A DNA stretch of 64,000 bases, from positions 1-64,000 of the forward strand of contig NZ_MUNZ01000128.1 of NCBI RefSeq assembly GCF_002001205.1. The letters run 5' to 3'. Positions 1 through 64,000 of the stretch are shown here, piece after piece. The notes beneath the pieces are model-generated. The model was not told the DNA's origin. It saw only the letters and a list, made by a program, of their open reading frames with translations, and ran no database searches. Made by a program: the position numbers and the translations under genes. The first letter of the stretch is position 1, and each line of letters opens with the position of its first letter. This DNA is from Hydrogenophaga sp. A37 (lineage in GTDB: Bacteria; Pseudomonadota; Gammaproteobacteria; Burkholderiales; Burkholderiaceae_C).

Positions 1-1311
1 CCCCGGGAGGGGAGGGAGTGATTCGGGGGCCGCTGGCTTGGCGGCTTGCGCGCCGGGGTTCGCCACCTGGCCGGGGCCAGCGCTGGCGATGTCGCCCGGC
101 TGCAGGTTGTATTCCCGCGCCCAGTACTGCGGGCTGAACACCAGGCCGCTGCGGCTCATTTCGCCGTCGCGCTTGGCCTGCACCTCGCTGACCTGCTCTT
201 CCTCGTACATCTCGAAGCGCGGCGCGGGGGCCTGCTCGGACTCATTCAGGTCGGTGAGCCAGCGCAGCAACTGGTTGATGGCGCCCTCGCACAGCTTGGC
301 GTCTGCGTCGCTGAGCGTCTTCTCCACCTCGGCGCCTGCACTGGCGCTGGCCTTGTTGGCGCTGGCCTCGGTGGTCTGGTTTTGGCCGAGCAGCGCGATG
401 TTCACCTCGCTGCGGCAGTACATGAGCAGCTCGCGGTAGGCGCCGGCCGCGTCGCCCTTGCTGCCCGTTTCCTTGATGTCCACGCTGCTGTCGTCAGGCA
501 CCACCGCCACGGCGTCTTGCACCATGGCTTCGAGCTGGTCGAGCAGCTCGTCCGTTTCCTTCTTGCCTGCGCTGCGCGGCTGTTTGCCGACGACCCAGGG
601 CGTGCCGAACTTCTCGGCGAAGGTGACCCAGAACTTCAGGCCACCGCGCATGAAGGTGGTGGGCCAGAAGCACATGGACAGGTCGGCGAACCCGTAGGGG
701 TTCACATAGCTGGCGTCCTGCCGGGGCACGAGGAACTTGCGGGGCTGCAGCTCTTCGCCGTGGATCGGGGCGGCGCGGCTCTTGAAGCGCAGTTGGCCGT
801 CTGGCGAGAAGAGGAACCACTCCTGCGGCTTGGCCATCAGGCCCACAGGGCGCAGCGTGCCCTCTACTGTGGCCCACATGGTCTCCATGGGCACCCACCC
901 GAACAGCGGCGCGTCGAGCATCTCGCCCAGGATCGCGTCGAGGTCGAGATCGGCCAGCGTGTCTTGCGCGATCTGCATCATGCGCGGGCTGGCCTTCTGG
1001 TCGGCGCGGGCGCCGGTCTGGCCGCTCACGCTGTCCACCAGGCGCCACTCGCGGCTGCGCACCGCTGCCTTGCGGCGGCGAATCGCGCCACCCACCGGGG
1101 CGGTGCCGCGCAGGTCGCGGTACACCGACACGTCTTTGCCCAGCTTCTTCAGGATCGGGTCGGGGTTGGGCAGGTACATGCCCAGCGCGGTGAAGTCGGG
1201 CGAGCGGTCGCGGGTAGCGATGTGATCGCTCAAGCCCTTGGTGGTGGCGCCCTCGGCGAAGCGGTGGATGCTGCCGTCCGCGAGATAGATGCCCCGGGTG
1301 TTTTTGCTCAT
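1..1311 (-). CDS. Mu gp29-like (DUF935) portal protein, 3' end cut by window
   Basis: The reading frame is open from an ATG at 1311 down to base 1, giving 437 codons without a stop, so the gene leaves the window. The N-terminus (SKNTRGIYLADG) and internal segments such as VYRDLRGTAPVGGAIRRRKA and FAEKFGTPW match the DUF935 family, the gp29 portal of Mu-like phages. The portal forms the ring through which DNA is packaged into the prohead. The gene lies 20 bp downstream of the large terminase, the usual order in Mu-like packaging modules. Family members are typically about 500 residues, so most of the protein is visible. Confidence 0.88.
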   Translation of the reverse strand, partial: MSKNTRGIYLADGSIHRFAEGATTKGLSDHIATRDRSPDFTALGMYLPNPDPILKKLGKDVSVYRDLRGTAPVGGAIRRRKAAVRSREWRLVDSVSGQTGARADQKASPRMMQIAQDTLADLDLDAILGEMLDAPLFGWVPMETMWATVEGTLRPVGLMAKPQEWFLFSPDGQLRFKSRAAPIHGEELQPRKFLVPRQDASYVNPYGFADLSMCFWPTTFMRGGLKFWVTFAEKFGTPWVVGKQPRSAGKKETDELLDQLEAMVQDAVAVVPDDSSVDIKETGSKGDAAGAYRELLMYCRSEVNIALLGQNQTTEASANKASASAGAEVEKTLSDADAKLCEGAINQLLRWLTDLNESEQAPAPRFEMYEEEQVSEVQAKRDGEMSRSGLVFSPQYWAREYNLQPGDIASAGPGQVANPGAQAAKPAAPESLPPLPG

Positions 1312-1331
1312 GGTGTAAGCCTGTTTCTCTC

Positions 1332-2864
1332 TCAGTAACCGGCCATCTGGGCGCGGACGCTCTGGCGCGCGGGCCGGCTGGCCACATGCACCGGGCCGGC
1401 GTTCAGCTCTCGGCTGGCGTAGTAGGCGAGTGCCACGGCCACGGCCGCGTCGCCGTGGCGCTTGCCCTTGTCTTCGCCCTTGGTGCGCACGTCGGGCACG
1501 CGCGGCACACCGCGCACCACCTGGACGGCGCGCAGGTCGTTGAGCGTGTCGGCGTCTTTGGGCAGGTCCTGCAGGTTGCCGTCTTCCAGCGCGGCCTTGA
1601 CCGGCGGCATGTGCTCGCGGTACCAGGCCTCGCTCAGCATCACCTGCTGGATGCGCGTGGCGCCGTAGCGCTGCATGGCCACCTCGGCCAGGAACTGGCC
1701 GTTGCCCCGCGCGTCGAACGCGCCGCCGGTGAAGCGCGGCAGGCGGTCGAGCAGGTAGAAGGCAATCTGCTCTTGCTGGCGGAACGGCACGTTGCGCAGC
1801 TCCACCGTGAACGGTACGCGGCGCACGAGGTTCTGGTGCTGGATCAGCGGCACCTCGACGGACAGGTCGCCCGAGCGGCCGAAGTCGCGGCCGTTGAAGC
1901 TGATCGCCTCGGCCGGCAGGCGCTCCAGGTGGGGCAGCATCTGCGCCTCCAGCCAGTCGCGCGCCTCGGCGGTGCGGATGCTGTCGCTCAGCAGCTCGAA
2001 GCCGGCCTTGCACTCCCAGCGCAGCACGGGCGTGTCGGCGCTCATGCGGCTCTCGATGAGGGCGCGGCTCAGCCAGGCGCCGGTGCCGTTGCTGGGGATG
2101 CAGTCCAGCTCTTCGGCGGCGCCGTCGCCATAGAAGGCGTACACGCCGGCCTTCCATGCGTCTTCTTCGGCGGCTGTCCAGACCTTGCCCAGGCGCATGC
2201 ACACGCGCTTGTACAGGCCGTCGGCCACGGCTTCCTGGAACGTGACTCGGTGCACGGTGCCGGCGCGGCGGCCGGCGCGGATGTCGGTGATCAGCTCATT
2301 GAAGGGGTTGTCGTCGCCGTTGTGCGTTGAGATCACGCGCACCTTGCCGCCCCAGATCAGCATGGCCATCGCCGCCTTGAGCAGCTCGCCGAGCTGCTCG
2401 TGGAACGCGGCCTCGTCGATCACGATCACGCCCTGGCGCCCGCGCAGGTTGCTCGGGCGGCTGCTGAGCGCGACGATGCGGAAGCCGCTGGGGAAGCGGA
2501 TCGTGTAGGTCTTGATCGCCTTGTCTTCCTCGCTCTCGCCGTCCCAGAAGCCGCCCTCGATCTCGCCCGCCGCGCGGTTGAACACCCTGGCCCACATCGC
2601 GCAGGCCTGGATGTATTCAATCGTCATGTCCTGGTTGTAGGCGATGTAGTAGACGTTCTGCCCACCCGCGATGCGCTCGCTGGCCGCTGTGAGCACGTTG
2701 TCCGATGCCTCGGCCCAGGTGAGGCCCGTGCGGCGGCTTTTCTCTTCGACCTTGAGCGGCGACGGGTCGGCCACCCAGCGCTGCTGGTAGCCCATGAGAA
2801 CGGCCGCCGGCACCGCTTTGAGGGCGGTGTTCGGGACTTCGAAGGGGACGGTGGGGGCGGTCAT
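1332..2864 (-). CDS. Phage terminase large subunit (Mu gp28-like)
   Basis: This 510-residue protein is the DNA-packaging motor ATPase/nuclease. A Walker A-like segment (KSRRTGLTW, about residues 42-50) and a Walker B segment (VIVIDEAAF, about 145-153) followed by STHNGDDN mark the ATPase half. GRDFGRSGD (about 325-333) supplies the first acidic residue of the RNase H-like nuclease, and a late DAAVAVALA segment fits the family C-terminus. Its ATG overlaps the stop of the small membrane gene upstream (ATGA), and the portal follows 20 bp downstream, so the late packaging genes look translationally coupled. Length is normal for gp28-type terminases. Confidence 0.9.
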   Translation of the reverse strand: MTAPTVPFEVPNTALKAVPAAVLMGYQQRWVADPSPLKVEEKSRRTGLTWAEASDNVLTAASERIAGGQNVYYIAYNQDMTIEYIQACAMWARVFNRAAGEIEGGFWDGESEEDKAIKTYTIRFPSGFRIVALSSRPSNLRGRQGVIVIDEAAFHEQLGELLKAAMAMLIWGGKVRVISTHNGDDNPFNELITDIRAGRRAGTVHRVTFQEAVADGLYKRVCMRLGKVWTAAEEDAWKAGVYAFYGDGAAEELDCIPSNGTGAWLSRALIESRMSADTPVLRWECKAGFELLSDSIRTAEARDWLEAQMLPHLERLPAEAISFNGRDFGRSGDLSVEVPLIQHQNLVRRVPFTVELRNVPFRQQEQIAFYLLDRLPRFTGGAFDARGNGQFLAEVAMQRYGATRIQQVMLSEAWYREHMPPVKAALEDGNLQDLPKDADTLNDLRAVQVVRGVPRVPDVRTKGEDKGKRHGDAAVAVALAYYASRELNAGPVHVASRPARQSVRAQMAGY

Positions 2865-3067
2865 TTGAAGATGGCGGCCAGCACCCAGGCGATGGCGATC
2901 ACGAACAGCGCGGGCAGCAGCATCAAGATGCGCGTGATGCCGCCCATGAAGCCGCCGTCATCGGCCGGCCAGAAGAACGCCCACAGCAGCGCCAGCACGC
3001 TGACAACCGTGGGGATCGCCCACCAGCCCAAGACAAGCGAGATTTCCATGGTGGAGGTCACATCCAT
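2861..3067 (-). CDS. Small phage membrane protein, two predicted TM helices
   Basis: The product has 68 residues if it starts at the ATG at 3067, or 62 if it starts at the second ATG at 3049. Two hydrophobic stretches, LGWWAIPTVVSVLALLWAFF and ILMLLPALFVIAIAWVLAAIF, look like transmembrane helices separated by a short DDGG turn. It overlaps the preceding small membrane gene at its start and the terminase at its stop, so it is part of the late operon. No family was recognised. Its size and topology would fit an accessory lysis or membrane factor, but that is only context. Neither possible start has a strong ribosome binding site. Confidence 0.6.
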   Translation of the reverse strand: MDVTSTMEISLVLGWWAIPTVVSVLALLWAFFWPADDGGFMGGITRILMLLPALFVIAIAWVLAAIFK

Positions 3068-3357
3068 TGCTTGACGATCCAGCCGATGGCCAACATCACT
3101 GCCGGCTTCAGTGCCATGTGTATGACGCTGTCCAGAAGAGCTGCGGCCTTGTCTTTTCCGTCCTGCTCGGGCTTGGCTTGGTAGGTGAGAAACCCAACGA
3201 CCAACGCCACACCGATTGCGGGCGCGAGGGTGAGCGCGGGCAGGTTGAAGGTGGGCACGATGAACCAGGCCCACAACAGCGTCAGCACAAACCCGTTCCA
3301 GATGGAGCCCAGGGCCAACAGCCCAAACATGCCAACGAACACGATCAATCCAGTCAT
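3058..3357 (-). CDS. Small phage membrane protein
   Basis: This 99-residue protein has hydrophobic segments at about residues 3-20 (GLIVFVGMFGLLALGSIW), 24-35, and 45-60, with a final hydrophobic patch near the C-terminus. It lies between the DUF3486 gene and the second small membrane gene, in the same late operon. A good ribosome binding site (AAGGAGAAC) precedes the ATG at 3357. No family was recognised. The pair of small membrane proteins between the gp27-like and gp28-like genes is a distinctive insertion in an otherwise standard packaging order. Confidence 0.65.
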   Translation of the reverse strand: MTGLIVFVGMFGLLALGSIWNGFVLTLLWAWFIVPTFNLPALTLAPAIGVALVVGFLTYQAKPEQDGKDKAAALLDSVIHMALKPAVMLAIGWIVKQWM

Positions 3358-3378
3358 CTAAGTTCTCCTTGTTGTGGG

Positions 3379-3957
3379 TCAGGCAGCAATGCCCAAAATC
3401 TCGCGCCTGATCTGCTTGGCCGCGTAGCCGCTCAGGCCGCCGCTGCGGGCGATCTTGTCCACGGTCTCGGCCGCTGCCTTGGCGCGGGCGCGGGCCTGGG
3501 CCTGGAAGGTCTTGAGGCCGATGCTTGACCTGGTCAAGGTGGCGATGTTTTTGGCGGCGGCGCTGAGCATGGCCACGCGGTCGCCTGGGTCGGCGGGCTT
3601 GCCGTCTTCGTCCAGCTCGTCGGCTTCCTGCAGCATGAGGATGGCTTCGAACAGCTCGGTCTGCACCAGCGCGGTGAGGGCCTCGCTGCGGGCGTCCTGG
3701 TCGTCGCCGGCCTGCGCCTGGATGAGCTTGGCGGCCTCGGTGCTGGCGCGGATGGCGGAGAGGCGCCGGTCGAGCTTGCTGCCGTAGCGGTGCAGCGCGC
3801 TGCGGCTGGGCAGGTCGCCGGCCTGGGCTTCGGCGGGGAAGCGCTCGCGCAGGTCGCCGATGAGCTCATCCAGCGTCTGCGCGCCGGTGGCGAGCATGGC
3901 TTCGATGTAGGTCTTGACCTCGGCCGGCAGGCGGCTGACGCTGGATTTGCGGGCCAT
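3379..3957 (-). CDS. DUF3486 family protein (Mu gp27-like, probable small terminase)
   Basis: This 192-residue protein begins MARKSSVSRLPAEV, the hallmark N-terminus of DUF3486/Mu gp27. The N-terminal part (LPAEVKTYIEAM, then DELIGDLRERF, then SRSALHRYGSKLDRRL) resembles a helix-turn-helix DNA-binding domain. The rest is helical and Ala-rich. In Mu-like phages gp27 lies immediately upstream of the large terminase and is regarded as the DNA-recognising small terminase subunit. Here two small membrane genes separate them. Family assignment is firm; the packaging role is from known context. Confidence 0.85.
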   Translation of the reverse strand: MARKSSVSRLPAEVKTYIEAMLATGAQTLDELIGDLRERFPAEAQAGDLPSRSALHRYGSKLDRRLSAIRASTEAAKLIQAQAGDDQDARSEALTALVQTELFEAILMLQEADELDEDGKPADPGDRVAMLSAAAKNIATLTRSSIGLKTFQAQARARAKAAAETVDKIARSGGLSGYAAKQIRREILGIAA

Positions 3958-3960
3958 GGC

Positions 3961-4281
3961 TCAGACCTTGGCTGGGCGGGCAATGCCCGGCTCCACGGCC
4001 ACGGTGTATTGCGCCACGTCGAAGCCTTCGCGGGTGAGCTCGCAGCTGACCTGGTTGAGCGGGTCCACGTGCACCTTCATGAGCTCGCGGCTTTCGAGGT
4101 AGTCCAGCTCGCGCCGCACCTCCAGCACGGTGGCGTCGCTGTAAGCGCCTTGCACCACGCCCAGCAGCATGCGCAGCGTGGAGTGGGTGGGGCTGTTGAT
4201 CTCGGCCGCCATCAGCAGCACCCAGCGGATGAACTCGCGGCGGGCACGCGCGGCCTGCTCGCGGATTTGGGCTTCATTCAT
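3961..4281 (-). CDS. VpaChn25_0724-like phage protein (Mu gp26 position)
   Basis: This 106-residue protein is helical with a winged-helix-like layout. The segments EFIRWVLLMAAEI, STLRMLLGVV, EVRRELDYLESRELMKV and SCELTREGFDVAQYT resemble the VpaChn25_0724 family found between gp25-like and gp27-like genes of Mu-type phages. The pattern of three helices followed by a two-strand wing (LTREGFDVA) suggests DNA binding or a packaging accessory role; this is inference. The start overlaps the end of the DUF2730 gene by 8 bp, indicating translational coupling. Confidence 0.7.
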   Translation of the reverse strand: MNEAQIREQAARARREFIRWVLLMAAEINSPTHSTLRMLLGVVQGAYSDATVLEVRRELDYLESRELMKVHVDPLNQVSCELTREGFDVAQYTVAVEPGIARPAKV

Positions 4282-4621
4282 GGTTCTTCTGGCCTCTCAG
4301 CAGGATGTTTTCAAAGCGCATGCCCATGGCGTCGAGCTTGGCCATGATGGTGGCGATGGTCTGGGCGTAGTCCTCGCGGCGCACGTAATGCAGCGGCAGG
4401 TCTGCCTTGAGCTGGAGGATTTCGCGCTCCATGCGCTGCCAGTTGCCGGCCTCGGCAGCGCTGGCTTGTTCGATCTTGTCCAGGCGCTGGCCCTGCACCT
4501 TGAAGCTGTCGTCGAGGTGTTTGGTCTGCTGCGTCATGAGCAGCTTGAGCAGCCCGATGAAGGCACCAAGCACCATGGCAATGAGCACGATGGTCTGCCA
4601 GAGGTCGAGGGAAAAGGTCAT
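4274..4621 (-). CDS. DUF2730-like phage protein (Mu gp25 position)
   Basis: This 115-residue protein has one N-terminal membrane helix (WQTIVLIAMVLGAFIGLLKLL, residues 8-28). A helical region follows, rich in charged residues, ending with ILQLKADLPLHYVRREDY and a C-terminal amphipathic segment. A membrane anchor plus coiled coil and the 'LPTxxxL..L' style segment fit DUF2730, the family found at the gp25 position of Mu-like genomes. The ATG overlaps the Rz-like gene upstream (ATGA). Function in the family is not established. Confidence 0.7.
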   Translation of the reverse strand: MTFSLDLWQTIVLIAMVLGAFIGLLKLLMTQQTKHLDDSFKVQGQRLDKIEQASAAEAGNWQRMEREILQLKADLPLHYVRREDYAQTIATIMAKLDAMGMRFENILLRGQKNHE

Positions 4622-5238
4622 GGTCTCTGGCCCTCGGTGGGGCTCTTGGTTTGGGGGTTTGTGTGCCAGCTGATCAAGGCGTTCAGGCGCTCGCGGCACC
4701 CCTCGTATTGCTGCCCGGCGGTGGCGATCCAGACGGCGACGGCCGTGTCGGTGGCTTCCAGGGCGGGATGCTCGGCAGGGTCGGCAGGAAGCCCGGCGCT
4801 CGGGCTGTCTTGGCGCTCTGCGTGGGCAGGGGCGGCAGGGGCTCCACCGGCTGCAGCAGCTCGCGGCTGGGGCGCGGGCACTCCAGCGCCGGCAACGCTG
4901 ATGCCGGTGGAGCCGTTGAGCACGCCGAGAGCGCGGCCAGACAGGCAAGCACGGCCAGAGGTAGCGGATTGAAGCGCACGGGTTTTCTCCTTGGTCAGGG
5001 TGGCGTTGGCCGCGAGGGTGGTGCTGAGCCGGGCGCCCAGGGTGTCGCTGCGGGTCTGGGCGTCTTGCACGCGCTGGGCGGCGGCGGTGACTGCCTTGCG
5101 CACGCTCTCTGTGTGGGCTTCGCGCAGGTCTGCGTTTTCAATGCGCAGCGGGGCGCGGCCGAGCTGCCAGCTGGCGGCGCCGCCCACGGCCGAGCCAGCG
5201 GCAAAGGCTGCGGCCAGGAGCCAGAGCTGCGCCATCAT
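4618..5238 (-). CDS. Rz-like inner-membrane spanin
   Basis: The protein has 206 residues from the first of two adjacent ATGs (5238). An N-terminal membrane helix (LWLLAAAFAAGSAVGGAASW) is followed by a periplasmic helical region (IENADLREAHTESVRKAVTAAAQRVQDA and onward), the architecture of an i-spanin. A second reading frame inside it encodes an Rz1-like lipoprotein (4683..4979), the classical nested Rz/Rz1 arrangement. Together they bridge inner and outer membranes and disrupt the outer membrane in the last step of lysis. It directly follows the holin-like gene with an ATGA overlap. The C-terminal third, rich in Ala/Pro/Gly, is constrained by the overlapping frame. Confidence 0.82.
   Translation of the reverse strand: MMAQLWLLAAAFAAGSAVGGAASWQLGRAPLRIENADLREAHTESVRKAVTAAAQRVQDAQTRSDTLGARLSTTLAANATLTKEKTRALQSATSGRACLSGRALGVLNGSTGISVAGAGVPAPQPRAAAAGGAPAAPAHAERQDSPSAGLPADPAEHPALEATDTAVAVWIATAGQQYEGCRERLNALISWHTNPQTKSPTEGQRP
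4683..4979 (-). CDS. Rz1-like outer-membrane spanin lipoprotein, nested in Rz
   Basis: This 98-residue protein lies wholly inside the Rz-like gene in another frame. The N-terminus, MRFNPLPLAVLACLAALSAC, is a lipoprotein signal with the lipobox LSAC placing the acylated cysteine at residue 20. The mature part is very Pro-rich (SRELLQPVEPLPPLPT, LPTLPSIPPWKPP), as expected for Rz1 o-spanins. It pairs with the Rz-like i-spanin. It is longer than many Rz1 proteins. The Pro-rich tail may partly reflect GC-rich coding in the shared frame, but the lipobox and position make the call strong. Confidence 0.82.
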   Translation of the reverse strand: MRFNPLPLAVLACLAALSACSTAPPASALPALECPRPSRELLQPVEPLPPLPTQSAKTARAPGFLPTLPSIPPWKPPTRPSPSGSPPPGSNTRGAASA

Positions 5239-5657
5239 TTGGTGAACGCCCAAACAGCCAGGCAGGCGCACACCACGGTGAGCACCAGGGCAAGGGTGGC
5301 AACGCCGCCCAGCCACTGCTCAAAGCGGCCGGAGGGCATGGGCTGCTGGCTTGGGGCCAGCGGGGTCGGCTCTTTCACACGGCGGCGCAGGTCGGCGGCT
5401 TCGAGCTGGGCTTCGAACTCGTCCAGCTCCAGCTGCTCGCGCTCCACGGCCAGGCCGTCTTGCGACACCACGCGCAGCACCACGATGGCCAGCGCGATGC
5501 CGCCCGAGACATAGGGCCAGTAGCGTTCAGGGAACAGGGGCGCCACCAGGGGCAGCACCTCGCCCTGCACGGCCGAGAGCAGGGCCAGCAGCACGGCGGC
5601 CTGCACACTCAAGAAGCGCCACGCCAGCTTCCAGTCGGGGATGAGCTTGAGGTTCAT
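5235..5657 (-). CDS. Holin-like membrane protein with extra C-terminal TM helix
   Basis: This 140-residue protein begins MNLKLIPDWKLAWRFLSVQAA, typical of a holin family in which the first helix (residues 12-32) is followed by a second (YVSGGIALAIVVLRVV, about 50-65). A charged linker (EREQLELDEFEAQLEAADLRRR) and a third hydrophobic helix (WLGGVATLALVLTVVCACLAVWAF) follow. It sits between the amidase and the spanins, exactly where a holin is expected, with ATGA overlaps on both sides. The charged linker plus third helix is longer than the basic two-helix form. Holin function is inferred from context. Confidence 0.7.
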   Translation of the reverse strand: MNLKLIPDWKLAWRFLSVQAAVLLALLSAVQGEVLPLVAPLFPERYWPYVSGGIALAIVVLRVVSQDGLAVEREQLELDEFEAQLEAADLRRRVKEPTPLAPSQQPMPSGRFEQWLGGVATLALVLTVVCACLAVWAFTK

Positions 5658-6271
5658 GCGTCCACCGCGAAGATGTGGATTGGCAGGGGGCGCAATCCGT
5701 TGGAGAGCCAGGCATCGACATCGAAGCCGGGGCAGGTCTTGAGCCACTCGAAGGGCTCGGTCATGCCGTTGCCGTTCTTGTCGGGCGATAGATCGCGGTG
5801 CCCGCACACGCCGGCCAACACGTCGTAGCCCGGTGATGTGGCCTTGTTGACCCGGATTGCGGGGTTCAGCGGGATGCGCAGCTTGGCGGTGAGCTTGAGC
5901 ACCAGCTGCGCCAGCGCCTCCCACTGCGCCCGGGTGTAGCGCCCGCTGCGCTCTGCGCCGCCCACGAGGCAGATGCCGATGGAGTGCGCGTTGAACTGCA
6001 CGGCGTGCGCGCCGATCTCGTCCAGGTGGCGGCCGGTTAGGACCGTGCCGTCGAGGTCAATGACGTAGTGGTAGCCGATGCTGGGCAGCTCGGGGTTGAA
6101 CGCCTGGCGTGCTGCGAAGCTGCGCTTGAACCCGCGAACGGCGTGCCAGCTGTTGATGACCTGGGCGGCACTCAGGTGGCCGGTCTTGCCCGGCGTGCCA
6201 CGGTCAATGCGTTGACCGCTCGGCGTGGCCGAGCAGTGAATGACGATGAGGTTGGAGGTGCGAGCAGACAT
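5654..6271 (-). CDS. N-acetylmuramoyl-L-alanine amidase (phage endolysin, Amidase_2)
   Basis: This 205-residue enzyme cleaves the MurNAc-L-alanine bond of peptidoglycan to release phage. The Amidase_2/PGRP zinc-site motifs are visible: LIVIHCSAT near the N-terminus (first His), YHYVIDLDG, and GHRDLSPD followed by KTCPGFD near residues 165-190 (second His and Cys). No signal peptide is present, so export would depend on the holin. An alternative ATG lies three codons upstream at 6280; I chose 6271 because MSARTSNL resembles the family start. A perfect 8-bp stem-loop (6272..6290) overlaps the upstream ATG. Confidence 0.9.
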   Translation of the reverse strand: MSARTSNLIVIHCSATPSGQRIDRGTPGKTGHLSAAQVINSWHAVRGFKRSFAARQAFNPELPSIGYHYVIDLDGTVLTGRHLDEIGAHAVQFNAHSIGICLVGGAERSGRYTRAQWEALAQLVLKLTAKLRIPLNPAIRVNKATSPGYDVLAGVCGHRDLSPDKNGNGMTEPFEWLKTCPGFDVDAWLSNGLRPLPIHIFAVDA

Positions 6272-6347
6272 GCACGGCATCGTGCCGTGCGCGCGCGACC
6301 GCGTATTTGGAACGCGGGCGGGATTTCAGGTGGTTACTTGCGGGGCG

Positions 6348-6950
6348 TCAGCGCCCGCACTTGCGCGCTTCGCCGATCTGCTTCAGGCGTTCCACGCGCT
6401 CGGCTTCGCTGAGCCGGATGCTGGACGCGCTGGTCTCCATCGCCCTGATCTCCAAGGGTGTTGGGCAGTTGACCCCGGGGCCAGCGGCAGCGAGGGAGGA
6501 TTCGGGGCGGTTCTGAATGCTGGTGACCACGCCGTCGTCGGTGTAGACGTACCAAGTCTGCCCGCGGCGCTCGTAGATGATCTGGTCTTTGCGCCGGCCC
6601 TGGTAGTTGTCGGCGTTGACCTTGGTCGGCGCGCCCATGGCCTGATCAAGCTCTGCACGGGTCATGCCGACGACGGGCTCACCGCGCGAGATAGCCTGGT
6701 TGATCTTGCTGCCCTGTTCGATGCTGGCAACCTCGCGCTTGGAGCGCTCTGCGGCCTGCAGACTGGCGGCGTTGACATGGCCGCTGGCCGGGCGCACGTT
6801 GAGCGCCTCGCCCTTGCCCGCACACGGCGCGTCTTGAAACACCACCGCGCCGTCAGCGCCGGTGCATTTGTTGATGGCCCAGGTGGGAGCCGCAGCGGCA
6901 CACGCGAGCAGCGCGGCGATGACCACCGTCGTGCGGCGGCTCATGCGCAC
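6348..6950 (-). CDS. Secreted DUF4124-type protein, prophage cargo (moron)
   Basis: The protein has 200 residues. An N-terminal signal peptide (VVIAALLACAAAAPTWA) is followed by INKCTGADGAVVFQDAPCAGKG, the DUF4124 motif with two cysteines. After a helical linker comes a region (INQAISRGEPVVGMTRAELDQAMGAPTKVN, then WYVYTDDGVVTSIQN) like the SmpA/OmlA or BLIP-like fold of envelope proteins. It is the second gene of the leftward operon and overlaps the stop of the first. Such genes are not part of the Mu core and are likely lysogenic cargo acting in the periplasm. Actual function unknown. A 76-bp gap separates it from the amidase. Confidence 0.72.
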   Translation of the reverse strand: MRMSRRTTVVIAALLACAAAAPTWAINKCTGADGAVVFQDAPCAGKGEALNVRPASGHVNAASLQAAERSKREVASIEQGSKINQAISRGEPVVGMTRAELDQAMGAPTKVNADNYQGRRKDQIIYERRGQTWYVYTDDGVVTSIQNRPESSLAAAGPGVNCPTPLEIRAMETSASSIRLSEAERVERLKQIGEARKCGR

Positions 6951-7435
6951 TTGCTCGCCTTGACCACCGCATCAGGCAGGCCCTGCGTGGTGATCGGTTG
7001 CGTGTCCACCAGCCGGTCATAGGGCCAGAACTTCACGCGCATGCGCACGCTCTTGCCGAGCAGCAGCTCGTCCACCGCTTTGCCGCTGTCGCTCAGGTTC
7101 GCCCAGGTCTGCTGGGCTTTGGCGGCGGCGGGGTGAAAGGCGCCGGGCTCGACCTTGATGCCGGTGCCCGAGGCGTCGGGGTGCAGCAGGCCCTTGGTCT
7201 GCGTGTCCACGCGGATCGCGGCGAGCACCTTGCCGCCCGACACCGAGACCACCAGGCGAACCGGTGCCAGCTCTTGGCCGCGCCCTGTCTGCAGGTACTG
7301 CGCGGGTGAGACGGCGGCGCAGGTGGTGGCGCCCGTCATGGCGTCGTTGACGCGCTCAAACGTCCACGCGTCGGCGCTGAACGCGGGCAATGCAGCTGCT
7401 GCGATGGCTACGGCCACCAGGTGCTTTTTGTTCAC
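6941..7435 (-). CDS. Secreted hypothetical protein, prophage cargo
   Basis: This 164-residue protein starts at GTG 7435, chosen because a near-perfect ribosome binding site (AGGAGGAAG) precedes it. The signal peptide KHLVAVAIAAAALPAFSADA is clear. The mature protein has two or three cysteines (TTCAAV; SKCA at the C-terminus) that could form a disulfide. No family was recognised. It is the first gene of the leftward operon after the repressor, before the lysis genes, and is followed by a second secreted protein, so the two may act together in the host envelope. Confidence 0.6.
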   Translation of the reverse strand: MNKKHLVAVAIAAAALPAFSADAWTFERVNDAMTGATTCAAVSPAQYLQTGRGQELAPVRLVVSVSGGKVLAAIRVDTQTKGLLHPDASGTGIKVEPGAFHPAAAKAQQTWANLSDSGKAVDELLLGKSVRMRVKFWPYDRLVDTQPITTQGLPDAVVKASKCA

Positions 7436-7476
7436 GACTTCCTCCTGATTTTTTTGAGTCGAACTGGGGCGATGGG

Positions 7477-7926
7477 CTACAGCGATTTTCGTCGTCGCTC
7501 GTGCAGTGTGGGCGCTGTTGCTTCCTCTGCTTTGGGGTAGACCCCGCTCGGCGTCACTGCTACGGCACTCTGGCTCAAGCGCATGAGCAGGTCAAACAGA
7601 AGCTGCTGATCGGACTCGCTGCAGGTGTGCCAGGCCGACAGCAGTGCAGCGTCGTTTGCGCTGACCTTTTTGAGCGGCCGCCCCTCGCGAGCGGCCTGGA
7701 TCATTTCCAACGCGGCCTGCGCCACGCCGCTGATCACGTACTCCGCATCAAAGCCGCGCTCGGCCGCCAGTGCGCGCACCTCGGCCTCGGGAAACGAGCC
7801 CCGGGCCTTGCGCTTGTTGAACGCAGACGCCGCCATGCCCAGCGCGTCGGCCACGTCTTTGTCTGCCTGAAGCGCGAGCGCCCCCTTGAGCCGCAGCAGC
7901 GCGGCCTCGAAAGAAAAGAAATCCAT
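7477..7926 (-). CDS. CI-type phage repressor (HTH)
   Basis: This 149-residue protein has an N-terminal helix-turn-helix of the phage CI-repressor type: FEAALLRLKGALALQADKDVADALGMAASAFNKRKARGSFP (about residues 7-47). The tail is a helical regulatory region (SESDQQLLFDLLMRLSQSA). No LexA-type Ser-Lys peptidase domain is visible, so induction would not be by RecA-driven autocleavage of that kind. It is transcribed away from the early genes and its start lies 17 bp from the edge of a 14-bp-arm inverted repeat (7943..7977), the likely operator. It is the lysogeny repressor by position and domain. Confidence 0.85.
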   Translation of the reverse strand: MDFFSFEAALLRLKGALALQADKDVADALGMAASAFNKRKARGSFPEAEVRALAAERGFDAEYVISGVAQAALEMIQAAREGRPLKKVSANDAALLSAWHTCSESDQQLLFDLLMRLSQSAVAVTPSGVYPKAEEATAPTLHERRRKSL

Positions 7927-7934
7927 GGTCGCCC

Positions 7935-7963
7935 TTGCTTGTGTCGATTTATGGACTTACAAT
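7935..7963 (+). promoter_or_regulatory. Predicted early promoter driving the transposition operon
   Basis: TTGCTT at 7935-7940 and TACAAT at 7958-7963 are separated by 17 bp and point toward the plus-strand early genes. The -10 box lies in the loop of the operator palindrome, so repressor bound there would block it. Confidence 0.65.
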
Positions 7964-7977
7964 GTCCATAAATCGAC
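7943..7977. promoter_or_regulatory. Palindromic operator between repressor and early regulator
   Basis: GTCGATTTATGGAC (7943-7956) is repeated exactly in inverted orientation at 7964-7977 with a 7-bp spacer. It is markedly more AT-rich than its surroundings. It sits between the divergent repressor and Cro/Ner-like genes, as a lambda- or Mu-type immunity operator would. Confidence 0.85.
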
Positions 7978-8027
7978 ATCTAAACGCACTTATCCGCACT
8001 CCGCATCCCCAAAAAAAGGAGCCAACG

Positions 8028-8222
8028 ATGACCCCTCAACAACGCAAAGCCAAGTTCATTGCCCACGGCGAATCCATTGGTACCTGGGCAGACCAGCACG
8101 GCTTTCGCCGGCCGGATGTGTACCGCGTGCTCAACGGCCAAAGCCCCGCCCTTCGCGGCACCCAGCACCTGATCGCCGTGAAGTTGGGCATCAAGCCGGA
8201 CCCGTCCAAAGCCACGGCCTAA
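8028..8222 (+). CDS. BcepMu gp16-like small DNA-binding regulator
   Basis: This 64-residue protein starts at ATG 8028 behind a strong AAGGAG. An upstream in-frame start at 7935 would run through the operator and is rejected. The segment GTWADQHGFRRPDVYRVLNGQ is a helix-turn-helix, and the whole protein (QQRKAKFIAHGESI ... HLIAVKLGIKPDP) resembles the short BcepMu gp16 family. It is the first gene of the early operon, divergent from the repressor. By position it should play the Cro/Ner role, turning down early or repressor transcription; that role is inference. Confidence 0.75.
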   Translation: MTPQQRKAKFIAHGESIGTWADQHGFRRPDVYRVLNGQSPALRGTQHLIAVKLGIKPDPSKATA

Positions 8223-8258
8223 GCCTCTCTTCAACCACTCACCAAGGGATTTTCACAC

Positions 8259-8525
8259 ATGAGCCTCACAGATGCCGCCCCCGTGTTGACCCACTGGATC
8301 AACCGCCGCCGCAGCTCGCTGAACGCTGCCGAGATCGCCAGCCGCAACGGCCTCCCCGCGCTGTACCTGCTGCGCGATTCGAGCCGCTGCGAGGCCCGCC
8401 TGAACAAGCTGGTGCGCCTGATCGAAAAGGCCTCGCTGCCGAGGGACTACCAGGGCCACAACCCTGTCATCAAGGGCCGGCTGGAGATCGCGCATCGGCA
8501 GGCCCAGCTCAGGAGCGCGGCATGA
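8259..8525 (+). CDS. Small hypothetical early phage protein
   Basis: This 88-residue basic protein has no recognised family. The N-terminal half (VLTHWINRRRSSLNAAEIASRNGL) could form a helix-turn-helix-like unit. The C-terminal half (LNKLVRLIEKASL, IKGRLEIAHRQAQL) is helical and rich in Arg/Lys, which would suit nucleic-acid contact. AAGGGA serves as ribosome binding site 9 bp upstream. It overlaps the next gene by 4 bp (ATGA), part of a chain of coupled early genes. Confidence 0.6.
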   Translation: MSLTDAAPVLTHWINRRRSSLNAAEIASRNGLPALYLLRDSSRCEARLNKLVRLIEKASLPRDYQGHNPVIKGRLEIAHRQAQLRSAA

Positions 8526-8746
8526 GCGCCGCCGCCGACACAGTCAACCAGGCCATGGGCTTGGGCTACACGCTGAACCGCCACGTGCCCGACATGGCCC
8601 GGGGGTTCGAGATCCACACGAGCTATGGCGTGCTGCACATCGACGCGGGCCGGCTGGCCGATCACATCGCCGACCTGGTGGCGCAGAGCGCCCGCCTGGA
8701 GCTGATGCGCCTGGACACGGTCTGCCGCATGGGAGAGCCCTCATGA
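8522..8746 (+). CDS. Small hypothetical early phage protein
   Basis: This 74-residue protein, MSAAADTVNQ..., is probably a single compact alpha/beta unit (GFEIHTSYGVLHIDAGRLADHIADLVAQSARLELMRL). No family was recognised. It overlaps both neighbours by ATGA junctions. Its first six residues (MSAAAD) are the same as those of the next gene, which also has an identical ATGAGCGCCGCCGCCGAC start region, suggesting a shared or duplicated translation-initiation segment. Confidence 0.55.
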   Translation: MSAAADTVNQAMGLGYTLNRHVPDMARGFEIHTSYGVLHIDAGRLADHIADLVAQSARLELMRLDTVCRMGEPS

Positions 8747-9051
8747 GCGCCGCCGCCGACAAGGACGTGAGCGCGCAGGTGCTGCGGGCGCTGGCGATGC
8801 TGGAGGTGCTGAGCGGCGAGCTGCCCAACGGCATGAGCAACAAAGACATTGCCACGGCGCTGGACTGCCCGGCGCCCTACGTGACGCGCACCGCCGCGAC
8901 GCTCATCGACAAGGGCTGGGTGGAGCGCACGCCCGAGGGGCGCTTTCGCATCACCTCCCGTTTCTCTCAGCTCAGCGTGCGCACCCTGCGCGCCTTCGAG
9001 AAGTGCGCCCAGCAGTTGGACGACATGAAGCGCAACTACCTGTTGGGCTGA
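8743..9051 (+). CDS. IclR-type winged-helix early protein
   Basis: This 102-residue protein contains a winged helix: VLRALAMLEVLSGELPNGMSNKDIATALDCPAPYVTRTAATLIDKGWVERTPEGRFRITS. That is the IclR-type N-terminal DNA-binding domain without the effector-binding domain. It may act as a phage transcription modulator. It overlaps the previous gene by 4 bp and is followed by a 49-bp gap with its own ribosome binding site for the DUF3102 gene. Confidence 0.7.
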   Translation: MSAAADKDVSAQVLRALAMLEVLSGELPNGMSNKDIATALDCPAPYVTRTAATLIDKGWVERTPEGRFRITSRFSQLSVRTLRAFEKCAQQLDDMKRNYLLG

Positions 9052-9100
9052 CCGCGCGTTTTCTCCCTCTCTCTCAACCACTGAAAAAGGAACACCCACC

Positions 9101-9979
9101 ATGGGACGCACAGCAAACGAATCACAAGCACAAACGGCCGAGCCGGCAGCGGCGGGCGGCGCACTGGAAGTGCTGGAGGCATCGACACGGGAGCTGGCCA
9201 CGCTGCAGGCCGACCAGGCGAGCAAGGCCATCGTGGTGGCGCGGCAGATCGGCTACGAGGGCTCGCTCTCGGTGGGCGCGATTGAAGACGAAATCCGCTT
9301 CTACCAGCGGCGCACGGTGGAGGCCATTCTGGAGACCGGCAAGCGCCTGCTGGTGCTCAAGGAATTGACGCCGCATGGCGAGTTCACCAAGCGCGTGGAG
9401 CTGCTCGGCCTGTCTGATCGCACGGCACAGCGCTTCATGCAGGCCGCTGCGAAGACGGCCAAATCCGCCAATTTGGCGGTTTTGGCCTCCCAGGTCAAAA
9501 GCGGCTCGGTCTTCCTGGAGCTGGTCACACACGACGACGACGTGCTGGACGGCCTGCAGGAAATGGACGACTTCGACCGCATGAGCGCCAGCCAGCTGCG
9601 TGAAGCGGCGCGCGGGCTTCAGGCGGACAAGGCGGCCACCGAGCAGTTGCTGACAGCGAAGAACAAGAAGATCGACGAGCTGGCCCGCAAGAGCAAGCGC
9701 TTCAACGTGCACGTTGATCTGCCAGAGGAGTTTGTCGCTGCCGATGCACTGGCCGGCGGCCTGAAGCGTGACGCGCTGGCGAAGCTGAAGGCTCTGCGCG
9801 AGATTCGCGAGCAGGCGATGGGCGAGCGCCCCGCCGACGAGGAAGGCCAGAAGGTCCACGACTCGGCGCTGGGCGCCCTGGCTGTGACCATGCGCGACGC
9901 GCTGCTGGCGATTGAAGAAGAGCTGGCGCGGTCGATGCAGGACTTCACCGACACCTTGAGCCTGTTCCTCCCCGAGTGA
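9101..9979 (+). CDS. DUF3102 family phage protein
   Basis: This 292-residue protein has a central DUF3102 segment (FYQRRTVEAILETGKRLLVLKELTPHGEFTKRVELLGLSDRTAQRFMQAA, about residues 68-117). In phage and plasmid genes this family is typically near replication or partition functions. A low-complexity N-terminus (TAEPAAAGGALEVLEAS) and a long helical C-terminus (LQADKAATEQLLTAKNKKIDELARKSK) suggest a coiled-coil assembly. It directly precedes transposase A, as in BcepMu-type phages. Exact function is unknown; a role in transposition regulation is only a guess. Confidence 0.75.
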   Translation: MGRTANESQAQTAEPAAAGGALEVLEASTRELATLQADQASKAIVVARQIGYEGSLSVGAIEDEIRFYQRRTVEAILETGKRLLVLKELTPHGEFTKRVELLGLSDRTAQRFMQAAAKTAKSANLAVLASQVKSGSVFLELVTHDDDVLDGLQEMDDFDRMSASQLREAARGLQADKAATEQLLTAKNKKIDELARKSKRFNVHVDLPEEFVAADALAGGLKRDALAKLKALREIREQAMGERPADEEGQKVHDSALGALAVTMRDALLAIEEELARSMQDFTDTLSLFLPE

Positions 9980-9990
9980 GCGAGGACACC

Positions 9991-11826
9991 ATGGCAAGCA
10001 ACAACAACAAGCCCTTCAGCGCCGACGCGCTGGTTGACCTGGTGGCTCTTCGCGACCAGCTCAACGCAGCGCCACACGGCGAGCGCAGGCCCATGGTGGA
10101 GCGCTTTGCCATGGGCCTGGGCCGGAGCACGGGCACGGTCTACAACTGGCTGCGCGAGCACGCCGATTACGACAGTGGGCGCAAGGCCCGGGCCGACAAG
10201 GGCAGCAGCCGCCTGCCTGAGGAATCTCTGCTGGCCATCGCGGCGATGAAGCGGGAGGGCGTGCGCATGAACGGCAAGCAGACGATGCCCACTTGCGTGG
10301 CGATGAATGTGGCCGACACCAACGGCATCACGGTGAACGTGAGCGCGAGCCAGGTGGCCCGGCTGCTGCGCACGCGGCGCATGGACACGGCCTCGGTGAT
10401 GACGGCGCGCACGACCACCGAGCTGCGCAGCCCGAACCCGAACTACCTGCACCAGGTGGACCCGTCGCTGTGCTTGCTGTTTTACATGGGCGGGCGTCAG
10501 CACCTGATGACGGAACAGAAGTTCTACAAGAACAAGCAGGAGAACTACGCCAAGGTGAAGCTGAAGGTGTGGCGCTATGTGCGGGTGGACCACTTCAGCG
10601 GTGTGGTTGACGTGCGCTACTACGAGAGCGCGGGCGAAAACCAGCAGGTGTTGTTTGACTTCCTGATGTGGACGTGGGGCAAGCAAGAGGGCCGGCTGAA
10701 CCACGGTGTGCCCCAGATGATGCTCTGGGACAAGGGCAGCGCCAACACCTCGCACGGCATTCAAAACCTGCTGGACAGCCTGGGCGTGAAGCACGAGACG
10801 CACGCGGCCGGGCACGCCTGGGCCAAGGGCGGCGTGGAGCAGGCCAACAACCTGGTGGAGACGCATTTCGAGAGCCGGCTGAAGCTGGAGCCGGTGAACA
10901 GCATCGAAGAGCTGAACGCGGCGGCGCTGAACTGGGCTCGCGATTGGAACGCGAACCTGCTCAAGCACATTGACGCGCGGCTGGTGCGGGCCTCGGGCGA
11001 GCCGATGGTGCGCGACGACTTGTGGGCGCTGATCTTGCGCACGCCGGGCGCGCTGATTGAGCTGCCGAGCCTGCAGGTGTGCCAGTGGTTCATGGCGGGG
11101 CGCGAGAAGGAACGCCAGGTGAACAACCTGGCGGTGAGCTTTGCCCACCCCGAGCTGGGCCGCGCGGCGCGCTACGACCTGCGGGCCTGGGCCGAGCACA
11201 TCCACAACCGGCAGAAGGTCAGCGTCACGCCGCTGCTGCTGCGCGACGGCTTGCTGCGGGTGGAGATTCCGCGCGCTGGCGCCGAGGCGCTGATTGTCGA
11301 GGTGGAGCCGGTGCGCGAGTTCGACGCTTCGGGCCGCAACGCTGCGGCGCAGGTGATCGGCGAGGGCTACAGCCGCATGCCGGAAACGGCGGGCGAGGCG
11401 GTGGCACGCCGGCTGGCCATTGCGGCCTACGGCGACGGCATGACGGTGGACAAGGCCGACGAGAAGCGCGAGGCCAACGCCCGCCCGTTCGCCCACCTGA
11501 ACGACGGCAAGGGCCTCACGGCCCACAGCCACCTGGGCACCGAAGAGCTGCCGCAGCGCCTGCTGCCGGCCGCTGCCGAGGTGGCCACCGAGGCGGTGCG
11601 CGCAGCGGGCCGCGCGGTGCGCGAGGTGCAGGCCGAGCCGCTGGGCCATGTGGAGGCGGCCAAGCGCCTGCGCGCCCTGGTGGGCAGCAGCTGGACGGCG
11701 GAGCACTTCGCCTGGCTGGCGCAGCGCCACCCGGGCGGCGTGCAGGAAGAGGCCCTGCAGGGCATTGCTGACGAGATCAAGGGCGGCAAGCAGATGACGG
11801 CGCTGCGCGCTGTGGGGGGCGCTTGA
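9991..11826 (+). CDS. Mu-type transposase A (DDE recombinase)
   Basis: The product is 611 residues and catalyses strand transfer in integration and replicative transposition. An N-terminal HTH-like region (GLGRSTGTVYNWLREH) is followed by the rve/DDE core. The candidate acidic triad is the Asp in VRVDHFSGVV, the Asp in LWDKGSAN, and the Glu in GGVEQANNLVE. A Mu-transposase C-terminal beta-barrel region and a helical tail follow. The ATG at 9991 is preferred (GCGAGGA upstream) over an in-frame start at 9976. The stop overlaps the start of transposase B (TGATG). Length and layout match the BcepMu TnpA family. Confidence 0.92.
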   Translation: MASNNNKPFSADALVDLVALRDQLNAAPHGERRPMVERFAMGLGRSTGTVYNWLREHADYDSGRKARADKGSSRLPEESLLAIAAMKREGVRMNGKQTMPTCVAMNVADTNGITVNVSASQVARLLRTRRMDTASVMTARTTTELRSPNPNYLHQVDPSLCLLFYMGGRQHLMTEQKFYKNKQENYAKVKLKVWRYVRVDHFSGVVDVRYYESAGENQQVLFDFLMWTWGKQEGRLNHGVPQMMLWDKGSANTSHGIQNLLDSLGVKHETHAAGHAWAKGGVEQANNLVETHFESRLKLEPVNSIEELNAAALNWARDWNANLLKHIDARLVRASGEPMVRDDLWALILRTPGALIELPSLQVCQWFMAGREKERQVNNLAVSFAHPELGRAARYDLRAWAEHIHNRQKVSVTPLLLRDGLLRVEIPRAGAEALIVEVEPVREFDASGRNAAAQVIGEGYSRMPETAGEAVARRLAIAAYGDGMTVDKADEKREANARPFAHLNDGKGLTAHSHLGTEELPQRLLPAAAEVATEAVRAAGRAVREVQAEPLGHVEAAKRLRALVGSSWTAEHFAWLAQRHPGGVQEEALQGIADEIKGGKQMTALRAVGGA

Positions 11827-13040
11827 TGGCCGCGCTGCAGCTCAAACAGGTGATGTCCGACGCGGGCATCAAACAGGCGGACATGGCGCGGGAGATGGGC
11901 ATTGCACGCCCGACGCTGGGCGCGCTGATCAACCACGGGCAATGGCCGAGGTCGATTCACACGGCCGCGCTCAAGGACCTGTGCCTGTCATTTTTGATTG
12001 ATTGCGGTGTCAGCGACCAGGCGCTGATCACCGTGTTTGAAGAGGTGCCGGAGCCATGTGTTGAAGACGTGGCCCCGGCGGTGTCCCTGGATTCATCAAC
12101 CACTGACGAAAAGGACGACGCAATGTTACTGCGCAAACAAGGGCTGTCACCGGCCAGCAAGAAGCACTTTGGACTGTTCCGTGACCCGCTGGCCGACGAG
12201 GTGCAGAGCCACGAGGACGTGTTTGTTTCCCCCGACATCCGCTATGTGCGCGAGGCGATGTGGCAGACGGCGCGCCACGGCGGCTTCATTGCCGTGGTGG
12301 GCGAGAGCGGCAGCGGCAAGAGCACGCTGCGCCGCGATCTGATCGACCGCATCAACCGCGAGGGGCAGCACGTGGTGGTGATCGAACCCTATGTGCTGGG
12401 CATGGAGGACACCGACACCAAGGGCAAGACGCTCAAGGCGGGCCACATTGCCGAGGCGATTCTGACGGCGGTGGCGCCGCTGGAGGCACCGAAGAGCAGC
12501 CCGGAGGCGCGCTTCCGCCAGGTGCACCGGGTGCTGCGCGACAGCCGCCGCTCGGGCAACCAGCATGTGCTGGTGATCGAAGAGGCCCACGGCCTGCCGA
12601 TCTCGACCTTGAAGCACCTGAAGCGGTTCTTCGAGCTGGAGGATGGGTTCGCCAAGTTGCTGAGCATCGTGCTGATCGGGCAGAGCGAGCTGCGCAGCAA
12701 GCTGAGCGAGAGCGACCCGAATGTGCGCGAGGTGGTGCAGCGCTGCGAGGTGGTGGAGCTGCAGCCGCTGGACGGCAAGCTGGAGGAATACCTGAAGTTC
12801 AAGTTTGACCGGGCGGGCAAGCCGGTGGTGGAGGTGATCGACCAGGCGGGCATTGACGCACTGCGCTCGCGCCTGACGACGACGCGCCTCGGCATGGGCC
12901 GCAAGGCCATGGGCGGCGAGTCGCCGGCCGTGAGCTTGCTGTACCCGTTGGCGGTGCAAAACCTGCTGACCGCGTGCATGAACATGGCCGCCGATCTCGG
13001 CGTGCCGAGGGTGACCGCCGATGTGGTGCGGGAGGTGTGA
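11826..13040 (+). CDS. Transposase B, AAA ATPase target selector
   Basis: This 404-residue protein is the MuB-like partner that binds target DNA and activates transposase A. An N-terminal HTH (LKQVMSDAGIKQADMAREMGIARPTLGALINHG) precedes the AAA domain. The Walker A is GESGSGKST (about residues 158-166) and the Walker B is HVLVIEEAHGL (about 245-255), followed by sensor-like VLIGQSELR. It overlaps the end of tnpA, so the two are coupled. Fusion of a Cro-type HTH with the ATPase is normal for this family. Confidence 0.92.
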   Translation: MAALQLKQVMSDAGIKQADMAREMGIARPTLGALINHGQWPRSIHTAALKDLCLSFLIDCGVSDQALITVFEEVPEPCVEDVAPAVSLDSSTTDEKDDAMLLRKQGLSPASKKHFGLFRDPLADEVQSHEDVFVSPDIRYVREAMWQTARHGGFIAVVGESGSGKSTLRRDLIDRINREGQHVVVIEPYVLGMEDTDTKGKTLKAGHIAEAILTAVAPLEAPKSSPEARFRQVHRVLRDSRRSGNQHVLVIEEAHGLPISTLKHLKRFFELEDGFAKLLSIVLIGQSELRSKLSESDPNVREVVQRCEVVELQPLDGKLEEYLKFKFDRAGKPVVEVIDQAGIDALRSRLTTTRLGMGRKAMGGESPAVSLLYPLAVQNLLTACMNMAADLGVPRVTADVVREV

Positions 13041-13043
13041 GCC

Positions 13044-13208
13044 ATGGCACACCTTTTCAAAGTGTCGGTGACCCTGCAGGACGGCAAGCGCCTGCGCGGC
13101 TATGGCTTTTTTCTGGGCAACGGCGAGGCGCTGGAACAGATGTGGGCCGACTACCCGGATGCCTGCACCGTGGCCGCGATTCAGCTGACCGGGAGGGCCG
13201 CGCCATGA
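13044..13208 (+). CDS. Small hypothetical early phage protein
   Basis: This 54-residue protein (MAHLFKVSVTLQDGKRLRGYG...) begins 3 bp after transposase B and overlaps the next gene by 4 bp. It appears to be a small beta-rich unit with a central aromatic patch. No family was recognised. Tight packing within the early operon supports it being real. Confidence 0.55.
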   Translation: MAHLFKVSVTLQDGKRLRGYGFFLGNGEALEQMWADYPDACTVAAIQLTGRAAP

Positions 13209-13393
13209 GTGCCCCCCGCTCCTCTTTTGACTTTGCCCCGGGCGCCATCGAACGCCACAAGGTGGGCCTGCTGGGCACGCCGGCCCAGCGCCGCGAACTG
13301 AAGCGCTGGCTGCTGCCGTCGCTGGCGTTCACGGTGGTGGTGGGGCTGTGCGCCCTGGCGGTGGGTGTGATCGCGGGGAGGTTCTTCCCATGA
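13205..13393 (+). CDS. Small single-TM early phage protein
   Basis: This 62-residue protein has one hydrophobic helix near the C-terminus (LLPSLAFTVVVGLCALAVGVIAG) preceded by a basic stretch (RRELKRW), predicting N-in topology. ATGA overlaps exist at both ends. No family was recognised. Confidence 0.55.
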   Translation: MSAPRSSFDFAPGAIERHKVGLLGTPAQRRELKRWLLPSLAFTVVVGLCALAVGVIAGRFFP

Positions 13394-13755
13394 GCGCGCC
13401 GCTGAATGCCACCGGCTACACGGGCACCGTGCACCGTCAGTTCCCGGCGCTGAGCCGACCGGTGCGGGCCGACCCGATCTCGGCCGAGGCCGCCACGGCC
13501 TGGCGCTTTATGCGCGATGCGGGCGGCTTCTACACGGCCGCCGAGCTGGGCGCCGCGCTGCGGCCCGAGCTGACCCCGCAGCGCGCCGCCATGACGGCCA
13601 GCCGCTGGCTCGTGGCGCTTTTCCGGCGCCGCCACATTGCGGCCAACCCACGGGCGATTCGCATCAAGAGCTACGGCGTGACGACGCGCTGTTTTTCCAT
13701 TCCGGGCGAGAGCCTGGAGCCAACCAACGAACCCACCACAGGGAGCCCTGAATGA
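13390..13755 (+). CDS. Hypothetical early phage protein
   Basis: This 121-residue protein contains a possible winged-helix segment: AATAWRFMRDAGGFYTAAELGAALRPELTPQRAAMTASRWLVALFRRRHIAANP. A beta hairpin (IRIKSYGVTTRCFSIPG) and an acidic-polar tail follow. It could bind DNA. No family was recognised. It is coupled to both neighbours by ATGA overlaps. Confidence 0.6.
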   Translation: MSAPLNATGYTGTVHRQFPALSRPVRADPISAEAATAWRFMRDAGGFYTAAELGAALRPELTPQRAAMTASRWLVALFRRRHIAANPRAIRIKSYGVTTRCFSIPGESLEPTNEPTTGSPE

Positions 13756-14048
13756 ACACCGAAACACTGGAATCTGCAGCCGCAACGCTGCAGCTCAACG
13801 ACGCGCAGATGAGGCAGCAGGCTGACTTGATCGTGCGCCTCATGGGCATGGCGCAGATCGGCGTGCCGACGCCCGACGAAGGTGCCGTCACCACCCGCCC
13901 CGGGCTGGCTCTGATGGCGCTGGCTGCGGCATTTAAGGCCATCAGCGCAGCGCGGCCCGAGTGCACCCTGATGGGCGCCGAGATGGCCTTCGGCATGGGC
14001 CGCATGCTGGTGGAGATCCACGAGAAGCGCACCACTCCCACCCACTGA
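13752..14048 (+). CDS. Hypothetical early phage protein
   Basis: This 98-residue protein is mostly helical (LNDAQMRQQADLIVRLMGMAQ, GLALMALAAAFKAISAARPECTLMGAEMAFGMGRMLVEIHEK). It is Met- and Ala-rich, with no recognised family. It lies directly upstream of gam, with 13 bp between them. Confidence 0.55.
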   Translation: MNTETLESAAATLQLNDAQMRQQADLIVRLMGMAQIGVPTPDEGAVTTRPGLALMALAAAFKAISAARPECTLMGAEMAFGMGRMLVEIHEKRTTPTH

Positions 14049-14061
14049 CCAGGAGCAACCC

Positions 14062-14589
14062 ATGACCCAGTTGACCGACATTGAAAAACGCGCCAAGGCG
14101 TTTGCGGACGCCCGCGCCGAGGTGACCGGCATCGTCACGGTGCTGAACGACGGCATCGACGCGCTCAAGCGCGACAACTTGCCCGCCCTCAAGCGCTGCA
14201 TTGCCAAGGTGGCCGAGCGCCACGACAACCTGCGCGCCTTGATCGACGCCAACCCGCAGCTGTTCACCAAGCCCAAGACGGTGGTGTTTCACGGCGTGAA
14301 GGTGGGCTTCGCCAAGGGCAAGGGCGGCATCAAGTTCGACGACGCCGAGCAGGTGGTGAAGCTGATCAAGAAGCACCTGCCCGATCAGGCCGACGTGCTG
14401 ATCATCACCAAGGAAACCCCGGCCAAGGACGCGCTGGCGCAGCTGAGCGCGGCCGACCTCAAGAAGATCGGCTGCACGGTGGTGAACACTGGCGAGCAGG
14501 TGGTGATCAAGCCTGCCGACAGCGAGGTGGACAAGCTGGTGGACACGCTGATCAAGGGCGCCACCGAGACCGAGGCGGAAGCGTCATGA
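14062..14589 (+). CDS. gam: Gam-like host-nuclease inhibitor
   Basis: This 175-residue protein belongs to the Mu Gam family, which binds DNA ends (a Ku-like fold) and shields them from exonucleases. The family pattern is visible: an N-terminal helical pair (IEKRAKAFADARAEVTGIVTVLNDGI), then KTVVFHGVKVGFAKGKGGIKFDDAEQVVKLIKKHLP, and the C-terminal strand region GEQVVIKPADSEVDKLV. Length matches Mu Gam closely. Location after the transposases is the standard one. It overlaps the following gene by 4 bp. Confidence 0.92.
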   Translation: MTQLTDIEKRAKAFADARAEVTGIVTVLNDGIDALKRDNLPALKRCIAKVAERHDNLRALIDANPQLFTKPKTVVFHGVKVGFAKGKGGIKFDDAEQVVKLIKKHLPDQADVLIITKETPAKDALAQLSAADLKKIGCTVVNTGEQVVIKPADSEVDKLVDTLIKGATETEAEAS

Positions 14590-15143
14590 GCGGCGGCCAA
14601 TACACCCCCCGCGATGAAACGCTGCCCGCGCGCGTGGTGACCTTTTTCAGCCGCTGCCCGGACGAGGAGCTGAACGACCAGGACATTGCGAAGAAATGGC
14701 ACGTGGACCCCAAGAACGTCAAGCTGCAGCTGCAGCTGGCGGTGGAAGCCGGCCTGCTGAAGATCGACGGCCGTGTCTACTCGGCCGGCCCGAACATCGG
14801 CCGCGTGAGCCCGTCGCCCGCTGCCGTCGCGACGGTGAACATGCCCTCGCAGCGCAAGACCCATGTGCGCACGACCATCGACATTGAGGCGATTGCGTTC
14901 GAGGACGCGCCCGCCGGGCTGGACAGCCCGAAGAAGGCGCACGACCGCTGGGTGGACAAGATGCGCACGATGCCGGAAGGCAAGAGCTTTGCCGTGCCAC
15001 TGGAATACCGCCACGCCCTGCGCGCGGCCGTGACGGCGCTGCACAAGGAAGGCTGGAAGCTGTCGGTGGTGAATGAGGGCGCGACGGTTCGGGTGGTGTG
15101 CAAGGTGTCGCCGGTGCCGGCGGCTCGCGAGGTGGTGTCATGA
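14586..15143 (+). CDS. Hypothetical early phage protein with HTH-like N-terminus
   Basis: This 185-residue protein opens with a helix-turn-helix-like section (FFSRCPDEELNDQDIAKKWHVDPKNVKLQLQLAVEAGLLK, about residues 17-56). A linker is followed by a C-terminal beta/alpha domain (AVPLEYRHALRAAVTALHKEGWKLSVVNEGATVRVVCKV). It could be a DNA-binding early regulator. No family was recognised. It overlaps gam upstream and the next gene downstream. Confidence 0.6.
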   Translation: MSGGQYTPRDETLPARVVTFFSRCPDEELNDQDIAKKWHVDPKNVKLQLQLAVEAGLLKIDGRVYSAGPNIGRVSPSPAAVATVNMPSQRKTHVRTTIDIEAIAFEDAPAGLDSPKKAHDRWVDKMRTMPEGKSFAVPLEYRHALRAAVTALHKEGWKLSVVNEGATVRVVCKVSPVPAAREVVS

Positions 15144-15532
15144 GCGCCGCACAGCCGTTCTCCCGGGCAGGGCAGGCCGTGGTGCACCTCGTACAGCGCC
15201 TGCAGGCAGACCCCCGCCTGGCGTATCTCATCGGCCCGGGGTCTGAGTCGTTCGAGCTGCTGACTGCGGCGGCGGCGGATGCTTTGAGCATCGAGGCCGA
15301 TGTTTACCGCGAGCGCGTGATGGGATGGCTGGCCCCGCAGCCGGTTCCGGCCATCGGCAAGGCAGCCGCAGTGATCGACCCGGAGTTGCTCGCCCGCATT
15401 GAGGCCTACGACGACAAGGTCCACGACGTGGACAGCCAGGACGATCTGAACATGCTGGCGAACCACTTCATTCGGCGCGGCCTGGACGTGGCCGAGGCAG
15501 AGCGCGACACGCAGACTGAGGAGTTGTTCTGA
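15140..15532 (+). CDS. Hypothetical early phage protein
   Basis: This 130-residue acidic, helical protein (MSAAQPFSRAGQAVVHLVQRL...) has an Asp-rich middle (EAYDDKVHDVDSQDDLNM). No family was recognised. It is translationally coupled to neighbours (ATGA at the start, TGATG at the end). Its last residues lead straight into the DUF2786 gene. Confidence 0.55.
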   Translation: MSAAQPFSRAGQAVVHLVQRLQADPRLAYLIGPGSESFELLTAAAADALSIEADVYRERVMGWLAPQPVPAIGKAAAVIDPELLARIEAYDDKVHDVDSQDDLNMLANHFIRRGLDVAEAERDTQTEELF

Positions 15533-16233
15533 TGACCCGCGACGAAGCACTCAAGAAGGTCAAGAAGTGCATGGCGCTGTCCCGCAGCGCCAACGAACAC
15601 GAAGCAGCTGCAGCGATGCGCCAGGCACAAAAGCTGATGGCCGAGTTCGGTCTGGCCGAGCAGGACGTGTCGCTGGCTGACGTGCGCGAGGCCCGCGTCA
15701 AGACGCGCAGCGCCGCGATGAACACTTGGGAGGTCACCCTTGTCAATCTGGTGGCGAAAGCCTTCGGTTGCGAGCAGTTCCGTTCGGAGCGCGGCGGCTA
15801 CAACGGCGCAGGCAACTGGGTGGTCGTTAAGGAGTGGGTGTTTGTTGGCCTGGACGCATCGGCCGATGTTGCCGGCTACGCCTGCGACGTGCTCTTGCGC
15901 CAGTGCTCGGTCGCTCGCCTGGCGCACATCGCCAAGCAGCCGAAGAACTGCAAGCCCATCACCAAGACGGCGCGCGGTGATGCGTTCGCCAAAGGGTGGG
16001 TGTGGGGCGTCGCCGAAAAGGTTGAGGCCTTCGCACAGCCGACCAGGAACGCGGCCCTACTGCTGACCTACATGGAGCGCAACCACGGCGAGATGAAGAG
16101 CACCAAGGTCCTGGACAAGTCCAAGCTCCGGAAGCTGGACGACGGGCACCTCAATGCTGGCTGGAACGCCGGTCGAAACGCCGAGCTTCACCGAGGCGTT
16201 GGCGGCGCAGAAGAGCGGAGGTTGATCGCATGA
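15532..16233 (+). CDS. DUF2786 family protein
   Basis: This 233-residue protein has the DUF2786 N-terminus (EALKKVKKCMALSRSANEHEAAAAMRQAQKLMAEFGL, residues 5-41). A second conserved domain follows (WEVTLVNLVAKAFGCEQF ... EWVFVGLDASADVAGYACDVLLRQ ... FAKGWVWGVAEKV), as in the usual DUF2786/DUF7168 pairing. The family is widespread in phages and of unknown function. Genes of this type commonly sit between gam and gemA/mor in BcepMu relatives. Confidence 0.8.
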   Translation: MTRDEALKKVKKCMALSRSANEHEAAAAMRQAQKLMAEFGLAEQDVSLADVREARVKTRSAAMNTWEVTLVNLVAKAFGCEQFRSERGGYNGAGNWVVVKEWVFVGLDASADVAGYACDVLLRQCSVARLAHIAKQPKNCKPITKTARGDAFAKGWVWGVAEKVEAFAQPTRNAALLLTYMERNHGEMKSTKVLDKSKLRKLDDGHLNAGWNAGRNAELHRGVGGAEERRLIA

Positions 16234-16469
16234 ACCGCGCCGCACAGCTCCAGTTCAACGGCGCAGGCGCCTGGCGCGGCGCGCTCAACTTCGACGCGGG
16301 CAACGTCCCCAATGAGTTCTGGGAAGCGGCCGACCACCTGGCCCGGCTCAGTGGGTCCAACGTGACGATGCGCGCGGTGGCGTGCGAGCCCGGCCCGAGC
16401 GGTAGCCCAGTGGCCACCCGCACGCAGCTGATGCACTGGACGCGCAAGACGGGCTGGGTGAAGTCATGA
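16230..16469 (+). CDS. Small hypothetical early phage protein
   Basis: This 79-residue protein (MNRAAQLQFNGAGAWRGALNFDAGNVPNEFWE...) has no recognised family. It overlaps both neighbours by ATGA, which is the main support. The sequence reads as a mixed alpha/beta globular unit. Confidence 0.5.
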   Translation: MNRAAQLQFNGAGAWRGALNFDAGNVPNEFWEAADHLARLSGSNVTMRAVACEPGPSGSPVATRTQLMHWTRKTGWVKS

Positions 16470-16675
16470 GCGGCGGCCCCATCGCCCGCGCCAAGGGCGC
16501 CCAGAACTACCAGAGCGCGATGGAGCGCCAGCGCTGCGAGACCTGCGGGCAGTCGGTGGAGTGCTACGGCTCCACGCTGCAGTGCCGCCTGGGCTCGTTT
16601 CTCGTCACGAAGTATTCGGTGTGCGACCGCTGGGAATTGCGCCCCCGCCCGGGCTTCAAAACACCACCGATCTGA
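16466..16675 (+). CDS. Small Cys-rich phage protein
   Basis: This 69-residue protein has four cysteines in CETCGQSVECYGSTLQC and another in SVCDRW. The CxxC-x6-C spacing could bind zinc or form disulfides. It is the last gene before the terminator at 16849, so it closes the long early operon. No family was recognised. Confidence 0.5.
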   Translation: MSGGPIARAKGAQNYQSAMERQRCETCGQSVECYGSTLQCRLGSFLVTKYSVCDRWELRPRPGFKTPPI

Positions 16676-16848
16676 ATGCCACACGCGCAGCCGGCCGCCT
16701 TGGGGCGCGATAGGCCGGTGGGGGTAAGCGGTGGGTGACCCGGTTTAAACCCAACTCCCGCAGTTCTGAGCGGCCCACGGCTGGTTCGATCCTTGGCCAC
16801 TCGTGGGTTCTATCCCTCCTCAGGGGAGACGCTGAAAGGACCGGTTTC
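16676..16848. other. Non-coding leader between early operon and gemA
   Basis: No convincing gene is present. The stretch contains a GTTTAAAC palindrome near 16743 and a GGTTCGATCC string at 16783 that resembles a tRNA T-loop, but no cloverleaf could be built. A promoter for gemA-mor was not evident. Confidence 0.4.
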
Positions 16849-16878
16849 CCGGGGCCGCCGTAGAAGGCCCCGGTTTTT
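16849..16878 (+). terminator. Intrinsic terminator or attenuator before gemA
   Basis: CCGGGGCC (16849-16856) pairs perfectly with GGCCCCGG (16866-16873) across a 9-base loop, followed by five T. It stands after the last early gene and 50 bp before gemA, in the same orientation. Confidence 0.75.
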
Positions 16879-16908
16879 ACCAAAGTGCACCACCAGGTGC
16901 GCTTCGGT
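16879..16908 (+). promoter_or_regulatory. Second hairpin directly before the gemA ribosome binding site
   Basis: A 13-position stem (16879-16891 with 16896-16908) pairs in 12 positions, including one G-T, around the loop ACCA. It starts right after the T-tract of the preceding terminator, and AAGAAGGAG of the gemA ribosome binding site follows at once. No T-tract follows, so it is more likely structural or regulatory than a terminator. Confidence 0.5.
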
Positions 16909-16924
16909 AAGAAGGAGCCCCGAT

Positions 16925-17632
16925 ATGCAAGCCCAGCCCAAGCCCTATGTTTCCGCCCGCCGGCCCAACGCGGCCAGCGACAACCGCGCGCGCCTGATCC
17001 GCCTGGTGCATGTGGCGCGCCGTGATCTTCGGCTCGACGAGGAGACCTATCGTTCGGTGCTGCGCGCACAGGGCGGCGAGTCGTCGGCCAACATGAACGC
17101 CGCGCAGCTGCAGAAGGCGGTGGACGCGATGAAGGCGATGGGCTTCAAGGTGGCGAGCAAGGCGAAGCCGGCCGGTCGGGTGCGCAAGGCCCCCACCGCA
17201 GCACGCGCGGCCCAGCCCGGGGCGGTGGTGCTGGCAGGCGATGCCGAGTCGCGCAAGGCGCGGGCGATGTGGCTCACGCTGCACGCCATCGGCCAGGTGC
17301 GCGACCCGAGCGAGGCGGCGCTGTTGGCCTACGCGCGGCGCCAGACGGGCGTGGACCGCATGGAATGGGTCAGCGACATGGTGCCGGTGCTGGAGCCGCT
17401 GAAAGCGTGGCTGCTGCGCTCGCTGCCGCAGGTGCTGGCGCCGTACCTGCGCGAGCCTGCAAAAACCTGGGCTTCGCACAAGGACGCCATCTGGCACGAC
17501 AATTGGTTACAAGCCGTTCGCCGACTGGTGTACGGCCTGGAGAAACGCCACGTGCAGTTGGTCGATGAATACACCGACCTTTGGCAGCTCGCACAGTCGG
17601 CGGGGGTGACAGTTGAAGGGAGCAAAAAATGA
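16925..17632 (+). CDS. gemA: GemA-like (DUF1018, Mu gp16) regulatory protein
   Basis: This 235-residue protein starts at ATG 16925, which has an AAGGAG at 16912-16917. The DUF1018 signature is clear: ARLIRLVHVARRDLRLDEETYRSVLRAQGGESSANMNAAQLQKAVDAMKAMGFK, then a basic linker, then WLTLHAIGQVRDPSEAALLAYARRQTGVDRMEW. In Mu, GemA modulates host gene expression and DNA topology and is encoded next to Mor. Here it overlaps mor by 4 bp. The preceding terminator and hairpin suggest the pair can be controlled separately from the early operon. Confidence 0.88.
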   Translation: MQAQPKPYVSARRPNAASDNRARLIRLVHVARRDLRLDEETYRSVLRAQGGESSANMNAAQLQKAVDAMKAMGFKVASKAKPAGRVRKAPTAARAAQPGAVVLAGDAESRKARAMWLTLHAIGQVRDPSEAALLAYARRQTGVDRMEWVSDMVPVLEPLKAWLLRSLPQVLAPYLREPAKTWASHKDAIWHDNWLQAVRRLVYGLEKRHVQLVDEYTDLWQLAQSAGVTVEGSKK

Positions 17633-18000
17633 AGATCAACAGCCAGCACATGGAGCGGCGGCGCAACAAGCTGCTGCAGGACACGGCCGATTTTTCCGCC
17701 CGCCGGATGGTGGAGCTGGGCGTGAACGAGAAGGCCGCAGACCTGATTGCGACGGACATCGCCGACCACCTGGCCGACGTGTGGGGCGGCCAGACGCTGA
17801 ATTTTCCGAAGGACTATCTGCTCAAGCTGAGCCTCCAGGAGGACGAGGTCTACAGGAAGTTCAACGGCAACAACTACGCCGAGCTGGCGCTGGAATACGG
17901 GATCAGCGAGCGCGGGATGCAGAAGAAGATCGCCCGCATCAAGGAACGGCTCAAGCGCCAGGCGGCGGGGGCGCCGACGCTGTTCGGATCGCTCGCGTAG
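17629..18000 (+). CDS. mor: Mor-type middle/late transcription activator
   Basis: This 123-residue protein belongs to the Mor/C activator family. The N-terminal dimerisation part is HMERRRNKLLQDTADFSARRMVELGVNEKAADLIATDIADHLADVWGGQTLNFPKD. The C-terminal helix-turn-helix is YAELALEYGISERGMQKKIARIKERL (about residues 80-105). Mu Mor activates the middle promoter for C, which in turn drives late genes. No separate C gene is seen in the window, so this single protein may activate the leftward late operon, as proposed for related phages. It is the last phage gene before the end. Confidence 0.9.
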   Translation: MKINSQHMERRRNKLLQDTADFSARRMVELGVNEKAADLIATDIADHLADVWGGQTLNFPKDYLLKLSLQEDEVYRKFNGNNYAELALEYGISERGMQKKIARIKERLKRQAAGAPTLFGSLA

Positions 18001-18020
18001 CCCCATAATCACTCCACCCA

Positions 18021-18047
18021 ACGGCCCAATTTTCTCGGGCCGTTTTT
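18021..18047 (+). terminator. Intrinsic terminator after mor
   Basis: ACGGCCC (18021-18027) pairs with GGGCCGT (18037-18043) across a 9-base loop and runs into TTTTT. It ends rightward phage transcription before the phage end. Confidence 0.85.
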
Positions 18048-18080
18048 GTTTCAACTGCCGTAACGGCGTTACTTCACGCG

Positions 18081-18120
18081 TCCCGATAATTCCCGGCCCG
18101 TCCCGGCATGTCCCGATTTA
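18081..18120. repeat. Phage-end array: four TCCCG motifs at exact 10-bp spacing
   Basis: TCCCG begins at 18081, 18091, 18101 and 18111, each unit exactly one helical turn from the next; a weaker TCCAA follows at 18121. The array lies about 40 bp from the inferred phage terminus. A natural reading is a set of transposase or accessory-protein binding sites at the end of the element. Confidence 0.7.
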
Positions 18121-18158
18121 TCCAATGGCCCGCCGTGGAGTTATCTCTCTCCCTTTCA

Positions 18159-18362
18159 CCCACCTTGGCCCTGGGCGGGCCGGACGATGTGGGCGAGGCC
18201 AGCTGGGAGCGGCAAGGCCGCTGGATTCCCACCACCGGCGTCGACCAATACGCCGCCACCTTGCTCAAATGGTTCGGCGCCAACGACAGCCAGCTCAACA
18301 CCATCCTGCCCAACCTCGGCAATTTCGGTTCGGCCCGCGACCTCGGTTTCCTGGCCGCCTGA
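18159..18362 (+). pseudogene. 3' remnant of a DUF1501 gene disrupted by the prophage
   Basis: From about 18159 the plus-strand frame reads PTLALGGPDDVGEASW, then RWIPTTGVDQYAATLLKWFG, then NTILPNLGNFGSARDLGFL and a stop at 18362. This is the characteristic C-terminus of DUF1501 proteins, a family of predicted exported hydrolase-like proteins usually paired with DUF1800. The upstream residues in the same frame are phage-end sequence with no resemblance to the family. The 5' part of the gene should lie beyond the other phage end, outside the window. About 67 codons remain. Confidence 0.85.
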
Positions 18363-18371
18363 TCGCCCGCG

Positions 18372-19505
18372 TCAGCGCCGAAACCTGCCGGCGGCGTCCA
18401 CGATGGACAGGTCGGCGAAATCAAGGCCGGTGTGGTTGCTGGCGCTGTAGTCGACCGTGAGCCCACCCAGGTTGAAGTTGCGGATGCCTTCAAGGGCATC
18501 GCGCAGCCCGGCGGACGTCGGGTTGGGGCCAGCGCGCTTGAGGCCCTCCACCAGCACCTTGGCCGCGGCGTAGCCTTCCATCATCGCGGGTGATACGCTG
18601 CTCAGCCCTTTGGTTTGGGCCAGTTCCAGCGCTTCCTTAATCAATGGCGAGCTGACGGAGCGTTCGTTCGGAAAGACCTGCGTCACGATCACACCACGGG
18701 CGTGTTCGCCCAGCAGCTTGATGAAGCCTTCGGACGCGTTGTTGGACAGCGTGACCACCTGGGCTCGCGAGCCCGCGGCGCGGACTGCCTTCACGGCCTC
18801 GGCGGTGTTGCCGGCCGATCCCAGAATCATCACGGCCTGTGCCCCGCTCTTGGCCACTTGCGGTGCCAGGGTGCTGAAATCAGGTTTGTCTCGGGGAAAT
18901 TTTTCTTGAAGCACCGGCTTCAACCCAGCCGCCTTCAGCCCGCTTTCCGCTCCAATGGCCCCATCAGCACCAAAGGCGTCGTCGGTCTGCAGCACCGCGA
19001 TGCGGGTGATGCCGATCGTGGCCAGGTGCTCGATGGCCTTGGCCGCCTCGCGCTGGTAGGTGGCGCGCACGTTGAACACCCAGGGGTTGACCGGTGTGTG
19101 CAGCGCCATGGCGCCGGTGCTGGGGGCCACCAGCGGCACTTTGTATTCCGCCAGCAAGGGCAGCAGGGCCTGTGCGTGCGGCGTGCCCCGGTTCAGAAAC
19201 AGCGCAAGCACACCGCGTTTCGTGATCAGTTCGCGCGCCACCTCGACGGTCAGCTTGGGGTCGAACTTGTCGTCCACCGAAATCAGCTCGATCTTCTGGC
19301 CGTTCACGCCACCGCGGGCGTTCACCGCATCCAGGTAGAGCTTGGCGCCGTCAATGTTTTCCTTCACGCCCGCCGCCACCGAGCCGGTGATGCCCGTGGG
19401 CTGGCCGATGCGCAGTTGTGCCCAGGCGGGTGCGGCCAGCGCCGAGAACATGGCCGCCGCGGCAAGGGTCAGCCACAGGCGGCCGGGGCGAGGGATGCTT
19501 TTCAT
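18372..19505 (-). CDS. ABC transporter substrate-binding protein (LivK-type)
   Basis: This 377-residue periplasmic protein starts at ATG 19505 behind CAGGAGA. The signal peptide is WLTLAAAAMFSALAAPAWA. The mature part reads LRIGQPTGITGSVAAGVKENIDGAKLYLDAVNARGGVNGQKIELISVDDKFDP, the standard peripla_BP_6 opening of branched-chain amino-acid or aromatic-compound binding proteins. Later landmarks are VAPSTGAMAL and QTDDAFGADG. It would deliver a ligand to an inner-membrane LIV-type transporter that is not encoded nearby. The ligand cannot be read from the sequence. It converges on the DUF1501 remnant. Confidence 0.85.
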   Translation of the reverse strand: MKSIPRPGRLWLTLAAAAMFSALAAPAWAQLRIGQPTGITGSVAAGVKENIDGAKLYLDAVNARGGVNGQKIELISVDDKFDPKLTVEVARELITKRGVLALFLNRGTPHAQALLPLLAEYKVPLVAPSTGAMALHTPVNPWVFNVRATYQREAAKAIEHLATIGITRIAVLQTDDAFGADGAIGAESGLKAAGLKPVLQEKFPRDKPDFSTLAPQVAKSGAQAVMILGSAGNTAEAVKAVRAAGSRAQVVTLSNNASEGFIKLLGEHARGVIVTQVFPNERSVSSPLIKEALELAQTKGLSSVSPAMMEGYAAAKVLVEGLKRAGPNPTSAGLRDALEGIRNFNLGGLTVDYSASNHTGLDFADLSIVDAAGRFRR

Positions 19506-19637
19506 GTCTTTGTCTCCTGCTTGTGCACACAGTCTAGGGGTCCCGCGCCGCTTGGGGATTGTGGAAATGACGTAACGCCGCCGCGCTCCGATGGCTGGCG
19601 CTCCTAGAATGTTTGCCTCCCCACCGGAAGCCCCTTC

Positions 19638-22600
19638 ATGTCTGATGCGCACCCGCTACTGAATCCCTCTTCTTTGCCCGAGCCGGGGGAGGCCCTCCCG
19701 GCCCCCGCAGAAACCGGGCTGATCCGCATCCGCGGCGCGCGCCAACACAACCTGAAGAACATCGATCTCGACATCCGCACCGGTGAACTCACCGTGGTCA
19801 CTGGGCCCAGCGGATCGGGCAAGTCCAGCCTGGTGTTCGACACGTTGTTCGCCGAAGGCCAGCGGCGCTATGTGGAAACCTTCAGCGCCTACGCACGCCA
19901 GTTTCTCGACCGCATGGACAAGCCGGCCGTGGACCGGGTGGACGGCGTGCCGCCCGCCATCGCCATCGACCAGACCAACCCGGTGCGCAGCTCGCGCTCG
20001 ACCGTGGGCACGATGACCGAGCTGAACGACCACCTGAAGCTCTTGTTCGCGCGCGGGGCCGACCTGTTCGACCGAGAGACCGCGCTGCCGGTGCGTCACG
20101 ATTCGCCGGAGTCGATCTACGCGGAACTGCAGAAACGCTGTGTTGAGTTGAATGACCCCAGGCTGGTGGTGACCTTCCCGGTCGAATTGCCGGCCAGCAC
20201 CACACCCGAAGAGATCGAACAATGGCTTTCCGCGAGCGGCTACACGCGGGTGCAGGCCGAGCGCATCGTCCAGCGTGCCGCACCGGCGCCCGATGCGAAA
20301 GCCGCCAAGACCACCAAGGCCAAAGCCGCCAAAGGCACCCCTGCCAGCGAATCGGTGAAGGTGCTCGACGTGGTGGCCGACCGCTTCCGCATCGGCACCG
20401 CCGAGCAGGTGCGCGTGATGGAGGCCATCGAAGCCGGCCTCAAGCGCGGCAGCGGCAAGTTGATGGTCTACGTGCTGGGCGAGGAGGGTGCCGAGCCAGT
20501 GATCTGGAGGTTCTCGACAGGATTGCATTGCCCCGAGAGCGACATCCGCTACACCGATCCCACGCCCTCGATGTTCTCCTTCAACTCCGCCGTCGGCGCC
20601 TGCGAGGCCTGCCGCGGTTTTGGCCGTGTGATCGGGGTGGACCACGGCCTGGTGATCCCGAACGACAAGCTCACGCTGCGCAATGGTGCGATCAAGATCT
20701 TCCAGACCCCGGCCTGGAAAGAAGCGCAAGACGACCTGATGCGCCACGCTGAAAGCGCGGGCATCCCGCGCGACACGCCCTGGAACAAGCTCACGCCCGA
20801 ACAGCAACATTGGGTCAAGGCCGGCTCGCCGAACTGGAACGGCAAGTGGAACCAGCACTGGTTCGGCATCGCGCGCTTCTTCGAGTACCTGGAGAGCAAG
20901 GCCTACAAGATGCACATCCGTGTGCTCTTGTCCAAGTACCGCAGCTACACCGAATGCCCGAGCTGCGGCGGCGCGCGCCTGAAGACCGACAGCCTGCTTT
21001 GGCGCATCGGCACCAAGGCCCAGGCCGACGCGGTGCTGCCGCCCGGGAAGCGGTACCTGCCCAAGGGTGTGGCGTGGTCGCGTGCGCAGCTGGAGGCCGT
21101 GCCCGGCTTGTGCCTGCACGACCTGATGCTGATGCCGCTGGACAGGTTGCGGGTGTTTTTTGCGGCGCTGGACAAGACGCTGGTCCCTGCGGGCTCGGAC
21201 CTCGCGGGCGCCGGCCAGGCGCAGGCGGTGCGCCTGCTGTTCGAAGAGATCAACACCCGCATCCGCTACCTCTGCGAGGTCGGCATCGGCTACCTCACGC
21301 TCGACCGCCAGAGCCGCACGCTCAGCGGCGGTGAGGTGCAGCGCATCAACCTCACCACGGCGCTCGGCACCTCGCTGGTGAACACGCTCTTCGTGCTGGA
21401 CGAGCCCAGCATCGGCCTGCACCCGCGCGACATGGCGCGCATCAACGACGCCATGCTGCGCCTGCGCGACGCGGGCAACACGCTGGTGGTGGTGGAGCAC
21501 GACCCGGCCGTGATGCTGGCGGCCGACCGACTGATCGACATGGGTCCGGGGCCGGGTGAGCGCGGCGGGCAGATCGTGTTCGACGGCACGCCCGAGCAGA
21601 TCCGCAGCGCCGACACGCTGACCGGCGCCTACCTGGGCGCGCGCAAGACCGTGGGCATGGGCTTCAAGCGCATGGTGACCGACAGCACGCCGCGCCTCAT
21701 CCTCGAAGGCGCGCGCGAACACAACCTGCAAAACGTGAGTGTCGAGTTCCCGCTGCAGCGCCTGGTGGTGGTCACCGGCGTGTCCGGCTCGGGCAAGTCC
21801 AGCCTGATCCAGGACGTGCTCGCTCCCGCGCTGCTGCGCCACTTCGGCAAGTCCACCGACTCACCGGGCGCACACGACCGCCTGTTGGGCGCTGACTTCT
21901 TGAGCGAAGTGGTGTTCGTCGATCAATCGCCCATCGGCAAGACCGCGCGCTCCAACCCGGTGAGCTACGTCGGCGCCTGGGACGCGGTTCGCGCCCTGTT
22001 TGCCGACGCGCCGCTCTCGCGCCAGCGCAGCTACACCGCCAGCAAGTTCAGCTTCAACAGCGGCGACGGGCGTTGTCCCACCTGCGGTGGATCGGGCTTC
22101 GAACACGTGGAAATGCAGTTTCTGAGCGACGTGTATTTGCGTTGCCCGGACTGCGATGGCAAACGCTACCGGCCCGAAATTCTGGAGGTGCGCATCGAAC
22201 GCGGCGGGCGGATGCACAACGTGGCCGATGTGCTGAACCTCACCGTGAGCGAAGCGGCCGGGTTGTTCGCGAGCGACCGCGAGGTGATCCGCGCGTTGCA
22301 GCCCATCGTGGACGTGGGCCTCGAATACGTGAAGCTCGGCCAGCCGGTGCCGACCCTGTCGGGCGGCGAAGCGCAGCGTCTGAAGCTCGCGGGCTTCCTG
22401 GCCGAAGCCGCCAAGAGCGCCAGCGCCAGCCGCCAGCCCATCTCGCGCAAGGGCACGCTGTTCCTGTTCGACGAGCCCACCACCGGCCTGCACTTTGACG
22501 ACATCGCCAAGCTCATGCGCAGCCTGCGCAAGCTGCTCGACGCCGGGCATTCGCTGGTCGTGATCGAACACAACCTCGACGTGATCCGCGCCGCCGACTG

Positions 22601-25600
22601 GCTGATCGACCTCGGCCCCGAAGGCGGCGCGGGCGGTGGACTGGTGGTGGCCGAAGGGCCGCCGGAAGACGTGCGCCAGCACCCCAGCAGTCACACCGCC
22701 AAGGCCCTGCGCGCCTACGCCGAGTCCATGGGCGAGGTGCACGCGGTGCACGAAGGCCGGCTGGTGGATTACCTGAAGCAACCGCAGCGCCAGCGCGCCT
22801 CGGCCGCGCGCACCGCGGGCCACAGCAACGCCATCCGCATCGTCAACGCCAAGGAACACAACCTCAAGAACCTGAGCGTGGACATCCCACGCGGCCAGTT
22901 CAACGTGATCTCCGGCGTCAGCGGTTCCGGCAAGTCCACGCTGGCCTTCGACATCCTGTTCAACGAAGGCCAGCGGCGTTACCTCGAATCGCTCAACGCC
23001 TACGCGCGCAGCATCGTGCAGCCGGCGGGACGGCCCGAAGTGGACGCGGTCTACGGCATCCCGCCCACGGTGGCGATCGAACAGCGGCTCTCGCGCGGTG
23101 GCCGAAAGAGCACGGTCGGCACCACCACCGAGGTCTGGCACTTCCTGCGCTTGCTCTACGTGAAGCTGGGCACGCAGCACTGCGTGCACGACGGCGCAGC
23201 CGTCATGCCGCAAAGCCCCGAGAGCATTGCCGCCGCCATCCTCACGCGCTACGTCGGCCAGCACATCGGGCTGCTCGCGCCGCTGGTGGTGAACCGCAAG
23301 GGCGTCTACACCGAGCTGGCCGACTGGGCACGCCCGCGCGGCCACACCCACCTGCGCGTGGACGGCGAGTTCCTGCCCACAAGCGGCTTTCCGCGCATCG
23401 ACCGTTTCAAGGAACACACCATCGAACTGCCGGTGGCCGACGGCGTGGTGGACCCGGCCAACGAAGCCTGGCTGCGCAGCCAGCTCAGCAAGGCGCTGGA
23501 GATCGGCAAGGGTCAGGTGCATGTGCTGCATCAGATGGACGGCCTGGCGCAAGCCATGGCCGACGGCACGTCCACCGTGGGCTTGGGCAAGCTGGAGGTG
23601 TTTTCCACCAACCGCGCCTGCCCGGTCTGCGCCACCAGCTACCCCGAGCTGGATCCGCGCCTGTTCTCGTACAACAGCAAACACGGCTGGTGCCCCGACT
23701 GCGTGGGCACGGGTCTGGCGCTCTCGCGCGAGCAGCGCAAGGCGCTCGATGATTCGGTGCGCGACGACGACCAGAAGGGCCGCGAGCAGAGCTTTGCCGA
23801 GCCCGAGGTGGAAGACCTTGCGGATCAACCGTGTCCGGGGTGTGAAGGCACACGATTGAATGCCCAGGCCCGTGCGGTGAAGTTTGGCGGTGTGGGCATC
23901 ACGGACGTGGCCCGTCTGTCGGTGAACGAAGTCCGCTCTTGGGTGCAGGGCTTGCTGAAAGTGGCCGTGCTGACGAGCCGCGAAGCCGACATCGCCCGTG
24001 ACCTGTTGCCCGAGATCGAGAGCCGCCTCGCCTTCCTGGAAGAGGTGGGCCTGAACTACCTCACGCTCGATCGTGGCGCGCCCACGCTCAGCGGCGGCGA
24101 AGCGCAGCGCATCCGCCTCGCGGCGCAACTCGGCAGCAACCTGCAGGGCGTGTGTTACGTGCTCGACGAGCCGACCATCGGACTGCACGCGCGCGACAAC
24201 GCGATCCTTCTCAACGCGCTGCACAAGCTCGGCGACATGGGCAACACCCTGGTGGTGGTGGAACACGACGAAGACACCATCCGCCGCGCCGACCACATCA
24301 TCGACATCGGTCCCAGTGCGGGAAAACGGGGTGGGCGTGTCGTGGCGCAAGGGTCGGTGGCCGATCTGTCGGCGAATGAAGAGTCCGTCACCGGGCGCTA
24401 CCTGCTGCATGCGATGAAACATCCGCTGCAGGCGCGGCGTGGCGTCTTGCCCCTCACCCCAACCCTCTCCCCAGAGGGGCGAGGGAGTGAAAGCCCGTTG
24501 TCTTCGGCGGCACGTTCGAGCGAAAAACCCCCTCTCCCGCTGGCGGGAGAGGGCGGGGGTGAGGGTCTGCCGTGGCTCGAAGTCCGCGGCGCTCGCCTGC
24601 ACAACCTGCAAAACCTCACCGTCGCCGTCCCCCTGCAACGCCTGGTCGTCATCACCGGCGTCAGCGGCTCCGGCAAATCCACCTTCGCGCGCGATGTGCT
24701 GCTCACCAACGCAGCAGCGGCGGTGTCCCAGCGCAGCACCTTCGCCGGCCGCCAGACCTGGGACAACGACGGCACCCGGCCCGCCTGGACCGGCTGCGAC
24801 AAGCTGCTCGGCTCCGAGGTGGTGGACCGCGTGCTCGAAGTCGACCAGACGCCCATCGGCAAAACGCCGCGCAGCTGCCCGGCCACCTACATCGGCTTTT
24901 GGGACACGGTGCGCAAACTCTTCGCCGACACGCTCGAAGCCAAGGCGCGCGGCTACGGCCCGGGCCGCTTCAGCTTCAACACCGGCGAAGGCCGCTGCCC
25001 GGGCTGCGAAGGGCAGGGCATGCGCACCATCGAGATGAGCTTCCTGCCCGACGTCAAGGTGCCTTGCGAGGTCTGCCACGGCGCGCGCTTCAACCCCGAG
25101 ACCCTGGCCGTGAGCTGGAAGGGCAAGAGCATCGGCGACGTGCTGCAGATGGAGGTGGACGAAGCGGTCGAGTTTTTCGCCTCCATGCCCAACATCGCCC
25201 ACCCACTGCAACTGCTGAAAGATGTGGGCCTGGGCTACCTCACGCTGGGCCAGCCATCACCGACGCTGAGCGGCGGCGAAGCGCAGCGCATCAAGCTCGT
25301 GACCGAGCTCAGCAAGGTGCGCGACGACGTCACACGGCGGGGCCAGAAGGCGCCGCACACGCTCTACGTGCTCGACGAACCCACTGTGGGCCTGCACATG
25401 GCCGACGTGGAAAAACTCATCCGCGTGCTGCACCGGCTGGTGGACGGTGGTCACAGCGTGATCGTGATCGAACATGACCTGGATGTGATGGCCGAAGCCG
25501 ACTGGATCATCGACCTGGGTCCCGAAGGCGGAGGTGGGGGGGGCCGCGTCGTGGCGGCGACCACCCCTGAGGAGGTGGTGTGCCTGGGCACCCACACCGG

Positions 25601-25634
25601 CAAGGTGCTGGGGCCAGTGCTGGCGCGAGGCTGA
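19638..25634 (+). CDS. uvrA: Double-length UvrA (two UvrA units in one chain, four ABC ATPase domains)
   Basis: The protein has 1998 residues, about twice a normal UvrA. Four Walker A motifs (about residues 56, 714, 1093, 1674) and four ABC signatures (LSGGEVQRI about 561; LSGGEAQR about 907, 1483, 1876) are intact, each with a Walker B ([36 protein letters not shown]). Cys-pair zinc-finger segments ([35 protein letters not shown]) occur in both units. UvrA recognises damaged DNA and loads UvrB. Tandem UvrAs of this length are known in Burkholderiales and Xanthomonadales. Residues about 1606-1643 between domains 3 and 4 are repeat-derived (see separate entry). Confidence 0.93.
24451..24565. 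repeat. REP-type inverted pair inside the uvrA coding frame
   Basis: A CCCTCACCCCAACCCTCTCC-type arm begins at 24451, and its inverted partner (CCCTCTCCCGC to GGGGTGAGGG) ends at 24565. Between them lies a less conserved segment. It is translated in frame as the well-known [11 protein letters not shown] and [11 protein letters not shown] type peptides. The insert sits in the linker between the third and fourth ATPase domains and leaves both domains intact. Confidence 0.88.
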
Positions 25635-25914
25635 GCGGAAAGTCTGAATCGCCAGCCGTTCGGGCCCTGTGTGACAACTGCGCGAACAGCACAGCAAGCC
25701 TCGGTGGTGATCAGCGCCGGGTCAGGGCGCCCGAGTATGCGCATATTGTGCTGAAGTCGATTGATGGCTGTCCAGCAGGGCATTCACGTAGATCAAGCGT
25801 CGGGCTCGCGTTACCATGCACGCGCAGGGCTTCAAAGTCTTGAGTTGAGGTCACTTGACGCCGGATTTCTGCAAGCGGTGTTGTTTCGATTTTTTTACTC
25901 TTAGGAGAACTGTT
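25635..25914. other. Intergenic stretch, more AT-rich toward its end
   Basis: No gene or clear terminator after uvrA was seen. The last 60 bases, which lead into the beta-helix gene, are clearly more AT-rich than the host DNA around. No 5' part of lipB could be recognised here. Confidence 0.4.
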
Positions 25915-26688
25915 TTGACCAGGACGACTTTGCTGAATCGCATTTTTCAAACCGTGTTGGCGTTAACCATTTACAGCCTGATGGGTGTTTCCTTGGTGCA
26001 CGCTCAAGCCACGAGAACATGGGTATCAGGTGTAGGTGATGACGCCAATCCTTGCAGCCGAACGGCACCTTGCAAGACTTTTGCAGGAGCGATCAGCAAG
26101 ACCGCAGTCAACGGCGAGATTTCGGTGCTCGATCCGGGTGGGTTTGGTGCAGTGACCATCACGAAGTCCATCACGATCAATGGCGACGGCACCCTGGCGG
26201 GTATTCTGACCAACGCCGGAAACGGCATCTCTGTCAACGCGTCTGGTGCGGCTGTTACCGTCCGAAATCTTTCGATCGTCGGTTCTGGTACCGGCGCGGT
26301 GGGCATCCGATTGCTGGATGGCGCCGCTTTGATCGTGGACCGCGTCTCCATATCTGGATTTGCGACCGCTGGCATTGAAACTGCGATTGGCACCACAGGA
26401 AATGTCATGGTGCTCAACTCGACCATTGTGAGGAACGGCGGTATCGGCGTTCATGCGGGTGGCGGCTCCATTGCCGTGGAGAACAGCATATTGGCCAACA
26501 ATGGCGTGGGAGCGCAAGCCGGCACAGGCGCCACAGTGCGCCTGACCAACAACGGCGTATACAACAACTTGACCGGTTTCGGATGCGGCGGCGGTGTCTT
26601 GGCATCCAATGGGGACAACCGCAAGGCCAACAATGTTGGTGGTGGGATTCCTGCGTGCTCGCCCACCGTCGCCATTGCTGTGCAATAG
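25915..26688 (+). CDS. Secreted right-handed beta-helix protein
   Basis: The product has 257 residues with a TTG start at 25915, chosen because TAGGAG lies 7 bp upstream and the signal peptide (IFQTVLALTIYSLMGVSLVHA) then falls at the N-terminus. The mature protein begins TRTWVSGVGDDANPCSRTAPCKTFAGAI. It continues with repeated short turns (VTITKSITINGDGTLAG, VTVRNLSIVGSGTG, LIVDRVSISGF, VMVLNSTIVRNGGIGVHAGG, IAVENSILANNG), typical of parallel beta-helix surface or secreted proteins. Substrate unknown. It lies between uvrA and a truncated lipB on DNA that looks more AT-rich, suggesting acquisition. Confidence 0.75.
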   Translation: MTRTTLLNRIFQTVLALTIYSLMGVSLVHAQATRTWVSGVGDDANPCSRTAPCKTFAGAISKTAVNGEISVLDPGGFGAVTITKSITINGDGTLAGILTNAGNGISVNASGAAVTVRNLSIVGSGTGAVGIRLLDGAALIVDRVSISGFATAGIETAIGTTGNVMVLNSTIVRNGGIGVHAGGGSIAVENSILANNGVGAQAGTGATVRLTNNGVYNNLTGFGCGGGVLASNGDNRKANNVGGGIPACSPTVAIAVQ

Positions 26689-26870
26689 CATGGGGTCGAT
26701 TCAGGTCTGAAGTGCCACCTCCGGCGCGAAGGTCCGCAGATGCAATGCCTCCCAAGCGCGAGTTGATCGCTATCGTGCACCACGTTGGGGGATGACTGCG
26801 ATGCGCCTGGGGATGAACGCGCAGTGCATTGCGCCCCAGGTGGAGCCTGGCTGGGCAAACGACGGGTATC
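26689..26870. other. Intergenic stretch upstream of the lipB remnant
   Basis: No gene was seen. CCTGGGG near 26809 and CCCCAGG near 26835, each flanked by TGCG on the left, form a 7-bp inverted repeat around 21 bp. It could be an insertion scar or a weak terminator. Confidence 0.3.
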
Positions 26871-26972
26871 GGCCTGCAGACGGTGGACCTTTCTACAATC
26901 GGGGTCGCCGTTTCATGGGATGAAGCGGCCCAGGTCCTGAGCCAGAAGCTCGGCGCCACCCTCAGCCCTTGA
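26871..26972 (+). pseudogene. lipB: 3' remnant of lipB (octanoyltransferase)
   Basis: Thirty-three codons plus stop read [20 protein letters not shown], then [13 protein letters not shown]. This matches the conserved C-terminus of betaproteobacterial LipB, which normally continues ...[15 protein letters not shown].... The frame upstream of the first Gly has no resemblance to LipB and no start with a ribosome binding site. It sits 28 bp before lipA, the normal lipB position. LipB transfers octanoate from acyl carrier protein to lipoyl domains; this copy lacks the catalytic Cys/Lys region. Confidence 0.8.
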
Positions 26973-27000
26973 ACGCTCTTGCGCCACCCGCGCCCACGCC

Positions 27001-27990
27001 ATGACCCGCCCCGACACACCACAGGCCGCAGCCGGCTACGACGCCACCGCCAAGCAGAAGAGCCAGGCCAAGACCTCACGCATTCCGATCAAGATCGTGC
27101 CGGCCGAGGTGCTGAAGAAGCCCGACTGGATCCGAGTCAAGGCCGGTTCGCCCACCACCCGCTTCTACGAGATCAAGGACGTGCTGCGTGCCAACAAGCT
27201 GGTCACCGTCTGCGAAGAGGCCAGTTGCCCCAACATCGGCGAATGCTTCGGCAAGGGCACGGCCACCTTCATGATCATGGGCGACAAGTGCACGCGCCGC
27301 TGCCCGTTCTGTGACGTGGGCCACGGCCGCCCCGACCCGCTGGACCTGAACGAGCCCGAGAACCTGGCCAAGACGATCGCGGCGCTCAAGCTCAAGTACG
27401 TGGTGATCACCAGCGTGGACCGCGATGATTTGCGCGACGGTGGCGCCGGCCACTTCGTGGCCTGCATTCAGAAGACCCGCGAACTGTCACCGGGCACGCA
27501 GATCGAGGTGCTGGTGCCCGACTTCCGCGGCCGCGACGACCGCGCGCTGGAGATCCTGAAGGCCGCACCACCCGACGTGATGAACCACAACCTGGAGACC
27601 GCACCGCGTCTTTACAAGGAAGCGCGCCCGGGGTCGGATTACCAGTTCAGCCTGAACCTGCTCAAGAAGTTCAAGGCCCTGTTCCCGCACGTGCCGACCA
27701 AGAGCGGCCTGATGGTGGGCCTGGGCGAGACCGACGAGGAAATCCTCGACGTGATGCGCGACATGCGAGCGCACAACATCGAGATGCTGACCATCGGCCA
27801 GTACCTCGCCCCCAGCGGCCACCACCTGCCGGTGCGCCGTTACGTGCACCCGGACACCTTCAAGATGTTCGAGGCCGAGGCCTACAAGATGGGCTTCACC
27901 CACGCCGCCGTGGGCGCCATGGTGCGCAGCTCGTACCATGCCGACCAGCAGGCGCACGGCGTACTCAACAATGCGCAGCCGGGTACCTGA
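27001..27990 (+). CDS. lipA: Lipoyl synthase
   Basis: This 329-residue radical SAM enzyme inserts two sulfurs into octanoyl-lipoyl domains. The radical SAM motif [13 protein letters not shown] holds the CxxxCxxC cluster. The auxiliary cluster motif [16 protein letters not shown] lies just before it. Later markers are [41 protein letters not shown] and the C-terminal [15 protein letters not shown]. The protein is full length. Normally it is downstream of lipB, which here is only a remnant. It is followed after 4 bp by a glycosyltransferase, so the glycan module appears to share its transcript. Confidence 0.97.
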
Positions 27991-27994
27991 CGCC

Positions 27995-29434
27995 ATGTCC
28001 ACGCCAGTGTCAGACACATCGAAGCATTCGCCACCCTTGCGCATCCTGATCACGATGTGCTATCTCGTGCACCGGACGGGCGCAGAGATGTTCACCCGAG
28101 ATCTGGCGCTCTGGATGCGCAACCGTGGTCACTCCGTGACCATTTTCGCCACCGCCTTTGGCGACATGGCTGACGAGTTGCGCCAGGCATCGATCGCCTG
28201 TGTCACCGACGTCGCGGACATGGCCGCGCGGCCCGACGTCATCATTGGCAACACGCATCACGAGACCGTTCGTGCGTTGCTGCATTTTCATGATGTGCCC
28301 GTCCTGACCCTCTGCCACGACCGGAGTGCGGACCATGGCAGACCAGCACAGTTTTCGCAGGTGGTTCGCCATGCGGCGGTTGACGAGAACTGCGCCGAAC
28401 GGCTGGTGCACGAGTTCGGCATCGAACGCCAGCACATTGAGCTCCTCCAGAACGGCATCGATCTCACGCGCTTTCTGCCACGCGAGCCCTTGCCCGTCAC
28501 GCCCCGCACTGCGGTGGTCTTCAGCAACTATGCGTCGCACGACGCCCAGCTGGAGGAGGTTCGCATGGCGTGCGCTGAACGGGGTCTCGCGCTTGATGTG
28601 ATTGGCAGCGGCAGCGGCAACCACCTGACGGATCCGGCCGCCGCGCTGGGGAGATACGACATCGTGTTTGGCAAAGGGCGCTGCGCCACAGAGGCGCTGG
28701 TCACGGGCAACGCGGTGGTGGCACTCGATCCGAGCGCGGGCATGGGAGGAATGGTGTCTGCCGCCACCGTTGCCCATGCACGACGCTGGAATTTTGGCAG
28801 AGCCATCATGACCCGGCCGATCACGCGACAGAATGTGATGGCCGAACTCGACAAGTTCGACGCGCAGGATGCACGAGAGGCCTCGACCTGGGCTCGCAGG
28901 CACTGCGGACTGGATGCCATGCTGTCCGGGCTGGAACACTGCGTGCGGCGAATGGTGGAGACCCGTGCGGTCATCCCGGTACCGGCAGAACAGCGCGCGC
29001 AGGAGATGGCGCGCTACCTGAACGACTGGATCCGGCGTGGCAACGCCACCGCCGCGCACACAGGGATTGCCTCATTGCACCAGCACATCGCGGGCTTGCA
29101 GCAGGCATTCAACGATCAGCAGCGCGCACATCAAGCTCAGATCGACGCTTGGCGCGCCGAGGTTCAACGGACAGCCGAACATGCCACCGAGCTCACCGCG
29201 CGGCTCAATGAGGCAGGTTCCCACTTGGTCGATAAAGATCAACATGCCGTCGAGCTCACAGCACGGCTCGACGAATCAACGTCCCGCCTGGCGGACGCCG
29301 AGGGGCGGGCGCGCAGCGAGCTCGCCGCCCTGCGCGCGCAGTTGAGCGAGATCCACGCCAGCCGATCGTGGCGCATCACTGCGCCGCTGAGGCGAATGTC
29401 CACCTACATCCAGACGAGAATTCAGCCCAGATGA
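27995..29434 (+). CDS. Glycosyltransferase-like protein with C-terminal coiled coil
   Basis: The product is 479 residues. The N-terminal half resembles GT-B glycosyltransferases of the GT4 type: ILITMCYLVHRTGAEMFTRDLALWMRNRGHSVTIFAT (residues about 16-52), then LLQNGIDLTRFLP, a donor-side landmark. The second half-domain reads LDVIGSGSGNHLTDPAAALGRYDIVFGKGRCATEALVTGNAVVALD. From about residue 350 a long helical region with repeated (T/V)ELTARL(N/D)E units suggests a coiled coil. The end (HASRSWRITAPLRRMS) is a motif often seen at the C-terminus of large polysaccharide-associated glycosyltransferases. It starts 4 bp after lipA and overlaps the next gene. Confidence 0.75.
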   Translation: MSTPVSDTSKHSPPLRILITMCYLVHRTGAEMFTRDLALWMRNRGHSVTIFATAFGDMADELRQASIACVTDVADMAARPDVIIGNTHHETVRALLHFHDVPVLTLCHDRSADHGRPAQFSQVVRHAAVDENCAERLVHEFGIERQHIELLQNGIDLTRFLPREPLPVTPRTAVVFSNYASHDAQLEEVRMACAERGLALDVIGSGSGNHLTDPAAALGRYDIVFGKGRCATEALVTGNAVVALDPSAGMGGMVSAATVAHARRWNFGRAIMTRPITRQNVMAELDKFDAQDAREASTWARRHCGLDAMLSGLEHCVRRMVETRAVIPVPAEQRAQEMARYLNDWIRRGNATAAHTGIASLHQHIAGLQQAFNDQQRAHQAQIDAWRAEVQRTAEHATELTARLNEAGSHLVDKDQHAVELTARLDESTSRLADAEGRARSELAALRAQLSEIHASRSWRITAPLRRMSTYIQTRIQPR

Positions 29435-30219
29435 AGCACTTGTTGATTGCTGCCCATCCAGGGCACGAATTGTTGCTGTGGCAATGGCTTCGAAATGAGC
29501 GGCCGCAGGTCGTGGTGCTGACCAACGGAGCGGGATCCAATGGGGTGCCGCGGTTGGACCTCACGATCGACAACCTGGAACGTGCTGGTGCAAGCTGGGT
29601 TTCTCAGGTGGTCGCGCCGGTGCCTGACGCCGCGATCTACCAAGGTCTGCTGGACGGAGACACAGGCCTGTTCACGCAATGGATCGAGGCGCTGACAGCG
29701 CATGTGATCGCAGAGGGCATCGAGTGCATCGTCGCGGACGAAGCGGAGGACTACAACCCCTCCCACGACCTGTGCCGCATTCTGGCCAACCAAGTCGCCA
29801 TCCAGGCGAAGGCGCGTGGCCATTCGGTACTCGCTTACGGCTACCCGACCGTCGGACATCCCAGCCTGCTGACACGCCTCGCGGCCGAAGAGCACGTGGT
29901 GGTCGAACTCGACGTCGAGGCCTGGCGGTCCAAGCTGGACGACATGCACCGCTACGCCCGGCACTTTGGCGGGCAGCTGCAACGGGAGCTTGACGACTTC
30001 GTCGCAGAGTTCGGCGCGGAGGCCTACAGCAAGGAATGCCTGTTCGTTGCGAGACCCACGCGCTATGAGCAAGCAGAGACGCCCTCCCATAAACCCTTCT
30101 TCGAGCGCGTAGGCGAAGAGCGCGTGGCGGCTGGCACCTACAAACACGTCATTCGTGGTGCCCACCTGCAAGTGGTGGCGGACCGTCTGCGAGACCATGC
30201 GTCGCTGATGCGTCGCTGA
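29431..30219 (+). CDS. PIG-L/LmbE-like protein with altered metal motif
   Basis: This 262-residue protein begins HLLIAAHPGHELLLWQWL. The layout resembles the PIG-L N-acetylglucosamine deacetylase fold, whose signature is AHPDDE followed by a later HPDH. Here the signature is AHPGHE, so both aspartates are replaced (Gly and His), and the second motif is YNPSHDLCR. A metal site of different make-up, or loss of hydrolysis, is possible. It overlaps the glycosyltransferase and precedes cysC by 10 bp. Deacetylation of an amino sugar would fit the module, but the changed residues make that uncertain. Confidence 0.6.
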   Translation: MKHLLIAAHPGHELLLWQWLRNERPQVVVLTNGAGSNGVPRLDLTIDNLERAGASWVSQVVAPVPDAAIYQGLLDGDTGLFTQWIEALTAHVIAEGIECIVADEAEDYNPSHDLCRILANQVAIQAKARGHSVLAYGYPTVGHPSLLTRLAAEEHVVVELDVEAWRSKLDDMHRYARHFGGQLQRELDDFVAEFGAEAYSKECLFVARPTRYEQAETPSHKPFFERVGEERVAAGTYKHVIRGAHLQVVADRLRDHASLMRR

Positions 30220-30229
30220 TGCAACAGCG

Positions 30230-30763
30230 ATGCGCACCGATTCACCCTTCACCCTGTGGCTCACTGGCCTGAGCGGCGCGGGCAAGACCACCCTGGGCCA
30301 GGCGGTGTCCCTGGCATTGAACGACAGCGGCCGCCGGTGTGTCGTGCTCGACGGCGATGTGTTGCGCCGCGGCCTGAACCGGGATCTTGGTTTCTGTGAG
30401 CAAGGGCGCAGCGAGAACATCCGCCGCACCGCCGAAGTCGCCCGACTGATGAACGACGCCGGCGTGATCGTTGTGGCAGCGCTGATTTCGCCTTTGCGGG
30501 CGGACCGGGCACACGCCAGCACCATCGTCGGGGCGCAGCGCTTTCTGGAGGTCCACGTCAGCACGCCGCTGGAAGTGTGTGAAGCCGCTGACGTCAAAGG
30601 CCTCTACCGACGCGCCCGGCAGGGCGACCTCCCCCTGTTCACCGGGGTCAGCGCACCCTATGAGGTGCCAGAGGCGCCCTGGCTGTCGATCGATCCCTTG
30701 CGGATGGGGCTGGAGCCTACCGTGCGCGAACTGCTTGCGCTGATCGTGAGCACTGCGCCTTGA
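30230..30763 (+). CDS. cysC: Adenylyl-sulfate (APS) kinase
   Basis: This 177-residue protein is of normal CysC length. It phosphorylates APS to PAPS, the sulfate donor for sulfotransferases. The Walker A GLSGAGKTTL (about residues 13-22), LDGDVLRRGLNRDLGF, the ENIRRTAEVARLM helix, and FLEVHVSTPLEVCEAADVKGLYRRARQG are all typical. It is directly followed by a sulfotransferase gene, so PAPS made here is probably used for sulfation rather than assimilation. No ATP sulfurylase (cysD/cysN) is encoded in the window. Confidence 0.9.
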   Translation: MRTDSPFTLWLTGLSGAGKTTLGQAVSLALNDSGRRCVVLDGDVLRRGLNRDLGFCEQGRSENIRRTAEVARLMNDAGVIVVAALISPLRADRAHASTIVGAQRFLEVHVSTPLEVCEAADVKGLYRRARQGDLPLFTGVSAPYEVPEAPWLSIDPLRMGLEPTVRELLALIVSTAP

Positions 30764-30780
30764 TCCATCAACAACCCCCC

Positions 30781-31650
30781 ATGCCCGTCATCGTGGGCGC
30801 CCCACGTTCAGGCACGACGCTGTTGCGGCTGATGCTCGACGCCCATCCCGACCTCGCGATCCCACCCGAGACGAGCTTCGTCGTTGCAGCCTCCGCGCTG
30901 GACGAATCGACGGACGATGCTCGCGCACGCTTCGTCGACACGGTCACTGCCTATCCGCCCCACGCCCCCAACTGGGGCGACTTCGGTGTGGCGCGCGAAG
31001 CGCTGGCCGAGGCCGTGCAAGGCCTGCAGCCCTTCACCGTGGCCGACGGACTGCGGGCCTTCTACCGCCTTTACGCGCAGCGCTTCAACAAGCCTCGCTG
31101 GGGTGAAAAAACACCGGACTACTCGTTTCACATCGGCGTGATTGGGTCAATGCTGCCAGAGGCCCGGTTCATCCACCTCATCCGCGACGGTCGAGATGTT
31201 GCCGCGTCATGGCGCCAACAATGGTTCACACCGGGTCATGACCCTGAGGTCCTGGCGCGCGCCTGGGTTGACCGGGTGCAGGCGGCCCGCCACGCTGGCC
31301 TTGGCAACACCCACTACACCGAGGTCTTTTACGAAGACCTGGTGGACCGGCCGGAGCCTGTGTTGCGGCATCTGTGCCAGTTCCTGGACCTGCCGTGGTC
31401 GAACCAGTTGCTCAACCATCAAGAACGCGCCCCGCTGAGGCTGGAAGAACACCGGGCACGGATATCGCGTGATGGCAGCGTCGTCGTCAGCCACGAACAG
31501 CGCCTGCGCCAACAGCGGAGAACGATGGAGGGGCCCAGCACGGGGCGTATTGGGTCCTGGCGCGAAGAAATGAGCGAAGAGGAAATCCGGCGTTTCGAAC
31601 GCATCGCGGGCAGCCTGTTGATCGAGCTGGGATATGAGCCAGCACAATAG
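30781..31650 (+). CDS. Sulfotransferase
   Basis: This 289-residue PAPS-dependent sulfotransferase has the 5'-phosphosulfate loop VGAPRSGTTLLRLML at residues 5-19. The 3'-phosphate motif is IHLIRDGRDVAASW (about 129-142). WGEKTPDYSFHI and VFYEDLVDRPEPVLRHLCQFLDLPW are further family markers. A possible earlier TTG start at 30760 overlaps cysC; ATG 30781 is preferred because it places the P-loop at the N-terminus. It likely transfers sulfate to a carbohydrate made or modified by the neighbouring enzymes. The acceptor is unknown. Confidence 0.87.
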   Translation: MPVIVGAPRSGTTLLRLMLDAHPDLAIPPETSFVVAASALDESTDDARARFVDTVTAYPPHAPNWGDFGVAREALAEAVQGLQPFTVADGLRAFYRLYAQRFNKPRWGEKTPDYSFHIGVIGSMLPEARFIHLIRDGRDVAASWRQQWFTPGHDPEVLARAWVDRVQAARHAGLGNTHYTEVFYEDLVDRPEPVLRHLCQFLDLPWSNQLLNHQERAPLRLEEHRARISRDGSVVVSHEQRLRQQRRTMEGPSTGRIGSWREEMSEEEIRRFERIAGSLLIELGYEPAQ

Positions 31651-31697
31651 GCGATCCGCCTCCAGTACGGCGAACCTGCAGAGCCAGACACCCCGAC

Positions 31698-32666
31698 ATG
31701 AATTCCATGCCCCTTTTCTTCGATGACGATCTGGCGATGCCCAGCGGCAACGCAGCCGTTGCCTCGACCCACATCGCCACTGGTGTTGCTCCTGCCGCGC
31801 TGGTCCATGCGGTCGTTGGCCTGGGGCGCTTCGGCAGCACCCATGCCCGCAGGCTGGCCGGGTTGCCGGGCTTTCAACTGCGTGCCATGGTCGACCCTTT
31901 CGCGGCGCTCCCGCTGGACCCTGCCTTGGGCTCGCTGCCACTCCTGCGCCATGTCGACGAGCTGCCCTTGGACATCACATCCGCCACTGTCGCCACCAGC
32001 GACACGGCGCATGCCGACGTGTCGCTGGAGCTGATGGCGCGTGGTTGTCACGTGCTCGTCGAGAAGCCCTTGTGTCTGACGGTGGCCGACGGCATGCGCA
32101 TGTTGCAAGCCGCACGACAGCAGGGGGTGACGCTGTGCACCGGCCACATCGAGCGCTTCAATCCGCTCTTGCATGACGGGTGCCGTGCCCTGCTTCGGGA
32201 GGCTGCGCGGCGCCACCATGGCAAACGCGACCCTTTTCTGCATTTCCGACGCAGCTCGTCCCGCCCAGGTGCGGCGACGGACAGCGTGCTGGACCTGATG
32301 GTGCACGACTTGGACCTCATGGCCTGGTTGTGCGGCATCTCCAACGGCGCTCCACTGGAACTGATCGACCGACAGGTGAGCGCCACCGCTGTGTGCGCAC
32401 GCGTGCAGATCGGTGGATGGGTGGCCGTGTTCGAGAGTGGGTTGGGCGCCACCGTGCCCGAAGCGGTCATACAAGCGCAGACCGAGGGCGGTCCGCTGGC
32501 GCTCGATCTGCGCAGCCCCGAGGCCAGGCGTCACTTGGGCATGGACCCTCTGTGTCAACAATATGTGGCGTTCAGCCGAGCCATCCGTGGCAAATCCAGT
32601 GCCATCGCCACAGGAGACGACGGCCTGGCCGCAGTGGAACGGGCATGCCGAATTCTCGAAGCGTGA
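31698..32666 (+). CDS. Gfo/Idh/MocA-type oxidoreductase
   Basis: This 322-residue NAD(P)-dependent sugar dehydrogenase has a Rossmann motif AVVGLGRFGSTHARRL at about residues 39-54, after a 38-residue N-terminal extension. HVLVEKPLCLTVADG is the family EKP motif, and TGHIERFNP and DLMVHDLDLMAWL follow. It overlaps the aminotransferase by 22 bp. The pair oxidoreductase plus DegT aminotransferase is the usual way to make an amino sugar by C3 or C4 oxidation and amination of a nucleotide sugar. A later start closer to the Rossmann motif cannot be excluded. Confidence 0.83.
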   Translation: MNSMPLFFDDDLAMPSGNAAVASTHIATGVAPAALVHAVVGLGRFGSTHARRLAGLPGFQLRAMVDPFAALPLDPALGSLPLLRHVDELPLDITSATVATSDTAHADVSLELMARGCHVLVEKPLCLTVADGMRMLQAARQQGVTLCTGHIERFNPLLHDGCRALLREAARRHHGKRDPFLHFRRSSSRPGAATDSVLDLMVHDLDLMAWLCGISNGAPLELIDRQVSATAVCARVQIGGWVAVFESGLGATVPEAVIQAQTEGGPLALDLRSPEARRHLGMDPLCQQYVAFSRAIRGKSSAIATGDDGLAAVERACRILEA

Positions 32667-33868
32667 CACCAGGCGCCGCGCCGGCCGCGATCCCCTTCTT
32701 CCGGTCGCCGTTTTGCAACGATCCCGAAGTGACCGGACGCATCACCCGCGCCTGCGCAGACGTGCTGCGCAGCGGCGTGTACGTGCTCGGCCCGCAGGTG
32801 CGTGCCTTCGAGGCTTCGATGTCGGCGTTGCTCGGCGCGCGTGAGGTTGTTGCTGTCAACTCCGGCTCTGACGCCTTGTGCCTGGCACTGGCAGCGCTCG
32901 GTGTGGGAACGCTCGGGGGTGGCAGTGCCGACGATGAAGTTGTCTTGCCGGCCTACACCTTCGTGGCCTGTGCCGAAGCCGTGCTCGCAGCCGGCGCCCG
33001 ACCGGTGTTCGTGGACTGTGACGCGAGCGGCTTCCTGCCATCGCTGGAGGCGCACCAAGCTGCCCGCGGCGTGCGCACCCGTGCCGTGCTCGCGGTCGGT
33101 TTGTTCGGCGATGCCTCGGCCCTGCCTGCGCTCGCCGCTTACTGCCGCGAGCAGGGCCTGTGGCTGGTTGAGGACATCGCGCAGTGCCTCGGTGCAAGTT
33201 GCACCGCGCCCGACGGCACCGCACGCCTGGCCGGCACCTGGGGCGACGCGGCGGCGATGAGCTTCTACCCCACCAAGACCCTGGGCGCGGTGGGTGACGC
33301 CGGTGCGATGGCGTTTGCCGACGCAAGGCATGCGCGACAGGCCCGCCTGCTTCGCAACCACGGCCACGAGGCCAACGAACACCTGTGCCTGGGTCGCAAC
33401 AGCCGCATGGACGAACTGCAGGCCGCCCTGCTGCAAATTGCGCTGGAGACGTTTCCCCTGGCGCTCGCTCGCCGCCGCCAGATCGCCTCACGCTATTTGG
33501 CTGCCTGGGCCGCCTTGCCAAGGCTGACGCTGCCCCAGGACCACGAGGGACATGCGTGGAATTACTTCGTCGTCACGCTTGAGTCCGGCGGGCAACGCGA
33601 TGCGCTGGCAGACGCACTGGCCAGGGAGGGCGTCGCGACCCGGATCTACTACTCGGCGCCACTGCATCACCACCGTGCGCTGGCCCCGCTGCACGACGGC
33701 CGGGCGCTGCCTCGCAGCGAGCACCTCGCGCAATGTTCGCTGGCCCTGCCGCTGTACCCGGCGCTGAACGACGGAGAAATCGACCGCATCATCGACGTCC
33801 TTCCCGGGGCGCTGGATCAAGCGATGTGGGCCGCCGCAACGATCGCTGGCTCGGCGCCCTTGCGATGA
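32645..33868 (+). CDS. DegT/DnrJ/EryC1 family sugar aminotransferase
   Basis: This 407-residue PLP enzyme shows IPFFRSPFCNDPEVTGRI at the N-terminus and VAVNSGSDALCLAL for cofactor phosphate binding. The second PLP-contact region is VEDIAQCLGA, and the Schiff-base lysine lies in MSFYPTKTLGAVGDAGAM. RNSRMDELQAALLQ is a further marker. The ATG at 32645 lies inside the end of the oxidoreductase gene; a GTG a few codons later is possible. It would aminate the keto-sugar made by the oxidoreductase, giving an amino sugar for the putative sulfated glycan. Confidence 0.88.
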   Translation: MPNSRSVTPGAAPAAIPFFRSPFCNDPEVTGRITRACADVLRSGVYVLGPQVRAFEASMSALLGAREVVAVNSGSDALCLALAALGVGTLGGGSADDEVVLPAYTFVACAEAVLAAGARPVFVDCDASGFLPSLEAHQAARGVRTRAVLAVGLFGDASALPALAAYCREQGLWLVEDIAQCLGASCTAPDGTARLAGTWGDAAAMSFYPTKTLGAVGDAGAMAFADARHARQARLLRNHGHEANEHLCLGRNSRMDELQAALLQIALETFPLALARRRQIASRYLAAWAALPRLTLPQDHEGHAWNYFVVTLESGGQRDALADALAREGVATRIYYSAPLHHHRALAPLHDGRALPRSEHLAQCSLALPLYPALNDGEIDRIIDVLPGALDQAMWAAATIAGSAPLR

Positions 33869-34080
33869 CGGGCGAACCCTCGCTGAAGGGCGACCGCTGG
33901 CGGCCCGCACGGTCAATCGCCGGTCACCGGCAATTCCTACCGACTCCCGGAAAAAACGGCGGCACCGCAGCGGCCCACACAGGCTGAGCAAGCGACAGCG
34001 GCGCACTCGGGCGACCTGACACAGGCGCGCCATTTGCTCCACCGGCAACTGGGCAACACGCTGCTGAAGGAGTCCGACAC

Positions 34081-36624
34081 ATGGCTTTGGAAAAACCGGT
34101 GGTTCTGATCACTGGCGCGGCCGGGCGGCTCGGCAAGGCGATCAGCGCGGCGCTGGGCGAGCGCTACACCGTGGTGGGGTTCGAGCTCGACTGCCGGCAG
34201 GCGGCCGATTGCATCGACGCTGACATCACGGACGCGGCGGCGCTCGCCACCGCCTGCCAGCGCCTGCGCGAGCGCTGCGGTGGGCGCCTGGCGTCGGTCA
34301 TCCATCTGGCCGCCTTCTACGACTTCTCCGGCGAGCCCGATGAGCGCTACGAGACGGTCAACGTGCAGGGCACGCGCCACCTGTTGCAGGCCTTGCAGGA
34401 CTTCGATGTCGAGCAGTTCGTCTACGCCAGCACCATGCTGGTCCACGCCCCGACCGAGCCCGGCGTGCCGCTCGACGAAACGGCCGAACTGGCGCCGAAA
34501 TGGCCGTATCCCGAATCCAAGGTGGCGGCGGAAGACGTGGTGCGCCGGGAGCGTGGCCGGATTCCGGTCGTGATCCTGCGCCTCGCCGGTGTCTACACCG
34601 AAGACTGCGAAGTGCCGTCGCTGGCCTATCAGGTTCAGCGCATCTACGAGCGGCAGATGTTGAGCCATGTCTTTCCCGGCGACCCGGGCCACGGCCAGGC
34701 TTTTGTGCATCTGGACGACGTGGCCGAGGCCTTCCGGCAGACAGTGGCGTCGCGCCAGAAACTGGCCGAAGAAACGACCGTGCTGATCGGCGAGCCAACA
34801 ACCGAGAGTTACGAATCCCTGCAGAACCTGATCGGCCGCCTGCTGCACGGCGAAGCCTGGACGACGCGGCGCATCCCGAAGCCGGTGGCGGCCACCGGCG
34901 CCTGGGCGCAGGACGCGATGGAGGACGTCATTCCCGACGCCATCGACCGCGGCATCGACCCTTTCATCAAACCCTTCATGGTCTGGCTGGCCGACGACCA
35001 CTACGAATTGGATGTCGCTCGCGCCGCCCAGCTGCTCGGCTGGCGACCGCGCCACAGCCTGCGCGGCGCGCTGCCTAGGATGATGGGCCGCTTGAAGCAG
35101 GGCCCGGCCGCCTGGTACGGCCGCAATCACATCCCGGTTCCCCTCTGGCTGCAGGACCTGAGCGAGCAGTCGGCACCTGAAACGCAACTGATCGCCGAAT
35201 TCGAGGCCGTCGACCGGCGCGAGCACGGGCAGACGGTGTGGTGCCATTTCGTCAATGCGGCGCTGGGCCTGTGGCTGGTGTCCAGCCCCTTCATCCTCGG
35301 CCTGGCCGAGCACTGGGGCGTCGCTGGTGAGCTGGTGGTGGCACCCAACCAGCGCGGCCTGGCCTTCTCGGACACCTGGATGACCGCCAGCGACATCCTG
35401 AGCGGCTTGCTGATCACCGTGTTCGCCCTGTTGTCGCTGTCGCGCAGCGCGGCCTGGGCGCGCTGGGCGACGGCCGCGCTGGGCGGCTGGCTGCTGTTCG
35501 CGCCGCTGGTCTTCTGGACGCCCAGCGCCGCCGCCTACGCCAACAACACGCTGGTCGGCGCCCTGGTCATCCTGTTCGCGGTCGGCGTGCCGTCGCCGCC
35601 AGGGGTCAGCCCGGTCGCCCGGCTGGTCGGGCCGGACACGCCGCCCGGCTGGGACTACAGCCCGTCTTCGTGGAACCAGCGCATCCCGATCATCGCCCTG
35701 GCCCTGGTCGGGCTGTTCATTTCGCGCTACCTCGCCGCCTTCCAGCTCGGTCACATCGATACCGCCTGGGACCCGTTTTTTGGCGACGGCACGGAGCGCA
35801 TCGTCACCTCCTCGGTGTCCGAGGCCTGGCCGGTGGCCGATGCCGGGCTGGGCGGCGCCGTCTATGTGCTCGAGATCATCACCGGCGTCATCGGCGACAA
35901 GCGGCGCTGGCGCACGATGCCCTGGCTGGTGCTGCTGTTCGGCGTGATGATCGTGCCGCTCGGCGCGGTCAGCATGGTCTTCATCATCATCCAGCCGATC
36001 GTGATCGGCACCTGGTGCACGCTGTGTCTCGTGGCGGCGCTCGCGATGCTGCTGCAGATTCCCTATTCGTTCGACGAGATCCTGGCCACGCTGCAGTTTC
36101 TGCGCGAACGCCGACGGCAAGGCAAATCGTTGTGGCACGTCATGCTGCACGGCGACACCATCGACGGCGGCAGCGCCGATTCCTCCGACGATTTCGCGGC
36201 GCCACCCGGCGCGGTGCTGCGCGAAATGTTCAGCGGCGGCGTCAGCCTGCCGTGGAGCCTGGTCATCAGCGGCGCCCTCGGTGCCGGCCTGATGTTGACC
36301 CGGCTGCTGTTTGACACCACCGGTCCGGCGGCCGACAACGACCACGTGATCGGCTCGCTGGTGATCACCTTCGCCGTCATGGCGCTGGCCGAGGTTGCCC
36401 GCCCGCTGCGCTGGATCATTGCGGCCTTCGGGGTCTGGCTGCTGCTGGCGCCCTGGCTGCTGGATGGCTACAGTGCGGCCGGCAGCGTATTCGTCGGGGT
36501 CGCCGGGCTGTTGCTGATCGGGCTTGCCTTGCCGCGCGGTGCGATCGTCAGCCACTACGGTGCCTGGGACCCCTACCTCAAGGGGCGGGGACGACCGCCC
36601 GGGCGGCCGGCGACGGCGGGATGA
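34081..36624 (+). CDS. Fusion protein: NAD-dependent epimerase, SPW repeat, VKOR-like domain, second SPW-like region
   Basis: The product is 847 residues. Residues about 8-340 are an extended-SDR epimerase/dehydratase with VLITGAAGRLGKAI and the YPESK active site at 143-147. HFVNAALGLWLVSSPFILGL (about 390) is an SPW membrane repeat. Residues about 540-670 are a VKOR-like four-helix membrane domain with CTLC at 646-649. The C-terminus has a further SPW-like pair (IIAAFGVWLLLAPWLL). The usual VKOR loop cysteine pair is absent (ERIVTSSVS instead). It stands alone on the plus strand with a strong GAAGGAG. Possibly membrane-bound redox or quinone-linked; function unknown. Confidence 0.82.
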   Translation: MALEKPVVLITGAAGRLGKAISAALGERYTVVGFELDCRQAADCIDADITDAAALATACQRLRERCGGRLASVIHLAAFYDFSGEPDERYETVNVQGTRHLLQALQDFDVEQFVYASTMLVHAPTEPGVPLDETAELAPKWPYPESKVAAEDVVRRERGRIPVVILRLAGVYTEDCEVPSLAYQVQRIYERQMLSHVFPGDPGHGQAFVHLDDVAEAFRQTVASRQKLAEETTVLIGEPTTESYESLQNLIGRLLHGEAWTTRRIPKPVAATGAWAQDAMEDVIPDAIDRGIDPFIKPFMVWLADDHYELDVARAAQLLGWRPRHSLRGALPRMMGRLKQGPAAWYGRNHIPVPLWLQDLSEQSAPETQLIAEFEAVDRREHGQTVWCHFVNAALGLWLVSSPFILGLAEHWGVAGELVVAPNQRGLAFSDTWMTASDILSGLLITVFALLSLSRSAAWARWATAALGGWLLFAPLVFWTPSAAAYANNTLVGALVILFAVGVPSPPGVSPVARLVGPDTPPGWDYSPSSWNQRIPIIALALVGLFISRYLAAFQLGHIDTAWDPFFGDGTERIVTSSVSEAWPVADAGLGGAVYVLEIITGVIGDKRRWRTMPWLVLLFGVMIVPLGAVSMVFIIIQPIVIGTWCTLCLVAALAMLLQIPYSFDEILATLQFLRERRRQGKSLWHVMLHGDTIDGGSADSSDDFAAPPGAVLREMFSGGVSLPWSLVISGALGAGLMLTRLLFDTTGPAADNDHVIGSLVITFAVMALAEVARPLRWIIAAFGVWLLLAPWLLDGYSAAGSVFVGVAGLLLIGLALPRGAIVSHYGAWDPYLKGRGRPPGRPATAG

Positions 36625-36771
36625 GGCCGCCTCTCGGTCTCTCACTCATCGGGCATTCACTGGGGTGCCAGACGACATCCTCGGAGGAGGATCAAGGGTG
36701 CGACACTGGGTGCGCCCCGCGACGGGGGGCATCGACCTCCGCCCCGAAGGCAGCCCCTCGCGAGAACGCTT

Positions 36772-37095
36772 TTGGATCCCCACCAGATCATCCACATCCA
36801 CCCGGCAGCCCCGCCCCAACCCGCGCTGGGCGCGCCCTGCAATGGCTGCGGCGTGTGTTGCCTGGCCGAGCCTTGCCCGCTCGGCCAGGTGATTTCGCGC
36901 AAGCGCGTGGGCGCGTGTGACGCGCTGCGCTGGGACGGCGCGCAGCGGCTCTACCGCTGTGGTGCGATCAGCGACCCCGAGGGCGTGCTCGGAGCCCGCT
37001 GGCGCTGGGCCGCGCCGCTGCTCCGGTGTTTCGCTCGGCGCTGGATCGCAGCGGGTGCAGGCTGCGACGCCGCGCTGAAATCGACCCGGCTTTGA
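36772..37095 (+). CDS. Small Cys-cluster protein (YkgJ-like)
   Basis: The product has 107 residues from a TTG at 36772 with only a weak ribosome binding site; the true start is uncertain. APCNGCGVCCLAEPCPLG contains a CxxCxxCC-x4-C cluster (residues about 23-36), and CDALRW and YRCGAI add two more cysteines. This pattern is seen in the YkgJ and related Fe-S or zinc-binding proteins. An FNR-type box begins at its stop codon, for the next operon. Function unknown. Confidence 0.65.
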   Translation: MDPHQIIHIHPAAPPQPALGAPCNGCGVCCLAEPCPLGQVISRKRVGACDALRWDGAQRLYRCGAISDPEGVLGARWRWAAPLLRCFARRWIAAGAGCDAALKSTRL

Positions 37096-37105
37096 TCTGC
37101 GTCAA
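37092..37105. promoter_or_regulatory. FNR/ANR-type box upstream of the DUF6976-like operon
   Basis: TTGATCTGCGTCAA matches the FNR dyad TTGAT-N4-ATCAA except for one position in the right arm. It lies 102 bp upstream of the next gene. The same motif with one different spacer base occurs upstream of ompW at 49360. Confidence 0.65.
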
Positions 37106-37206
37106 GTGACCTGGCCTTCCTGCTCAAGTCGCGGGTGTCGGGGCCGTTGAACCTGGTGGGTGGCCGGTGCTGTGCACGGGCCTTTTCTCACCAAACCGGG
37201 CCCCAC

Positions 37207-37422
37207 ATGCCAATTCCTTCCCATACCCATCCCTGCTGGTCGCGTGCGGCCAGCGGTGGTCTGGCGCGCATCCAGACCACCAACCTGGCCATGCAGCTGC
37301 TGGCCAAACGCATCGAGCGCAGCACCGACCCTGTGAGCCAGAAGGCCGGCGAGATCCTGGCCTTCTTTACCAAATGGGAGCGCATCCTGGCCTCCGAAGT
37401 CGATCAAATCAGCCGCATCTGA
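37207..37422 (+). CDS. Small hypothetical protein
   Basis: This 71-residue protein (MPIPSHTHPCWSRAAS...) has a helical core AMQLLAKRIERSTDPVSQKAGEILAFFTKWERILASEVDQI. No family was recognised. It lies 8 bp before the DUF6976-like gene, so the two are probably cotranscribed from the FNR-type promoter region. The upstream in-frame start at 37135 is rejected because it would leave little promoter space. Confidence 0.55.
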   Translation: MPIPSHTHPCWSRAASGGLARIQTTNLAMQLLAKRIERSTDPVSQKAGEILAFFTKWERILASEVDQISRI

Positions 37423-37430
37423 GGCACCAC

Positions 37431-38417
37431 ATGAAACAACAACTGATGAGCATTGCCGCCGCGTCCGAGCTGATCCGCAGCGGCGCCTTTCTGTCACTGG
37501 CCGGCCCGGAAGGCGCGCTGGACGCGCTGCCGACAGGCCACTGGGTGGCGGGCACCATTCCTTACTTCATGGACACCGCCGGTGGCGTGGTCTCCACCGA
37601 GGGCCAGGTGTTCGTGACGCCGCTGCCCACGCAGGCCCAGGTGACGCTGGCCCACTACGCGGTGGATCAGCTCAAAGGCATCGTGGGCAATGGCCCCGAC
37701 AACGGGTTCTCCGTGGCCATCGTGCCGGCCGGCAGCGCCTCGCACACCAAGTTCGCCGAAGAAGCCGCCAACGACGCCGACGCCTTCCTCAAGCCCACCG
37801 TGGGCTGGGTCGCGGGTGTGCTCCTGTCCGATCTGGGCCAGGTCACACCCAAGGTCTACCTGGGCACGACCGGTCAGAAGTTCGAAGACGGCGTGGTGGT
37901 GGCCCATGTGGCCCTGCCGGAGAGCCAGCTTGCTTCCATCGAGATCGTGAACATCTTCGAGCCCGGCGATGGCGACACGCTGCGCTTCACCGAAACCTCG
38001 TTCGAGATCGGCGATTGCCTGGTCAATGGCGAAAAGACTTCGCTGGCCGCCTATGTTCAAGCCATGGGCCTGGGTGACGGCAAGCTGCCGCTGGTGGGTG
38101 ACTTCGGGGGCGCGCACCTGAACGCCTCCATCCAGTCGGTGGACGTGGCGGCGGACAAGGTGGTGTTGTACGCACCGGTGTTCACCGGCGTGGACTACCG
38201 CTTTGCCAAGCCCGTGGCCGACTACGGCGCGAGCTTCCGCGAACACCTGGCCGGCTACAGCACCGAGGGTGTGAGCTTCTCGTGCAACTGCATCCTGAAC
38301 TTCCTGTTCGGTGAACTCGAAGGCCAGAAGCTCGGTGACCTGTCCGGCCCGGTGACCTTCGGCGAGATCGGCTATCAGCTGCTCAACCAGACGCTGGTCG
38401 TGCTGCGCATCAGATGA
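37431..38417 (+). CDS. DUF6976-like protein
   Basis: This 328-residue cytosolic protein begins MKQQLMSIAAASELIRSGAF. Landmarks include LPTGHWVAGTIPYFMDTAGG, FSVAIVPAGSASHTKFAEEA, NIFEPGDGDTLRFTETSFEIGDCLVNG and a C-terminal CNCILNFLFGELEG. I recognise it as the DUF6976 type; no enzymatic motif is known. The FNR-type box upstream suggests induction at low oxygen. Possible role in redox or nitrogen-oxide metabolism is speculation. A clear terminator follows. Confidence 0.62.
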   Translation: MKQQLMSIAAASELIRSGAFLSLAGPEGALDALPTGHWVAGTIPYFMDTAGGVVSTEGQVFVTPLPTQAQVTLAHYAVDQLKGIVGNGPDNGFSVAIVPAGSASHTKFAEEAANDADAFLKPTVGWVAGVLLSDLGQVTPKVYLGTTGQKFEDGVVVAHVALPESQLASIEIVNIFEPGDGDTLRFTETSFEIGDCLVNGEKTSLAAYVQAMGLGDGKLPLVGDFGGAHLNASIQSVDVAADKVVLYAPVFTGVDYRFAKPVADYGASFREHLAGYSTEGVSFSCNCILNFLFGELEGQKLGDLSGPVTFGEIGYQLLNQTLVVLRIR

Positions 38418-38459
38418 CAGGCCGCTCGGCCGTCCGTTCGAGGGCTGGCACCGCGTGAC

Positions 38460-38487
38460 AAAAGGGCGCTCTCGGGCGCTCTTTTCT
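38460..38487 (+). terminator. Intrinsic terminator after the DUF6976-like gene
   Basis: AAAAGGGCGC (38460-38469) pairs with GCGCTCTTTT (38476-38485), a 10-bp stem with one G-T pair, a 6-base loop and a T-rich end. Confidence 0.8.
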
Positions 38488-38517
38488 TGGGCCATCCGGC
38501 CCGGGCCAGCGGCGACA

Positions 38518-39258
38518 ATGCCGTTCACCATGCTGATCTGGCCCCTTCCCGCCCTGCTGACCTGGGCGCTCGCCTGGGCCGTGTTCCTGGGTTTGCGCGC
38601 GGCCGGGCTGGGCGCCGTGGCGGCCTTCGTGCCGGCGCTGCTGGTCTCGGGCCTGCCGGCCTGGACCGGGCGCACGCCCTGGCGCCGCGTGTTCATGCTG
38701 GGCGGCTTCCCGCTCTCGCTGCTGGCCAGCGGCGCGGCGGGCGGCCTGCCCGGTTGGGTCTGGCTGCTGCCGCTGGCGCTGTTGCTGGCGCTGTACCCGC
38801 TCAACACCTGGCGCGACGCGCCGCTGTTTCCCACCCCCGCCGCGGCGCTGAAAGGCCTGGCCCAGAAGGCGCCGCTGCCCGAGGGGGCTCAGGTGGTGGA
38901 TGCGGGTTGCGGCCTCGGCGCCGGTTTGATCGCGTTGCACAGCGAGTACCCGTTGGCTCGCATCTTCGGACTGGAGTGGAGTTGGCCGCTCACGCTGTTG
39001 TGTGCGCTGCGCTGCCGCTTTGCCCGCGTGCGCCGCGCCGACATCTGGGCTGCCGATTGGTCGGGGTTTGACATGGTGTATCTGTTCCAGCGGCCTGAGA
39101 GCATGGCCCGCGCGATGGAAAAAGCGACCGCCGAGCTCCAGCCGGGCGCCTGGCTGGTGAGCCTGGAGTTCGATGCCGTGGGCTGGAAGCCGAAGGCGCG
39201 GCTGGAGACGGTGGCCGGCAAGCCGGTCTGGCTTTACCAGGCGCCGCTTCAGCACTGA
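38518..39258 (+). CDS. Membrane-anchored class I SAM-dependent methyltransferase
   Basis: This 246-residue protein (or 242 from the ATG at 38530) has two or three N-terminal hydrophobic helices (LIWPLPALLTWALAWAVFLGL, GAVAAFVPALLVSGLPAW, WVWLLPLALLLALYPL). A cytosolic Rossmann domain follows, with the SAM motif VVDAGCGLGAGLIAL (about residue 123). YLFQRPESMARAMEKA and WLVSLEFDAVGW follow the later motifs of the fold. The substrate is unknown; a membrane lipid or quinone is possible given the helices. The start is uncertain. Confidence 0.72.
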   Translation: MPFTMLIWPLPALLTWALAWAVFLGLRAAGLGAVAAFVPALLVSGLPAWTGRTPWRRVFMLGGFPLSLLASGAAGGLPGWVWLLPLALLLALYPLNTWRDAPLFPTPAAALKGLAQKAPLPEGAQVVDAGCGLGAGLIALHSEYPLARIFGLEWSWPLTLLCALRCRFARVRRADIWAADWSGFDMVYLFQRPESMARAMEKATAELQPGAWLVSLEFDAVGWKPKARLETVAGKPVWLYQAPLQH

Positions 39259-39267
39259 AGTGAAACA

Positions 39268-39345
39268 CCCCCGCCGCGCTTCGCGCGACCCCCTCAAAAG
39301 GGGGCGGCACTGGCCGTCCGGCGGAGCCGGCCCGGCGGTGCCCTG
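39268..39345. repeat. Dispersed GC-rich intergenic repeat (copy 1)
   Basis: CCCCCGCCGCGCTTCGCGCG and a CCCCCTCAAAAGGGGGCGGC core are followed by an imperfect palindrome. A related copy lies at 44817..44894. This family is typical of intergenic DNA in Comamonadaceae. Confidence 0.7.
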
Positions 39346-39403
39346 GGTGGTCCCGTTTCAGGCGGCGGGGTGGCGCTCCGGTGGCCTGGAAAACTGAACG
39401 GCT

Positions 39404-39790
39404 TTAGCGCCAGACGGACCAGGCCAGCGCCAGCGCCAACAGCGCCATCCCCCACAACATCAGACGGGTGCGCACCCGCAACACCTCCACCGCACCCACC
39501 AGACGGGCGTTCTGTTCGGCGAGTTCGGCCAGGGTCTGGGTGAGCTGGTCCTGCGACTGGGCCTGTTGGTCGAGCTGTTGCTGCACCGCGAGCAGGCGCT
39601 GGTGCAGCGCTGCTGCGTTGGGCGGTTCGGCCGAGGGCATGGGGATCACGCTGTCGCCGGCAGCGGGCACATTTTGGGGGGTGCGCTGACGCTCCATCAG
39701 CTTGCGCGCGGCGTTCAGCACCTTGGGCGCGTGTTCGATCACGTCGCCCCAGGGAATCACCTTGAGCGCAACGAGCCAGGGGATGGCCAT
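39404..39790 (-). CDS. Hypothetical coiled-coil protein with C-terminal TM helix
   Basis: This 128-residue protein begins MAIPWLVALKVIPWGDVIEHAPKVLNAARKLMERQ. The centre is a Gln/Leu-rich coiled coil (ALHQRLLAVQQQLDQQAQSQDQLTQTLAELAEQNARLVGAVEVLRVR). The C-terminus is one membrane helix (LMLWGMALLALALAWSVW). Tail-anchored topology is predicted. Similar short proteins occur in many betaproteobacteria without known function. It is divergent from the YeeE/YedE transporter. Confidence 0.7.
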   Translation of the reverse strand: MAIPWLVALKVIPWGDVIEHAPKVLNAARKLMERQRTPQNVPAAGDSVIPMPSAEPPNAAALHQRLLAVQQQLDQQAQSQDQLTQTLAELAEQNARLVGAVEVLRVRTRLMLWGMALLALALAWSVWR

Positions 39791-39947
39791 GGGGGTGTCC
39801 TTTCGGGTGGGAAAAACCGCCGGGGCGGAGTGGGCGAGCAGCTTAACCCGCGTGTCGGGTGCGCCCGACCTTGCGCGGCGTCAACCCTTTGGCTCGGGTG
39901 GCGGCATAACATCTTCACATGCGCATATACAAATGAATGGAATGTTC

Positions 39948-41027
39948 ATGGACTGGAACAACGGGATCGAACGCTGGGGCGAACCCGCGGTGCTCGCGCT
40001 GTGCGGGCTGGCGGTGGGGCTGGGTTTTGGCTTTTTTGCGCAGCGCTCGCGCTTTTGCCTGCGCGCGGCGGTGGTGGAGTTCTGGCACGGCAAGTTTGGC
40101 GAAAAACTGGCGGTCTGGCTGCTGGCGTTTGCCACGGCGGTGGTGGGGGTGCAGCTGCTGATCGTGAGCGGCACGCTGGACGTGAGCACCGCGCGCCAGC
40201 TCGCGACCCGGGGCAGTCTTTCGGGTGCGCTGGTGGGTGGGCTGATCTTCGGCGTGGGCATGGTCATGACCCGGGGCTGCGCCAGCCGCCTGCTGGTGCT
40301 GTCGGCCAATGGCAACCTGCGCGCGCTGCTCTCGGGGCTGGTGTTTGCGGTGACGGCGCAGGCGGCGCTCGGGGGTGCGCTCGCGCCGTTGCGGGAGACC
40401 ATCGCCGGCTGGTGGGTGGTCGATGGCGGGCCGTCGCGCAGCCTGCTGGCTTTGCTGGGCGTGGGGCCGATGGACGGCCTGGCCTTTGGGGCACTGTGGT
40501 TGGTGGTGGCCGGGTTCTTTGCTTACTACAGCGGCTGGGGCTTCTGGAAGTGGGCCGGCGGTGTGGGCACGGGCCTGATGGTGGCGCTGGCCTGGGCCGG
40601 CACCTACCAGGTGATGAGCCACTCTTTCGAGCCGGTGCAGATTCAGGGCCTCACCTTCAGCGGTCCCTCGGCCGAGTGGCTGATGCGCGTGCTGGCCGAG
40701 CCCGGCGAGCCCTGGACCTTTGGTCTGGGCTTAATGCCGGGGGTGTTCGTCGGTTCGCTGATCGGCGCGCTGGTCGGCGGCGACTGGAAGCTCGAAGGCT
40801 TCGGTGGTGTTTACACCATGCCGCGTTACATCGTCGGCGCCATCCTGATGGGTTTTGGCTCCATGCTGGCGGGCGGCTGCGCGGTCGGAGCGGGCATGAC
40901 CGGCGGCGCGATCTTCGCAGTGACCGCCTGGGTCACTTTGGGCGGTATGTGGGTCGGCGGTGGCTTGGCCGACCGGGTGTTGGACAGGGCACACACATCC
41001 GCGCCAGCCTCCTCGGCCGCGCCCTGA
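39948..41027 (+). CDS. YeeE/YedE family (sulfur-compound) transporter
   Basis: The product has 359 residues from ATG 39948; in-frame ATGs at 39933 and 39942 are also possible. It has about ten hydrophobic segments. The repeated family motif appears twice: GFFAQRSRFCLRAAVVEFW near the N-terminus and MTRGCASRLLVLSANGNLRALLSG at the centre, with MLAGGCAVGAGMTGG near the C-terminus. The conserved cysteines in these motifs are those proposed to pass thiosulfate in TsuA/YeeE. The substrate is probably thiosulfate or another sulfur species. Its stop codon abuts the stop of the convergent MFS gene. Confidence 0.85.
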   Translation: MDWNNGIERWGEPAVLALCGLAVGLGFGFFAQRSRFCLRAAVVEFWHGKFGEKLAVWLLAFATAVVGVQLLIVSGTLDVSTARQLATRGSLSGALVGGLIFGVGMVMTRGCASRLLVLSANGNLRALLSGLVFAVTAQAALGGALAPLRETIAGWWVVDGGPSRSLLALLGVGPMDGLAFGALWLVVAGFFAYYSGWGFWKWAGGVGTGLMVALAWAGTYQVMSHSFEPVQIQGLTFSGPSAEWLMRVLAEPGEPWTFGLGLMPGVFVGSLIGALVGGDWKLEGFGGVYTMPRYIVGAILMGFGSMLAGGCAVGAGMTGGAIFAVTAWVTLGGMWVGGGLADRVLDRAHTSAPASSAAP

Positions 41028-42335
41028 TCAAGTTGCGCGGCTCGCGCTGCGCAGCAGCCACCAGCCCGGCCCGGCCACCGCGAGCAACAAGGCAGGAAAG
41101 CCCAGCACTGGCGCCCAGTCCAGCATGGCCGCGCCGAGTGCGGGCGCCAGCACACCGCCCAGCGTGTACGAGAGCACCAGCACGGCGGTGCTGTTGACCA
41201 GGGTGATGCCTTCTTCGCGCGAGCCGATGTCGATCATGGCCAGCGTGTACAGGCAGCCGCCCGCGCCGCCCCACAGAAACGCGACCGGCGCGGCCAGCCA
41301 GGGGGTCTGCGCCACGAACGGGATCACCAGCGTGGCCAGCAGCGTGATGACGGAGCAGCCGTGCAGCAGCCGCAGGCGCACCGCGTGGGCGTCACCGAAA
41401 CGCTGTTTGGGGTGAGCGGTGACCGGAATACCTTCGCCCTGCGGGCTGCGGTGCGAGCTGGCTTGGGAGCGGCCCGGCGCTGCGCTCATGCGGTCGGCCA
41501 GCAGGCCGGCGGGCAGCATCATCAGCGCGCTGCCCAAACCGCTGGCCGAGACCAGCAGCGTCGCCGCCGTGACCCCCAGACCCAGGCTCAGGCCGTACAG
41601 CGGCAGGATGGACGTGAGCCCGCTCTCGAAAAAGCCACCGACAAACCCCACCGCCATGATCAGCGGGTGCGCACGCAAGGCGTGCCACACACCGTGCAGA
41701 CCCACGCGCGCGCTGTGTGCGTCGACGGCGGTGGGCAGTGGCGGAATCAGCAGGCTCCAGACCAGCCCGATGGCCAGGCTGGCGAGCACCAGCCACAGCG
41801 CCAGCGGGTTCTGTGGGCCGACCAGTGCCAGCAGGGCGGGACCGATGACGAAGGTGGTGCCCACCATGGTTTCGAACAGACCCACCATGCGCCCGCGTTT
41901 CAGCGGTGGCGCGAACTCGGCGACCACCGCTTCGGCCAGCACCCAGCGCAGGCCGGAGGCCGCGCCGGCGATGAAGTCGAACACGAACCACGCGGGCAGC
42001 CAGTCGGTGAACAGAAAGCCGGTGGTGCTGACCACCGGCACGGCGGCCGCCAGCCAGAGCGTGGGCCGCCGCCCCAGCCGCTGCGTGATGGCCGAGGCAA
42101 ACGGCGTGATGACGAAAACGCCCACCCAGCCGCTGGCCGCAAACAGCCCGGCCAGGGTGGTGGACACGTCGGCACCCTTGAGCCGCAACAGCAGCAAGGG
42201 CAACAGCATGAAGTAGCCCACCAGCTCGAAGAAGGTGGAGCCGAAGATCGCCACCAGGCCCAGTCGGGCATGGGGTGGCGGTGTTGCGGGCAGGGTGGTG
42301 CCGCTGTGGCCCGGGGGCAGCGGGTGTTCGCTCAC
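41028..42335 (-). CDS. MFS transporter with an in-frame repeat insertion
   Basis: This 435-residue protein has about twelve hydrophobic segments. The loop motif is FASAITQRLGRRPTLWLAAAVPV between helices 2 and 3, with FVFDFIAGAASGLRWVLAEAVVAEF after it. LLADRMSAAPGRSQASSHRS, then PQGEGIPVTAHPKQRFGDAHAV replaces the usual short loop near helix 8-9, and about 21 of these residues come from a dispersed repeat. The reading frame stays open, so the transporter may remain functional if the insert is a cytosolic loop. Substrate unknown. It overlaps the HAD gene by 4 bp. Confidence 0.8.
   Translation of the reverse strand: MSEHPLPPGHSGTTLPATPPPHARLGLVAIFGSTFFELVGYFMLLPLLLLRLKGADVSTTLAGLFAASGWVGVFVITPFASAITQRLGRRPTLWLAAAVPVVSTTGFLFTDWLPAWFVFDFIAGAASGLRWVLAEAVVAEFAPPLKRGRMVGLFETMVGTTFVIGPALLALVGPQNPLALWLVLASLAIGLVWSLLIPPLPTAVDAHSARVGLHGVWHALRAHPLIMAVGFVGGFFESGLTSILPLYGLSLGLGVTAATLLVSASGLGSALMMLPAGLLADRMSAAPGRSQASSHRSPQGEGIPVTAHPKQRFGDAHAVRLRLLHGCSVITLLATLVIPFVAQTPWLAAPVAFLWGGAGGCLYTLAMIDIGSREEGITLVNSTAVLVLSYTLGGVLAPALGAAMLDWAPVLGFPALLLAVAGPGWWLLRSASRAT
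41427..41489. repeat. Dispersed repeat within the MFS gene
   Basis: These 63 bp match 63799..63861 without gaps at about 56 of 63 positions by eye. Both copies read MSAA.GRSQASSHRSPQ.EGTPV-like peptides on the minus strand. Confidence 0.85.
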
Positions 42336-43147
42336 GAGGCCATCCTTGCCAAGAGCACGGCTTGCGCGACCTCGGCAAAACCGGCGCCGCGTTCGTGCTG
42401 CGTCACATAGCGCGGCCGGTGTGACAGCCGGTCCCAGAACCGTGCCACGTTGGCCACGCCCACACTGTGCGGGAAGTGGCCGAACATGGCCGCGTCGTTG
42501 GTCGAGTCGCCCACGTAGACCCAGTGGTCCTGTTCGGCGTCGAGATCACGGCCCAGTTGCTCGCGCACGATCCAGCGCGCGCCAGCCAGCTTGTCGTGCG
42601 CGCCGATCCAGCCGTTGATGTGGATGGAGCTCACGGTGGCGTTCAGCCCGCCGTCCCGCATGAGCCGCACCACCTGCGTGATCGCCGTGTCGTCCAGCTG
42701 CGCGAACTCGCTGTGGTCGATGGCGATGTCGGTCTCTCGGCCCGGGCTGTCTTGAGACAACCGCGTGTGCGGCAGTTCGCTGAGGATGCACTGCGCCACC
42801 GACTGGAGTTGCGCCCAGTTGGCGCGCCGCGCGACCTCGTCCTGCAGATACGCCTTGCGGAGCCTACCGGCGGTGTCACGCCACAGCGCCACGGCACCGT
42901 TCTCCGCCACGATGGCGTTCACAGGCCAGGCCACCGCGAAGGCCTCGCTCCAGCCGGCCGGGCGCCCGGTGATCGCGAACACCGGCAGGCCGGCCGCACG
43001 CAGGGCGTGCAACGCGGAGAGCGCGTCGGGCGTGATGGCGCCTTCGGTGGTGAGGGTGTCGTCGATGTCGGTGAGCACGCCGTGGATGCCGGCGCGCTCG
43101 GCCTGCGGCCAGTCGGCCAGTGATGGGGAAAGGGAGAAGTGGGGCAT
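42332..43147 (-). CDS. HAD-superfamily hydrolase (Cof/SPP-like)
   Basis: This 271-residue protein contains motif I GVLTDIDDTLTTEG (about residues 23-36), motif II VFAITGRPAGW, and motif IV YVGDSTNDAAMFGHF. A large cap (type IIB) lies between them, including TDIAIDHSEFAQLD and the substrate-facing VSSIHINGWIGAHDKLAGARW. It is a phosphatase for a small phosphorylated metabolite, possibly a sugar phosphate. It overlaps the MFS gene (ATGA), suggesting a shared role or transcript. Confidence 0.83.
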   Translation of the reverse strand: MPHFSLSPSLADWPQAERAGIHGVLTDIDDTLTTEGAITPDALSALHALRAAGLPVFAITGRPAGWSEAFAVAWPVNAIVAENGAVALWRDTAGRLRKAYLQDEVARRANWAQLQSVAQCILSELPHTRLSQDSPGRETDIAIDHSEFAQLDDTAITQVVRLMRDGGLNATVSSIHINGWIGAHDKLAGARWIVREQLGRDLDAEQDHWVYVGDSTNDAAMFGHFPHSVGVANVARFWDRLSHRPRYVTQHERGAGFAEVAQAVLLARMAS

Positions 43148-43205
43148 GAAGGGGGAGCAGTTTCGCAGATGTCAAAAAACCGGGGCTGCGTTAGAATCCC
43201 CCGAT

Positions 43206-43284
43206 CCGAGGAGCGTTGCAGCGCACCCCTGACCACTGGTCAGCGCGGGGCGTGAGGCTCGGAACATCCATGCAACGACGCTCA
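43206..43284 (+). ncRNA. SAH (S-adenosylhomocysteine) riboswitch
   Basis: The leader of ahcY reads CCGAGGAGCGTTGCA at its 5' end, pairs with GAGGCTCGG near 43254-43262, and ends with TGCAACGACGCTCA (43271-43284). The last strand pairs with GAGCGTTGCA to form the pseudoknot that is diagnostic for SAH riboswitches. A central ACCCC/GGGG hairpin lies between. The class senses SAH and activates SAH-recycling genes, and the next gene is ahcY. A T8 tract at about 43306-43313 follows and may belong to a terminator in the unbound state. Confidence 0.9.
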
Positions 43285-43357
43285 TCCACTGACGTGTGAT
43301 GGGCTTTTTTTTGCCCCTTTGCGCCAGTGGTTCTTGCCAACCTCATCTGGAGATCCC

Positions 43358-44791
43358 ATGAACGCACGCATCCCGACCGCCGTCAACACCGACTGCGCCA
43401 TCACCGACATCAGCCTGGCCGCCTGGGGCCGCAAAGAAATCCGCATCGCCGAGACCGAAATGCCCGGCCTGATGGCGATCCGCGAAGAGTTTTCCAAGGC
43501 CCAGCCGCTCAAGGGCGCGCGGGTCACCGGCTCGCTGCACATGACCATTCAAACGGCCGTGCTGATCGAAACCCTGCAAGCCCTGGGCGCCGAAGTGCGC
43601 TGGGCCTCGTGCAACATCTTCTCGACGCAGGACCACGCCGCCGCCGCCATTGCCGCCAGCGGCACGCCGGTGTTCGCCATCAAGGGCGAGAGCCTGGCCG
43701 ACTACTGGGACTACACGCACCGCATCTTTGAATTCGGCGCCGCCGGTGCCGAAGGCGAAGGCCCCAACATGATCCTGGACGACGGCGGCGACGCCACCAT
43801 GCTCATGCACCTGGGCAAGCTGGCCGAGAAGGACCAGAGCGTGCTGGCCAACCCCACAAGCGAAGAAGAGCAGATCGTCTTTGCCGCCATCAAGGCCAAG
43901 CTGGCCGTGGACCCGACCTGGTACAGCCGCAAGGGCGCGCAGATCATCGGCGTGACCGAAGAGACCACCACGGGCGTGCACCGCCTGAAGGAAATGAGCG
44001 TCAAGGGCACGCTGATGTTCCGCGCCATCAACGTGAACGACTCGGTGACCAAGAGCAAGTTCGACAACCTCTACGGCTGCCGCGAATCGCTGGTGGACGG
44101 CATCAAGCGCGCCACCGACGTGATGATCGCCGGCAAGGTGGCTTGCGTGGCCGGTTACGGCGACGTGGGCAAGGGCTCGGCCCAGGCCCTGCGCGCCCTG
44201 AGCGCCCAGGTGTGGGTGACCGAGATCGACCCCATCAACGCCCTGCAGGCCGCAATGGAAGGCTACAAGGTCGTCACGATGGAATACGCCGCCGACAAGG
44301 CCGACATCTTCGTCACGACCACCGGCAACAAGGACGTGATCCGCCACGAGCACCTGGTCGCCATGAAGGACCAGGCCATCGTCTGCAACATCGGCCACTT
44401 CGACAACGAGATCCAGGTCGCGACGCTGGAAAAGTACGAATGGGAAGAGATCAAGCCCCAGGTCGATCACGTGATCTTCCCGGACGGCAAGCGCATCATC
44501 CTGCTGGCCAAGGGCCGTCTGGTGAACCTGGGCTGCGGCACCGGCCACCCGAGCTTCGTGATGTCGTCGAGCTTCGCCAACCAGACCATCGCGCAGATCG
44601 AGCTGTTCACGCACAGCGATTTCTACGAAGTGGGCAAGGTCTATGTGCTGCCCAAGCACCTGGACGAAAAGGTGGCCCGCCTGCACCTGAAGAAGGTCGG
44701 CGCGATGCTGACCGAGCTGAGCGACGAGCAGGCGGCCTATATCGGCGTGCCGAAACAGGGCCCCTACAAGCCCGACACCTACCGGTATTAA
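43358..44791 (+). CDS. ahcY: Adenosylhomocysteinase
   Basis: This 477-residue protein hydrolyses S-adenosylhomocysteine to homocysteine and adenosine, keeping SAM-dependent methylation running. The NAD-binding motif [20 protein letters not shown] is about residue 262. Substrate-site landmarks are [40 protein letters not shown] and [32 protein letters not shown]. The C-terminal KPDTYRY is conserved. Length is typical of the bacterial form. The SAH riboswitch lies in its leader, and tlyA and metF follow on the same strand. Confidence 0.98.
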
Positions 44792-44816
44792 GCACCTCCC
44801 GCGCAGGTCTTGACTC

Positions 44817-44894
44817 CCCCCGCGCCGCCTTCGGCGTCACCCCCCAGGGGCGGCGCTGGCGGCCCGGCAAAGCCGGTTCCGCTGCGCCCTGGGG
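44817..44894. repeat. Dispersed GC-rich intergenic repeat (copy 2)
   Basis: It corresponds to the copy at 39268..39345: a CCCCC block, a CGCC-TTCG-GCG hairpin, a CCCCC-AGGGG core, GGCGGCGCTGGC and a trailing CCGGC-AAA-GCCGG stem. It lies between ahcY and tlyA. Confidence 0.7.
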
Positions 44895-44961
44895 CTCGTG
44901 GCCTTCGGACCGCTCGTTGCTCGCCAGTGACGTTGCTGCCTTCTTTTTTTCCGTTCTCCCC

Positions 44962-45729
44962 ATGCGTGCTGACCAACTTCTCGTTGAACGCGGCCTCGCC
45001 GCATCCCGCTCACAGGCCCAGCGGCTGATCGCTGCGGGTGTGCGCTGGCGTGTGCCGCCGGGCGACTGGAAAGCCGTCACCAAAAACGGCGATGAGCTGC
45101 GCGAGACGGTGGAGCTGGAGCTGCTGGACACGGCGGAGTCTCGCTTCGTGTCGCGCGGCGGGCTCAAGCTCGACGGCGCGCTCACGCACTGCGGCCTGGA
45201 TGTGACCGGCCAACGCTGCCTCGACGTGGGGCAGAGCAGCGGTGGTTTCACCGACTGCCTGCTCCAGCGCGGCGCCGCGCGGGTGGTGGGCGTGGACGTG
45301 GGCCAGGGCCAGTTGCACCCGAAGCTGCGAGCCGAATCGCGTGTGGTCTGCATGGAGAAATGCAACGCCCGCGAGCTCACGGCCGAACAGCTGGTGGAGG
45401 CGGGTGGTGAAGACGCTGCCGCGCCCTTCGACCTGATCGTGGGCGACCTGTCGTTCATCTCGCAGACCCTGGTGTGGCCGGCCATCGTGCCGCTGCTGAA
45501 AGAGGGCGGCCATTTGCTGATGCTGGTGAAGCCGCAGTTCGAACTGCAGCCCGAGCACATCGGCAAGGGCGGTCTGGTGAAGGACGTCGCGAGTTATGCG
45601 CTGGTGCGCGAGCGCATCGCACAAGCCTGTGTGGACCGCGGCCTGACGCTGCGGGACTACTTTGAAAGTGCCATCACCGGCGGTGACGGCAACCGCGAAT
45701 TTTTCATCTGGGCGAAACGGTCGGCTTGA
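44962..45729 (+). CDS. tlyA: TlyA-family rRNA 2'-O-methyltransferase (S4 + FtsJ domains)
   Basis: This 255-residue protein opens with an S4 RNA-binding domain (MRADQLLVERGLAASRSQAQRLIAAGVRW). FVSRGGLKLDGAL leads into an FtsJ-like methyltransferase domain with SAM motif CLDVGQSSGGFTDCLLQRGA. DLIVGDLSFISQTLVWPAIVPLL and LLMLVKPQFELQP complete the family pattern. TlyA proteins methylate rRNA riboses (shown in actinobacteria) and were earlier called hemolysins. It consumes SAM between two methyl-cycle genes. Confidence 0.88.
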   Translation: MRADQLLVERGLAASRSQAQRLIAAGVRWRVPPGDWKAVTKNGDELRETVELELLDTAESRFVSRGGLKLDGALTHCGLDVTGQRCLDVGQSSGGFTDCLLQRGAARVVGVDVGQGQLHPKLRAESRVVCMEKCNARELTAEQLVEAGGEDAAAPFDLIVGDLSFISQTLVWPAIVPLLKEGGHLLMLVKPQFELQPEHIGKGGLVKDVASYALVRERIAQACVDRGLTLRDYFESAITGGDGNREFFIWAKRSA

Positions 45730-45767
45730 TGCCGCTCCGTGGGCCCGACGCTCGACAAGGAATCACC

Positions 45768-46598
45768 ATGGCGTTGCCATTGAGTTTTGAATTCTTCCCG
45801 CCCAAGACGCCCGAGGGCACCGAGAAGCTGCGCGCCGTGCGCCAGCAGCTCTACGTGCAGAAGCCCGAGTTCTGCTCGGTCACCTACGGCGCGGGCGGCT
45901 CCACGCACCAAGGCACGTTTGACACCGTGGGCGAAATCCTGGCCGAGGGCGTGAGCGCCGCCTCGCACTTCTCGTGCATCGGTGCCACCAAGGCCAGCGT
46001 GCGCGAACAGCTCGCCACGCTCAAGGCCATGGGCGTGAAGCGCCTGGTGGCGCTGCGCGGTGATTTGCCCAGCGGCTACGGCATCGGTGGCGAGTTCCAC
46101 CACGCCAGCGATCTGGTGGCCTTCATCCGCGAAGAAACCGGGCGCGACTTCCACATCGAGGTGGCGGCCTACCCGGAAATCCACCCACAGGCCAAGTCGC
46201 CTGAGGCCGACCTGCAGGCCTACGTGACCAAGATCAAGGCCGGCGCGGACTCGGCCATCACGCAGTACTTCTACAACAGCGACGCCTACTTCCGTTTCGT
46301 GGACGACGCGCACAAGCTGGGCGCCACCGCGCCGGTGGTGCCGGGCATCATGCCGATTGGAAGCTCCACGCAGCTGATGCGTTTTTCCGACGCCTGCGGC
46401 GCCGAGATCCCGCGCTGGATCCGCCTGCGCCTGCAAGGCTATGGCGACGACATCGCGTCCATCAAGGCCTTCGGCCTGGACGTGGTGACCGACCTGTGCG
46501 ACCAGTTGCGCAGCGCCGGGGTGCCCGCGCTGCACTTCTACACCATGAACCAGAGCGCGGCCACGCTGGAGATCGTGAAGCGGCTGCAATTGGGGTAA
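45768..46598 (+). CDS. metF: 5,10-methylenetetrahydrofolate reductase
   Basis: This 276-residue FAD enzyme supplies 5-methyl-THF for methionine synthesis. Characteristic segments are LSFEFFPPKTPEGTEKL at the N-terminus, SVTYGAGGSTHQGT, LVALRGDLPSGYG, HIEVAAYPEIHPQA and ITQYFYNSDAYFRFVDD. Length matches MetF of proteobacteria. AAGGA precedes ATG 45768. It lies downstream of ahcY and tlyA on the same strand, forming a methyl-cycle group that the SAH riboswitch may partly control. Confidence 0.96.
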   Translation: MALPLSFEFFPPKTPEGTEKLRAVRQQLYVQKPEFCSVTYGAGGSTHQGTFDTVGEILAEGVSAASHFSCIGATKASVREQLATLKAMGVKRLVALRGDLPSGYGIGGEFHHASDLVAFIREETGRDFHIEVAAYPEIHPQAKSPEADLQAYVTKIKAGADSAITQYFYNSDAYFRFVDDAHKLGATAPVVPGIMPIGSSTQLMRFSDACGAEIPRWIRLRLQGYGDDIASIKAFGLDVVTDLCDQLRSAGVPALHFYTMNQSAATLEIVKRLQLG

Positions 46599-46636
46599 GG
46601 TGCCGGGCTGTCTGAACGCGCCTGAAAGCACACGCC

Positions 46637-47197
46637 ATGCCCATCGACCCCAGATCCCGACCCCGCCGCGGCCACGCGTTCGCGGCGTGGCTGTTGATGG
46701 CCCTGCTGGTGGGCTGCGCGGCCCCCGCTCCAGCGCCGGTGAACCCCGCGCCAGGCGCAGACCGCTCGCAGGTCGGTCAGCCCGCTGGATCACCCGAACC
46801 GATAGCGCCTTCCGCTGCCGCATCCGAGCCGTCGGGGGCGCCGACCGCGCGCGGGGATGCCACCCCCGAAACCGGAGATCGGCCCGTCACCGCGTCGGCA
46901 CCCGATCAGCTGATCGCCCAAGGGCTGGCGTCGTGGTATGGGCGCAAGTTTCACGGTCGCCGCACCGCCAGCGGCGAGCGCTACGACATGCACGATTTCA
47001 CGGCCGCGCACAAGACCTTGCCGTTCGGCACCCGGGTGCGCGTGCGCAGCCTGCAGACCGGCAAGGAGGTGGTCGTGCGCATCAACGACCGAGGCCCTTA
47101 CCGGCACCGGCGCATCATCGATCTGAGCCAGGCCGCGATCACGGCACTGGGCGTGCGCCACCGCGGCGTGACCTCGGTGGAGTTGCTGAGAGAATGA
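46637..47197 (+). CDS. RlpA-like lipoprotein (septal lytic transglycosylase family)
   Basis: This 186-residue protein has a lipoprotein signal (AFAAWLLMALLVGCAAP, with the lipobox LVGC). A Pro/Ala-rich low-complexity linker follows. The double-psi beta-barrel is GLASWYGRKFHGRRTASGERYDMHDFTAAHKTLPFGTRVRVRSLQTGKEVVVRINDRGPYRHRRIIDLSQAAI. It lacks the SPOR domain of longer RlpA proteins. RlpA-type enzymes cleave denuded glycan strands at the septum. It lies between metF and metY. Confidence 0.88.
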   Translation: MPIDPRSRPRRGHAFAAWLLMALLVGCAAPAPAPVNPAPGADRSQVGQPAGSPEPIAPSAAASEPSGAPTARGDATPETGDRPVTASAPDQLIAQGLASWYGRKFHGRRTASGERYDMHDFTAAHKTLPFGTRVRVRSLQTGKEVVVRINDRGPYRHRRIIDLSQAAITALGVRHRGVTSVELLRE

Positions 47198-47249
47198 CGC
47201 CGGCTGCGCGGAATCCCTGGTGCGGCCACCCATCCAGGAGACCCGCTAC

Positions 47250-48527
47250 ATGAAAATCGAAACCATCGCCGTGCACGGCGGCTACACCCCCGACCCCACC
47301 ACCAAGGCGGTGGCGGTGCCGATCTACCAGACCGTGGCCTACGCCTTCGACGACACGCAGCACGGCGCCGACCTGTTCGACCTCAAGGTCGCCGGCAACA
47401 TCTACAGCCGCATCATGAACCCGACCAATGGCGTGCTCGAAGCGCGTCTGGCCGCGCTCGAAGGCGGTATCGGTGCGCTGGCCATGGCCTCGGGCATGGC
47501 AGCGATCACGGCGGCGATCCAGACCATCGCCGAGAGCGGCGACAACATCGTCTCGGCCTCCACGCTCTACGGCGGCACCTACAACCTGTTTGCCCACACC
47601 TTCCCGCAACAGGGCATCACCGTGCGCTTCGCCGACCCGCGCGACCCGGCCGCGTTCGCCGCGCTGATCGACGAGCGCACCAAGGCGGTCTATTGCGAGT
47701 CCATCGGCAACCCGCTGGGCAACGTGACCGACATCGGCGCGCTCGCTGAAGTGGCCCACGCCGCCGGCGTGCCGCTGATCGTGGACAACACCGTGACCAG
47801 CCCCTACCTGTGCCGCCCGTTCGAACACGGCGCCGACATCGTGGTGCACTCGCTCACCAAGTACCTGGGCGGCCACGGCACCACCATCGGCGGCGCCATC
47901 GTCGACAGCGGCAAGTTCCCGTGGGCGGAACACAAGGCCCGCTTCAAACGCCTGAACGAACCCGACGTGAGCTACCACGGCGTGGTCTACACCGAGGCGC
48001 TGGGCGCTGCCGCCTACATCGGGCGCGCTCGAGTGGTGCCGCTGCGCAACATGGGCGCGGCACTCTCGCCCATGAATGCCTTCCAGATCCTGCAAGGCAT
48101 CGAAACCCTGGCACTGCGCATGGACCGCATCTGCGAGAACGCGGTGAAGATCGCCATGCATCTGCAGAACCACCCCCAGGTGGCCTGGGTCAACTACGCC
48201 GGCCTGCCCGACCACAAAGACCACGCGCTGGTGCAGCGGTACATGGGTGGCCGCGCTTCCGGCATCATCAGTTTCGGCCTGAAGTCGGCCGACGCGATTG
48301 CCGCCGGCGCGCGTTTCCAGGACGCGCTGCAGCTCTTCACCCGGCTGGTGAACATCGGTGACGCCAAGTCGCTGGCCTGCCATCCTGCCACCACCACGCA
48401 CCGCCAGCTCAATCCCGACGAGATGAAGAAGGCCGGCGTGAGCACGGACATGGTCCGCCTGTCCATTGGCATCGAACACATCGACGACCTGCTGGCCGAT
48501 CTGGACCAGTCATTGGACAAGGTGTGA
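47250..48527 (+). CDS. metY: O-acetylhomoserine sulfhydrylase (MetY/MetZ-type)
   Basis: This 425-residue PLP enzyme of the Cys/Met metabolism family makes homocysteine from O-acetyl- or O-succinylhomoserine and sulfide. Motifs are [22 protein letters not shown] at the N-terminus, [20 protein letters not shown], the Schiff-base region [18 protein letters not shown], and [14 protein letters not shown]. Length fits MetY. The overall group with metF and ahcY covers homocysteine supply and methyl recycling. Confidence 0.9.
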
Positions 48528-48540
48528 GGATCAACGCCCG

Positions 48541-49311
48541 GTGCGCGCGCTGAAGGTGGCGTTGGTGTGGTTGTTGTCGGGTCTGGCGCTGCTGTACCTG
48601 GCGGGATGTGGTGCCATGTACACGTGGCAACGCGCCTTGCTTTACCTCCCGCAACCGGCGCGTCTGCCGGGCGAATCGCTGGCGCTGCCGGTGGAGGGTG
48701 CCACGCTGCAGGTCAGTGTGCGGTCTCGCCCCGGCGCGCCCGCCCTCCTGTACTTTGGTGGCAACGCCGAGGACGTGTCGGCCACCTTGCCGCAGCTGGC
48801 GCAGCTGTTCCCCGACCACGCGCTGTACCTGTTGCACTACCGGGGTTTCGGGCAGAGCACGGGTGAGCCCACCGAGCTGGTCTTGCACGCCGATGCGCTG
48901 GTGCTGTATGAGCACGCACGGCGCGGCCACCCTGAGATCAAGGTGGTGGGGCGCAGCCTGGGCAGTGGCGTGGCCGTTCGCCTCGCCAGCGAACGAGCGG
49001 TGGCCAGGCTGGTCTTGATCACGCCCTACGACAGCATTGAAAACGTGGCGGTCGAGCAGTTTCCGTGGTTGCCCGTGCGCTGGCTGATCCGGGACCGCTT
49101 CGACTCGGCCGCACTGGCCGGGCGCATCGGCGTGCCGACCACCTTGATCGCGGCCGAGCACGACACTCTGATCCGGCCGGAGCGCACGGCCCGGCTGCTG
49201 ACGCACTTTCGGCCCGGCGTGGCGCGCCTGGTGAACATCCCGGGCACGGGGCACAACGACATCGGTGCCAGCCCGCGGTACGCGCGGGCGCTTGCCGCCG
49301 CCTTGCGCTGA
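48541..49311 (+). CDS. Alpha/beta hydrolase with N-terminal membrane anchor/lipoprotein-like signal
   Basis: The product has 256 residues with a GTG start at 48541 (GAGG upstream). The N-terminus (VALVWLLSGLALLYLAGCGAMYTWQ) holds a hydrophobic helix with an LAGC lipobox-like motif. The hydrolase part has YFGGNAEDV, LLHYRGFGQSTGEPT, the nucleophile elbow VVGRSLGSGVAV, and a late VNIPGTGHNDI with the catalytic His. It resembles the YfhR/BEM46 peptidase-like group. Substrate unknown. It lies 13 bp after metY. Confidence 0.78.
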   Translation: MRALKVALVWLLSGLALLYLAGCGAMYTWQRALLYLPQPARLPGESLALPVEGATLQVSVRSRPGAPALLYFGGNAEDVSATLPQLAQLFPDHALYLLHYRGFGQSTGEPTELVLHADALVLYEHARRGHPEIKVVGRSLGSGVAVRLASERAVARLVLITPYDSIENVAVEQFPWLPVRWLIRDRFDSAALAGRIGVPTTLIAAEHDTLIRPERTARLLTHFRPGVARLVNIPGTGHNDIGASPRYARALAAALR

Positions 49312-49359
49312 GCGTCAGCGGTTCCCGGGGCGCCCGTTCGGTCCGGTCCTGATATCGAT

Positions 49360-49373
49360 TTGATCTGGGTCAA
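49360..49373. promoter_or_regulatory. FNR/ANR-type box upstream of ompW
   Basis: TTGATCTGGGTCAA is a near-perfect FNR dyad (TTGAT-N4-GTCAA), 129 bp before the ompW start. OmpW of enterobacteria is known to be controlled by oxygen through FNR, which supports the call. Confidence 0.7.
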
Positions 49374-49501
49374 AGCACAGCGCTGAAGCGGGCGTTCGCG
49401 GCCTCGGCGCCCCATTCCCTTGACATGACTCAACCGGCAGACCGGGGGTGGCGACTCCAATCCGTTTCGGGAATGTTCCCGTGATGAGGAAGAAGTTGAT
49501 C

Positions 49502-50098
49502 ATGTCGAAGAAGCACATCCTTGCCATCGCCACCCTGTCCGTTCTGGCCGCAGCCCCTGCGTTGGCCCAAGATTTCAAGGCCGGCGATGTGCTGGTCCGC
49601 GCCCGCGCCGTTCACCTGAACAGCGCCAACAAGGACAGCACCGGTCTGGACCTGTCCATCAACAACAAGTGGTTGCCGGAAGTGGACTTCACCTACTTCC
49701 TGAGCCCGAACCTGGCCACCGAGCTGATCCTGACCGTGCCGCAGAAGCACACCCTGTCGGCCGGCAGCGCCGAGATCGGCTCGCTCAAACACCTGCCGCC
49801 CACCTTGAGCGTCCAGTACCACTTTCCGATGGGTGCGTTCAAGCCCTATGTGGGTGCGGGCCTGAACTACACGCGCTTCAGCTCGGTGAACCTGCCGGCT
49901 GGCGTGGACATCAAGCGCAACAGCGTGGGCGCGGCGCTGCAGGCCGGTGTGGACATCCCCGTCGGCAAGGGCATGTACCTCAACATTGACGTGAAGAAGG
50001 TGTACATCGGCACCAAGGTGTCGGCCGGTGGCAGTGAGATCGGCAAGTTCAAGGTCGATCCGGTGCTGGTCGGCGTGGGCCTGGGCTGGAAGTTCTGA
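49502..50098 (+). CDS. ompW: OmpW-family outer membrane protein
   Basis: This 198-residue protein starts at ATG 49502; an upstream in-frame ATG at 49448 is rejected because it would displace the signal peptide. The signal KHILAIATLSVLAAAPALA is followed by an eight-stranded barrel sequence with alternating hydrophobic residues: DVLVRARAVHLNSAN, WLPEVDFTYFLSPNLATELIL, PPTLSVQYHFP, FKPYVGAGLNYTRF, and a terminal aromatic LVGVGLGWKF typical for outer membrane insertion. OmpW channels take up small hydrophobic molecules. The FNR-type box suggests control by oxygen. Confidence 0.9.
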   Translation: MSKKHILAIATLSVLAAAPALAQDFKAGDVLVRARAVHLNSANKDSTGLDLSINNKWLPEVDFTYFLSPNLATELILTVPQKHTLSAGSAEIGSLKHLPPTLSVQYHFPMGAFKPYVGAGLNYTRFSSVNLPAGVDIKRNSVGAALQAGVDIPVGKGMYLNIDVKKVYIGTKVSAGGSEIGKFKVDPVLVGVGLGWKF

Positions 50099-50122
50099 CA
50101 CCCACCCTCTTCAGCGCTTCGC

Positions 50123-50157
50123 AAGGCTTCCTGTCTTCCAGGCAGGAGGCCTTTTTT
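50123..50157 (+). terminator. Intrinsic terminator between ompW and paaE
   Basis: AAGGCTTCCTG (50123-50133) pairs with CAGGAGGCCTT (50143-50153) with one T-G mismatch/wobble, a 9-base loop and a T-tract. The complement is also A/T-flanked, so it may serve paaE as well. Confidence 0.85.
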
Positions 50158-50172
50158 GTTTGAGGCGCGCGG

Positions 50173-51282
50173 TCAGCGCTCGTCGTAGCTGACCACGAGT
50201 GTGTCGGTGATCGGTCGCGCCTGGCAGCTCAGCACGAAGCCCTTGTCGGTTTCCCAGGGCTCCAGCGTGAAGTTCTTGTCCATCGTGACCGAGCCTTCCA
50301 CCACCTTGGCGCGGCAGGTGCAGCACACGCCGCCGCGGCACGACCACGGCAGGTCCAGCCCGGCGTTGAGCGCCGCATCGAGCACCTTGTCGTCCTTGCC
50401 CATGCGCAACTGGTGCGGCTTGCCGTCGAGCACCACGGTCAGTGCCACTTCGCCGTCGGTGCGCACGGCCGGGTGGCCGAGCACGGCGGCCTGGCGCTGG
50501 TCCGTGGGCAGGGCTTCCAACGTGGGCGAAGTGAAGCGCTCGGTGTGCACGCGGTCCGGGCGCACACCGGCGTCGAGCAAGGCCTTTTCGGTCGCTTCGA
50601 TCATGGACTCGGGGCCGCAGATGAAGACCTCGTCCATGCTACCCACGGGCAGCAGCGCGGCGATGATGGCGCGCACCTTGTCGCCGTCGATGCGGCCCTC
50701 GAGCAGCGGCACCTCCTGCGCCTGACGCGAAAGCACGTGGATCAGCGTGAGGCGCCCGGGGTAGCGGTCCTTCAGGTCTTGCAGGGCCTCGTTGAACATC
50801 ACGCTGGCCATGCGCCGGTTGCCGTAGACCAGGGTGAATTTCGAGTCGGGCGACTCCTCCAGTGTGCTGGCCATGATGGACAGGATGGGTGTGATGCCCG
50901 AACCCGCCGCGAAGCCCACGCGGTGGATGGCGCGGGGTTTGTGGACGGTGAAGCGGCCGTCGGGCGGCATCACGCTCAACGTGTCGCCGGCCTGGAGCTC
51001 GGCCGCCGCCCAGTTGGAAAACACGCCACCCTCCACGGGGCGAATGCCCAGCGTGAGCTCGCCCTGCCGCGTGAGCAGGCTGCGCGGGCTGCTGATGGAG
51101 TAGCTGCGTCGTATGTCTTGCCCGCCGATGCTGGCGCGCAGCGTGAGGAACTGGCCCGGCTCGAAGGCGAAGGTCTCGCGCAGTGGCTCGGGGACGGCGA
51201 ACGAGATGGCCACGGCGCCTGCGGCCTCGGGGCTGACGCGCGAGACGGTGAGATCGTGGAAACGGGGGAGGACTGCGTTCAT
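50173..51282 (-). CDS. paaE: Phenylacetyl-CoA epoxidase reductase subunit
   Basis: This 369-residue flavoprotein passes electrons from NADPH to the PaaA diiron site. The FAD motif is RRSYSISS, and the NAD(P) region is FAAGSGITPILSIM. FICGPESMIE is the usual reductase landmark. The C-terminal plant-type 2Fe-2S domain has CRGGVCCTCRAKV and later LSC. ATG 51282 is 2 bp from the end of paaD. It is the last gene of paaABCDE. Confidence 0.95.
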   Translation of the reverse strand: MNAVLPRFHDLTVSRVSPEAAGAVAISFAVPEPLRETFAFEPGQFLTLRASIGGQDIRRSYSISSPRSLLTRQGELTLGIRPVEGGVFSNWAAAELQAGDTLSVMPPDGRFTVHKPRAIHRVGFAAGSGITPILSIMASTLEESPDSKFTLVYGNRRMASVMFNEALQDLKDRYPGRLTLIHVLSRQAQEVPLLEGRIDGDKVRAIIAALLPVGSMDEVFICGPESMIEATEKALLDAGVRPDRVHTERFTSPTLEALPTDQRQAAVLGHPAVRTDGEVALTVVLDGKPHQLRMGKDDKVLDAALNAGLDLPWSCRGGVCCTCRAKVVEGSVTMDKNFTLEPWETDKGFVLSCQARPITDTLVVSYDER

Positions 51283-51284
51283 GT

Positions 51285-51824
51285 TCAGTACGGCTTGAAG
51301 TAGTCGAAGGGTTCGAGGCAGTCCAGGCACTTGTAAAGAGCCTTGCAGGCGGTGGAGCCGAAGGGCGAGGTTTGTGTGGTGTTGTTCGAGCCGCACTGCG
51401 GGCAGGCGATGGCTTCAACCGTCACTGCCTGACGGCTGAAGCGCAACACGCCGGCGGGTGGCGTTTGCGTGCACTTCGGCGGCGCGATGCCGTAGGCGCG
51501 CAGCTTCTCGCGCGCTGGTTCGCTCATCCAGTCGGTGGTCCAGGCGGGTGAGAGCTGGGTGACCACACGGCCCTCAAAACCCATGTCTTGCAGCGCTGCG
51601 CGCACGTCGTCCTCAATCTGCCCCATGGCGGGGCAGCCGCTGTAGGTGGGTGTGATCACCACCTCGGGCTCGCCGCCGTGCCCCAGGCGGACGTCGCGCA
51701 GGATGCCCATCTCTTCGAGCGTGATGGCGGGAATTTCGGGGTCGGTCAGTCGAGACAGGGCGGCCCGGATCGCGATGATCGCGGCATCGGGCTTGTCAAG
51801 CATCGCTGCGCCCATGGGGCTCAC
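51285..51824 (-). CDS. paaD: Phenylacetyl-CoA epoxidase maturation protein PaaD
   Basis: The product has 179 residues from a GTG at 51824 that overlaps the paaC stop; ATG 51815 is the alternative. The MIP18/FeS-assembly domain reads LTDPEIPAITLEEMGILRDVRL and VVITPTYSGCPAMGQIEDDV. The C-terminal zinc-ribbon-like part has CPQCGSNNT ... CKALYKCLDCLEPFDYFKPY. PaaD is thought to assist Fe-S or diiron assembly in the epoxidase system. Confidence 0.93.
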   Translation of the reverse strand: MSPMGAAMLDKPDAAIIAIRAALSRLTDPEIPAITLEEMGILRDVRLGHGGEPEVVITPTYSGCPAMGQIEDDVRAALQDMGFEGRVVTQLSPAWTTDWMSEPAREKLRAYGIAPPKCTQTPPAGVLRFSRQAVTVEAIACPQCGSNNTTQTSPFGSTACKALYKCLDCLEPFDYFKPY

Positions 51825-52756
51825 CAGACACCCTGCGGATGCATGCGGGCCAGGCTCTGCATCTCGGCCAGCAGGAAGCCCAGGTGCTCCGAGTGCCCGC
51901 CCACGTGGCCTTGGGCCACGTAGCCCGCGTGCGGCTGGTCGTGTCGCGTGAGCGTGGCCTCGTTCAGGGTGTCGTTCACCAGCGCGTTCCAGTGCTCGCG
52001 CAGGGAGAGGATGTCCACACCGGTGCCGTTGGCGGCCGCGGTCTGCTCGGCCGGGCCGGGGCGCCAGAAGGCTTCGCAGTAGGGCAGCAGATGGTCCAGC
52101 GCGGCCTGGGCGCGGCGGTGCGATTCTTCAGTGCCGTCGCCGAAACGCACCAGCCAGTCCGACGCGTGGCGCAGGTGGTAGCGCACCTCCTTCAATGACT
52201 TGGCGGCGATGCCGGCCAGCTGCGCATCCTTCGATGTTTGCAGCTTGTCCCACACCAGCACCATGAGCGCGCTGACGAGGAAGTTGCGCGCGATGGTCAC
52301 GGCGTAGTCGCGCTCGCTCACCGCGTAACCCACCAGCGGGCCGTGGTGCGGCAGCTCCATCAGCGTGTGGTTACGGAACTCGGCGGTGTCGCGGAAGTAG
52401 GCCAGCGTGTCCTCGGTGATCAGGCCGTTCTGGCGTGCGCCCTGCAAATGCGCGAAGCGCTGCGCCTCGGCCGGGTCGGTATTGATGAGGCTGGCCGCGT
52501 GCTGGTAGAGCAGCCGCGCCTGGCCGATCAGGTCCAGGCTGTTGTTGGCCAGCGCCAGGTCCTCTTCGAGGATGGGACCGTGGCCGCACCATTCGGCGTT
52601 GCGTTGTCCCAGCACCAGGGCGTTGTCGGCCAGGTGCAGTAAATATTCAACTGGAGCCCCCACGCTTCCCACTGCGTGTGGTGCGCTGCCCCCCAAGGGG
52701 GCGCTCGCTGGCTTGGGGCGGTCCTGCGCGGCGCTCGGTTCGGTTGCCGCCATCAC
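51821..52756 (-). CDS. paaC: Phenylacetyl-CoA epoxidase structural subunit, with repeat-derived N-terminus
   Basis: This 311-residue protein is the non-catalytic ferritin-like partner of PaaA. Family landmarks are YLLHLADNALVLGQRNAEWCGHGPILEEDLALANNSLDLIGQAR and MELPHHGPLVGYAVSERDYAVTIARNFLVSAL. About 35 extra residues precede the usual start (AATEPSAAQDRPKPASAPLG, then GSAPHAVGS); they are coded by a dispersed intergenic repeat (52658..52738). The ATG overlaps the paaB stop. A later start inside or after the repeat is possible but none with a good ribosome binding site was seen. Confidence 0.93.
   Translation of the reverse strand: MMAATEPSAAQDRPKPASAPLGGSAPHAVGSVGAPVEYLLHLADNALVLGQRNAEWCGHGPILEEDLALANNSLDLIGQARLLYQHAASLINTDPAEAQRFAHLQGARQNGLITEDTLAYFRDTAEFRNHTLMELPHHGPLVGYAVSERDYAVTIARNFLVSALMVLVWDKLQTSKDAQLAGIAAKSLKEVRYHLRHASDWLVRFGDGTEESHRRAQAALDHLLPYCEAFWRPGPAEQTAAANGTGVDILSLREHWNALVNDTLNEATLTRHDQPHAGYVAQGHVGGHSEHLGFLLAEMQSLARMHPQGVW
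52658..52738. repeat. Dispersed repeat translated as the PaaC N-terminus
   Basis: The segment has a CCCCCACGCTTCCC block, GCTGCCCCCCAAGGGGGCGC and GCTTGGGGCGGTCC. It belongs to the same broad family of Comamonadaceae repeats as the copies at 41427 and 63683 (shared GCTGGCTTGGGGCGG core). It lies in the first 35 codons of paaC. Confidence 0.75.
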
Positions 52757-53100
52757 ATGTGCCCCACTTTGTCGGGGATCTCGTAAAAGCTCGGGTGCCG
52801 GTAGATCTTGTCGGCCGCCGGGTCGAAGAAGCTGTCCTTGCTGTCGGGTTCACTGGCGGTGATGGCGTTGGACGGCAGCACCCAGATGCTCACGCCTTCC
52901 TGGCGGCGGGTGTAGACGTCGCGCGCCATCTGCAGCGCGTGCTGCGCGTCGCTGGCGTGCAGGCTGCCGCAGTGTTTGTGCTCCAGGCCCTGCTTGCTGC
53001 GCACGAACACTTCCCAGAGCGGCCATTCTTTCAGTGCGGCTGTCGATGCGGGCGCTCCCTCTCCCTTGGGGAGAGGGTTGGGGAGAGGGCTTTGGTTCAT
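52753..53100 (-). CDS. paaB: Phenylacetyl-CoA epoxidase subunit PaaB, REP-derived N-terminus
   Basis: This 115-residue protein has the conserved PaaB body ([58 protein letters not shown]), needed for complex assembly. The first residues, [16 protein letters not shown], come from a REP sequence. The ATG at 53100 has AAGGAGG upstream and overlaps the paaA stop, so the unusual N-terminus is probably really translated. Confidence 0.94.
53053..53089. repeat. REP element inside the paaB N-terminus
   Basis: The CCCTCTCCC-TTGG-GGGAGAGGG type element with a trailing GGGAGAGGG is the same family as the arms within uvrA. It codes for residues about 4-15 of PaaB. Confidence 0.8.
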
Positions 53101-54119
53101 GCGGCCTCCTTCAGGTTGCGGGCGTGCTGTTTGGCAGCGTGGGCCATGGCGGCTTCGCGCACCCAGGCACCTTGTTCGTGGGCTTTGACGCGGGTCGCGA
53201 GGCGCTCTTTATTGCACGGGCCGTTGCCGTTGACCACAGCCCAGAACTCGTCCCAGTCGATCTGCCCGTAGTCCCAGTGGCCACGCGCTTCGTTCCACTT
53301 CAGTTCCGGGTCGGGCAGGGTCACACCCAGCACCTCGGCCTGTGGCACGGTGGCGTCGACGAACTTCTGGCGCAGATCGTCGTTGCTGATGCGCTTGATG
53401 CCCCAACGCATGCCCTGCAAGCTGTTCGGGCTGTCGGCGTCGGGAGGGCCAAACATGGCCAGGCACTTCCACCAGTAGCGGTTGACGGCGTCCTGCACCA
53501 TGGCCTTCTGCTCGGCCGTGCCCTGCATCATCACCAGCAAGGCCTCGTAGCCCTGGCGCTGGTGGAAGCTCTCTTCCTTGCAGACGCGGATCATGGCGCG
53601 GGCGTAGGGGCCGTAGCTGCAGCGGCAGAGCGGGATCTGGTTCATGATGGCCGCGCCGTCCACCAGCCAGCCGATCACGCCCACGTCGGCCCAGTTGAGC
53701 GTGGGGTAGTTAAAGATGGAGCTGTACTTGGCCTTGCCGCTGTGCAGACCTTCGAGCATCTGGTCGCGGCTGGTGCCCAGGGTCTCGGCGGCGCTGTACA
53801 GGTAGAGCCCGTGGCCGCCTTCGTCCTGCACCTTGGCGATCAGGATCGCCTTGCGTTTCAGGCTGGGTGCGCGGCTGATCCAGTTGCCCTCGGGCAGCAT
53901 GCCGACGATTTCGCTGTGCGCGTGCTGGCTGATCTGGCGCACCAGGGTCTTGCGGTAGCCGTCGGGCATCCAGTCACGCGGTTCGATCTTGCCGTCGGCG
54001 TCGATCACGGCGTCGAAATGGGCCTGCAAGGCCGTGTCTTCCGCGTTGGCCGATGCCGCAACGGCCCTCAGCCCTGGCTTGCTTTCGCTGTCGGCGACTG
54101 AAAACGATTGGGTGTACAT
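53097..54119 (-). CDS. paaA: Phenylacetyl-CoA epoxidase catalytic subunit
   Basis: This 340-residue diiron oxygenase makes the 1,2-epoxide of phenylacetyl-CoA, opening aerobic phenylacetate degradation. The ferritin-like ligands lie in segments such as [40 protein letters not shown] and [17 protein letters not shown] (E..H-type pairs). Length is typical. CAGGAGA precedes ATG 54119. It is the first gene of paaABCDE, and a palindrome 55 bp upstream is a likely operator. Ring-opening and later genes (paaZ, paaG, paaK) are not in the window. Confidence 0.96.
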
Positions 54120-54174
54120 GCACGTCTCCTGACCCGGGAACCGGTTGCCTGATGGGGTGAAACGGCAGTATATG

Positions 54175-54204
54175 CAATTAACCGACCAATCGGTTGGTTA
54201 ATTG
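54175..54204. promoter_or_regulatory. Palindromic operator upstream of paaA (TetR/PaaR-type)
   Basis: CAATTAACCGACC (54175-54187) and GGTTGGTTAATTG (54192-54204) form a near-perfect inverted repeat around AATC. It sits between paaA and the divergent CAP gene. TetR-type PaaR regulators bind ACCGA/TCGGT-containing dyads, so this is its likely site. The regulator gene is not in the window. Confidence 0.72.
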
Positions 54205-54255
54205 GGTGGGCCACGATCAGGGTTTATCCGGGCCCGGTGTCTTTACAGTGGCGCC

Positions 54256-54813
54256 ATGTCCTTCACCACGGTTCGCCCCAGTTTTCGATCCTTTCCATGG
54301 AGGGCCGTCTGCCTCGCAGCTGCCACCGCGGGAGCCATGTCGTGGGCCTCCTTTGCGTCCGGTGAGCCGCTGGACCGTCAGACCAGCTGTGGATTGCCCG
54401 GTTTTCGTGCGGCGCTGGAGGCGCGGATCAATGCCGCCCGGGCCCAGCCACGGATGTGCGGGTCCAGGGCCATGCCCGCTGTGCCTCCGCTGAACTGGGA
54501 CCCGCGACTGTTCAATGCTGCCGCCCGGCACGCGCGGGACATGGCCACGCGCAACTACTTTTCCCACACCGGCCTGGATGGGCGGGTGCTGGCCCAGCGG
54601 GTGTCCGCTGAGGGCTATGCATGGACCTCGGTGGGTGAAAACCTGGCTGCGGGCGAACCCTCGGTGGAGGGGGTGCTCGCCGGATGGCTGTCCAGCCCAG
54701 GGCACTGCAGCAACCTGATGAGCCGCGACTTTGTCGAGTTCGGCGTCAGCTGCGTGCTGCAGCCCTCAGATCGAGCTGTTCCCTACTGGGCCCTGGTGCT
54801 GGCACGGCCCTGA
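54256..54813 (+). CDS. Secreted CAP-domain (SCP/PR1-like) protein
   Basis: This 185-residue protein starts at ATG 54256, which places a signal-like segment (WRAVCLAAATAGAMSWASFASG) at the N-terminus. The CAP domain reads RAALEARINAARAQPRMCG, LNWDPRLFNAAARHARDMATRNYFSHTGLDGRVLAQRV, WTSVGENLAAG and GWLSSPGHCSNLMSRDFVEFGV; HTGLDG and the later GENLA are family hallmarks. Four cysteines could form disulfides. Function in bacteria is unclear. It is divergent from paaA. Confidence 0.87.
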   Translation: MSFTTVRPSFRSFPWRAVCLAAATAGAMSWASFASGEPLDRQTSCGLPGFRAALEARINAARAQPRMCGSRAMPAVPPLNWDPRLFNAAARHARDMATRNYFSHTGLDGRVLAQRVSAEGYAWTSVGENLAAGEPSVEGVLAGWLSSPGHCSNLMSRDFVEFGVSCVLQPSDRAVPYWALVLARP

Positions 54814-54917
54814 TACGGCGTTGCCTTCAAACGTATAACTTCGTTGCTTCGCCTTGCCGTGCTGTAGCACTGTCTGCGGCTTCGCGCCTTGTTCTACGCT
54901 TGAATGCAAAGCCGTAT
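54813..54917. repeat. Palindromic ATACGGC element
   Basis: ATACGGC-GTTGC-CTTCAA at 54813 returns in inverted form as TTGAATGCAAAGCCGTAT ending at 54917. About 22 of 27 terminal bases pair. The centre contains further short stems (CTTCGC, CTGTAGCACTG). It starts in the stop codon of the CAP gene. It looks like a short non-coding mobile palindrome. Confidence 0.8.
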
Positions 54918-54940
54918 GAGGGGCAGAGCCGGTGCAGCGG

Positions 54941-55855
54941 TCAGCCACCTGTGTCGAGCGATTGCGCCTTGCCCCGGCCGCGCCCGAGGTGGGTCAGCAG
55001 CTGAGGCAGTGCGGCCTGCAGTGCCGCCTTGAGCGTGTGGGGCGGGTTGATGACAAACATGCCGCTGGCGGTCAGGCCGGGCCGGTCGTCCGGGCCGTCC
55101 GTGGGGTCTTGACCGATGGCCAGGGTGGCGTTCAGCCACGGCCGTTGGGCCTGATTGGCCAGCGTCTTGAGGCGCCGGGGCAGGTCGTGGGCTTCTGGGC
55201 GTGGAATGATCGGGTACCAGACTAGGTAGGTACCGGTCGGGAAGCGGCGCATGATCTCCTGTATGCAGGCGCTCACTTTGCCGTAATCACTTTTGATTTC
55301 GTAGCTGGGGTCGATCAGGACGGCCGCACGCTTGGAGCCGGTGGCAGATGGCGGCGGCGGCAGCAGCGGCTTGACGCCCTCAAAACCGTCTTGCAACGCC
55401 ACCGCGATCTGCCGGCCCGCTTCGAGTTGGCCGATGTTGGCTGTGAGCGTGCGGCTGTCGGTTGGGTGCAACTCAAACAACTTGAGCTTGTCGCGCGACT
55501 CGGTGCGCAGCAGCGAATGCAGCACAAAGGGCGAGCCGGGGTAGACACGCAGCAGGCCCGAGGGGTTGAAGCTGGTGATCAGGTCCAGGTAGTCGTTGAT
55601 CACTGGTGCGGCGGGCACAGGCGCTGTACCCGCTGGGCGCAAGGCGGCCATCAGCTTGACCACGCCGTCTTTGGCTTCTCCGCCGGTTTCCGTGTAGTCA
55701 CCGTCCAAGCGGTACAACCCCGCGCCAGCGTGCGTGTCGATGAGGGTGATGCCCGCCTCCTTCTGCATCAAATGGCGCAAGGTGGCGATCAAGGTGATGT
55801 GCTTGAGCACATCGGCGTGGTTGCCCGCGTGGAAGGCGTGTCGGTAACTGAACAT
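54941..55855 (-). CDS. rlmJ: 23S rRNA (adenine(2030)-N6)-methyltransferase RlmJ
   Basis: This 304-residue protein begins MFSYRHAFHAGNHADVLKHITL, the diagnostic RlmJ N-terminus. ITLIDTHAGAGLYRL holds the SAM-binding region, FELHPTDSRTL the acidic motif, and LIDPSYEIKSDY the catalytic DPPY-type motif. It methylates A2030 of 23S rRNA. The C-terminus LDTGG follows a basic stretch. It is divergent from rplM. Confidence 0.95.
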   Translation of the reverse strand: MFSYRHAFHAGNHADVLKHITLIATLRHLMQKEAGITLIDTHAGAGLYRLDGDYTETGGEAKDGVVKLMAALRPAGTAPVPAAPVINDYLDLITSFNPSGLLRVYPGSPFVLHSLLRTESRDKLKLFELHPTDSRTLTANIGQLEAGRQIAVALQDGFEGVKPLLPPPPSATGSKRAAVLIDPSYEIKSDYGKVSACIQEIMRRFPTGTYLVWYPIIPRPEAHDLPRRLKTLANQAQRPWLNATLAIGQDPTDGPDDRPGLTASGMFVINPPHTLKAALQAALPQLLTHLGRGRGKAQSLDTGG

Positions 55856-55896
55856 GCCTGAATGGTAGCGCCGGCCCAGCATGACAGGGGCAGAAC

Positions 55897-55926
55897 TTGC
55901 CACGCCGCGCCTAAAAATCGTACAAT
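55897..55926 (+). promoter_or_regulatory. Predicted promoter for rplM-rpsI
   Basis: TTGCCA (55897-55902) and TACAAT (55921-55926) are 18 bp apart, leaving an untranslated leader of over 100 bases before rplM. The leader could carry a ribosomal-protein autoregulatory structure, but I could not define one. Confidence 0.6.
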
Positions 55927-56050
55927 CAAAGGCTTCGCAGCGATTCAGTGGCTCCGCGACGAAGATCAAACCCCACCTAAGAGTCTTCCATCAGAGAAGA
56001 GCCGACCGTGGAAAAGAGCCCGCCAAACCCCCTCTTTCAAGAGAAAACTC

Positions 56051-56482
56051 ATGACTACTACGTTCAGCGCCAAGCCAGCTGACGTGAAGCACGAGTGGTT
56101 TGTGATTGACGCGACCGACAAGGTCCTCGGACGAGTTGCCAGTGAAGTGGCTCTCCGTTTGCGCGGCAAACACAAGGCCATTTACACGCCTCACGTCGAT
56201 ACCGGTGACTTCATCGTCATCATCAACGCAGCGAAAATCCGCGTCACGGGCACCAAGTCCACCGACAAGATTTACTACCGCCACTCGGGTTACCCGGGCG
56301 GCATTTACGCCACCAACTTCCGCGACATGCAGGCCAAGCACCCCGGCCGCGCGCTCGAGAAGGCCGTCAAGGGCATGCTGCCCAAGGGTCCTCTGGGTTA
56401 CGCCATGATCAAGAAGCTCAAGGTGTACGGCGGTGCCGAGCATCCCCACACCGCCCAACAGCCGCAAGTGCTGGACATCTAA
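56051..56482 (+). CDS. rplM: 50S ribosomal protein L13
   Basis: This 143-residue protein shows all L13 signatures: [45 protein letters not shown] and [34 protein letters not shown]. The ATG at 56051 is used because longer forms add unrelated leader residues. rpsI follows after 12 bp. Confidence 0.98.
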
Positions 56483-56494
56483 AGGAGCCTCAAG

Positions 56495-56887
56495 ATGATT
56501 GGTGAATGGAACAATGGCACCGGCCGTCGCAAATCCAGCGTCGCCCGTGTGTTTCTGAAAAAAGGCTCCGGCCAGATCGTGGTCAATGGCAAGGACATCC
56601 AGGCCTACTTCGGCCGCGAGACCTCCATCATGATCTGCAAGCAACCCCTGCTGCTGACCAACCACGCCGAAACCTTCGACGTGATGGTCAACGTGCACGG
56701 TGGTGGCGAATCCGGCCAGGCCGGTGCCGTGCGCCACGGCATCACCCGCGCCCTGATCGACTACGACGCCACGCTCAAGTCGGGTCTGTCGCAAGCCGGT
56801 TTCGTGACCCGCGATGCCCGCGAAGTTGAGCGTAAAAAGGTCGGTCTGCGTTCCGCACGCCGCGCCAAGCAGTTCAGTAAGCGCTAA
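56495..56887 (+). CDS. rpsI: 30S ribosomal protein S9
   Basis: This 130-residue protein has the S9 body ([55 protein letters not shown]) and the conserved basic C-terminus [17 protein letters not shown] that reaches the P-site tRNA. It is in the standard rplM-rpsI operon, with a terminator 23 bp downstream. Confidence 0.98.
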
Positions 56888-56910
56888 ACAGCGACTGGTC
56901 TCTGCCGCAG

Positions 56911-56945
56911 AAACCGCCTTCAAGCTTGTCTTGGGGCGGTTTTTG
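56911..56945 (+). terminator. Intrinsic terminator of rplM-rpsI
   Basis: AAACCGCC (56911-56918) pairs with GGCGGTTT (56935-56942), with a 16-base loop and T-run. Confidence 0.85.
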
Positions 56946-56983
56946 CTTTCTATGGCCTGTTTTTTTGTTGAGAGGGGTGGCTC

Positions 56984-57691
56984 ATGAGGTTGCGCCTGAT
57001 GCGCAGAAGAATGACGGTCAGCGCGCCGCGCATGGCCATCCGCAGCGCCACGCCCTGGCCGCTTCGCTGGTTGCTCGCGGCTGTTGTGCTGGGTTTTTCG
57101 GGTGCACTGGCGCTGTGGGCCTTTGAGTTCGGCAAAGACATTGCCGGGCTGGACCGCAATGCCACGCAGGAGCTGGCGCAATTGCGCAGCGAGGTGCAGG
57201 CGCTGCGCACCGACCTGGGCAGGGCGCAATCGATCGTCAACACGTCGGAAAGCCTTTTGACCGCCGAGAAGGCCGTGCAGACGCAGCTGATGATGCAGAT
57301 CGGACAGCTGCAGACCGACAACCAGACACTGCGCAGCGACCTGGGCTTTTTCGAACGCCTGATTCCCGGCACTGGAGGCGATGCCCTGAGTATTCGAGGC
57401 TTGCAGATCGAGCGTGTGGCCGAGGCACAGCTCAAGTGGCAGGTTTTGATGATGCAGGCGGAGAAAAATGCCCCCGAATTCAAAGGACAACTGGAAGTCA
57501 GTTTCACTGGCACGCTGGATGGTCGGCCGTGGACGGCGTTGCAGGCGCCAGCGCCTCAATCGGTGCTGATCAAAGGCTATTTACGCCAGGAAGGCCTTGT
57601 GGACGTTCCGCCACAGGCCGTGGTAAAAACCGTGACCGCAAAAATCCTGCAGGGTGGAGCCGTGAAGGTTCTGCACACCATCAAACTCTGA
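56984..57691 (+). CDS. DUF6776-like coiled-coil membrane protein
   Basis: This 235-residue protein has an N-terminal membrane helix (WLLAAVVLGFSGALALWAFEF). A periplasmic coiled coil follows (DRNATQELAQLRSEVQALRTDLGRAQSIV, QTQLMMQIGQLQTDNQTLRSDLGFFERL). The C-terminal beta domain reads FKGQLEVSFTGTLDGRPWTA ... SVLIKGYLRQEGLVDVPPQAVVKTVTAKIL. I recognise the DUF6776 type. It is located directly upstream of the bactofilin gene, 23 bp apart, and may act with it in cell-shape or envelope assembly. Confidence 0.78.
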   Translation: MRLRLMRRRMTVSAPRMAIRSATPWPLRWLLAAVVLGFSGALALWAFEFGKDIAGLDRNATQELAQLRSEVQALRTDLGRAQSIVNTSESLLTAEKAVQTQLMMQIGQLQTDNQTLRSDLGFFERLIPGTGGDALSIRGLQIERVAEAQLKWQVLMMQAEKNAPEFKGQLEVSFTGTLDGRPWTALQAPAPQSVLIKGYLRQEGLVDVPPQAVVKTVTAKILQGGAVKVLHTIKL

Positions 57692-57714
57692 CCGCCGTCG
57701 TTCTGGAGATCCCC

Positions 57715-58113
57715 ATGTTTGGCAAGAAAAAACAACCGCCCATCAAAAGCCTGATCGCTCAGGGAACCCGCATTGAGGGCAATGTGGTGTTTCACGATGG
57801 ACTTCGGGTGGATGGCGAAGTGGTCGGGGACATCCGTGCGAGCGACGAGCAGTCCAGCATTCTGGTGATCAGCGAGTCGGCCAGCGTGAGTGGGCAGATA
57901 CACGCCGACCACGTCATCATCAATGGCACCGTCAAGGGTCCCGTGTTGGCCTTCGACCTGCTGGAACTGCAGCCCAAGGCACGCATCGAGGGCGATGTGT
58001 CTTACAAAGCGCTGGAAATGCACCAAGGCGCCACGATCTCTGGCCAGCTCAAGCCCATGACGGGGGGCGTCGAGGACAAACCCACACTGAAGCTGGCGGC
58101 AAACAACGGTTGA
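57715..58113 (+). CDS. Bactofilin (polymer-forming cytoskeletal protein)
   Basis: This 132-residue protein is typical of bactofilins: a short basic, Pro-containing N-tail (MFGKKKQPPIKSLIAQGTRIEGNVVF) and a beta-helical core of repeated turns (LRVDGEVVGDIRASDEQSSILVISESASVSGQIHADHVIINGTVKGPV, RIEGDVSYKALEMHQGATISGQL). Bactofilins polymerise without nucleotide and position wall enzymes, often with M23 peptidases; one such peptidase lies at 58663..60024. Confidence 0.92.
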   Translation: MFGKKKQPPIKSLIAQGTRIEGNVVFHDGLRVDGEVVGDIRASDEQSSILVISESASVSGQIHADHVIINGTVKGPVLAFDLLELQPKARIEGDVSYKALEMHQGATISGQLKPMTGGVEDKPTLKLAANNG

Positions 58114-58229
58114 ACGCAATCCCGAGCGTTTTGCTATAGCATTGCATTTCGTCGTGAGTGAAGGGCACTCACAGCACCCCCTTTCGGAGTTGGGTCAAAG
58201 TCCGATTCCCCCACCATTCAAGGACACGC

Positions 58230-58595
58230 ATGAGCGCCGTCGCCGACAACATCCAGACCGACATGCCAGCGCCGCTGGTCTTCACCGACAGCGCTGCAGC
58301 CAAAGTGGCTGAGCTGGTGGCCGAAGAAGGCAATCCCGACCTGAAACTGCGCGTGTTCGTGCAAGGTGGCGGCTGCTCGGGTTTCCAGTATGGCTTCACA
58401 TTTGACGAAGTGGTCAACGAAGACGACACGACGATGACCAAGAACGGCGTGTCGCTGCTGATCGACGCGATGAGCTACCAGTACCTGGTGGGCGCCGAGA
58501 TTGACTACAAGGAAGACTTGGAAGGCGCCCAGTTCGTGATCAAAAACCCGAACGCTTCCACCACCTGTGGATGTGGATCCAGCTTCAGCGTCTGA
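58230..58595 (+). CDS. erpA: Iron-sulfur cluster insertion protein ErpA
   Basis: This 121-residue A-type carrier delivers Fe-S clusters to apo-proteins. The three ligand cysteines are in [11 protein letters not shown] and [43 protein letters not shown] is the family N-terminus. AAGGA precedes ATG 58230; an upstream in-frame start at 58158 is rejected. The clustered genes following a bactofilin are a common betaproteobacterial order. Confidence 0.96.
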
Positions 58596-58610
58596 GCGAT
58601 CACTGAACCC

Positions 58611-58641
58611 AAAAAAAGGAGCGCCATGCGCTCCTTTTTTT
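58611..58641. terminator. Bidirectional intrinsic terminator between erpA and the M23 gene
   Basis: AAAAAAAGGAGCGC (58611-58624) and its exact inverse (58628-58641) form a perfect 14-bp stem with a 3-base loop. A- and T-tracts flank both sides, so it serves both convergent genes. Confidence 0.93.
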
Positions 58642-58662
58642 ATGCCCTACGCAAAAGGGTTG

Positions 58663-60024
58663 TCATTCCGCGTTGGCTTGCAACAAGGTGGCGGCGGCGT
58701 TGAGGCTCAACCGCTGCTGCTGGGCAACGGCTTCAAAACGGGCACGGAAGGCCTGATCGATCGGGATGTTCTCGCTCTGACGTGCGATCTCCAGCGGATC
58801 CTGGTGAACGCCGTTGTCACGGAATTCGAAGTGCAGGTGCGGACCAGTGGACGCGCCGGTGGAGCCAACGGCACCCAGGAAGTCGCCTTGAGCGACCTTT
58901 TGGCCTGTGCGCACATCGATGCGGCTCAAGTGGGCAAAAAGCGTGGACTTGTTGTCCTTGTGGGTGACTTCGATGACGTTGCCGTAGCCGCGCTGCACGC
59001 CCGCAAACGTCACCACGCCGTCGCCGATGGTGCGAACCGGGGTGCCGGTGGGGGCGGCGTAGTCGATGCCCAGATGGGCCTTCTGTTTGCCAGAGATCGG
59101 GTGAAAGCGCATGCCGTAGCCGCTGCTCACACGCGAAAATTCCAGCGGCGAACTCAAAAATGACTTACGCGAACTCTCGCCATCGAAGCCGTAATACGCA
59201 CCTTTATGTCCGGGTTCCTCGAACCACACCGCTTCGTGCGCGTGCCCGTTGTTGATGAACTCGGCGCTCAACACACGGCCCGCGCGCAGCGCCTCCCCGT
59301 CGGCCTCCAGGGTTTCGTACACCACGCTGAAGCGATCGCCTTGACGCAGATCGCGGCGGAAATCGATGTCGCTGGCGAACATTTCCGCCAGTTGCACCGC
59401 CACGCTGTCGGGAAGATTGGCGGCATCAGTAGCCGCGAACAGCGAACTGTTGATCACGCCGCTGGCCATGCGCATCTGAGCGGTCAGTTCGCCGCTTTCA
59501 ATGCGGACCTGGAGTCCCTGCGGACCACTTTCGATCACCAGACGTTGAAACACGCGGCCGTCGTCCGGCAGCCAGCGTGCGCTTAGGCGCTGCAGTGCCT
59601 GCCGGTCGTTGGTTTCGACGGTGACCAGCTTGCCGGTCCGGCCTTCAAACAGCTGACGGGCCTGGGGATCGCTGTTCAGCAGGGCCAGGGCGGCGGGGTC
59701 CAGCACGCCTAGGCGTTGCAACAGGGTCTGGGCGGTGTCGTCGCGGCGCACGGTGTCGCTGCGGTACAGCGTCAATGGCACTGAGCCCACGCTCAGGTCG
59801 GCGAAAGGCTGCACCGACAGTTCTTCAACAATCTGTTGCACCGGCATCAAGGCAGCATCGGGCGCGAGCGGCGCGATGCCGAAGGCGGTCACACCGGTGC
59901 CCAGCAGCAGCATGCCGATCCCGACCATGATGCGTCGTGGATGGCGGGCCAGGCTGTCGATCAGCGGGTGGGTGGAGGACCGTGCCAAGCGGGGCAGCTT
60001 GTCCGTGCGGGAAGAAAAATTCAA
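58663..60024 (-). CDS. M23 family metallopeptidase (murein endopeptidase)
   Basis: The product has about 453 residues from a TTG at 60024; a GTG at 60159 would give 498, but it would run into the tyrS promoter region. A basic N-tail and one membrane helix (IMVGIGMLLLGTGVTAFGIAPL) are followed by an OapA/LysM-like and helical region. The C-terminal LytM domain has GYGMRFHPISGKQKAHLGIDYAAPTGTPVRTIGDG, GNVIEVTH, STLFAHLS and GPHLHFEFRDNG, carrying the H-x-D and H-x-H zinc/catalytic motifs. It trims peptidoglycan crosslinks. Proximity to a bactofilin gene is suggestive of a joint role. Confidence 0.88.
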   Translation of the reverse strand: MNFSSRTDKLPRLARSSTHPLIDSLARHPRRIMVGIGMLLLGTGVTAFGIAPLAPDAALMPVQQIVEELSVQPFADLSVGSVPLTLYRSDTVRRDDTAQTLLQRLGVLDPAALALLNSDPQARQLFEGRTGKLVTVETNDRQALQRLSARWLPDDGRVFQRLVIESGPQGLQVRIESGELTAQMRMASGVINSSLFAATDAANLPDSVAVQLAEMFASDIDFRRDLRQGDRFSVVYETLEADGEALRAGRVLSAEFINNGHAHEAVWFEEPGHKGAYYGFDGESSRKSFLSSPLEFSRVSSGYGMRFHPISGKQKAHLGIDYAAPTGTPVRTIGDGVVTFAGVQRGYGNVIEVTHKDNKSTLFAHLSRIDVRTGQKVAQGDFLGAVGSTGASTGPHLHFEFRDNGVHQDPLEIARQSENIPIDQAFRARFEAVAQQQRLSLNAAATLLQANAE

Positions 60025-60190
60025 GATCGATGTCCGGCTGAAGGGGTGGTGGCGCCACCCGTCGACAAGGGGTGTTCTGATCGCGTCAGCCGAGCCATCG
60101 ACGTTGGCCTCAACTCGCCCACTAAAATCCGGGCTCGCGAAACCCAAAAGTATAGCCACATCACCCCTCGTCGCATCTGAAAAAACCCTT

Positions 60191-61465
60191 ATGAATCACA
60201 GCGAAATCGATACCAAAGGTGTTCAAAACCAGGCCGACGGCGGTGACGGTCTGACAGACGGCGTGCGCGAGGCATTGGCGGTGACCTTGCGGGGGTGTGA
60301 AGAGCTGATTCCTCAGGACGACTGGGCGAAAAAGCTGACGCGGTCCGAAAAAACCGGCGTGCCGTTGCGCATCAAGCTCGGCCTGGACCCGACCGCACCG
60401 GACATTCACATCGGCCACACGGTGGTGCTCAACAAGATGCGCCAGCTGCAGGATCTGGGGCACCAGGTGATTTTTTTGATCGGCGACTTCACCAGCCTGA
60501 TCGGCGACCCCTCTGGCCGCAACAACACGCGCCCGCCTTTGACCAGCGAGCAGATCAAAGCCAACGCGGAGACCTACTACAAGCAGGCCAGCCTGGTGCT
60601 GGACCCGGCGAAGACCGAGATCCGCTACAACAGCGAATGGAGCCTGCCGCTGGGCTCGATGGGCATGATCCAGCTCGCCGCCAAGTACACCGTGGCGCGC
60701 ATGATGGAGCGCAACGACTTCCACGACCGCTTCAAGGCCGGCACGCCGATCTCGGTGCACGAGTTCCTCTACCCGCTGATGCAGGGCTACGACTCGGTGG
60801 CGCTCAAGAGCGACCTGGAACTGGGCGGCACCGACCAGAAATTCAACCTGTTGATGGGCCGCCACCTGCAGCAGGAATACGGCCAGGAGCCGCAGTGCAT
60901 CCTGACCATGCCGCTGCTCGAAGGCCTGGACGGCATCGACAAGATGTCCAAGTCCAAGAACAACTACATCGGCATCACCGAAGAACCCAACAGCATGTTC
61001 GCCAAGGTGCTGTCGATCAGCGACACGCTGATGTGGCGCTGGTTCACGCTGCTGTCGTTCAAGTCGCTGGCTGAGATCGAGGCGTTGAAGAAAGAGGTTG
61101 AGGGCGGCCGCAACCCCAAGGACGCGAAGGTGATGCTGGCCAAGGAAATCACCACGCGATTCCACCGTGCGGCCGCTGCTGACGCGGCCGAGCAGGACTT
61201 CATCAACCGCAGCAAGGGCGGCGTGCCGGACGAAATTCCCGAGGTGTCGCTTTCATTGGCCGATGGGGGCGTGCCCATGGGCATTGCGGCATTGCTCAAC
61301 GCGGCGGGGCTGGTGGCGTCCAACGGCGAGGGCAACCGGTTGATCGACGGCGGCGGCGTGCGCATTGACTCGGCCGTGGTCAGCGACAAGGGACTGAAAC
61401 TGGGTGCAGGTGTGTATGTGGTGCAGGTCGGCAAACGGAAGTTTGCTCGCGTCACGCTTTCATAA
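60191..61465 (+). CDS. tyrS: Tyrosyl-tRNA synthetase
   Basis: This 424-residue class I synthetase has the HIGH-type motif DIHIGHTVVLNK (about residues 70-81) and KMSKSKNN (about 254-261). Other landmarks are FLIGDFTSLIGDPSGRN, QGYDSVALKSDLELGGTDQKFNLLMGR and a C-terminal S4-like domain (LNAAGLVASNGEGNRLIDGGGVRID). The KMSKS spelling and length match the TyrZ-like form common in betaproteobacteria. It is divergent from the M23 peptidase gene. Confidence 0.97.
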   Translation: MNHSEIDTKGVQNQADGGDGLTDGVREALAVTLRGCEELIPQDDWAKKLTRSEKTGVPLRIKLGLDPTAPDIHIGHTVVLNKMRQLQDLGHQVIFLIGDFTSLIGDPSGRNNTRPPLTSEQIKANAETYYKQASLVLDPAKTEIRYNSEWSLPLGSMGMIQLAAKYTVARMMERNDFHDRFKAGTPISVHEFLYPLMQGYDSVALKSDLELGGTDQKFNLLMGRHLQQEYGQEPQCILTMPLLEGLDGIDKMSKSKNNYIGITEEPNSMFAKVLSISDTLMWRWFTLLSFKSLAEIEALKKEVEGGRNPKDAKVMLAKEITTRFHRAAAADAAEQDFINRSKGGVPDEIPEVSLSLADGGVPMGIAALLNAAGLVASNGEGNRLIDGGGVRIDSAVVSDKGLKLGAGVYVVQVGKRKFARVTLS

Positions 61466-61512
61466 ACCCGCACCTCGCGGGATTGGGGCGCCAGCGCGCT
61501 CTGTTCCGTTCG

Positions 61513-61731
61513 TGTCCCCCGGACCGGCTGCGCCGGTCCTCCTCCTTTACCTCACTGCACAGAACGCACTGCCACCCCGATCCGAGGTGATGTGGGAGCT
61601 CATCCGTGGGTGCGCCCACTCGTGCGCGGTTGGAAGGGACGGGGTAGCTGGCGCAGCGAAGTAAAGGAGGAGGGGCCGCGCAGCGGCCCCGGGGGACATG
61701 AGCGGAGTCGGCTATCCCGTCCCTTCCAACC
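61513..61731. repeat. Inverted pair of 38-bp hairpin repeats plus 16-bp inverted repeat
   Basis: TGTCCCCCGG...CCTCCTCCTTTAC at 61513-61550 is repeated in inverse orientation at 61661-61698. Only the internal hairpin differs (ACCGG/CCGGT in one, GGCCG/CGGCC in the other), both around CTGCG. The second copy is framed by GGTTGGAAGGGACGGG (61628-61643) and its exact inverse (61716-61731). The stretch 61466..61760 holds no gene. Confidence 0.85.
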
Positions 61732-61760
61732 ATGGAGGAAGCGCAGGCGCGAACAAAGGC

Positions 61761-62441
61761 TCAGCGCGCCCCAGCCTTCTCCAGCATCGACACCATCGCC
61801 GAGTACCCGCGAGCCTTCGCCAGCGACAGCGGCGTCTGGCCGCTGCGATCCGCCAACTGCAGGTTCGCCCCCCCATCGATCAATGCCTTCAACGTCGCCT
61901 GGTGACGCGCACCCCCATCGCCCAGCACGATGGACTCGATCACGGCGGTCCAGTGCAGGTTGTTCACATGGTCCAGCGGGGCCCCGGCGGCGATCAATTG
62001 CCGCACCACGCCGTCGTGCCCCAGGTGCGCCGCCGCGATCAAGGCAGTGCCGTCGTAGCGGCTGGTTGTCTGCTTCACGCTCGCACCCAGCTGCAGCAAC
62101 ACCTTCAGCGTGTCCTCGTCGTCGGCCACCGAGGCGATGGTGACAGCGTCGTAGCGGTCGCTCTCCAGCTGGTTCAGATCGGTGCCGGCCTTCGCAAGCG
62201 CGCGGATCACCTCGCGCTGCCGGGCAAAGGTCGCTACGTGCAGTGGCGTGCGCCCGTGCCCATCGGTCGTGTTCAGCGCCGCGCCCGACGCCACCAGTCG
62301 CTGCAACTTGGCGAGGTCGCCCTTGTGCGCTGCCATGTGCAGACCGGTGTAGGCCGCCGCCTCGGCCGCGCTGGGCGCGACCTGGGCTTGCACGCTGATG
62401 CCGCTCAAGGCCAGCGACACGGCCAGCAGCAGCGTTTTCAT
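61761..62441 (-). CDS. Secreted ankyrin-repeat protein
   Basis: This 226-residue protein has a signal peptide (KTLLLAVSLALSGISVQA). About five ankyrin repeats follow: AYTGLHMAAHKGDLAKLQRLVASGAAL, GRTPLHVATFARQREVIRALAKAGTDL, DAVTIASVADDEDTLKVLLQLGASV, GTALIAAAHLGHDGVVRQLIAAGAPL, and SGQTPLSLAKARGYSAMVSMLEKAGA. It is a periplasmic protein-binding scaffold. Its ATG overlaps the stop of the HbpS-like gene, so the two are translated together. Bacterial periplasmic ankyrins are often linked to oxidative stress enzymes; here the partner is probably heme-related. Confidence 0.87.
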   Translation of the reverse strand: MKTLLLAVSLALSGISVQAQVAPSAAEAAAYTGLHMAAHKGDLAKLQRLVASGAALNTTDGHGRTPLHVATFARQREVIRALAKAGTDLNQLESDRYDAVTIASVADDEDTLKVLLQLGASVKQTTSRYDGTALIAAAHLGHDGVVRQLIAAGAPLDHVNNLHWTAVIESIVLGDGGARHQATLKALIDGGANLQLADRSGQTPLSLAKARGYSAMVSMLEKAGAR

Positions 62442-62929
62442 TTCAGCAGCTCCGCGACCTTGGCAATGCCCGCGTTCGCGCACTGCTCGTCCAGGTGACC
62501 ACCGGGTGCGCCGCCCACGCCCACAGCGCCAATCACTTCGTTGCCCACCTTCACCGGCACGCCGCCGCCCAGCACCAGGAAGCCAGGGATGTCCACCAGC
62601 GTCGCGGCGCCGGGGTTCTTCTGCAGGTTCTCCAGCATCGCGGTCGTGGTGTTGCGGGCCGAGGCCGAGGTGTAGGCCTTGCCTTGTGCGGCGCCCACGG
62701 TGTGCGGGCCGGCGTTGTCCGCGCGCTGCAGGGCGCGCAGGGTGCCGGCGCGGTCGACCACGGCGGCGGTCACGTTGTAGCCGCTGGCGCTGCACGACGC
62801 CACGGTGGCGGCAGCGATCTGGTTGGCCAGGTCCAGCGACATGTTTTTCTCGGTGCGAACAGCCTGCGCGCTGGCGGCGCTGGCAATCAGGGACAGGGCG
62901 ATGGCGGCGAATTTGACGGCGTGTTTCAT
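62438..62929 (-). CDS. Secreted GlcG/HbpS family heme-binding-like protein
   Basis: This 163-residue protein starts at ATG 62929 with a signal peptide (KFAAIALSLIASAASA). The HbpS/GlcG fold reads MSLDLANQIAAATVASCSASGYNVTAAVVDRAGTLRALQRADNAGPHTVGAAQGKAYTSASARNTT, then IPGFLVLGGGVPVKVGNEVIGAVGVGGAPGGHLDEQCANAGIAKV. Members bind heme or small molecules and can protect against redox stress. It overlaps the ankyrin gene downstream. A promoter region of about 100 bp separates it from the response regulator gene upstream. Confidence 0.87.
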   Translation of the reverse strand: MKHAVKFAAIALSLIASAASAQAVRTEKNMSLDLANQIAAATVASCSASGYNVTAAVVDRAGTLRALQRADNAGPHTVGAAQGKAYTSASARNTTTAMLENLQKNPGAATLVDIPGFLVLGGGVPVKVGNEVIGAVGVGGAPGGHLDEQCANAGIAKVAELLK

Positions 62930-63032
62930 GCGGTTCTCCAGGGAGTTGAACGGTTCGATCAACCGTGGGAGAACTGTAGAAATTCGCCGGCGTCACCGCC
63001 ATTCGGGCGGCTACGTGCGGCGCTCCGTAGAA

Positions 63033-63665
63033 CTACGGAGCGCCATTGTCGGCATCGACCAGCGCGGCGTAGTGGCGGATCAGTTGCGCTAGCGACTCGG
63101 CCTGCAGCTTGGCGAACAGGTTGGCGCGGTGGGTCTCGACCGTGCGCGGCGAGAGATCGAGCGCACGTCCGATCTCCTTGTTGGTCAACCCTGCCACGAT
63201 GAAGCCCAGCACCTCTCGTTCGCGCTCGGACAGCTGCGCGTAGCGCTCACGCGCGGCACGGTCGGTCTGGTGGCGCTCGCGCGAGCGCACGTGCTGGCGC
63301 ACCGCGTTCTGCAGCGCCTCGATCAGCAACTCGTCGTTGACCGGTTTCTCCAGGAACTCGGCGGCCCCCGCCTTGAAGGCGCGGCGGCACATGTCTACCG
63401 TGCCGTGACCGGTGAGCATGATCACCGGCTGGTCCACGCCCTGCGCCACCAGCGTGTCCAGCACCGTCAGGCCGCTGATGCCAGGCATGCGCACGTCGAG
63501 CACGATGGCGCCGATGGCCCCGCGGTCGAAGCCGTCGAGAAAGGCTTGCGGGTCGCTCCAGGTCGTGACGCGCAGGCCCACGGTGCCGATCAGCAGGGCG
63601 AGGCCCTCGCGAACGGCCGCGTCGTCATCGATCAGGTGGATGGTGGGCGACAGGGTCGGGCTCAT
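63033..63665 (-). CDS. FixJ/NarL-type response regulator
   Basis: This 210-residue protein has a receiver domain with the acidic pair in LIDDDAAV, the phosphoacceptor Asp in AIVLDVRMPGISGL (about residue 58), and the Lys in FLEKPVNDELL. A LuxR-type HTH follows (LSEREREVLGFIVAGLTNKEIGRALDLSPRTVETHRANLFAKL, about residues 145-187). The design is that of FixJ/TtrR/StyR-type regulators. The kinase gene upstream is the likely partner. It might control the adjacent HbpS/ankyrin pair or a target elsewhere. Confidence 0.92.
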   Translation of the reverse strand: MSPTLSPTIHLIDDDAAVREGLALLIGTVGLRVTTWSDPQAFLDGFDRGAIGAIVLDVRMPGISGLTVLDTLVAQGVDQPVIMLTGHGTVDMCRRAFKAGAAEFLEKPVNDELLIEALQNAVRQHVRSRERHQTDRAARERYAQLSEREREVLGFIVAGLTNKEIGRALDLSPRTVETHRANLFAKLQAESLAQLIRHYAALVDADNGAP

Positions 63666-63682
63666 GCGGCAACCACCGCTCT

Positions 63683-63861
63683 TTGTGCTGCGGTGCGAGC
63701 TGGCTTGGGGCGGCCCGGCGAGGCGCTCACTGGACTGCCCTCCGTGCTGCGCACTGCGGGGCTGAGCGCCTTCGGAACGGCCGGGCGGCGCTCACTGGAG
63801 TACCTTCGCACTGCGGGCTTCGGTGCGAGCTTGCTTGGGAACGGCCCTGCGCGGCGCTCAT
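63683..63861. repeat. Tandemly arranged dispersed repeats between kinase and regulator
   Basis: Two or three related units (GTGCGAGCTGGCTTGGGGCGG at 63698, a middle GCGCTCACTGGA unit, and GTGCGAGCTTGCTTGGGAACG at 63823) fill the gap. The last 63 bp match the repeat within the MFS gene at 41427..41489. The last bases of the repeat supply the stop codon of the kinase. Confidence 0.85.
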
Positions 63862-64000
63862 CTGTGTTTCTCCGCCAGCGGCAGGCGCAGGCTGAACACC
63901 GCGCCGCCCTCGGGCCGGTTGGCGGCGCTGAGCGAGCCGCCCATGCCGCCGGCGAGGGTTTCGCATAGCGAGAGGCCCAGGCCGAGGCCGCCTTCTCGGG
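63858..64000 (-). CDS. Sensor histidine kinase, C-terminal fragment (cut by window edge)
   Basis: The visible 46 codons read REGGLGLGLSLCETLAGGMG, then GSLSAANRPEGGAVFSLRLPLAEKHR and stop. GLGLGLSLCETL is the G2 box of HATPase domains, and GGAVFSLRLPL is the final strand. This is the C-terminus of a histidine kinase, the probable partner of the FixJ-type regulator downstream. The remainder lies beyond base 64000. Confidence 0.88.
   Translation of the reverse strand, partial: REGGLGLGLSLCETLAGGMGGSLSAANRPEGGAVFSLRLPLAEKHR

Follow-up and report, generated by a model that had tools for sequence, protein, structure and literature searches.

A conserved four-gene core with a removable sulfation cassette forms a candidate glycan-tailoring module in Hydrogenophaga and other Comamonadaceae

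Introduction

A block of six genes directly behind a lipoyl synthase gene in Hydrogenophaga sp. A37 raises the question of whether sugar transfer, sulfation and amino-sugar synthesis are joined there in one pathway and, if so, what that pathway would modify. Apart from rhizobia and marine capsules, glycan sulfation in bacteria is, to our knowledge, thinly described. Searches of the open-access literature for the gene set, for Hydrogenophaga with sulfotransferase and for Variovorax glycans returned nothing relevant, in line with the original prediction that this set has no described counterpart. PAPS-making genes together with a sulfotransferase among glycan genes have been named a hallmark of sulfated polysaccharide clusters (PMC11641403), and this combination was found in the block.

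Results

Within the window, by which we mean the whole analysed stretch of 64,000 nucleotides, six intact open reading frames were confirmed on the + strand between 27995 and 33868, preceded by a lipA copy:

26870..26972, + strand: 3' remnant of lipB, by near-identity to the lipB-lipA region native to this genome
27001..27990, + strand: second lipA copy (lipoyl synthase), by NCBIfam and 98.8% amino acid identity to native lipA
27995..29434, + strand: GT4-type glycosyltransferase (GT), by Pfam Glyco_transf_4
29431..30219, + strand: protein of predicted LmbE/PIG-L fold, with HPGH + H replacing HxDD + H, by predicted fold and invariant motif
30230..30763, + strand: APS kinase (APSK, cysC type), opening the sulfation cassette, by Pfam and NCBIfam above cut-offs
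30760..31650, + strand: PAPS-dependent sulfotransferase (ST), by Pfam Sulfotransfer_3
31698..32666, + strand: Gfo/Idh/MocA oxidoreductase (GFO), probable sugar (nucleotide) 3-dehydrogenase, by Pfam
32648..33868, + strand: DegT/DnrJ/EryC1/StrS aminotransferase, probable sugar 3-aminotransferase, by Pfam, start uncertain

The predicted gene content, order and single strand, with overlaps or short gaps, were all confirmed. The GT/PIG-L-like and APSK/ST gene pairs overlap by 4 nt each and GFO/DegT by about 20 nt, the DegT start being uncertain (the DegT query, P0006, begins five codons ahead of the probable start); gaps of 10 nt and 47 nt separate the PIG-L-like gene from APSK and ST from GFO, and the listed TTG start of ST has an alternative ATG 21 nt downstream. 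Purifying selection is apparent in all six genes (NG86 dN/dS 0.10-0.30, from comparison with only up to four chosen relatives). Hydropathy averaged over 19 residues peaks at 1.74 among the six proteins, a value that points to no clear membrane span. The predicted absence of an exporter and a polymerase from the block was borne out by the ORF list and Pfam, which likewise contained no initiating transferase or ATP sulfurylase gene. Several further features were considered and rejected: internal promoters or terminators (no promoter-like site and four terminator-like ones, where shuffles averaged 0.8 and 4.1), recognisable mobile ends (only short imperfect repeats were seen), an anti-phage system (a single weak row, for APSK only) and plasmid carriage of the LmbE-like gene (0 matches in 72,556 plasmid records).

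The block had been read as one six-gene unit, and a search for the same order in other genomes, suggested at that time, did find it in 7/31 loci bearing the PIG-L-like gene. What the comparison does not sustain is the unity of the six genes, as the block is a four-gene core (GT4, LmbE/PIG-L-fold, Gfo/Idh, DegT) with a two-gene sulfation cassette set inside. The core order GT-LmbE-GFO-DegT is kept in 27/31 loci, spanning Hydrogenophaga, Variovorax, Acidovorax, Diaphorobacter and other Comamonadaceae, and 24/31 lack the cassette; APSK and ST come and go as a pair, in the interval that parts the LmbE-like gene from GFO. Taken with the purifying selection, the recurrence of both orders indicates that the arrangement exceeds chance. 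The module is rare, being found in 2/36 same-genus genomes (including that of the window) and in 16/101 Variovorax genomes. At least 20 loci came from a scan of named genomes, a lower bound because only two short peptide patterns were used, and G193 was left out of the counts for its weak LmbE-like match (29% identity, E 4.7e-4, one stop). Two loci carry a divergent upstream sulfotransferase beside the core (2/31), with no APSK.

A deletion scar was observed in the cassette's place in two Variovorax loci, L026 and L082, where the first APSK bases are retained and joined directly to what lies downstream of ST in their relatives; Variovorax sp. OV700 is a strain with the scar. The two loci share this scar, yet L026 falls inside the cassette-bearing group of the tree and L082 just outside it. 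The tree comprises 26/31 loci (without L014, L015, L040, L041 and L042), and five of its gene rows, in four loci, contain an internal stop from match extension (GT of L016 and L017, LmbE-like of L028, DegT of L016 and L035).

The proximity of lipA, on which the module's link to the lipA transcript had been based, is real: its stop lies 4 nt ahead of the GT start in the window, and the adjacency is native in Variovorax, where lipA is directly upstream in 14/16 loci and a start codon overlapping its stop by 4 nt is available in 13 of these 14. A functional tie to lipoate synthesis through this transcript is nevertheless extremely improbable. The native lipA of the window genome (G000:C169) has LipB (NCBIfam) as its neighbour, and this native lipB-lipA pair stands without the module. 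Window positions 26870-27100 are identical to the native region (L061) at 230/231 positions, and across 26870-27990 there are 44 nucleotide mismatches, with 17 lying at or beyond 27958. The near-identity of the lipB remnant marks a lipB-lipA locus as the origin of the block, and since the window lipA is a duplicate that arrived with it, shared function is unsupported; a lipoate role was rejected on this ground, and the window lipA is probably a hitchhiker outside the glycan pathway. Moreover, lipA and the module lie about 2.4 kb apart in H. taeniospiralis, with three called genes in between, and no lipA was found in the stretches compared from relatives beyond Hydrogenophaga and Variovorax.

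The APS kinase scores 192.1 in Pfam (cut-off 21.1) and exceeds both NCBIfam cut-offs (TIGR00455, 194.3 bits against 138.7; NF003013, 200.9 against 163), with the APS kinase domain of PAPSS1 as its closest solved relative. The sulfotransferase matches Pfam Sulfotransfer_3 at 128.3 (cut-off 27) and has the RSGTTLL loop, a feature of PAPS-dependent sulfotransferases, in 9/9 aligned relatives; together these support a PAPS-dependent enzyme. It is the one Sulfotransfer_3 match in the whole genome. Of 24 Hydrogenophaga genomes searched, the two that harbour the module were the ones in which a full-length APSK was found. The module's ST is thus the probable user of the PAPS, in agreement with the local production and use that had been foreseen. 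It is highly improbable that the kinase instead serves sulfate assimilation and adjoins the sulfotransferase incidentally. The Cys-pair motif typical of APS reductases is missing from the window-genome CysH (a codon-usage call), as such a role would suggest, but the same CysH (89-93% identical) is kept in G003, G025 and G027, for which the search gave no full-length APSK; the kinase is thus probably unneeded for assimilation, and this role was rejected. The 4-nt overlap and the joint presence or absence of the two genes also speak against it.

The "PIG-L-like" label of the second protein stands for its predicted fold. In the model (pLDDT 94.4), the top 22 fold matches, all of LmbE/PIG-L type, lie at Z 14.6-16.5 (among them 4xm1_B, rmsd 3.1 over 179 residues) and the next at 8.0, supporting an LmbE Rossmann-like fold. 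The label fails for the catalytic motif: one source states an HXD1D2 + H metal-binding and base motif for all characterised LmbE-like members (PMC4101496), and HxGH + H was found instead in 31/31 relatives, with H9, G11, H12 and H112 invariant and P or S at position 10. The protein thus lacks both the Asp that serves as general base in characterised members and their Asp ligand, which makes deacylation doubtful. No Pfam or NCBIfam profile, PIG-L and deacetylase models among them, matched the window protein or its relatives (0/31 at E<=1), a PDB sequence search with the LmbE-like alignment gave a best E of 0.13, and open-access searches found no literature on the motif HPGHE. We infer that the three histidines may bind a metal and that the protein may deacylate its substrate.

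The last two enzymes were confirmed as a pair able to make an amino sugar, with Pfam scores of 66.6 for GFO_IDH_MocA (cut-off 24) and 293.2 for DegT (cut-off 19.8). The best NCBIfam row for Gfo, UDP-GlcNAc 3-dehydrogenase, scores 73.6 bits against a cut-off of 450, and DegT reaches no equivalog cut-off, its top row being PseC (C4). Against solved structures, DegT scores 162 bits with WbpE, 161 with QdtB and 115 with an ArnB-type enzyme, the C3 enzymes ranking ahead of C4 ones, and its best solved relative is a scyllo-inositol transaminase, with NtdA also listed. The C3 chemistry of the pair and the identity of its sugar are putative. GnnA/GnnB belong to the same two enzyme families, and together with the UDP-GlcNAc 3-dehydrogenase row this would fit a supply of UDP-GlcNAc3N for lipid A, with GT, LmbE-like protein and ST decorating the LPS core. 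We regard this as very improbable: the patchy distribution in both genera is unlike a lipid A backbone trait, and no lpx gene was recognised by eye among called neighbours, a weak negative.

The GT matches Pfam Glyco_transf_4 at 45.4 bits (cut-off 28.5), and its predicted model (pLDDT 82.4) has BshA (Z 23.2), HepE (22.6) and MshA (21.8) as best fold matches, with rmsd 3.2 over 285 residues against BshA 6d9t, supporting a GT4 acceptor-domain profile and a predicted GT-B fold. Glycos_transf_1 gave no Pfam match, and a PDB sequence search gave no row at E<=0.01. E-X7-E is the donor-side motif of GT4 glycosyltransferases; in alignment A3 (18 of 31 loci), E233 is invariant (18/18), with no earlier Glu at that spacing. 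The same alignment shows an SxSWRxTxPxR end in 18/18, on which open-access searches found no literature.

Among the fold matches of the GT, small-molecule enzymes and glycan enzymes score almost equally. It is conceivable, albeit unlikely, that the core makes a soluble small molecule, for instance a pseudo-disaccharide amino-sugar metabolite like mycothiol, bacillithiol or an aminoglycoside, which the cassette sulfates. As in MshA/MshB and BshA/BshB, a GT4-fold transferase stands next to an LmbE-fold protein, both partners being fold-matched; PIG-A/PIG-L is a further such pair. The DegT relatives lend this some weight, NtdA having a role in kanosamine, and so does the lack of an exporter match at the 16 Variovorax loci and L036 in the stretch compared. 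Unlike MshA/MshB and BshA/BshB, however, the module has HxGH + H, an extra Gfo/DegT pair and sulfation, and no ligase-type gene is among the six. The GT, with its long C-terminal helical part and conserved end motif, also differs from the compact GT4 enzymes of these pathways. Furthermore, Wzm/Wzt-like ABC exporter genes lie directly upstream of the core in 6/31 loci, four of which have a dTDP-sugar epimerase-like cupin and a GT2 downstream. An ABC pair elsewhere in the window genome (G000:C44) shares only 28% and 43% identity with the pair of these relatives.

This exporter association also weighs against a module with flagellin, pilin or another protein as the target of glycosylation and sulfation, which we consider rather remote. 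The enzymes, having no clear membrane spans, are probably cytoplasmic, and the closest solved ST relatives are protein-tyrosine sulfotransferases, followed by the CurM sulfotransferase, as might suit a protein target. No flagellar or pilus gene was recognised among called neighbours, a negative that is weak because most were read by eye, with no annotation, from a codon-usage caller that truncates or overlooks genes of low score.

Discussion

We give roughly even chances to the reading that the block is a glycan-tailoring module in which a 3-amino sugar is made, transferred and sulfated on a lipid-linked surface glycan in the cytoplasm. Gfo/Idh would oxidise a sugar nucleotide at C3 and DegT would then aminate C3 to give the 3-amino sugar; the GT4 enzyme, working at the cytoplasmic face, would hand either this sugar or GlcNAc on to a lipid-linked acceptor. 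The LmbE-fold protein would take the amino sugar, activated or already transferred, as its substrate and most likely deacylate it through a three-histidine metal site, APS kinase would provide PAPS, and the sulfotransferase would sulfate the product ahead of export by an exporter encoded elsewhere. Substrates, acceptor, sulfation site and surface location are all conjectural here. The GT and LmbE-like folds, paired as in BshA/BshB and MshA/MshB, and the two arrangements in which a sulfotransferase adjoins the core speak for this reading too. The prediction that an existing surface polysaccharide is modified may hold, helped by the six relatives with ABC-exporter genes upstream.

Partial parallels can be drawn with known systems. 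WbpB/WbpE, GnnA/GnnB and NtdC/NtdA are C3 amino-sugar pairs that likewise combine a Gfo/Idh/MocA dehydrogenase with a DegT aminotransferase; unlike them, the module has no curated equivalog-level match and no N-acetyltransferase in the block. Rhizobial Nod factor sulfation (NodPQ/NodH, NoeE) places a dedicated PAPS supply beside the sulfotransferase. The module resembles it in this adjacency and in an amino-sugar product, but its ST scores 52.9 against the NoeE cut-off of 500, and no chitin-oligomer synthase is among the six genes. PAPS-making and sulfotransferase genes among glycan genes also recall the sulfated capsule cluster of Vibrio sp. KMM 8419, where some 80 genes include cysN, cysD and cysC, three sulfotransferase genes and a Kps-type exporter (PMC11641403); the module here has one APS kinase, one sulfotransferase and no exporter, and its core occurs without the cassette in 24/31 loci.

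A bolder proposal, which we hold to be quite unlikely, is that the LmbE-fold protein founds a three-histidine (HxGH + H) subfamily with chemistry unlike that of known LmbE deacetylases, and forms with APSK and ST a pathway that unmasks the amino group of a 3-amino sugar and then sulfates it. If true, this would be an independent bacterial counterpart of heparan N-deacetylation/N-sulfation. A protein with this motif, invariant in 31 relatives, that Pfam and NCBIfam profiles do not report tests the reach of the LmbE catalytic rule. Since the same operon is known in related strains with and without the cassette, the effect of sulfation can be cleanly compared and tested.

Conservation and organization of the gene module

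The window lies within contig C33 of a 5.55 Mb Hydrogenophaga genome (G000), where six intact reading frames are tightly packed on a single strand, with 4-base overlaps at two junctions (GT/LmbE-like and APSK/ST).

Features of the window
~9976-14589: Mu-like prophage genes, an integrase-core protein (27.8 bits, under the Pfam cut-off) followed by an AAA ATPase; also a Mu Gam-like protein
19638-25634: frame of 1998 aa with repeated UvrA-type domains
~24400-24560, inside that frame: repeat-like insertions, in frame
25855-26688: low-GC (56.1%) beta-helix protein gene, bordering the block on its upstream side
27995-33868, forward strand: GT4 glycosyltransferase (GT), LmbE-like protein, APS kinase (APSK), sulfotransferase (ST), Gfo/Idh/MocA oxidoreductase (GFO) and DegT aminotransferase
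34081-36624: single 847-aa protein with an epimerase-type domain, SPW repeats and a VKOR domain (SDR-VKOR)

None of the six genes looks to be in decay, since their NG86 dN/dS values, computed against two relatives each from Hydrogenophaga and Variovorax, are 0.10-0.30. Their GC3 is 0.75-0.80, lower than the 0.87-0.90 of the lipA, uvrA and SDR genes and higher than the 0.63 of the beta-helix gene upstream of the block. Because the 19-residue mean hydropathy is at most 1.74 in all six proteins, they are probably cytosolic, in the compartment where PAPS is.

Searches detected the LmbE-like protein in the window genome and G035 (2 of 60 relatives, 36 of them same-genus), in 9 of 399 family genomes (the window genome counted, one of the nine weak), in 16 of 101 Variovorax genomes, and at no fewer than 20 loci in the named genome collection, a figure that is a lower bound. 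With duplicates merged and the weak one dropped, 31 distinct loci were obtained, each giving one sequence of the alignment A2. The original prediction of a six-gene unit, whose order was to be sought in other genomes, stood in part: the APSK-ST cassette sits inside the core, between the LmbE-like and GFO genes, in 7 of the 31 loci (window, L004/L024, L023, L025, L027, L080, L081), while what recurs widely is the core order GT, LmbE-like, GFO, DegT on a single strand, with or without the cassette (27/31).

Exceptions to the core order
L015: DegT absent beside the other genes
L041, L042: just GT and LmbE-like
L040: LmbE-like first, then GT

The frames of GT and DegT look broken in L014. In L032 (Variovorax sp. 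679), the module lies at another site with an extra gene immediately 3' of DegT, and no lipA match is present in the stretch compared. Wzm/Wzt-like genes lie directly upstream of the core in six of the 31 loci (L013, L015, L016, L017, L038, L039), with Pfam support for both the permease and the ATPase family in L013. Another contig of the window genome (C44, stretch L062, 8591-10126) carries an ABC2 permease and ABC ATPase pair with 28% and 43% identity to the relatives' exporter pair, which could possibly export the module product.

Sulfation cassette and PAPS supply

Among 24 Hydrogenophaga genomes, a protein search found full-length APSK in G000 and G035, also the two that carry the module; G027 gave a match of 43 residues (42%). 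The window APSK retains the P-loop and stretches common to human PAPSS1. The Pfam APSK profile exceeded its low cut-off in all six genomes tried, with non-module matches in G000, G035, G001, G003 and G005 of 22.4 bits over ~46 positions each, and a separate full match in G062, from another genus. Sulfotransfer_3, a profile limited to that family, has one match in the whole G000 genome, and ST relatives occur in 4 of the 17 genomes reached through loci (three with an in-operon cassette, one with a divergent ST). A Cys-pair motif is a feature of APS reductases, and its absence from the CysH of G000, taken alone, would suggest a need for PAPS. However, G003, G025 and G027, in which full-length APSK was not found, carry this CysH too, at 89-93% identity; the other eight genomes of the 13-genome CysH search gave just distant matches. 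From these comparisons, the cassette looks dedicated.

ST without APSK, divergent and upstream, was found in two of the 31 loci (L014, L037). The Variovorax loci L026 and L082 retain the bases 3' of the LmbE-like gene, the APSK start codon and approximately the first 15 bases of APSK, joined to the sequence that follows the ST stop in L025, L027 and L080. In a concatenated tree of 26 loci, L026 is nested inside the cassette-bearing Variovorax group (97% support for L025-L026-L027), which points to loss of the cassette in L026. L082 falls just outside that group, yet bears the same scar, and a single vertical loss does not readily account for the scar being shared.

Fold and motif of the LmbE-like protein

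The LmbE-like model, built from 31 sequences, has a mean pLDDT of 94.4, and its best 22 fold matches are all LmbE/PIG-L structures (Z 14.6-16.5), the next dropping to 8.0. These 22 include GalB, a hydratase according to its title and a member of the LmbE/PIG-L superfamily, so the fold is no proof of deacetylation. According to a review, all characterised LmbE/PIG-L members use HXD1D2 plus H, in which D1 serves as the base and D2 is a ligand (PMC4101496). The D1 position is Gly and the D2 position His in 31/31 LmbE-like sequences, other invariant residues being H9, E13, D66, D103, E106, N109, P110, H112 and D113; P10 is replaced by Ser in nine. No PIG-L/deacetylase profile of Pfam or NCBIfam matched the window protein or its 30 relatives at E<=1. 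By its predicted fold the protein shares the LmbE/PIG-L scaffold, but it fails the motif defining the known enzymes. Its initial description as PIG-L-like agrees with the predicted fold and not with the motif or profiles, and a PIG-L deacetylase assignment was not adopted because that motif failed despite the common scaffold.

GT and DegT relatives

The GT model (pLDDT 82.4) gave near-tied GT4 fold matches to BshA (23.2), HepE (22.6) and MshA (21.8), and the acceptor is therefore not fixed by fold. The solved proteins closest to DegT are scyllo-inositol transaminase, 2oga (titled just 'Transaminase'; DesV), WbpE and QdtB; these favour amination at C3, the likely activity of DegT. The highest-ranked NCBIfam model for it is that of PseC, a C4 enzyme, with a score well short of the cut-off.

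Association with lipA and origin of the block

In 14 of 16 Variovorax loci, lipA lies directly upstream of GT, and 13 of those have a possible start codon in a 4-base overlap with the lipA stop. L025 has lipB upstream of lipA, and in the other Variovorax lipA loci with gene calls lipA is preceded by a gene resembling lipB in length and sequence start. The window genome has two lipA copies: the native lipB-lipA region (L061, contig C169) lacks the module, while the window copy (27001-27990) is preceded by ~100 bases of lipB and differs at its 3' end. Positions 26870-27100 of the window are identical to the native region at 230 of 231 bases. Judging from this second lipA and its lipB remnant, the lipB'-lipA-module block probably reached the position it now occupies, flanked by the beta-helix and SDR-VKOR genes, in one piece, either by copying or by import; no mobile element ends were seen at the block. 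The 4-base gap between lipA and GT makes co-transcription of lipA and the module plausible.

Overall, the module is real and conserved, and no description of this gene set was found in searches of mainly open-access literature. It is ordinary in kind, with sugar nucleotide formation, transfer and sulfation, but it has a removable sulfation cassette with visible loss and an unrecognised LmbE-fold family with an altered motif.
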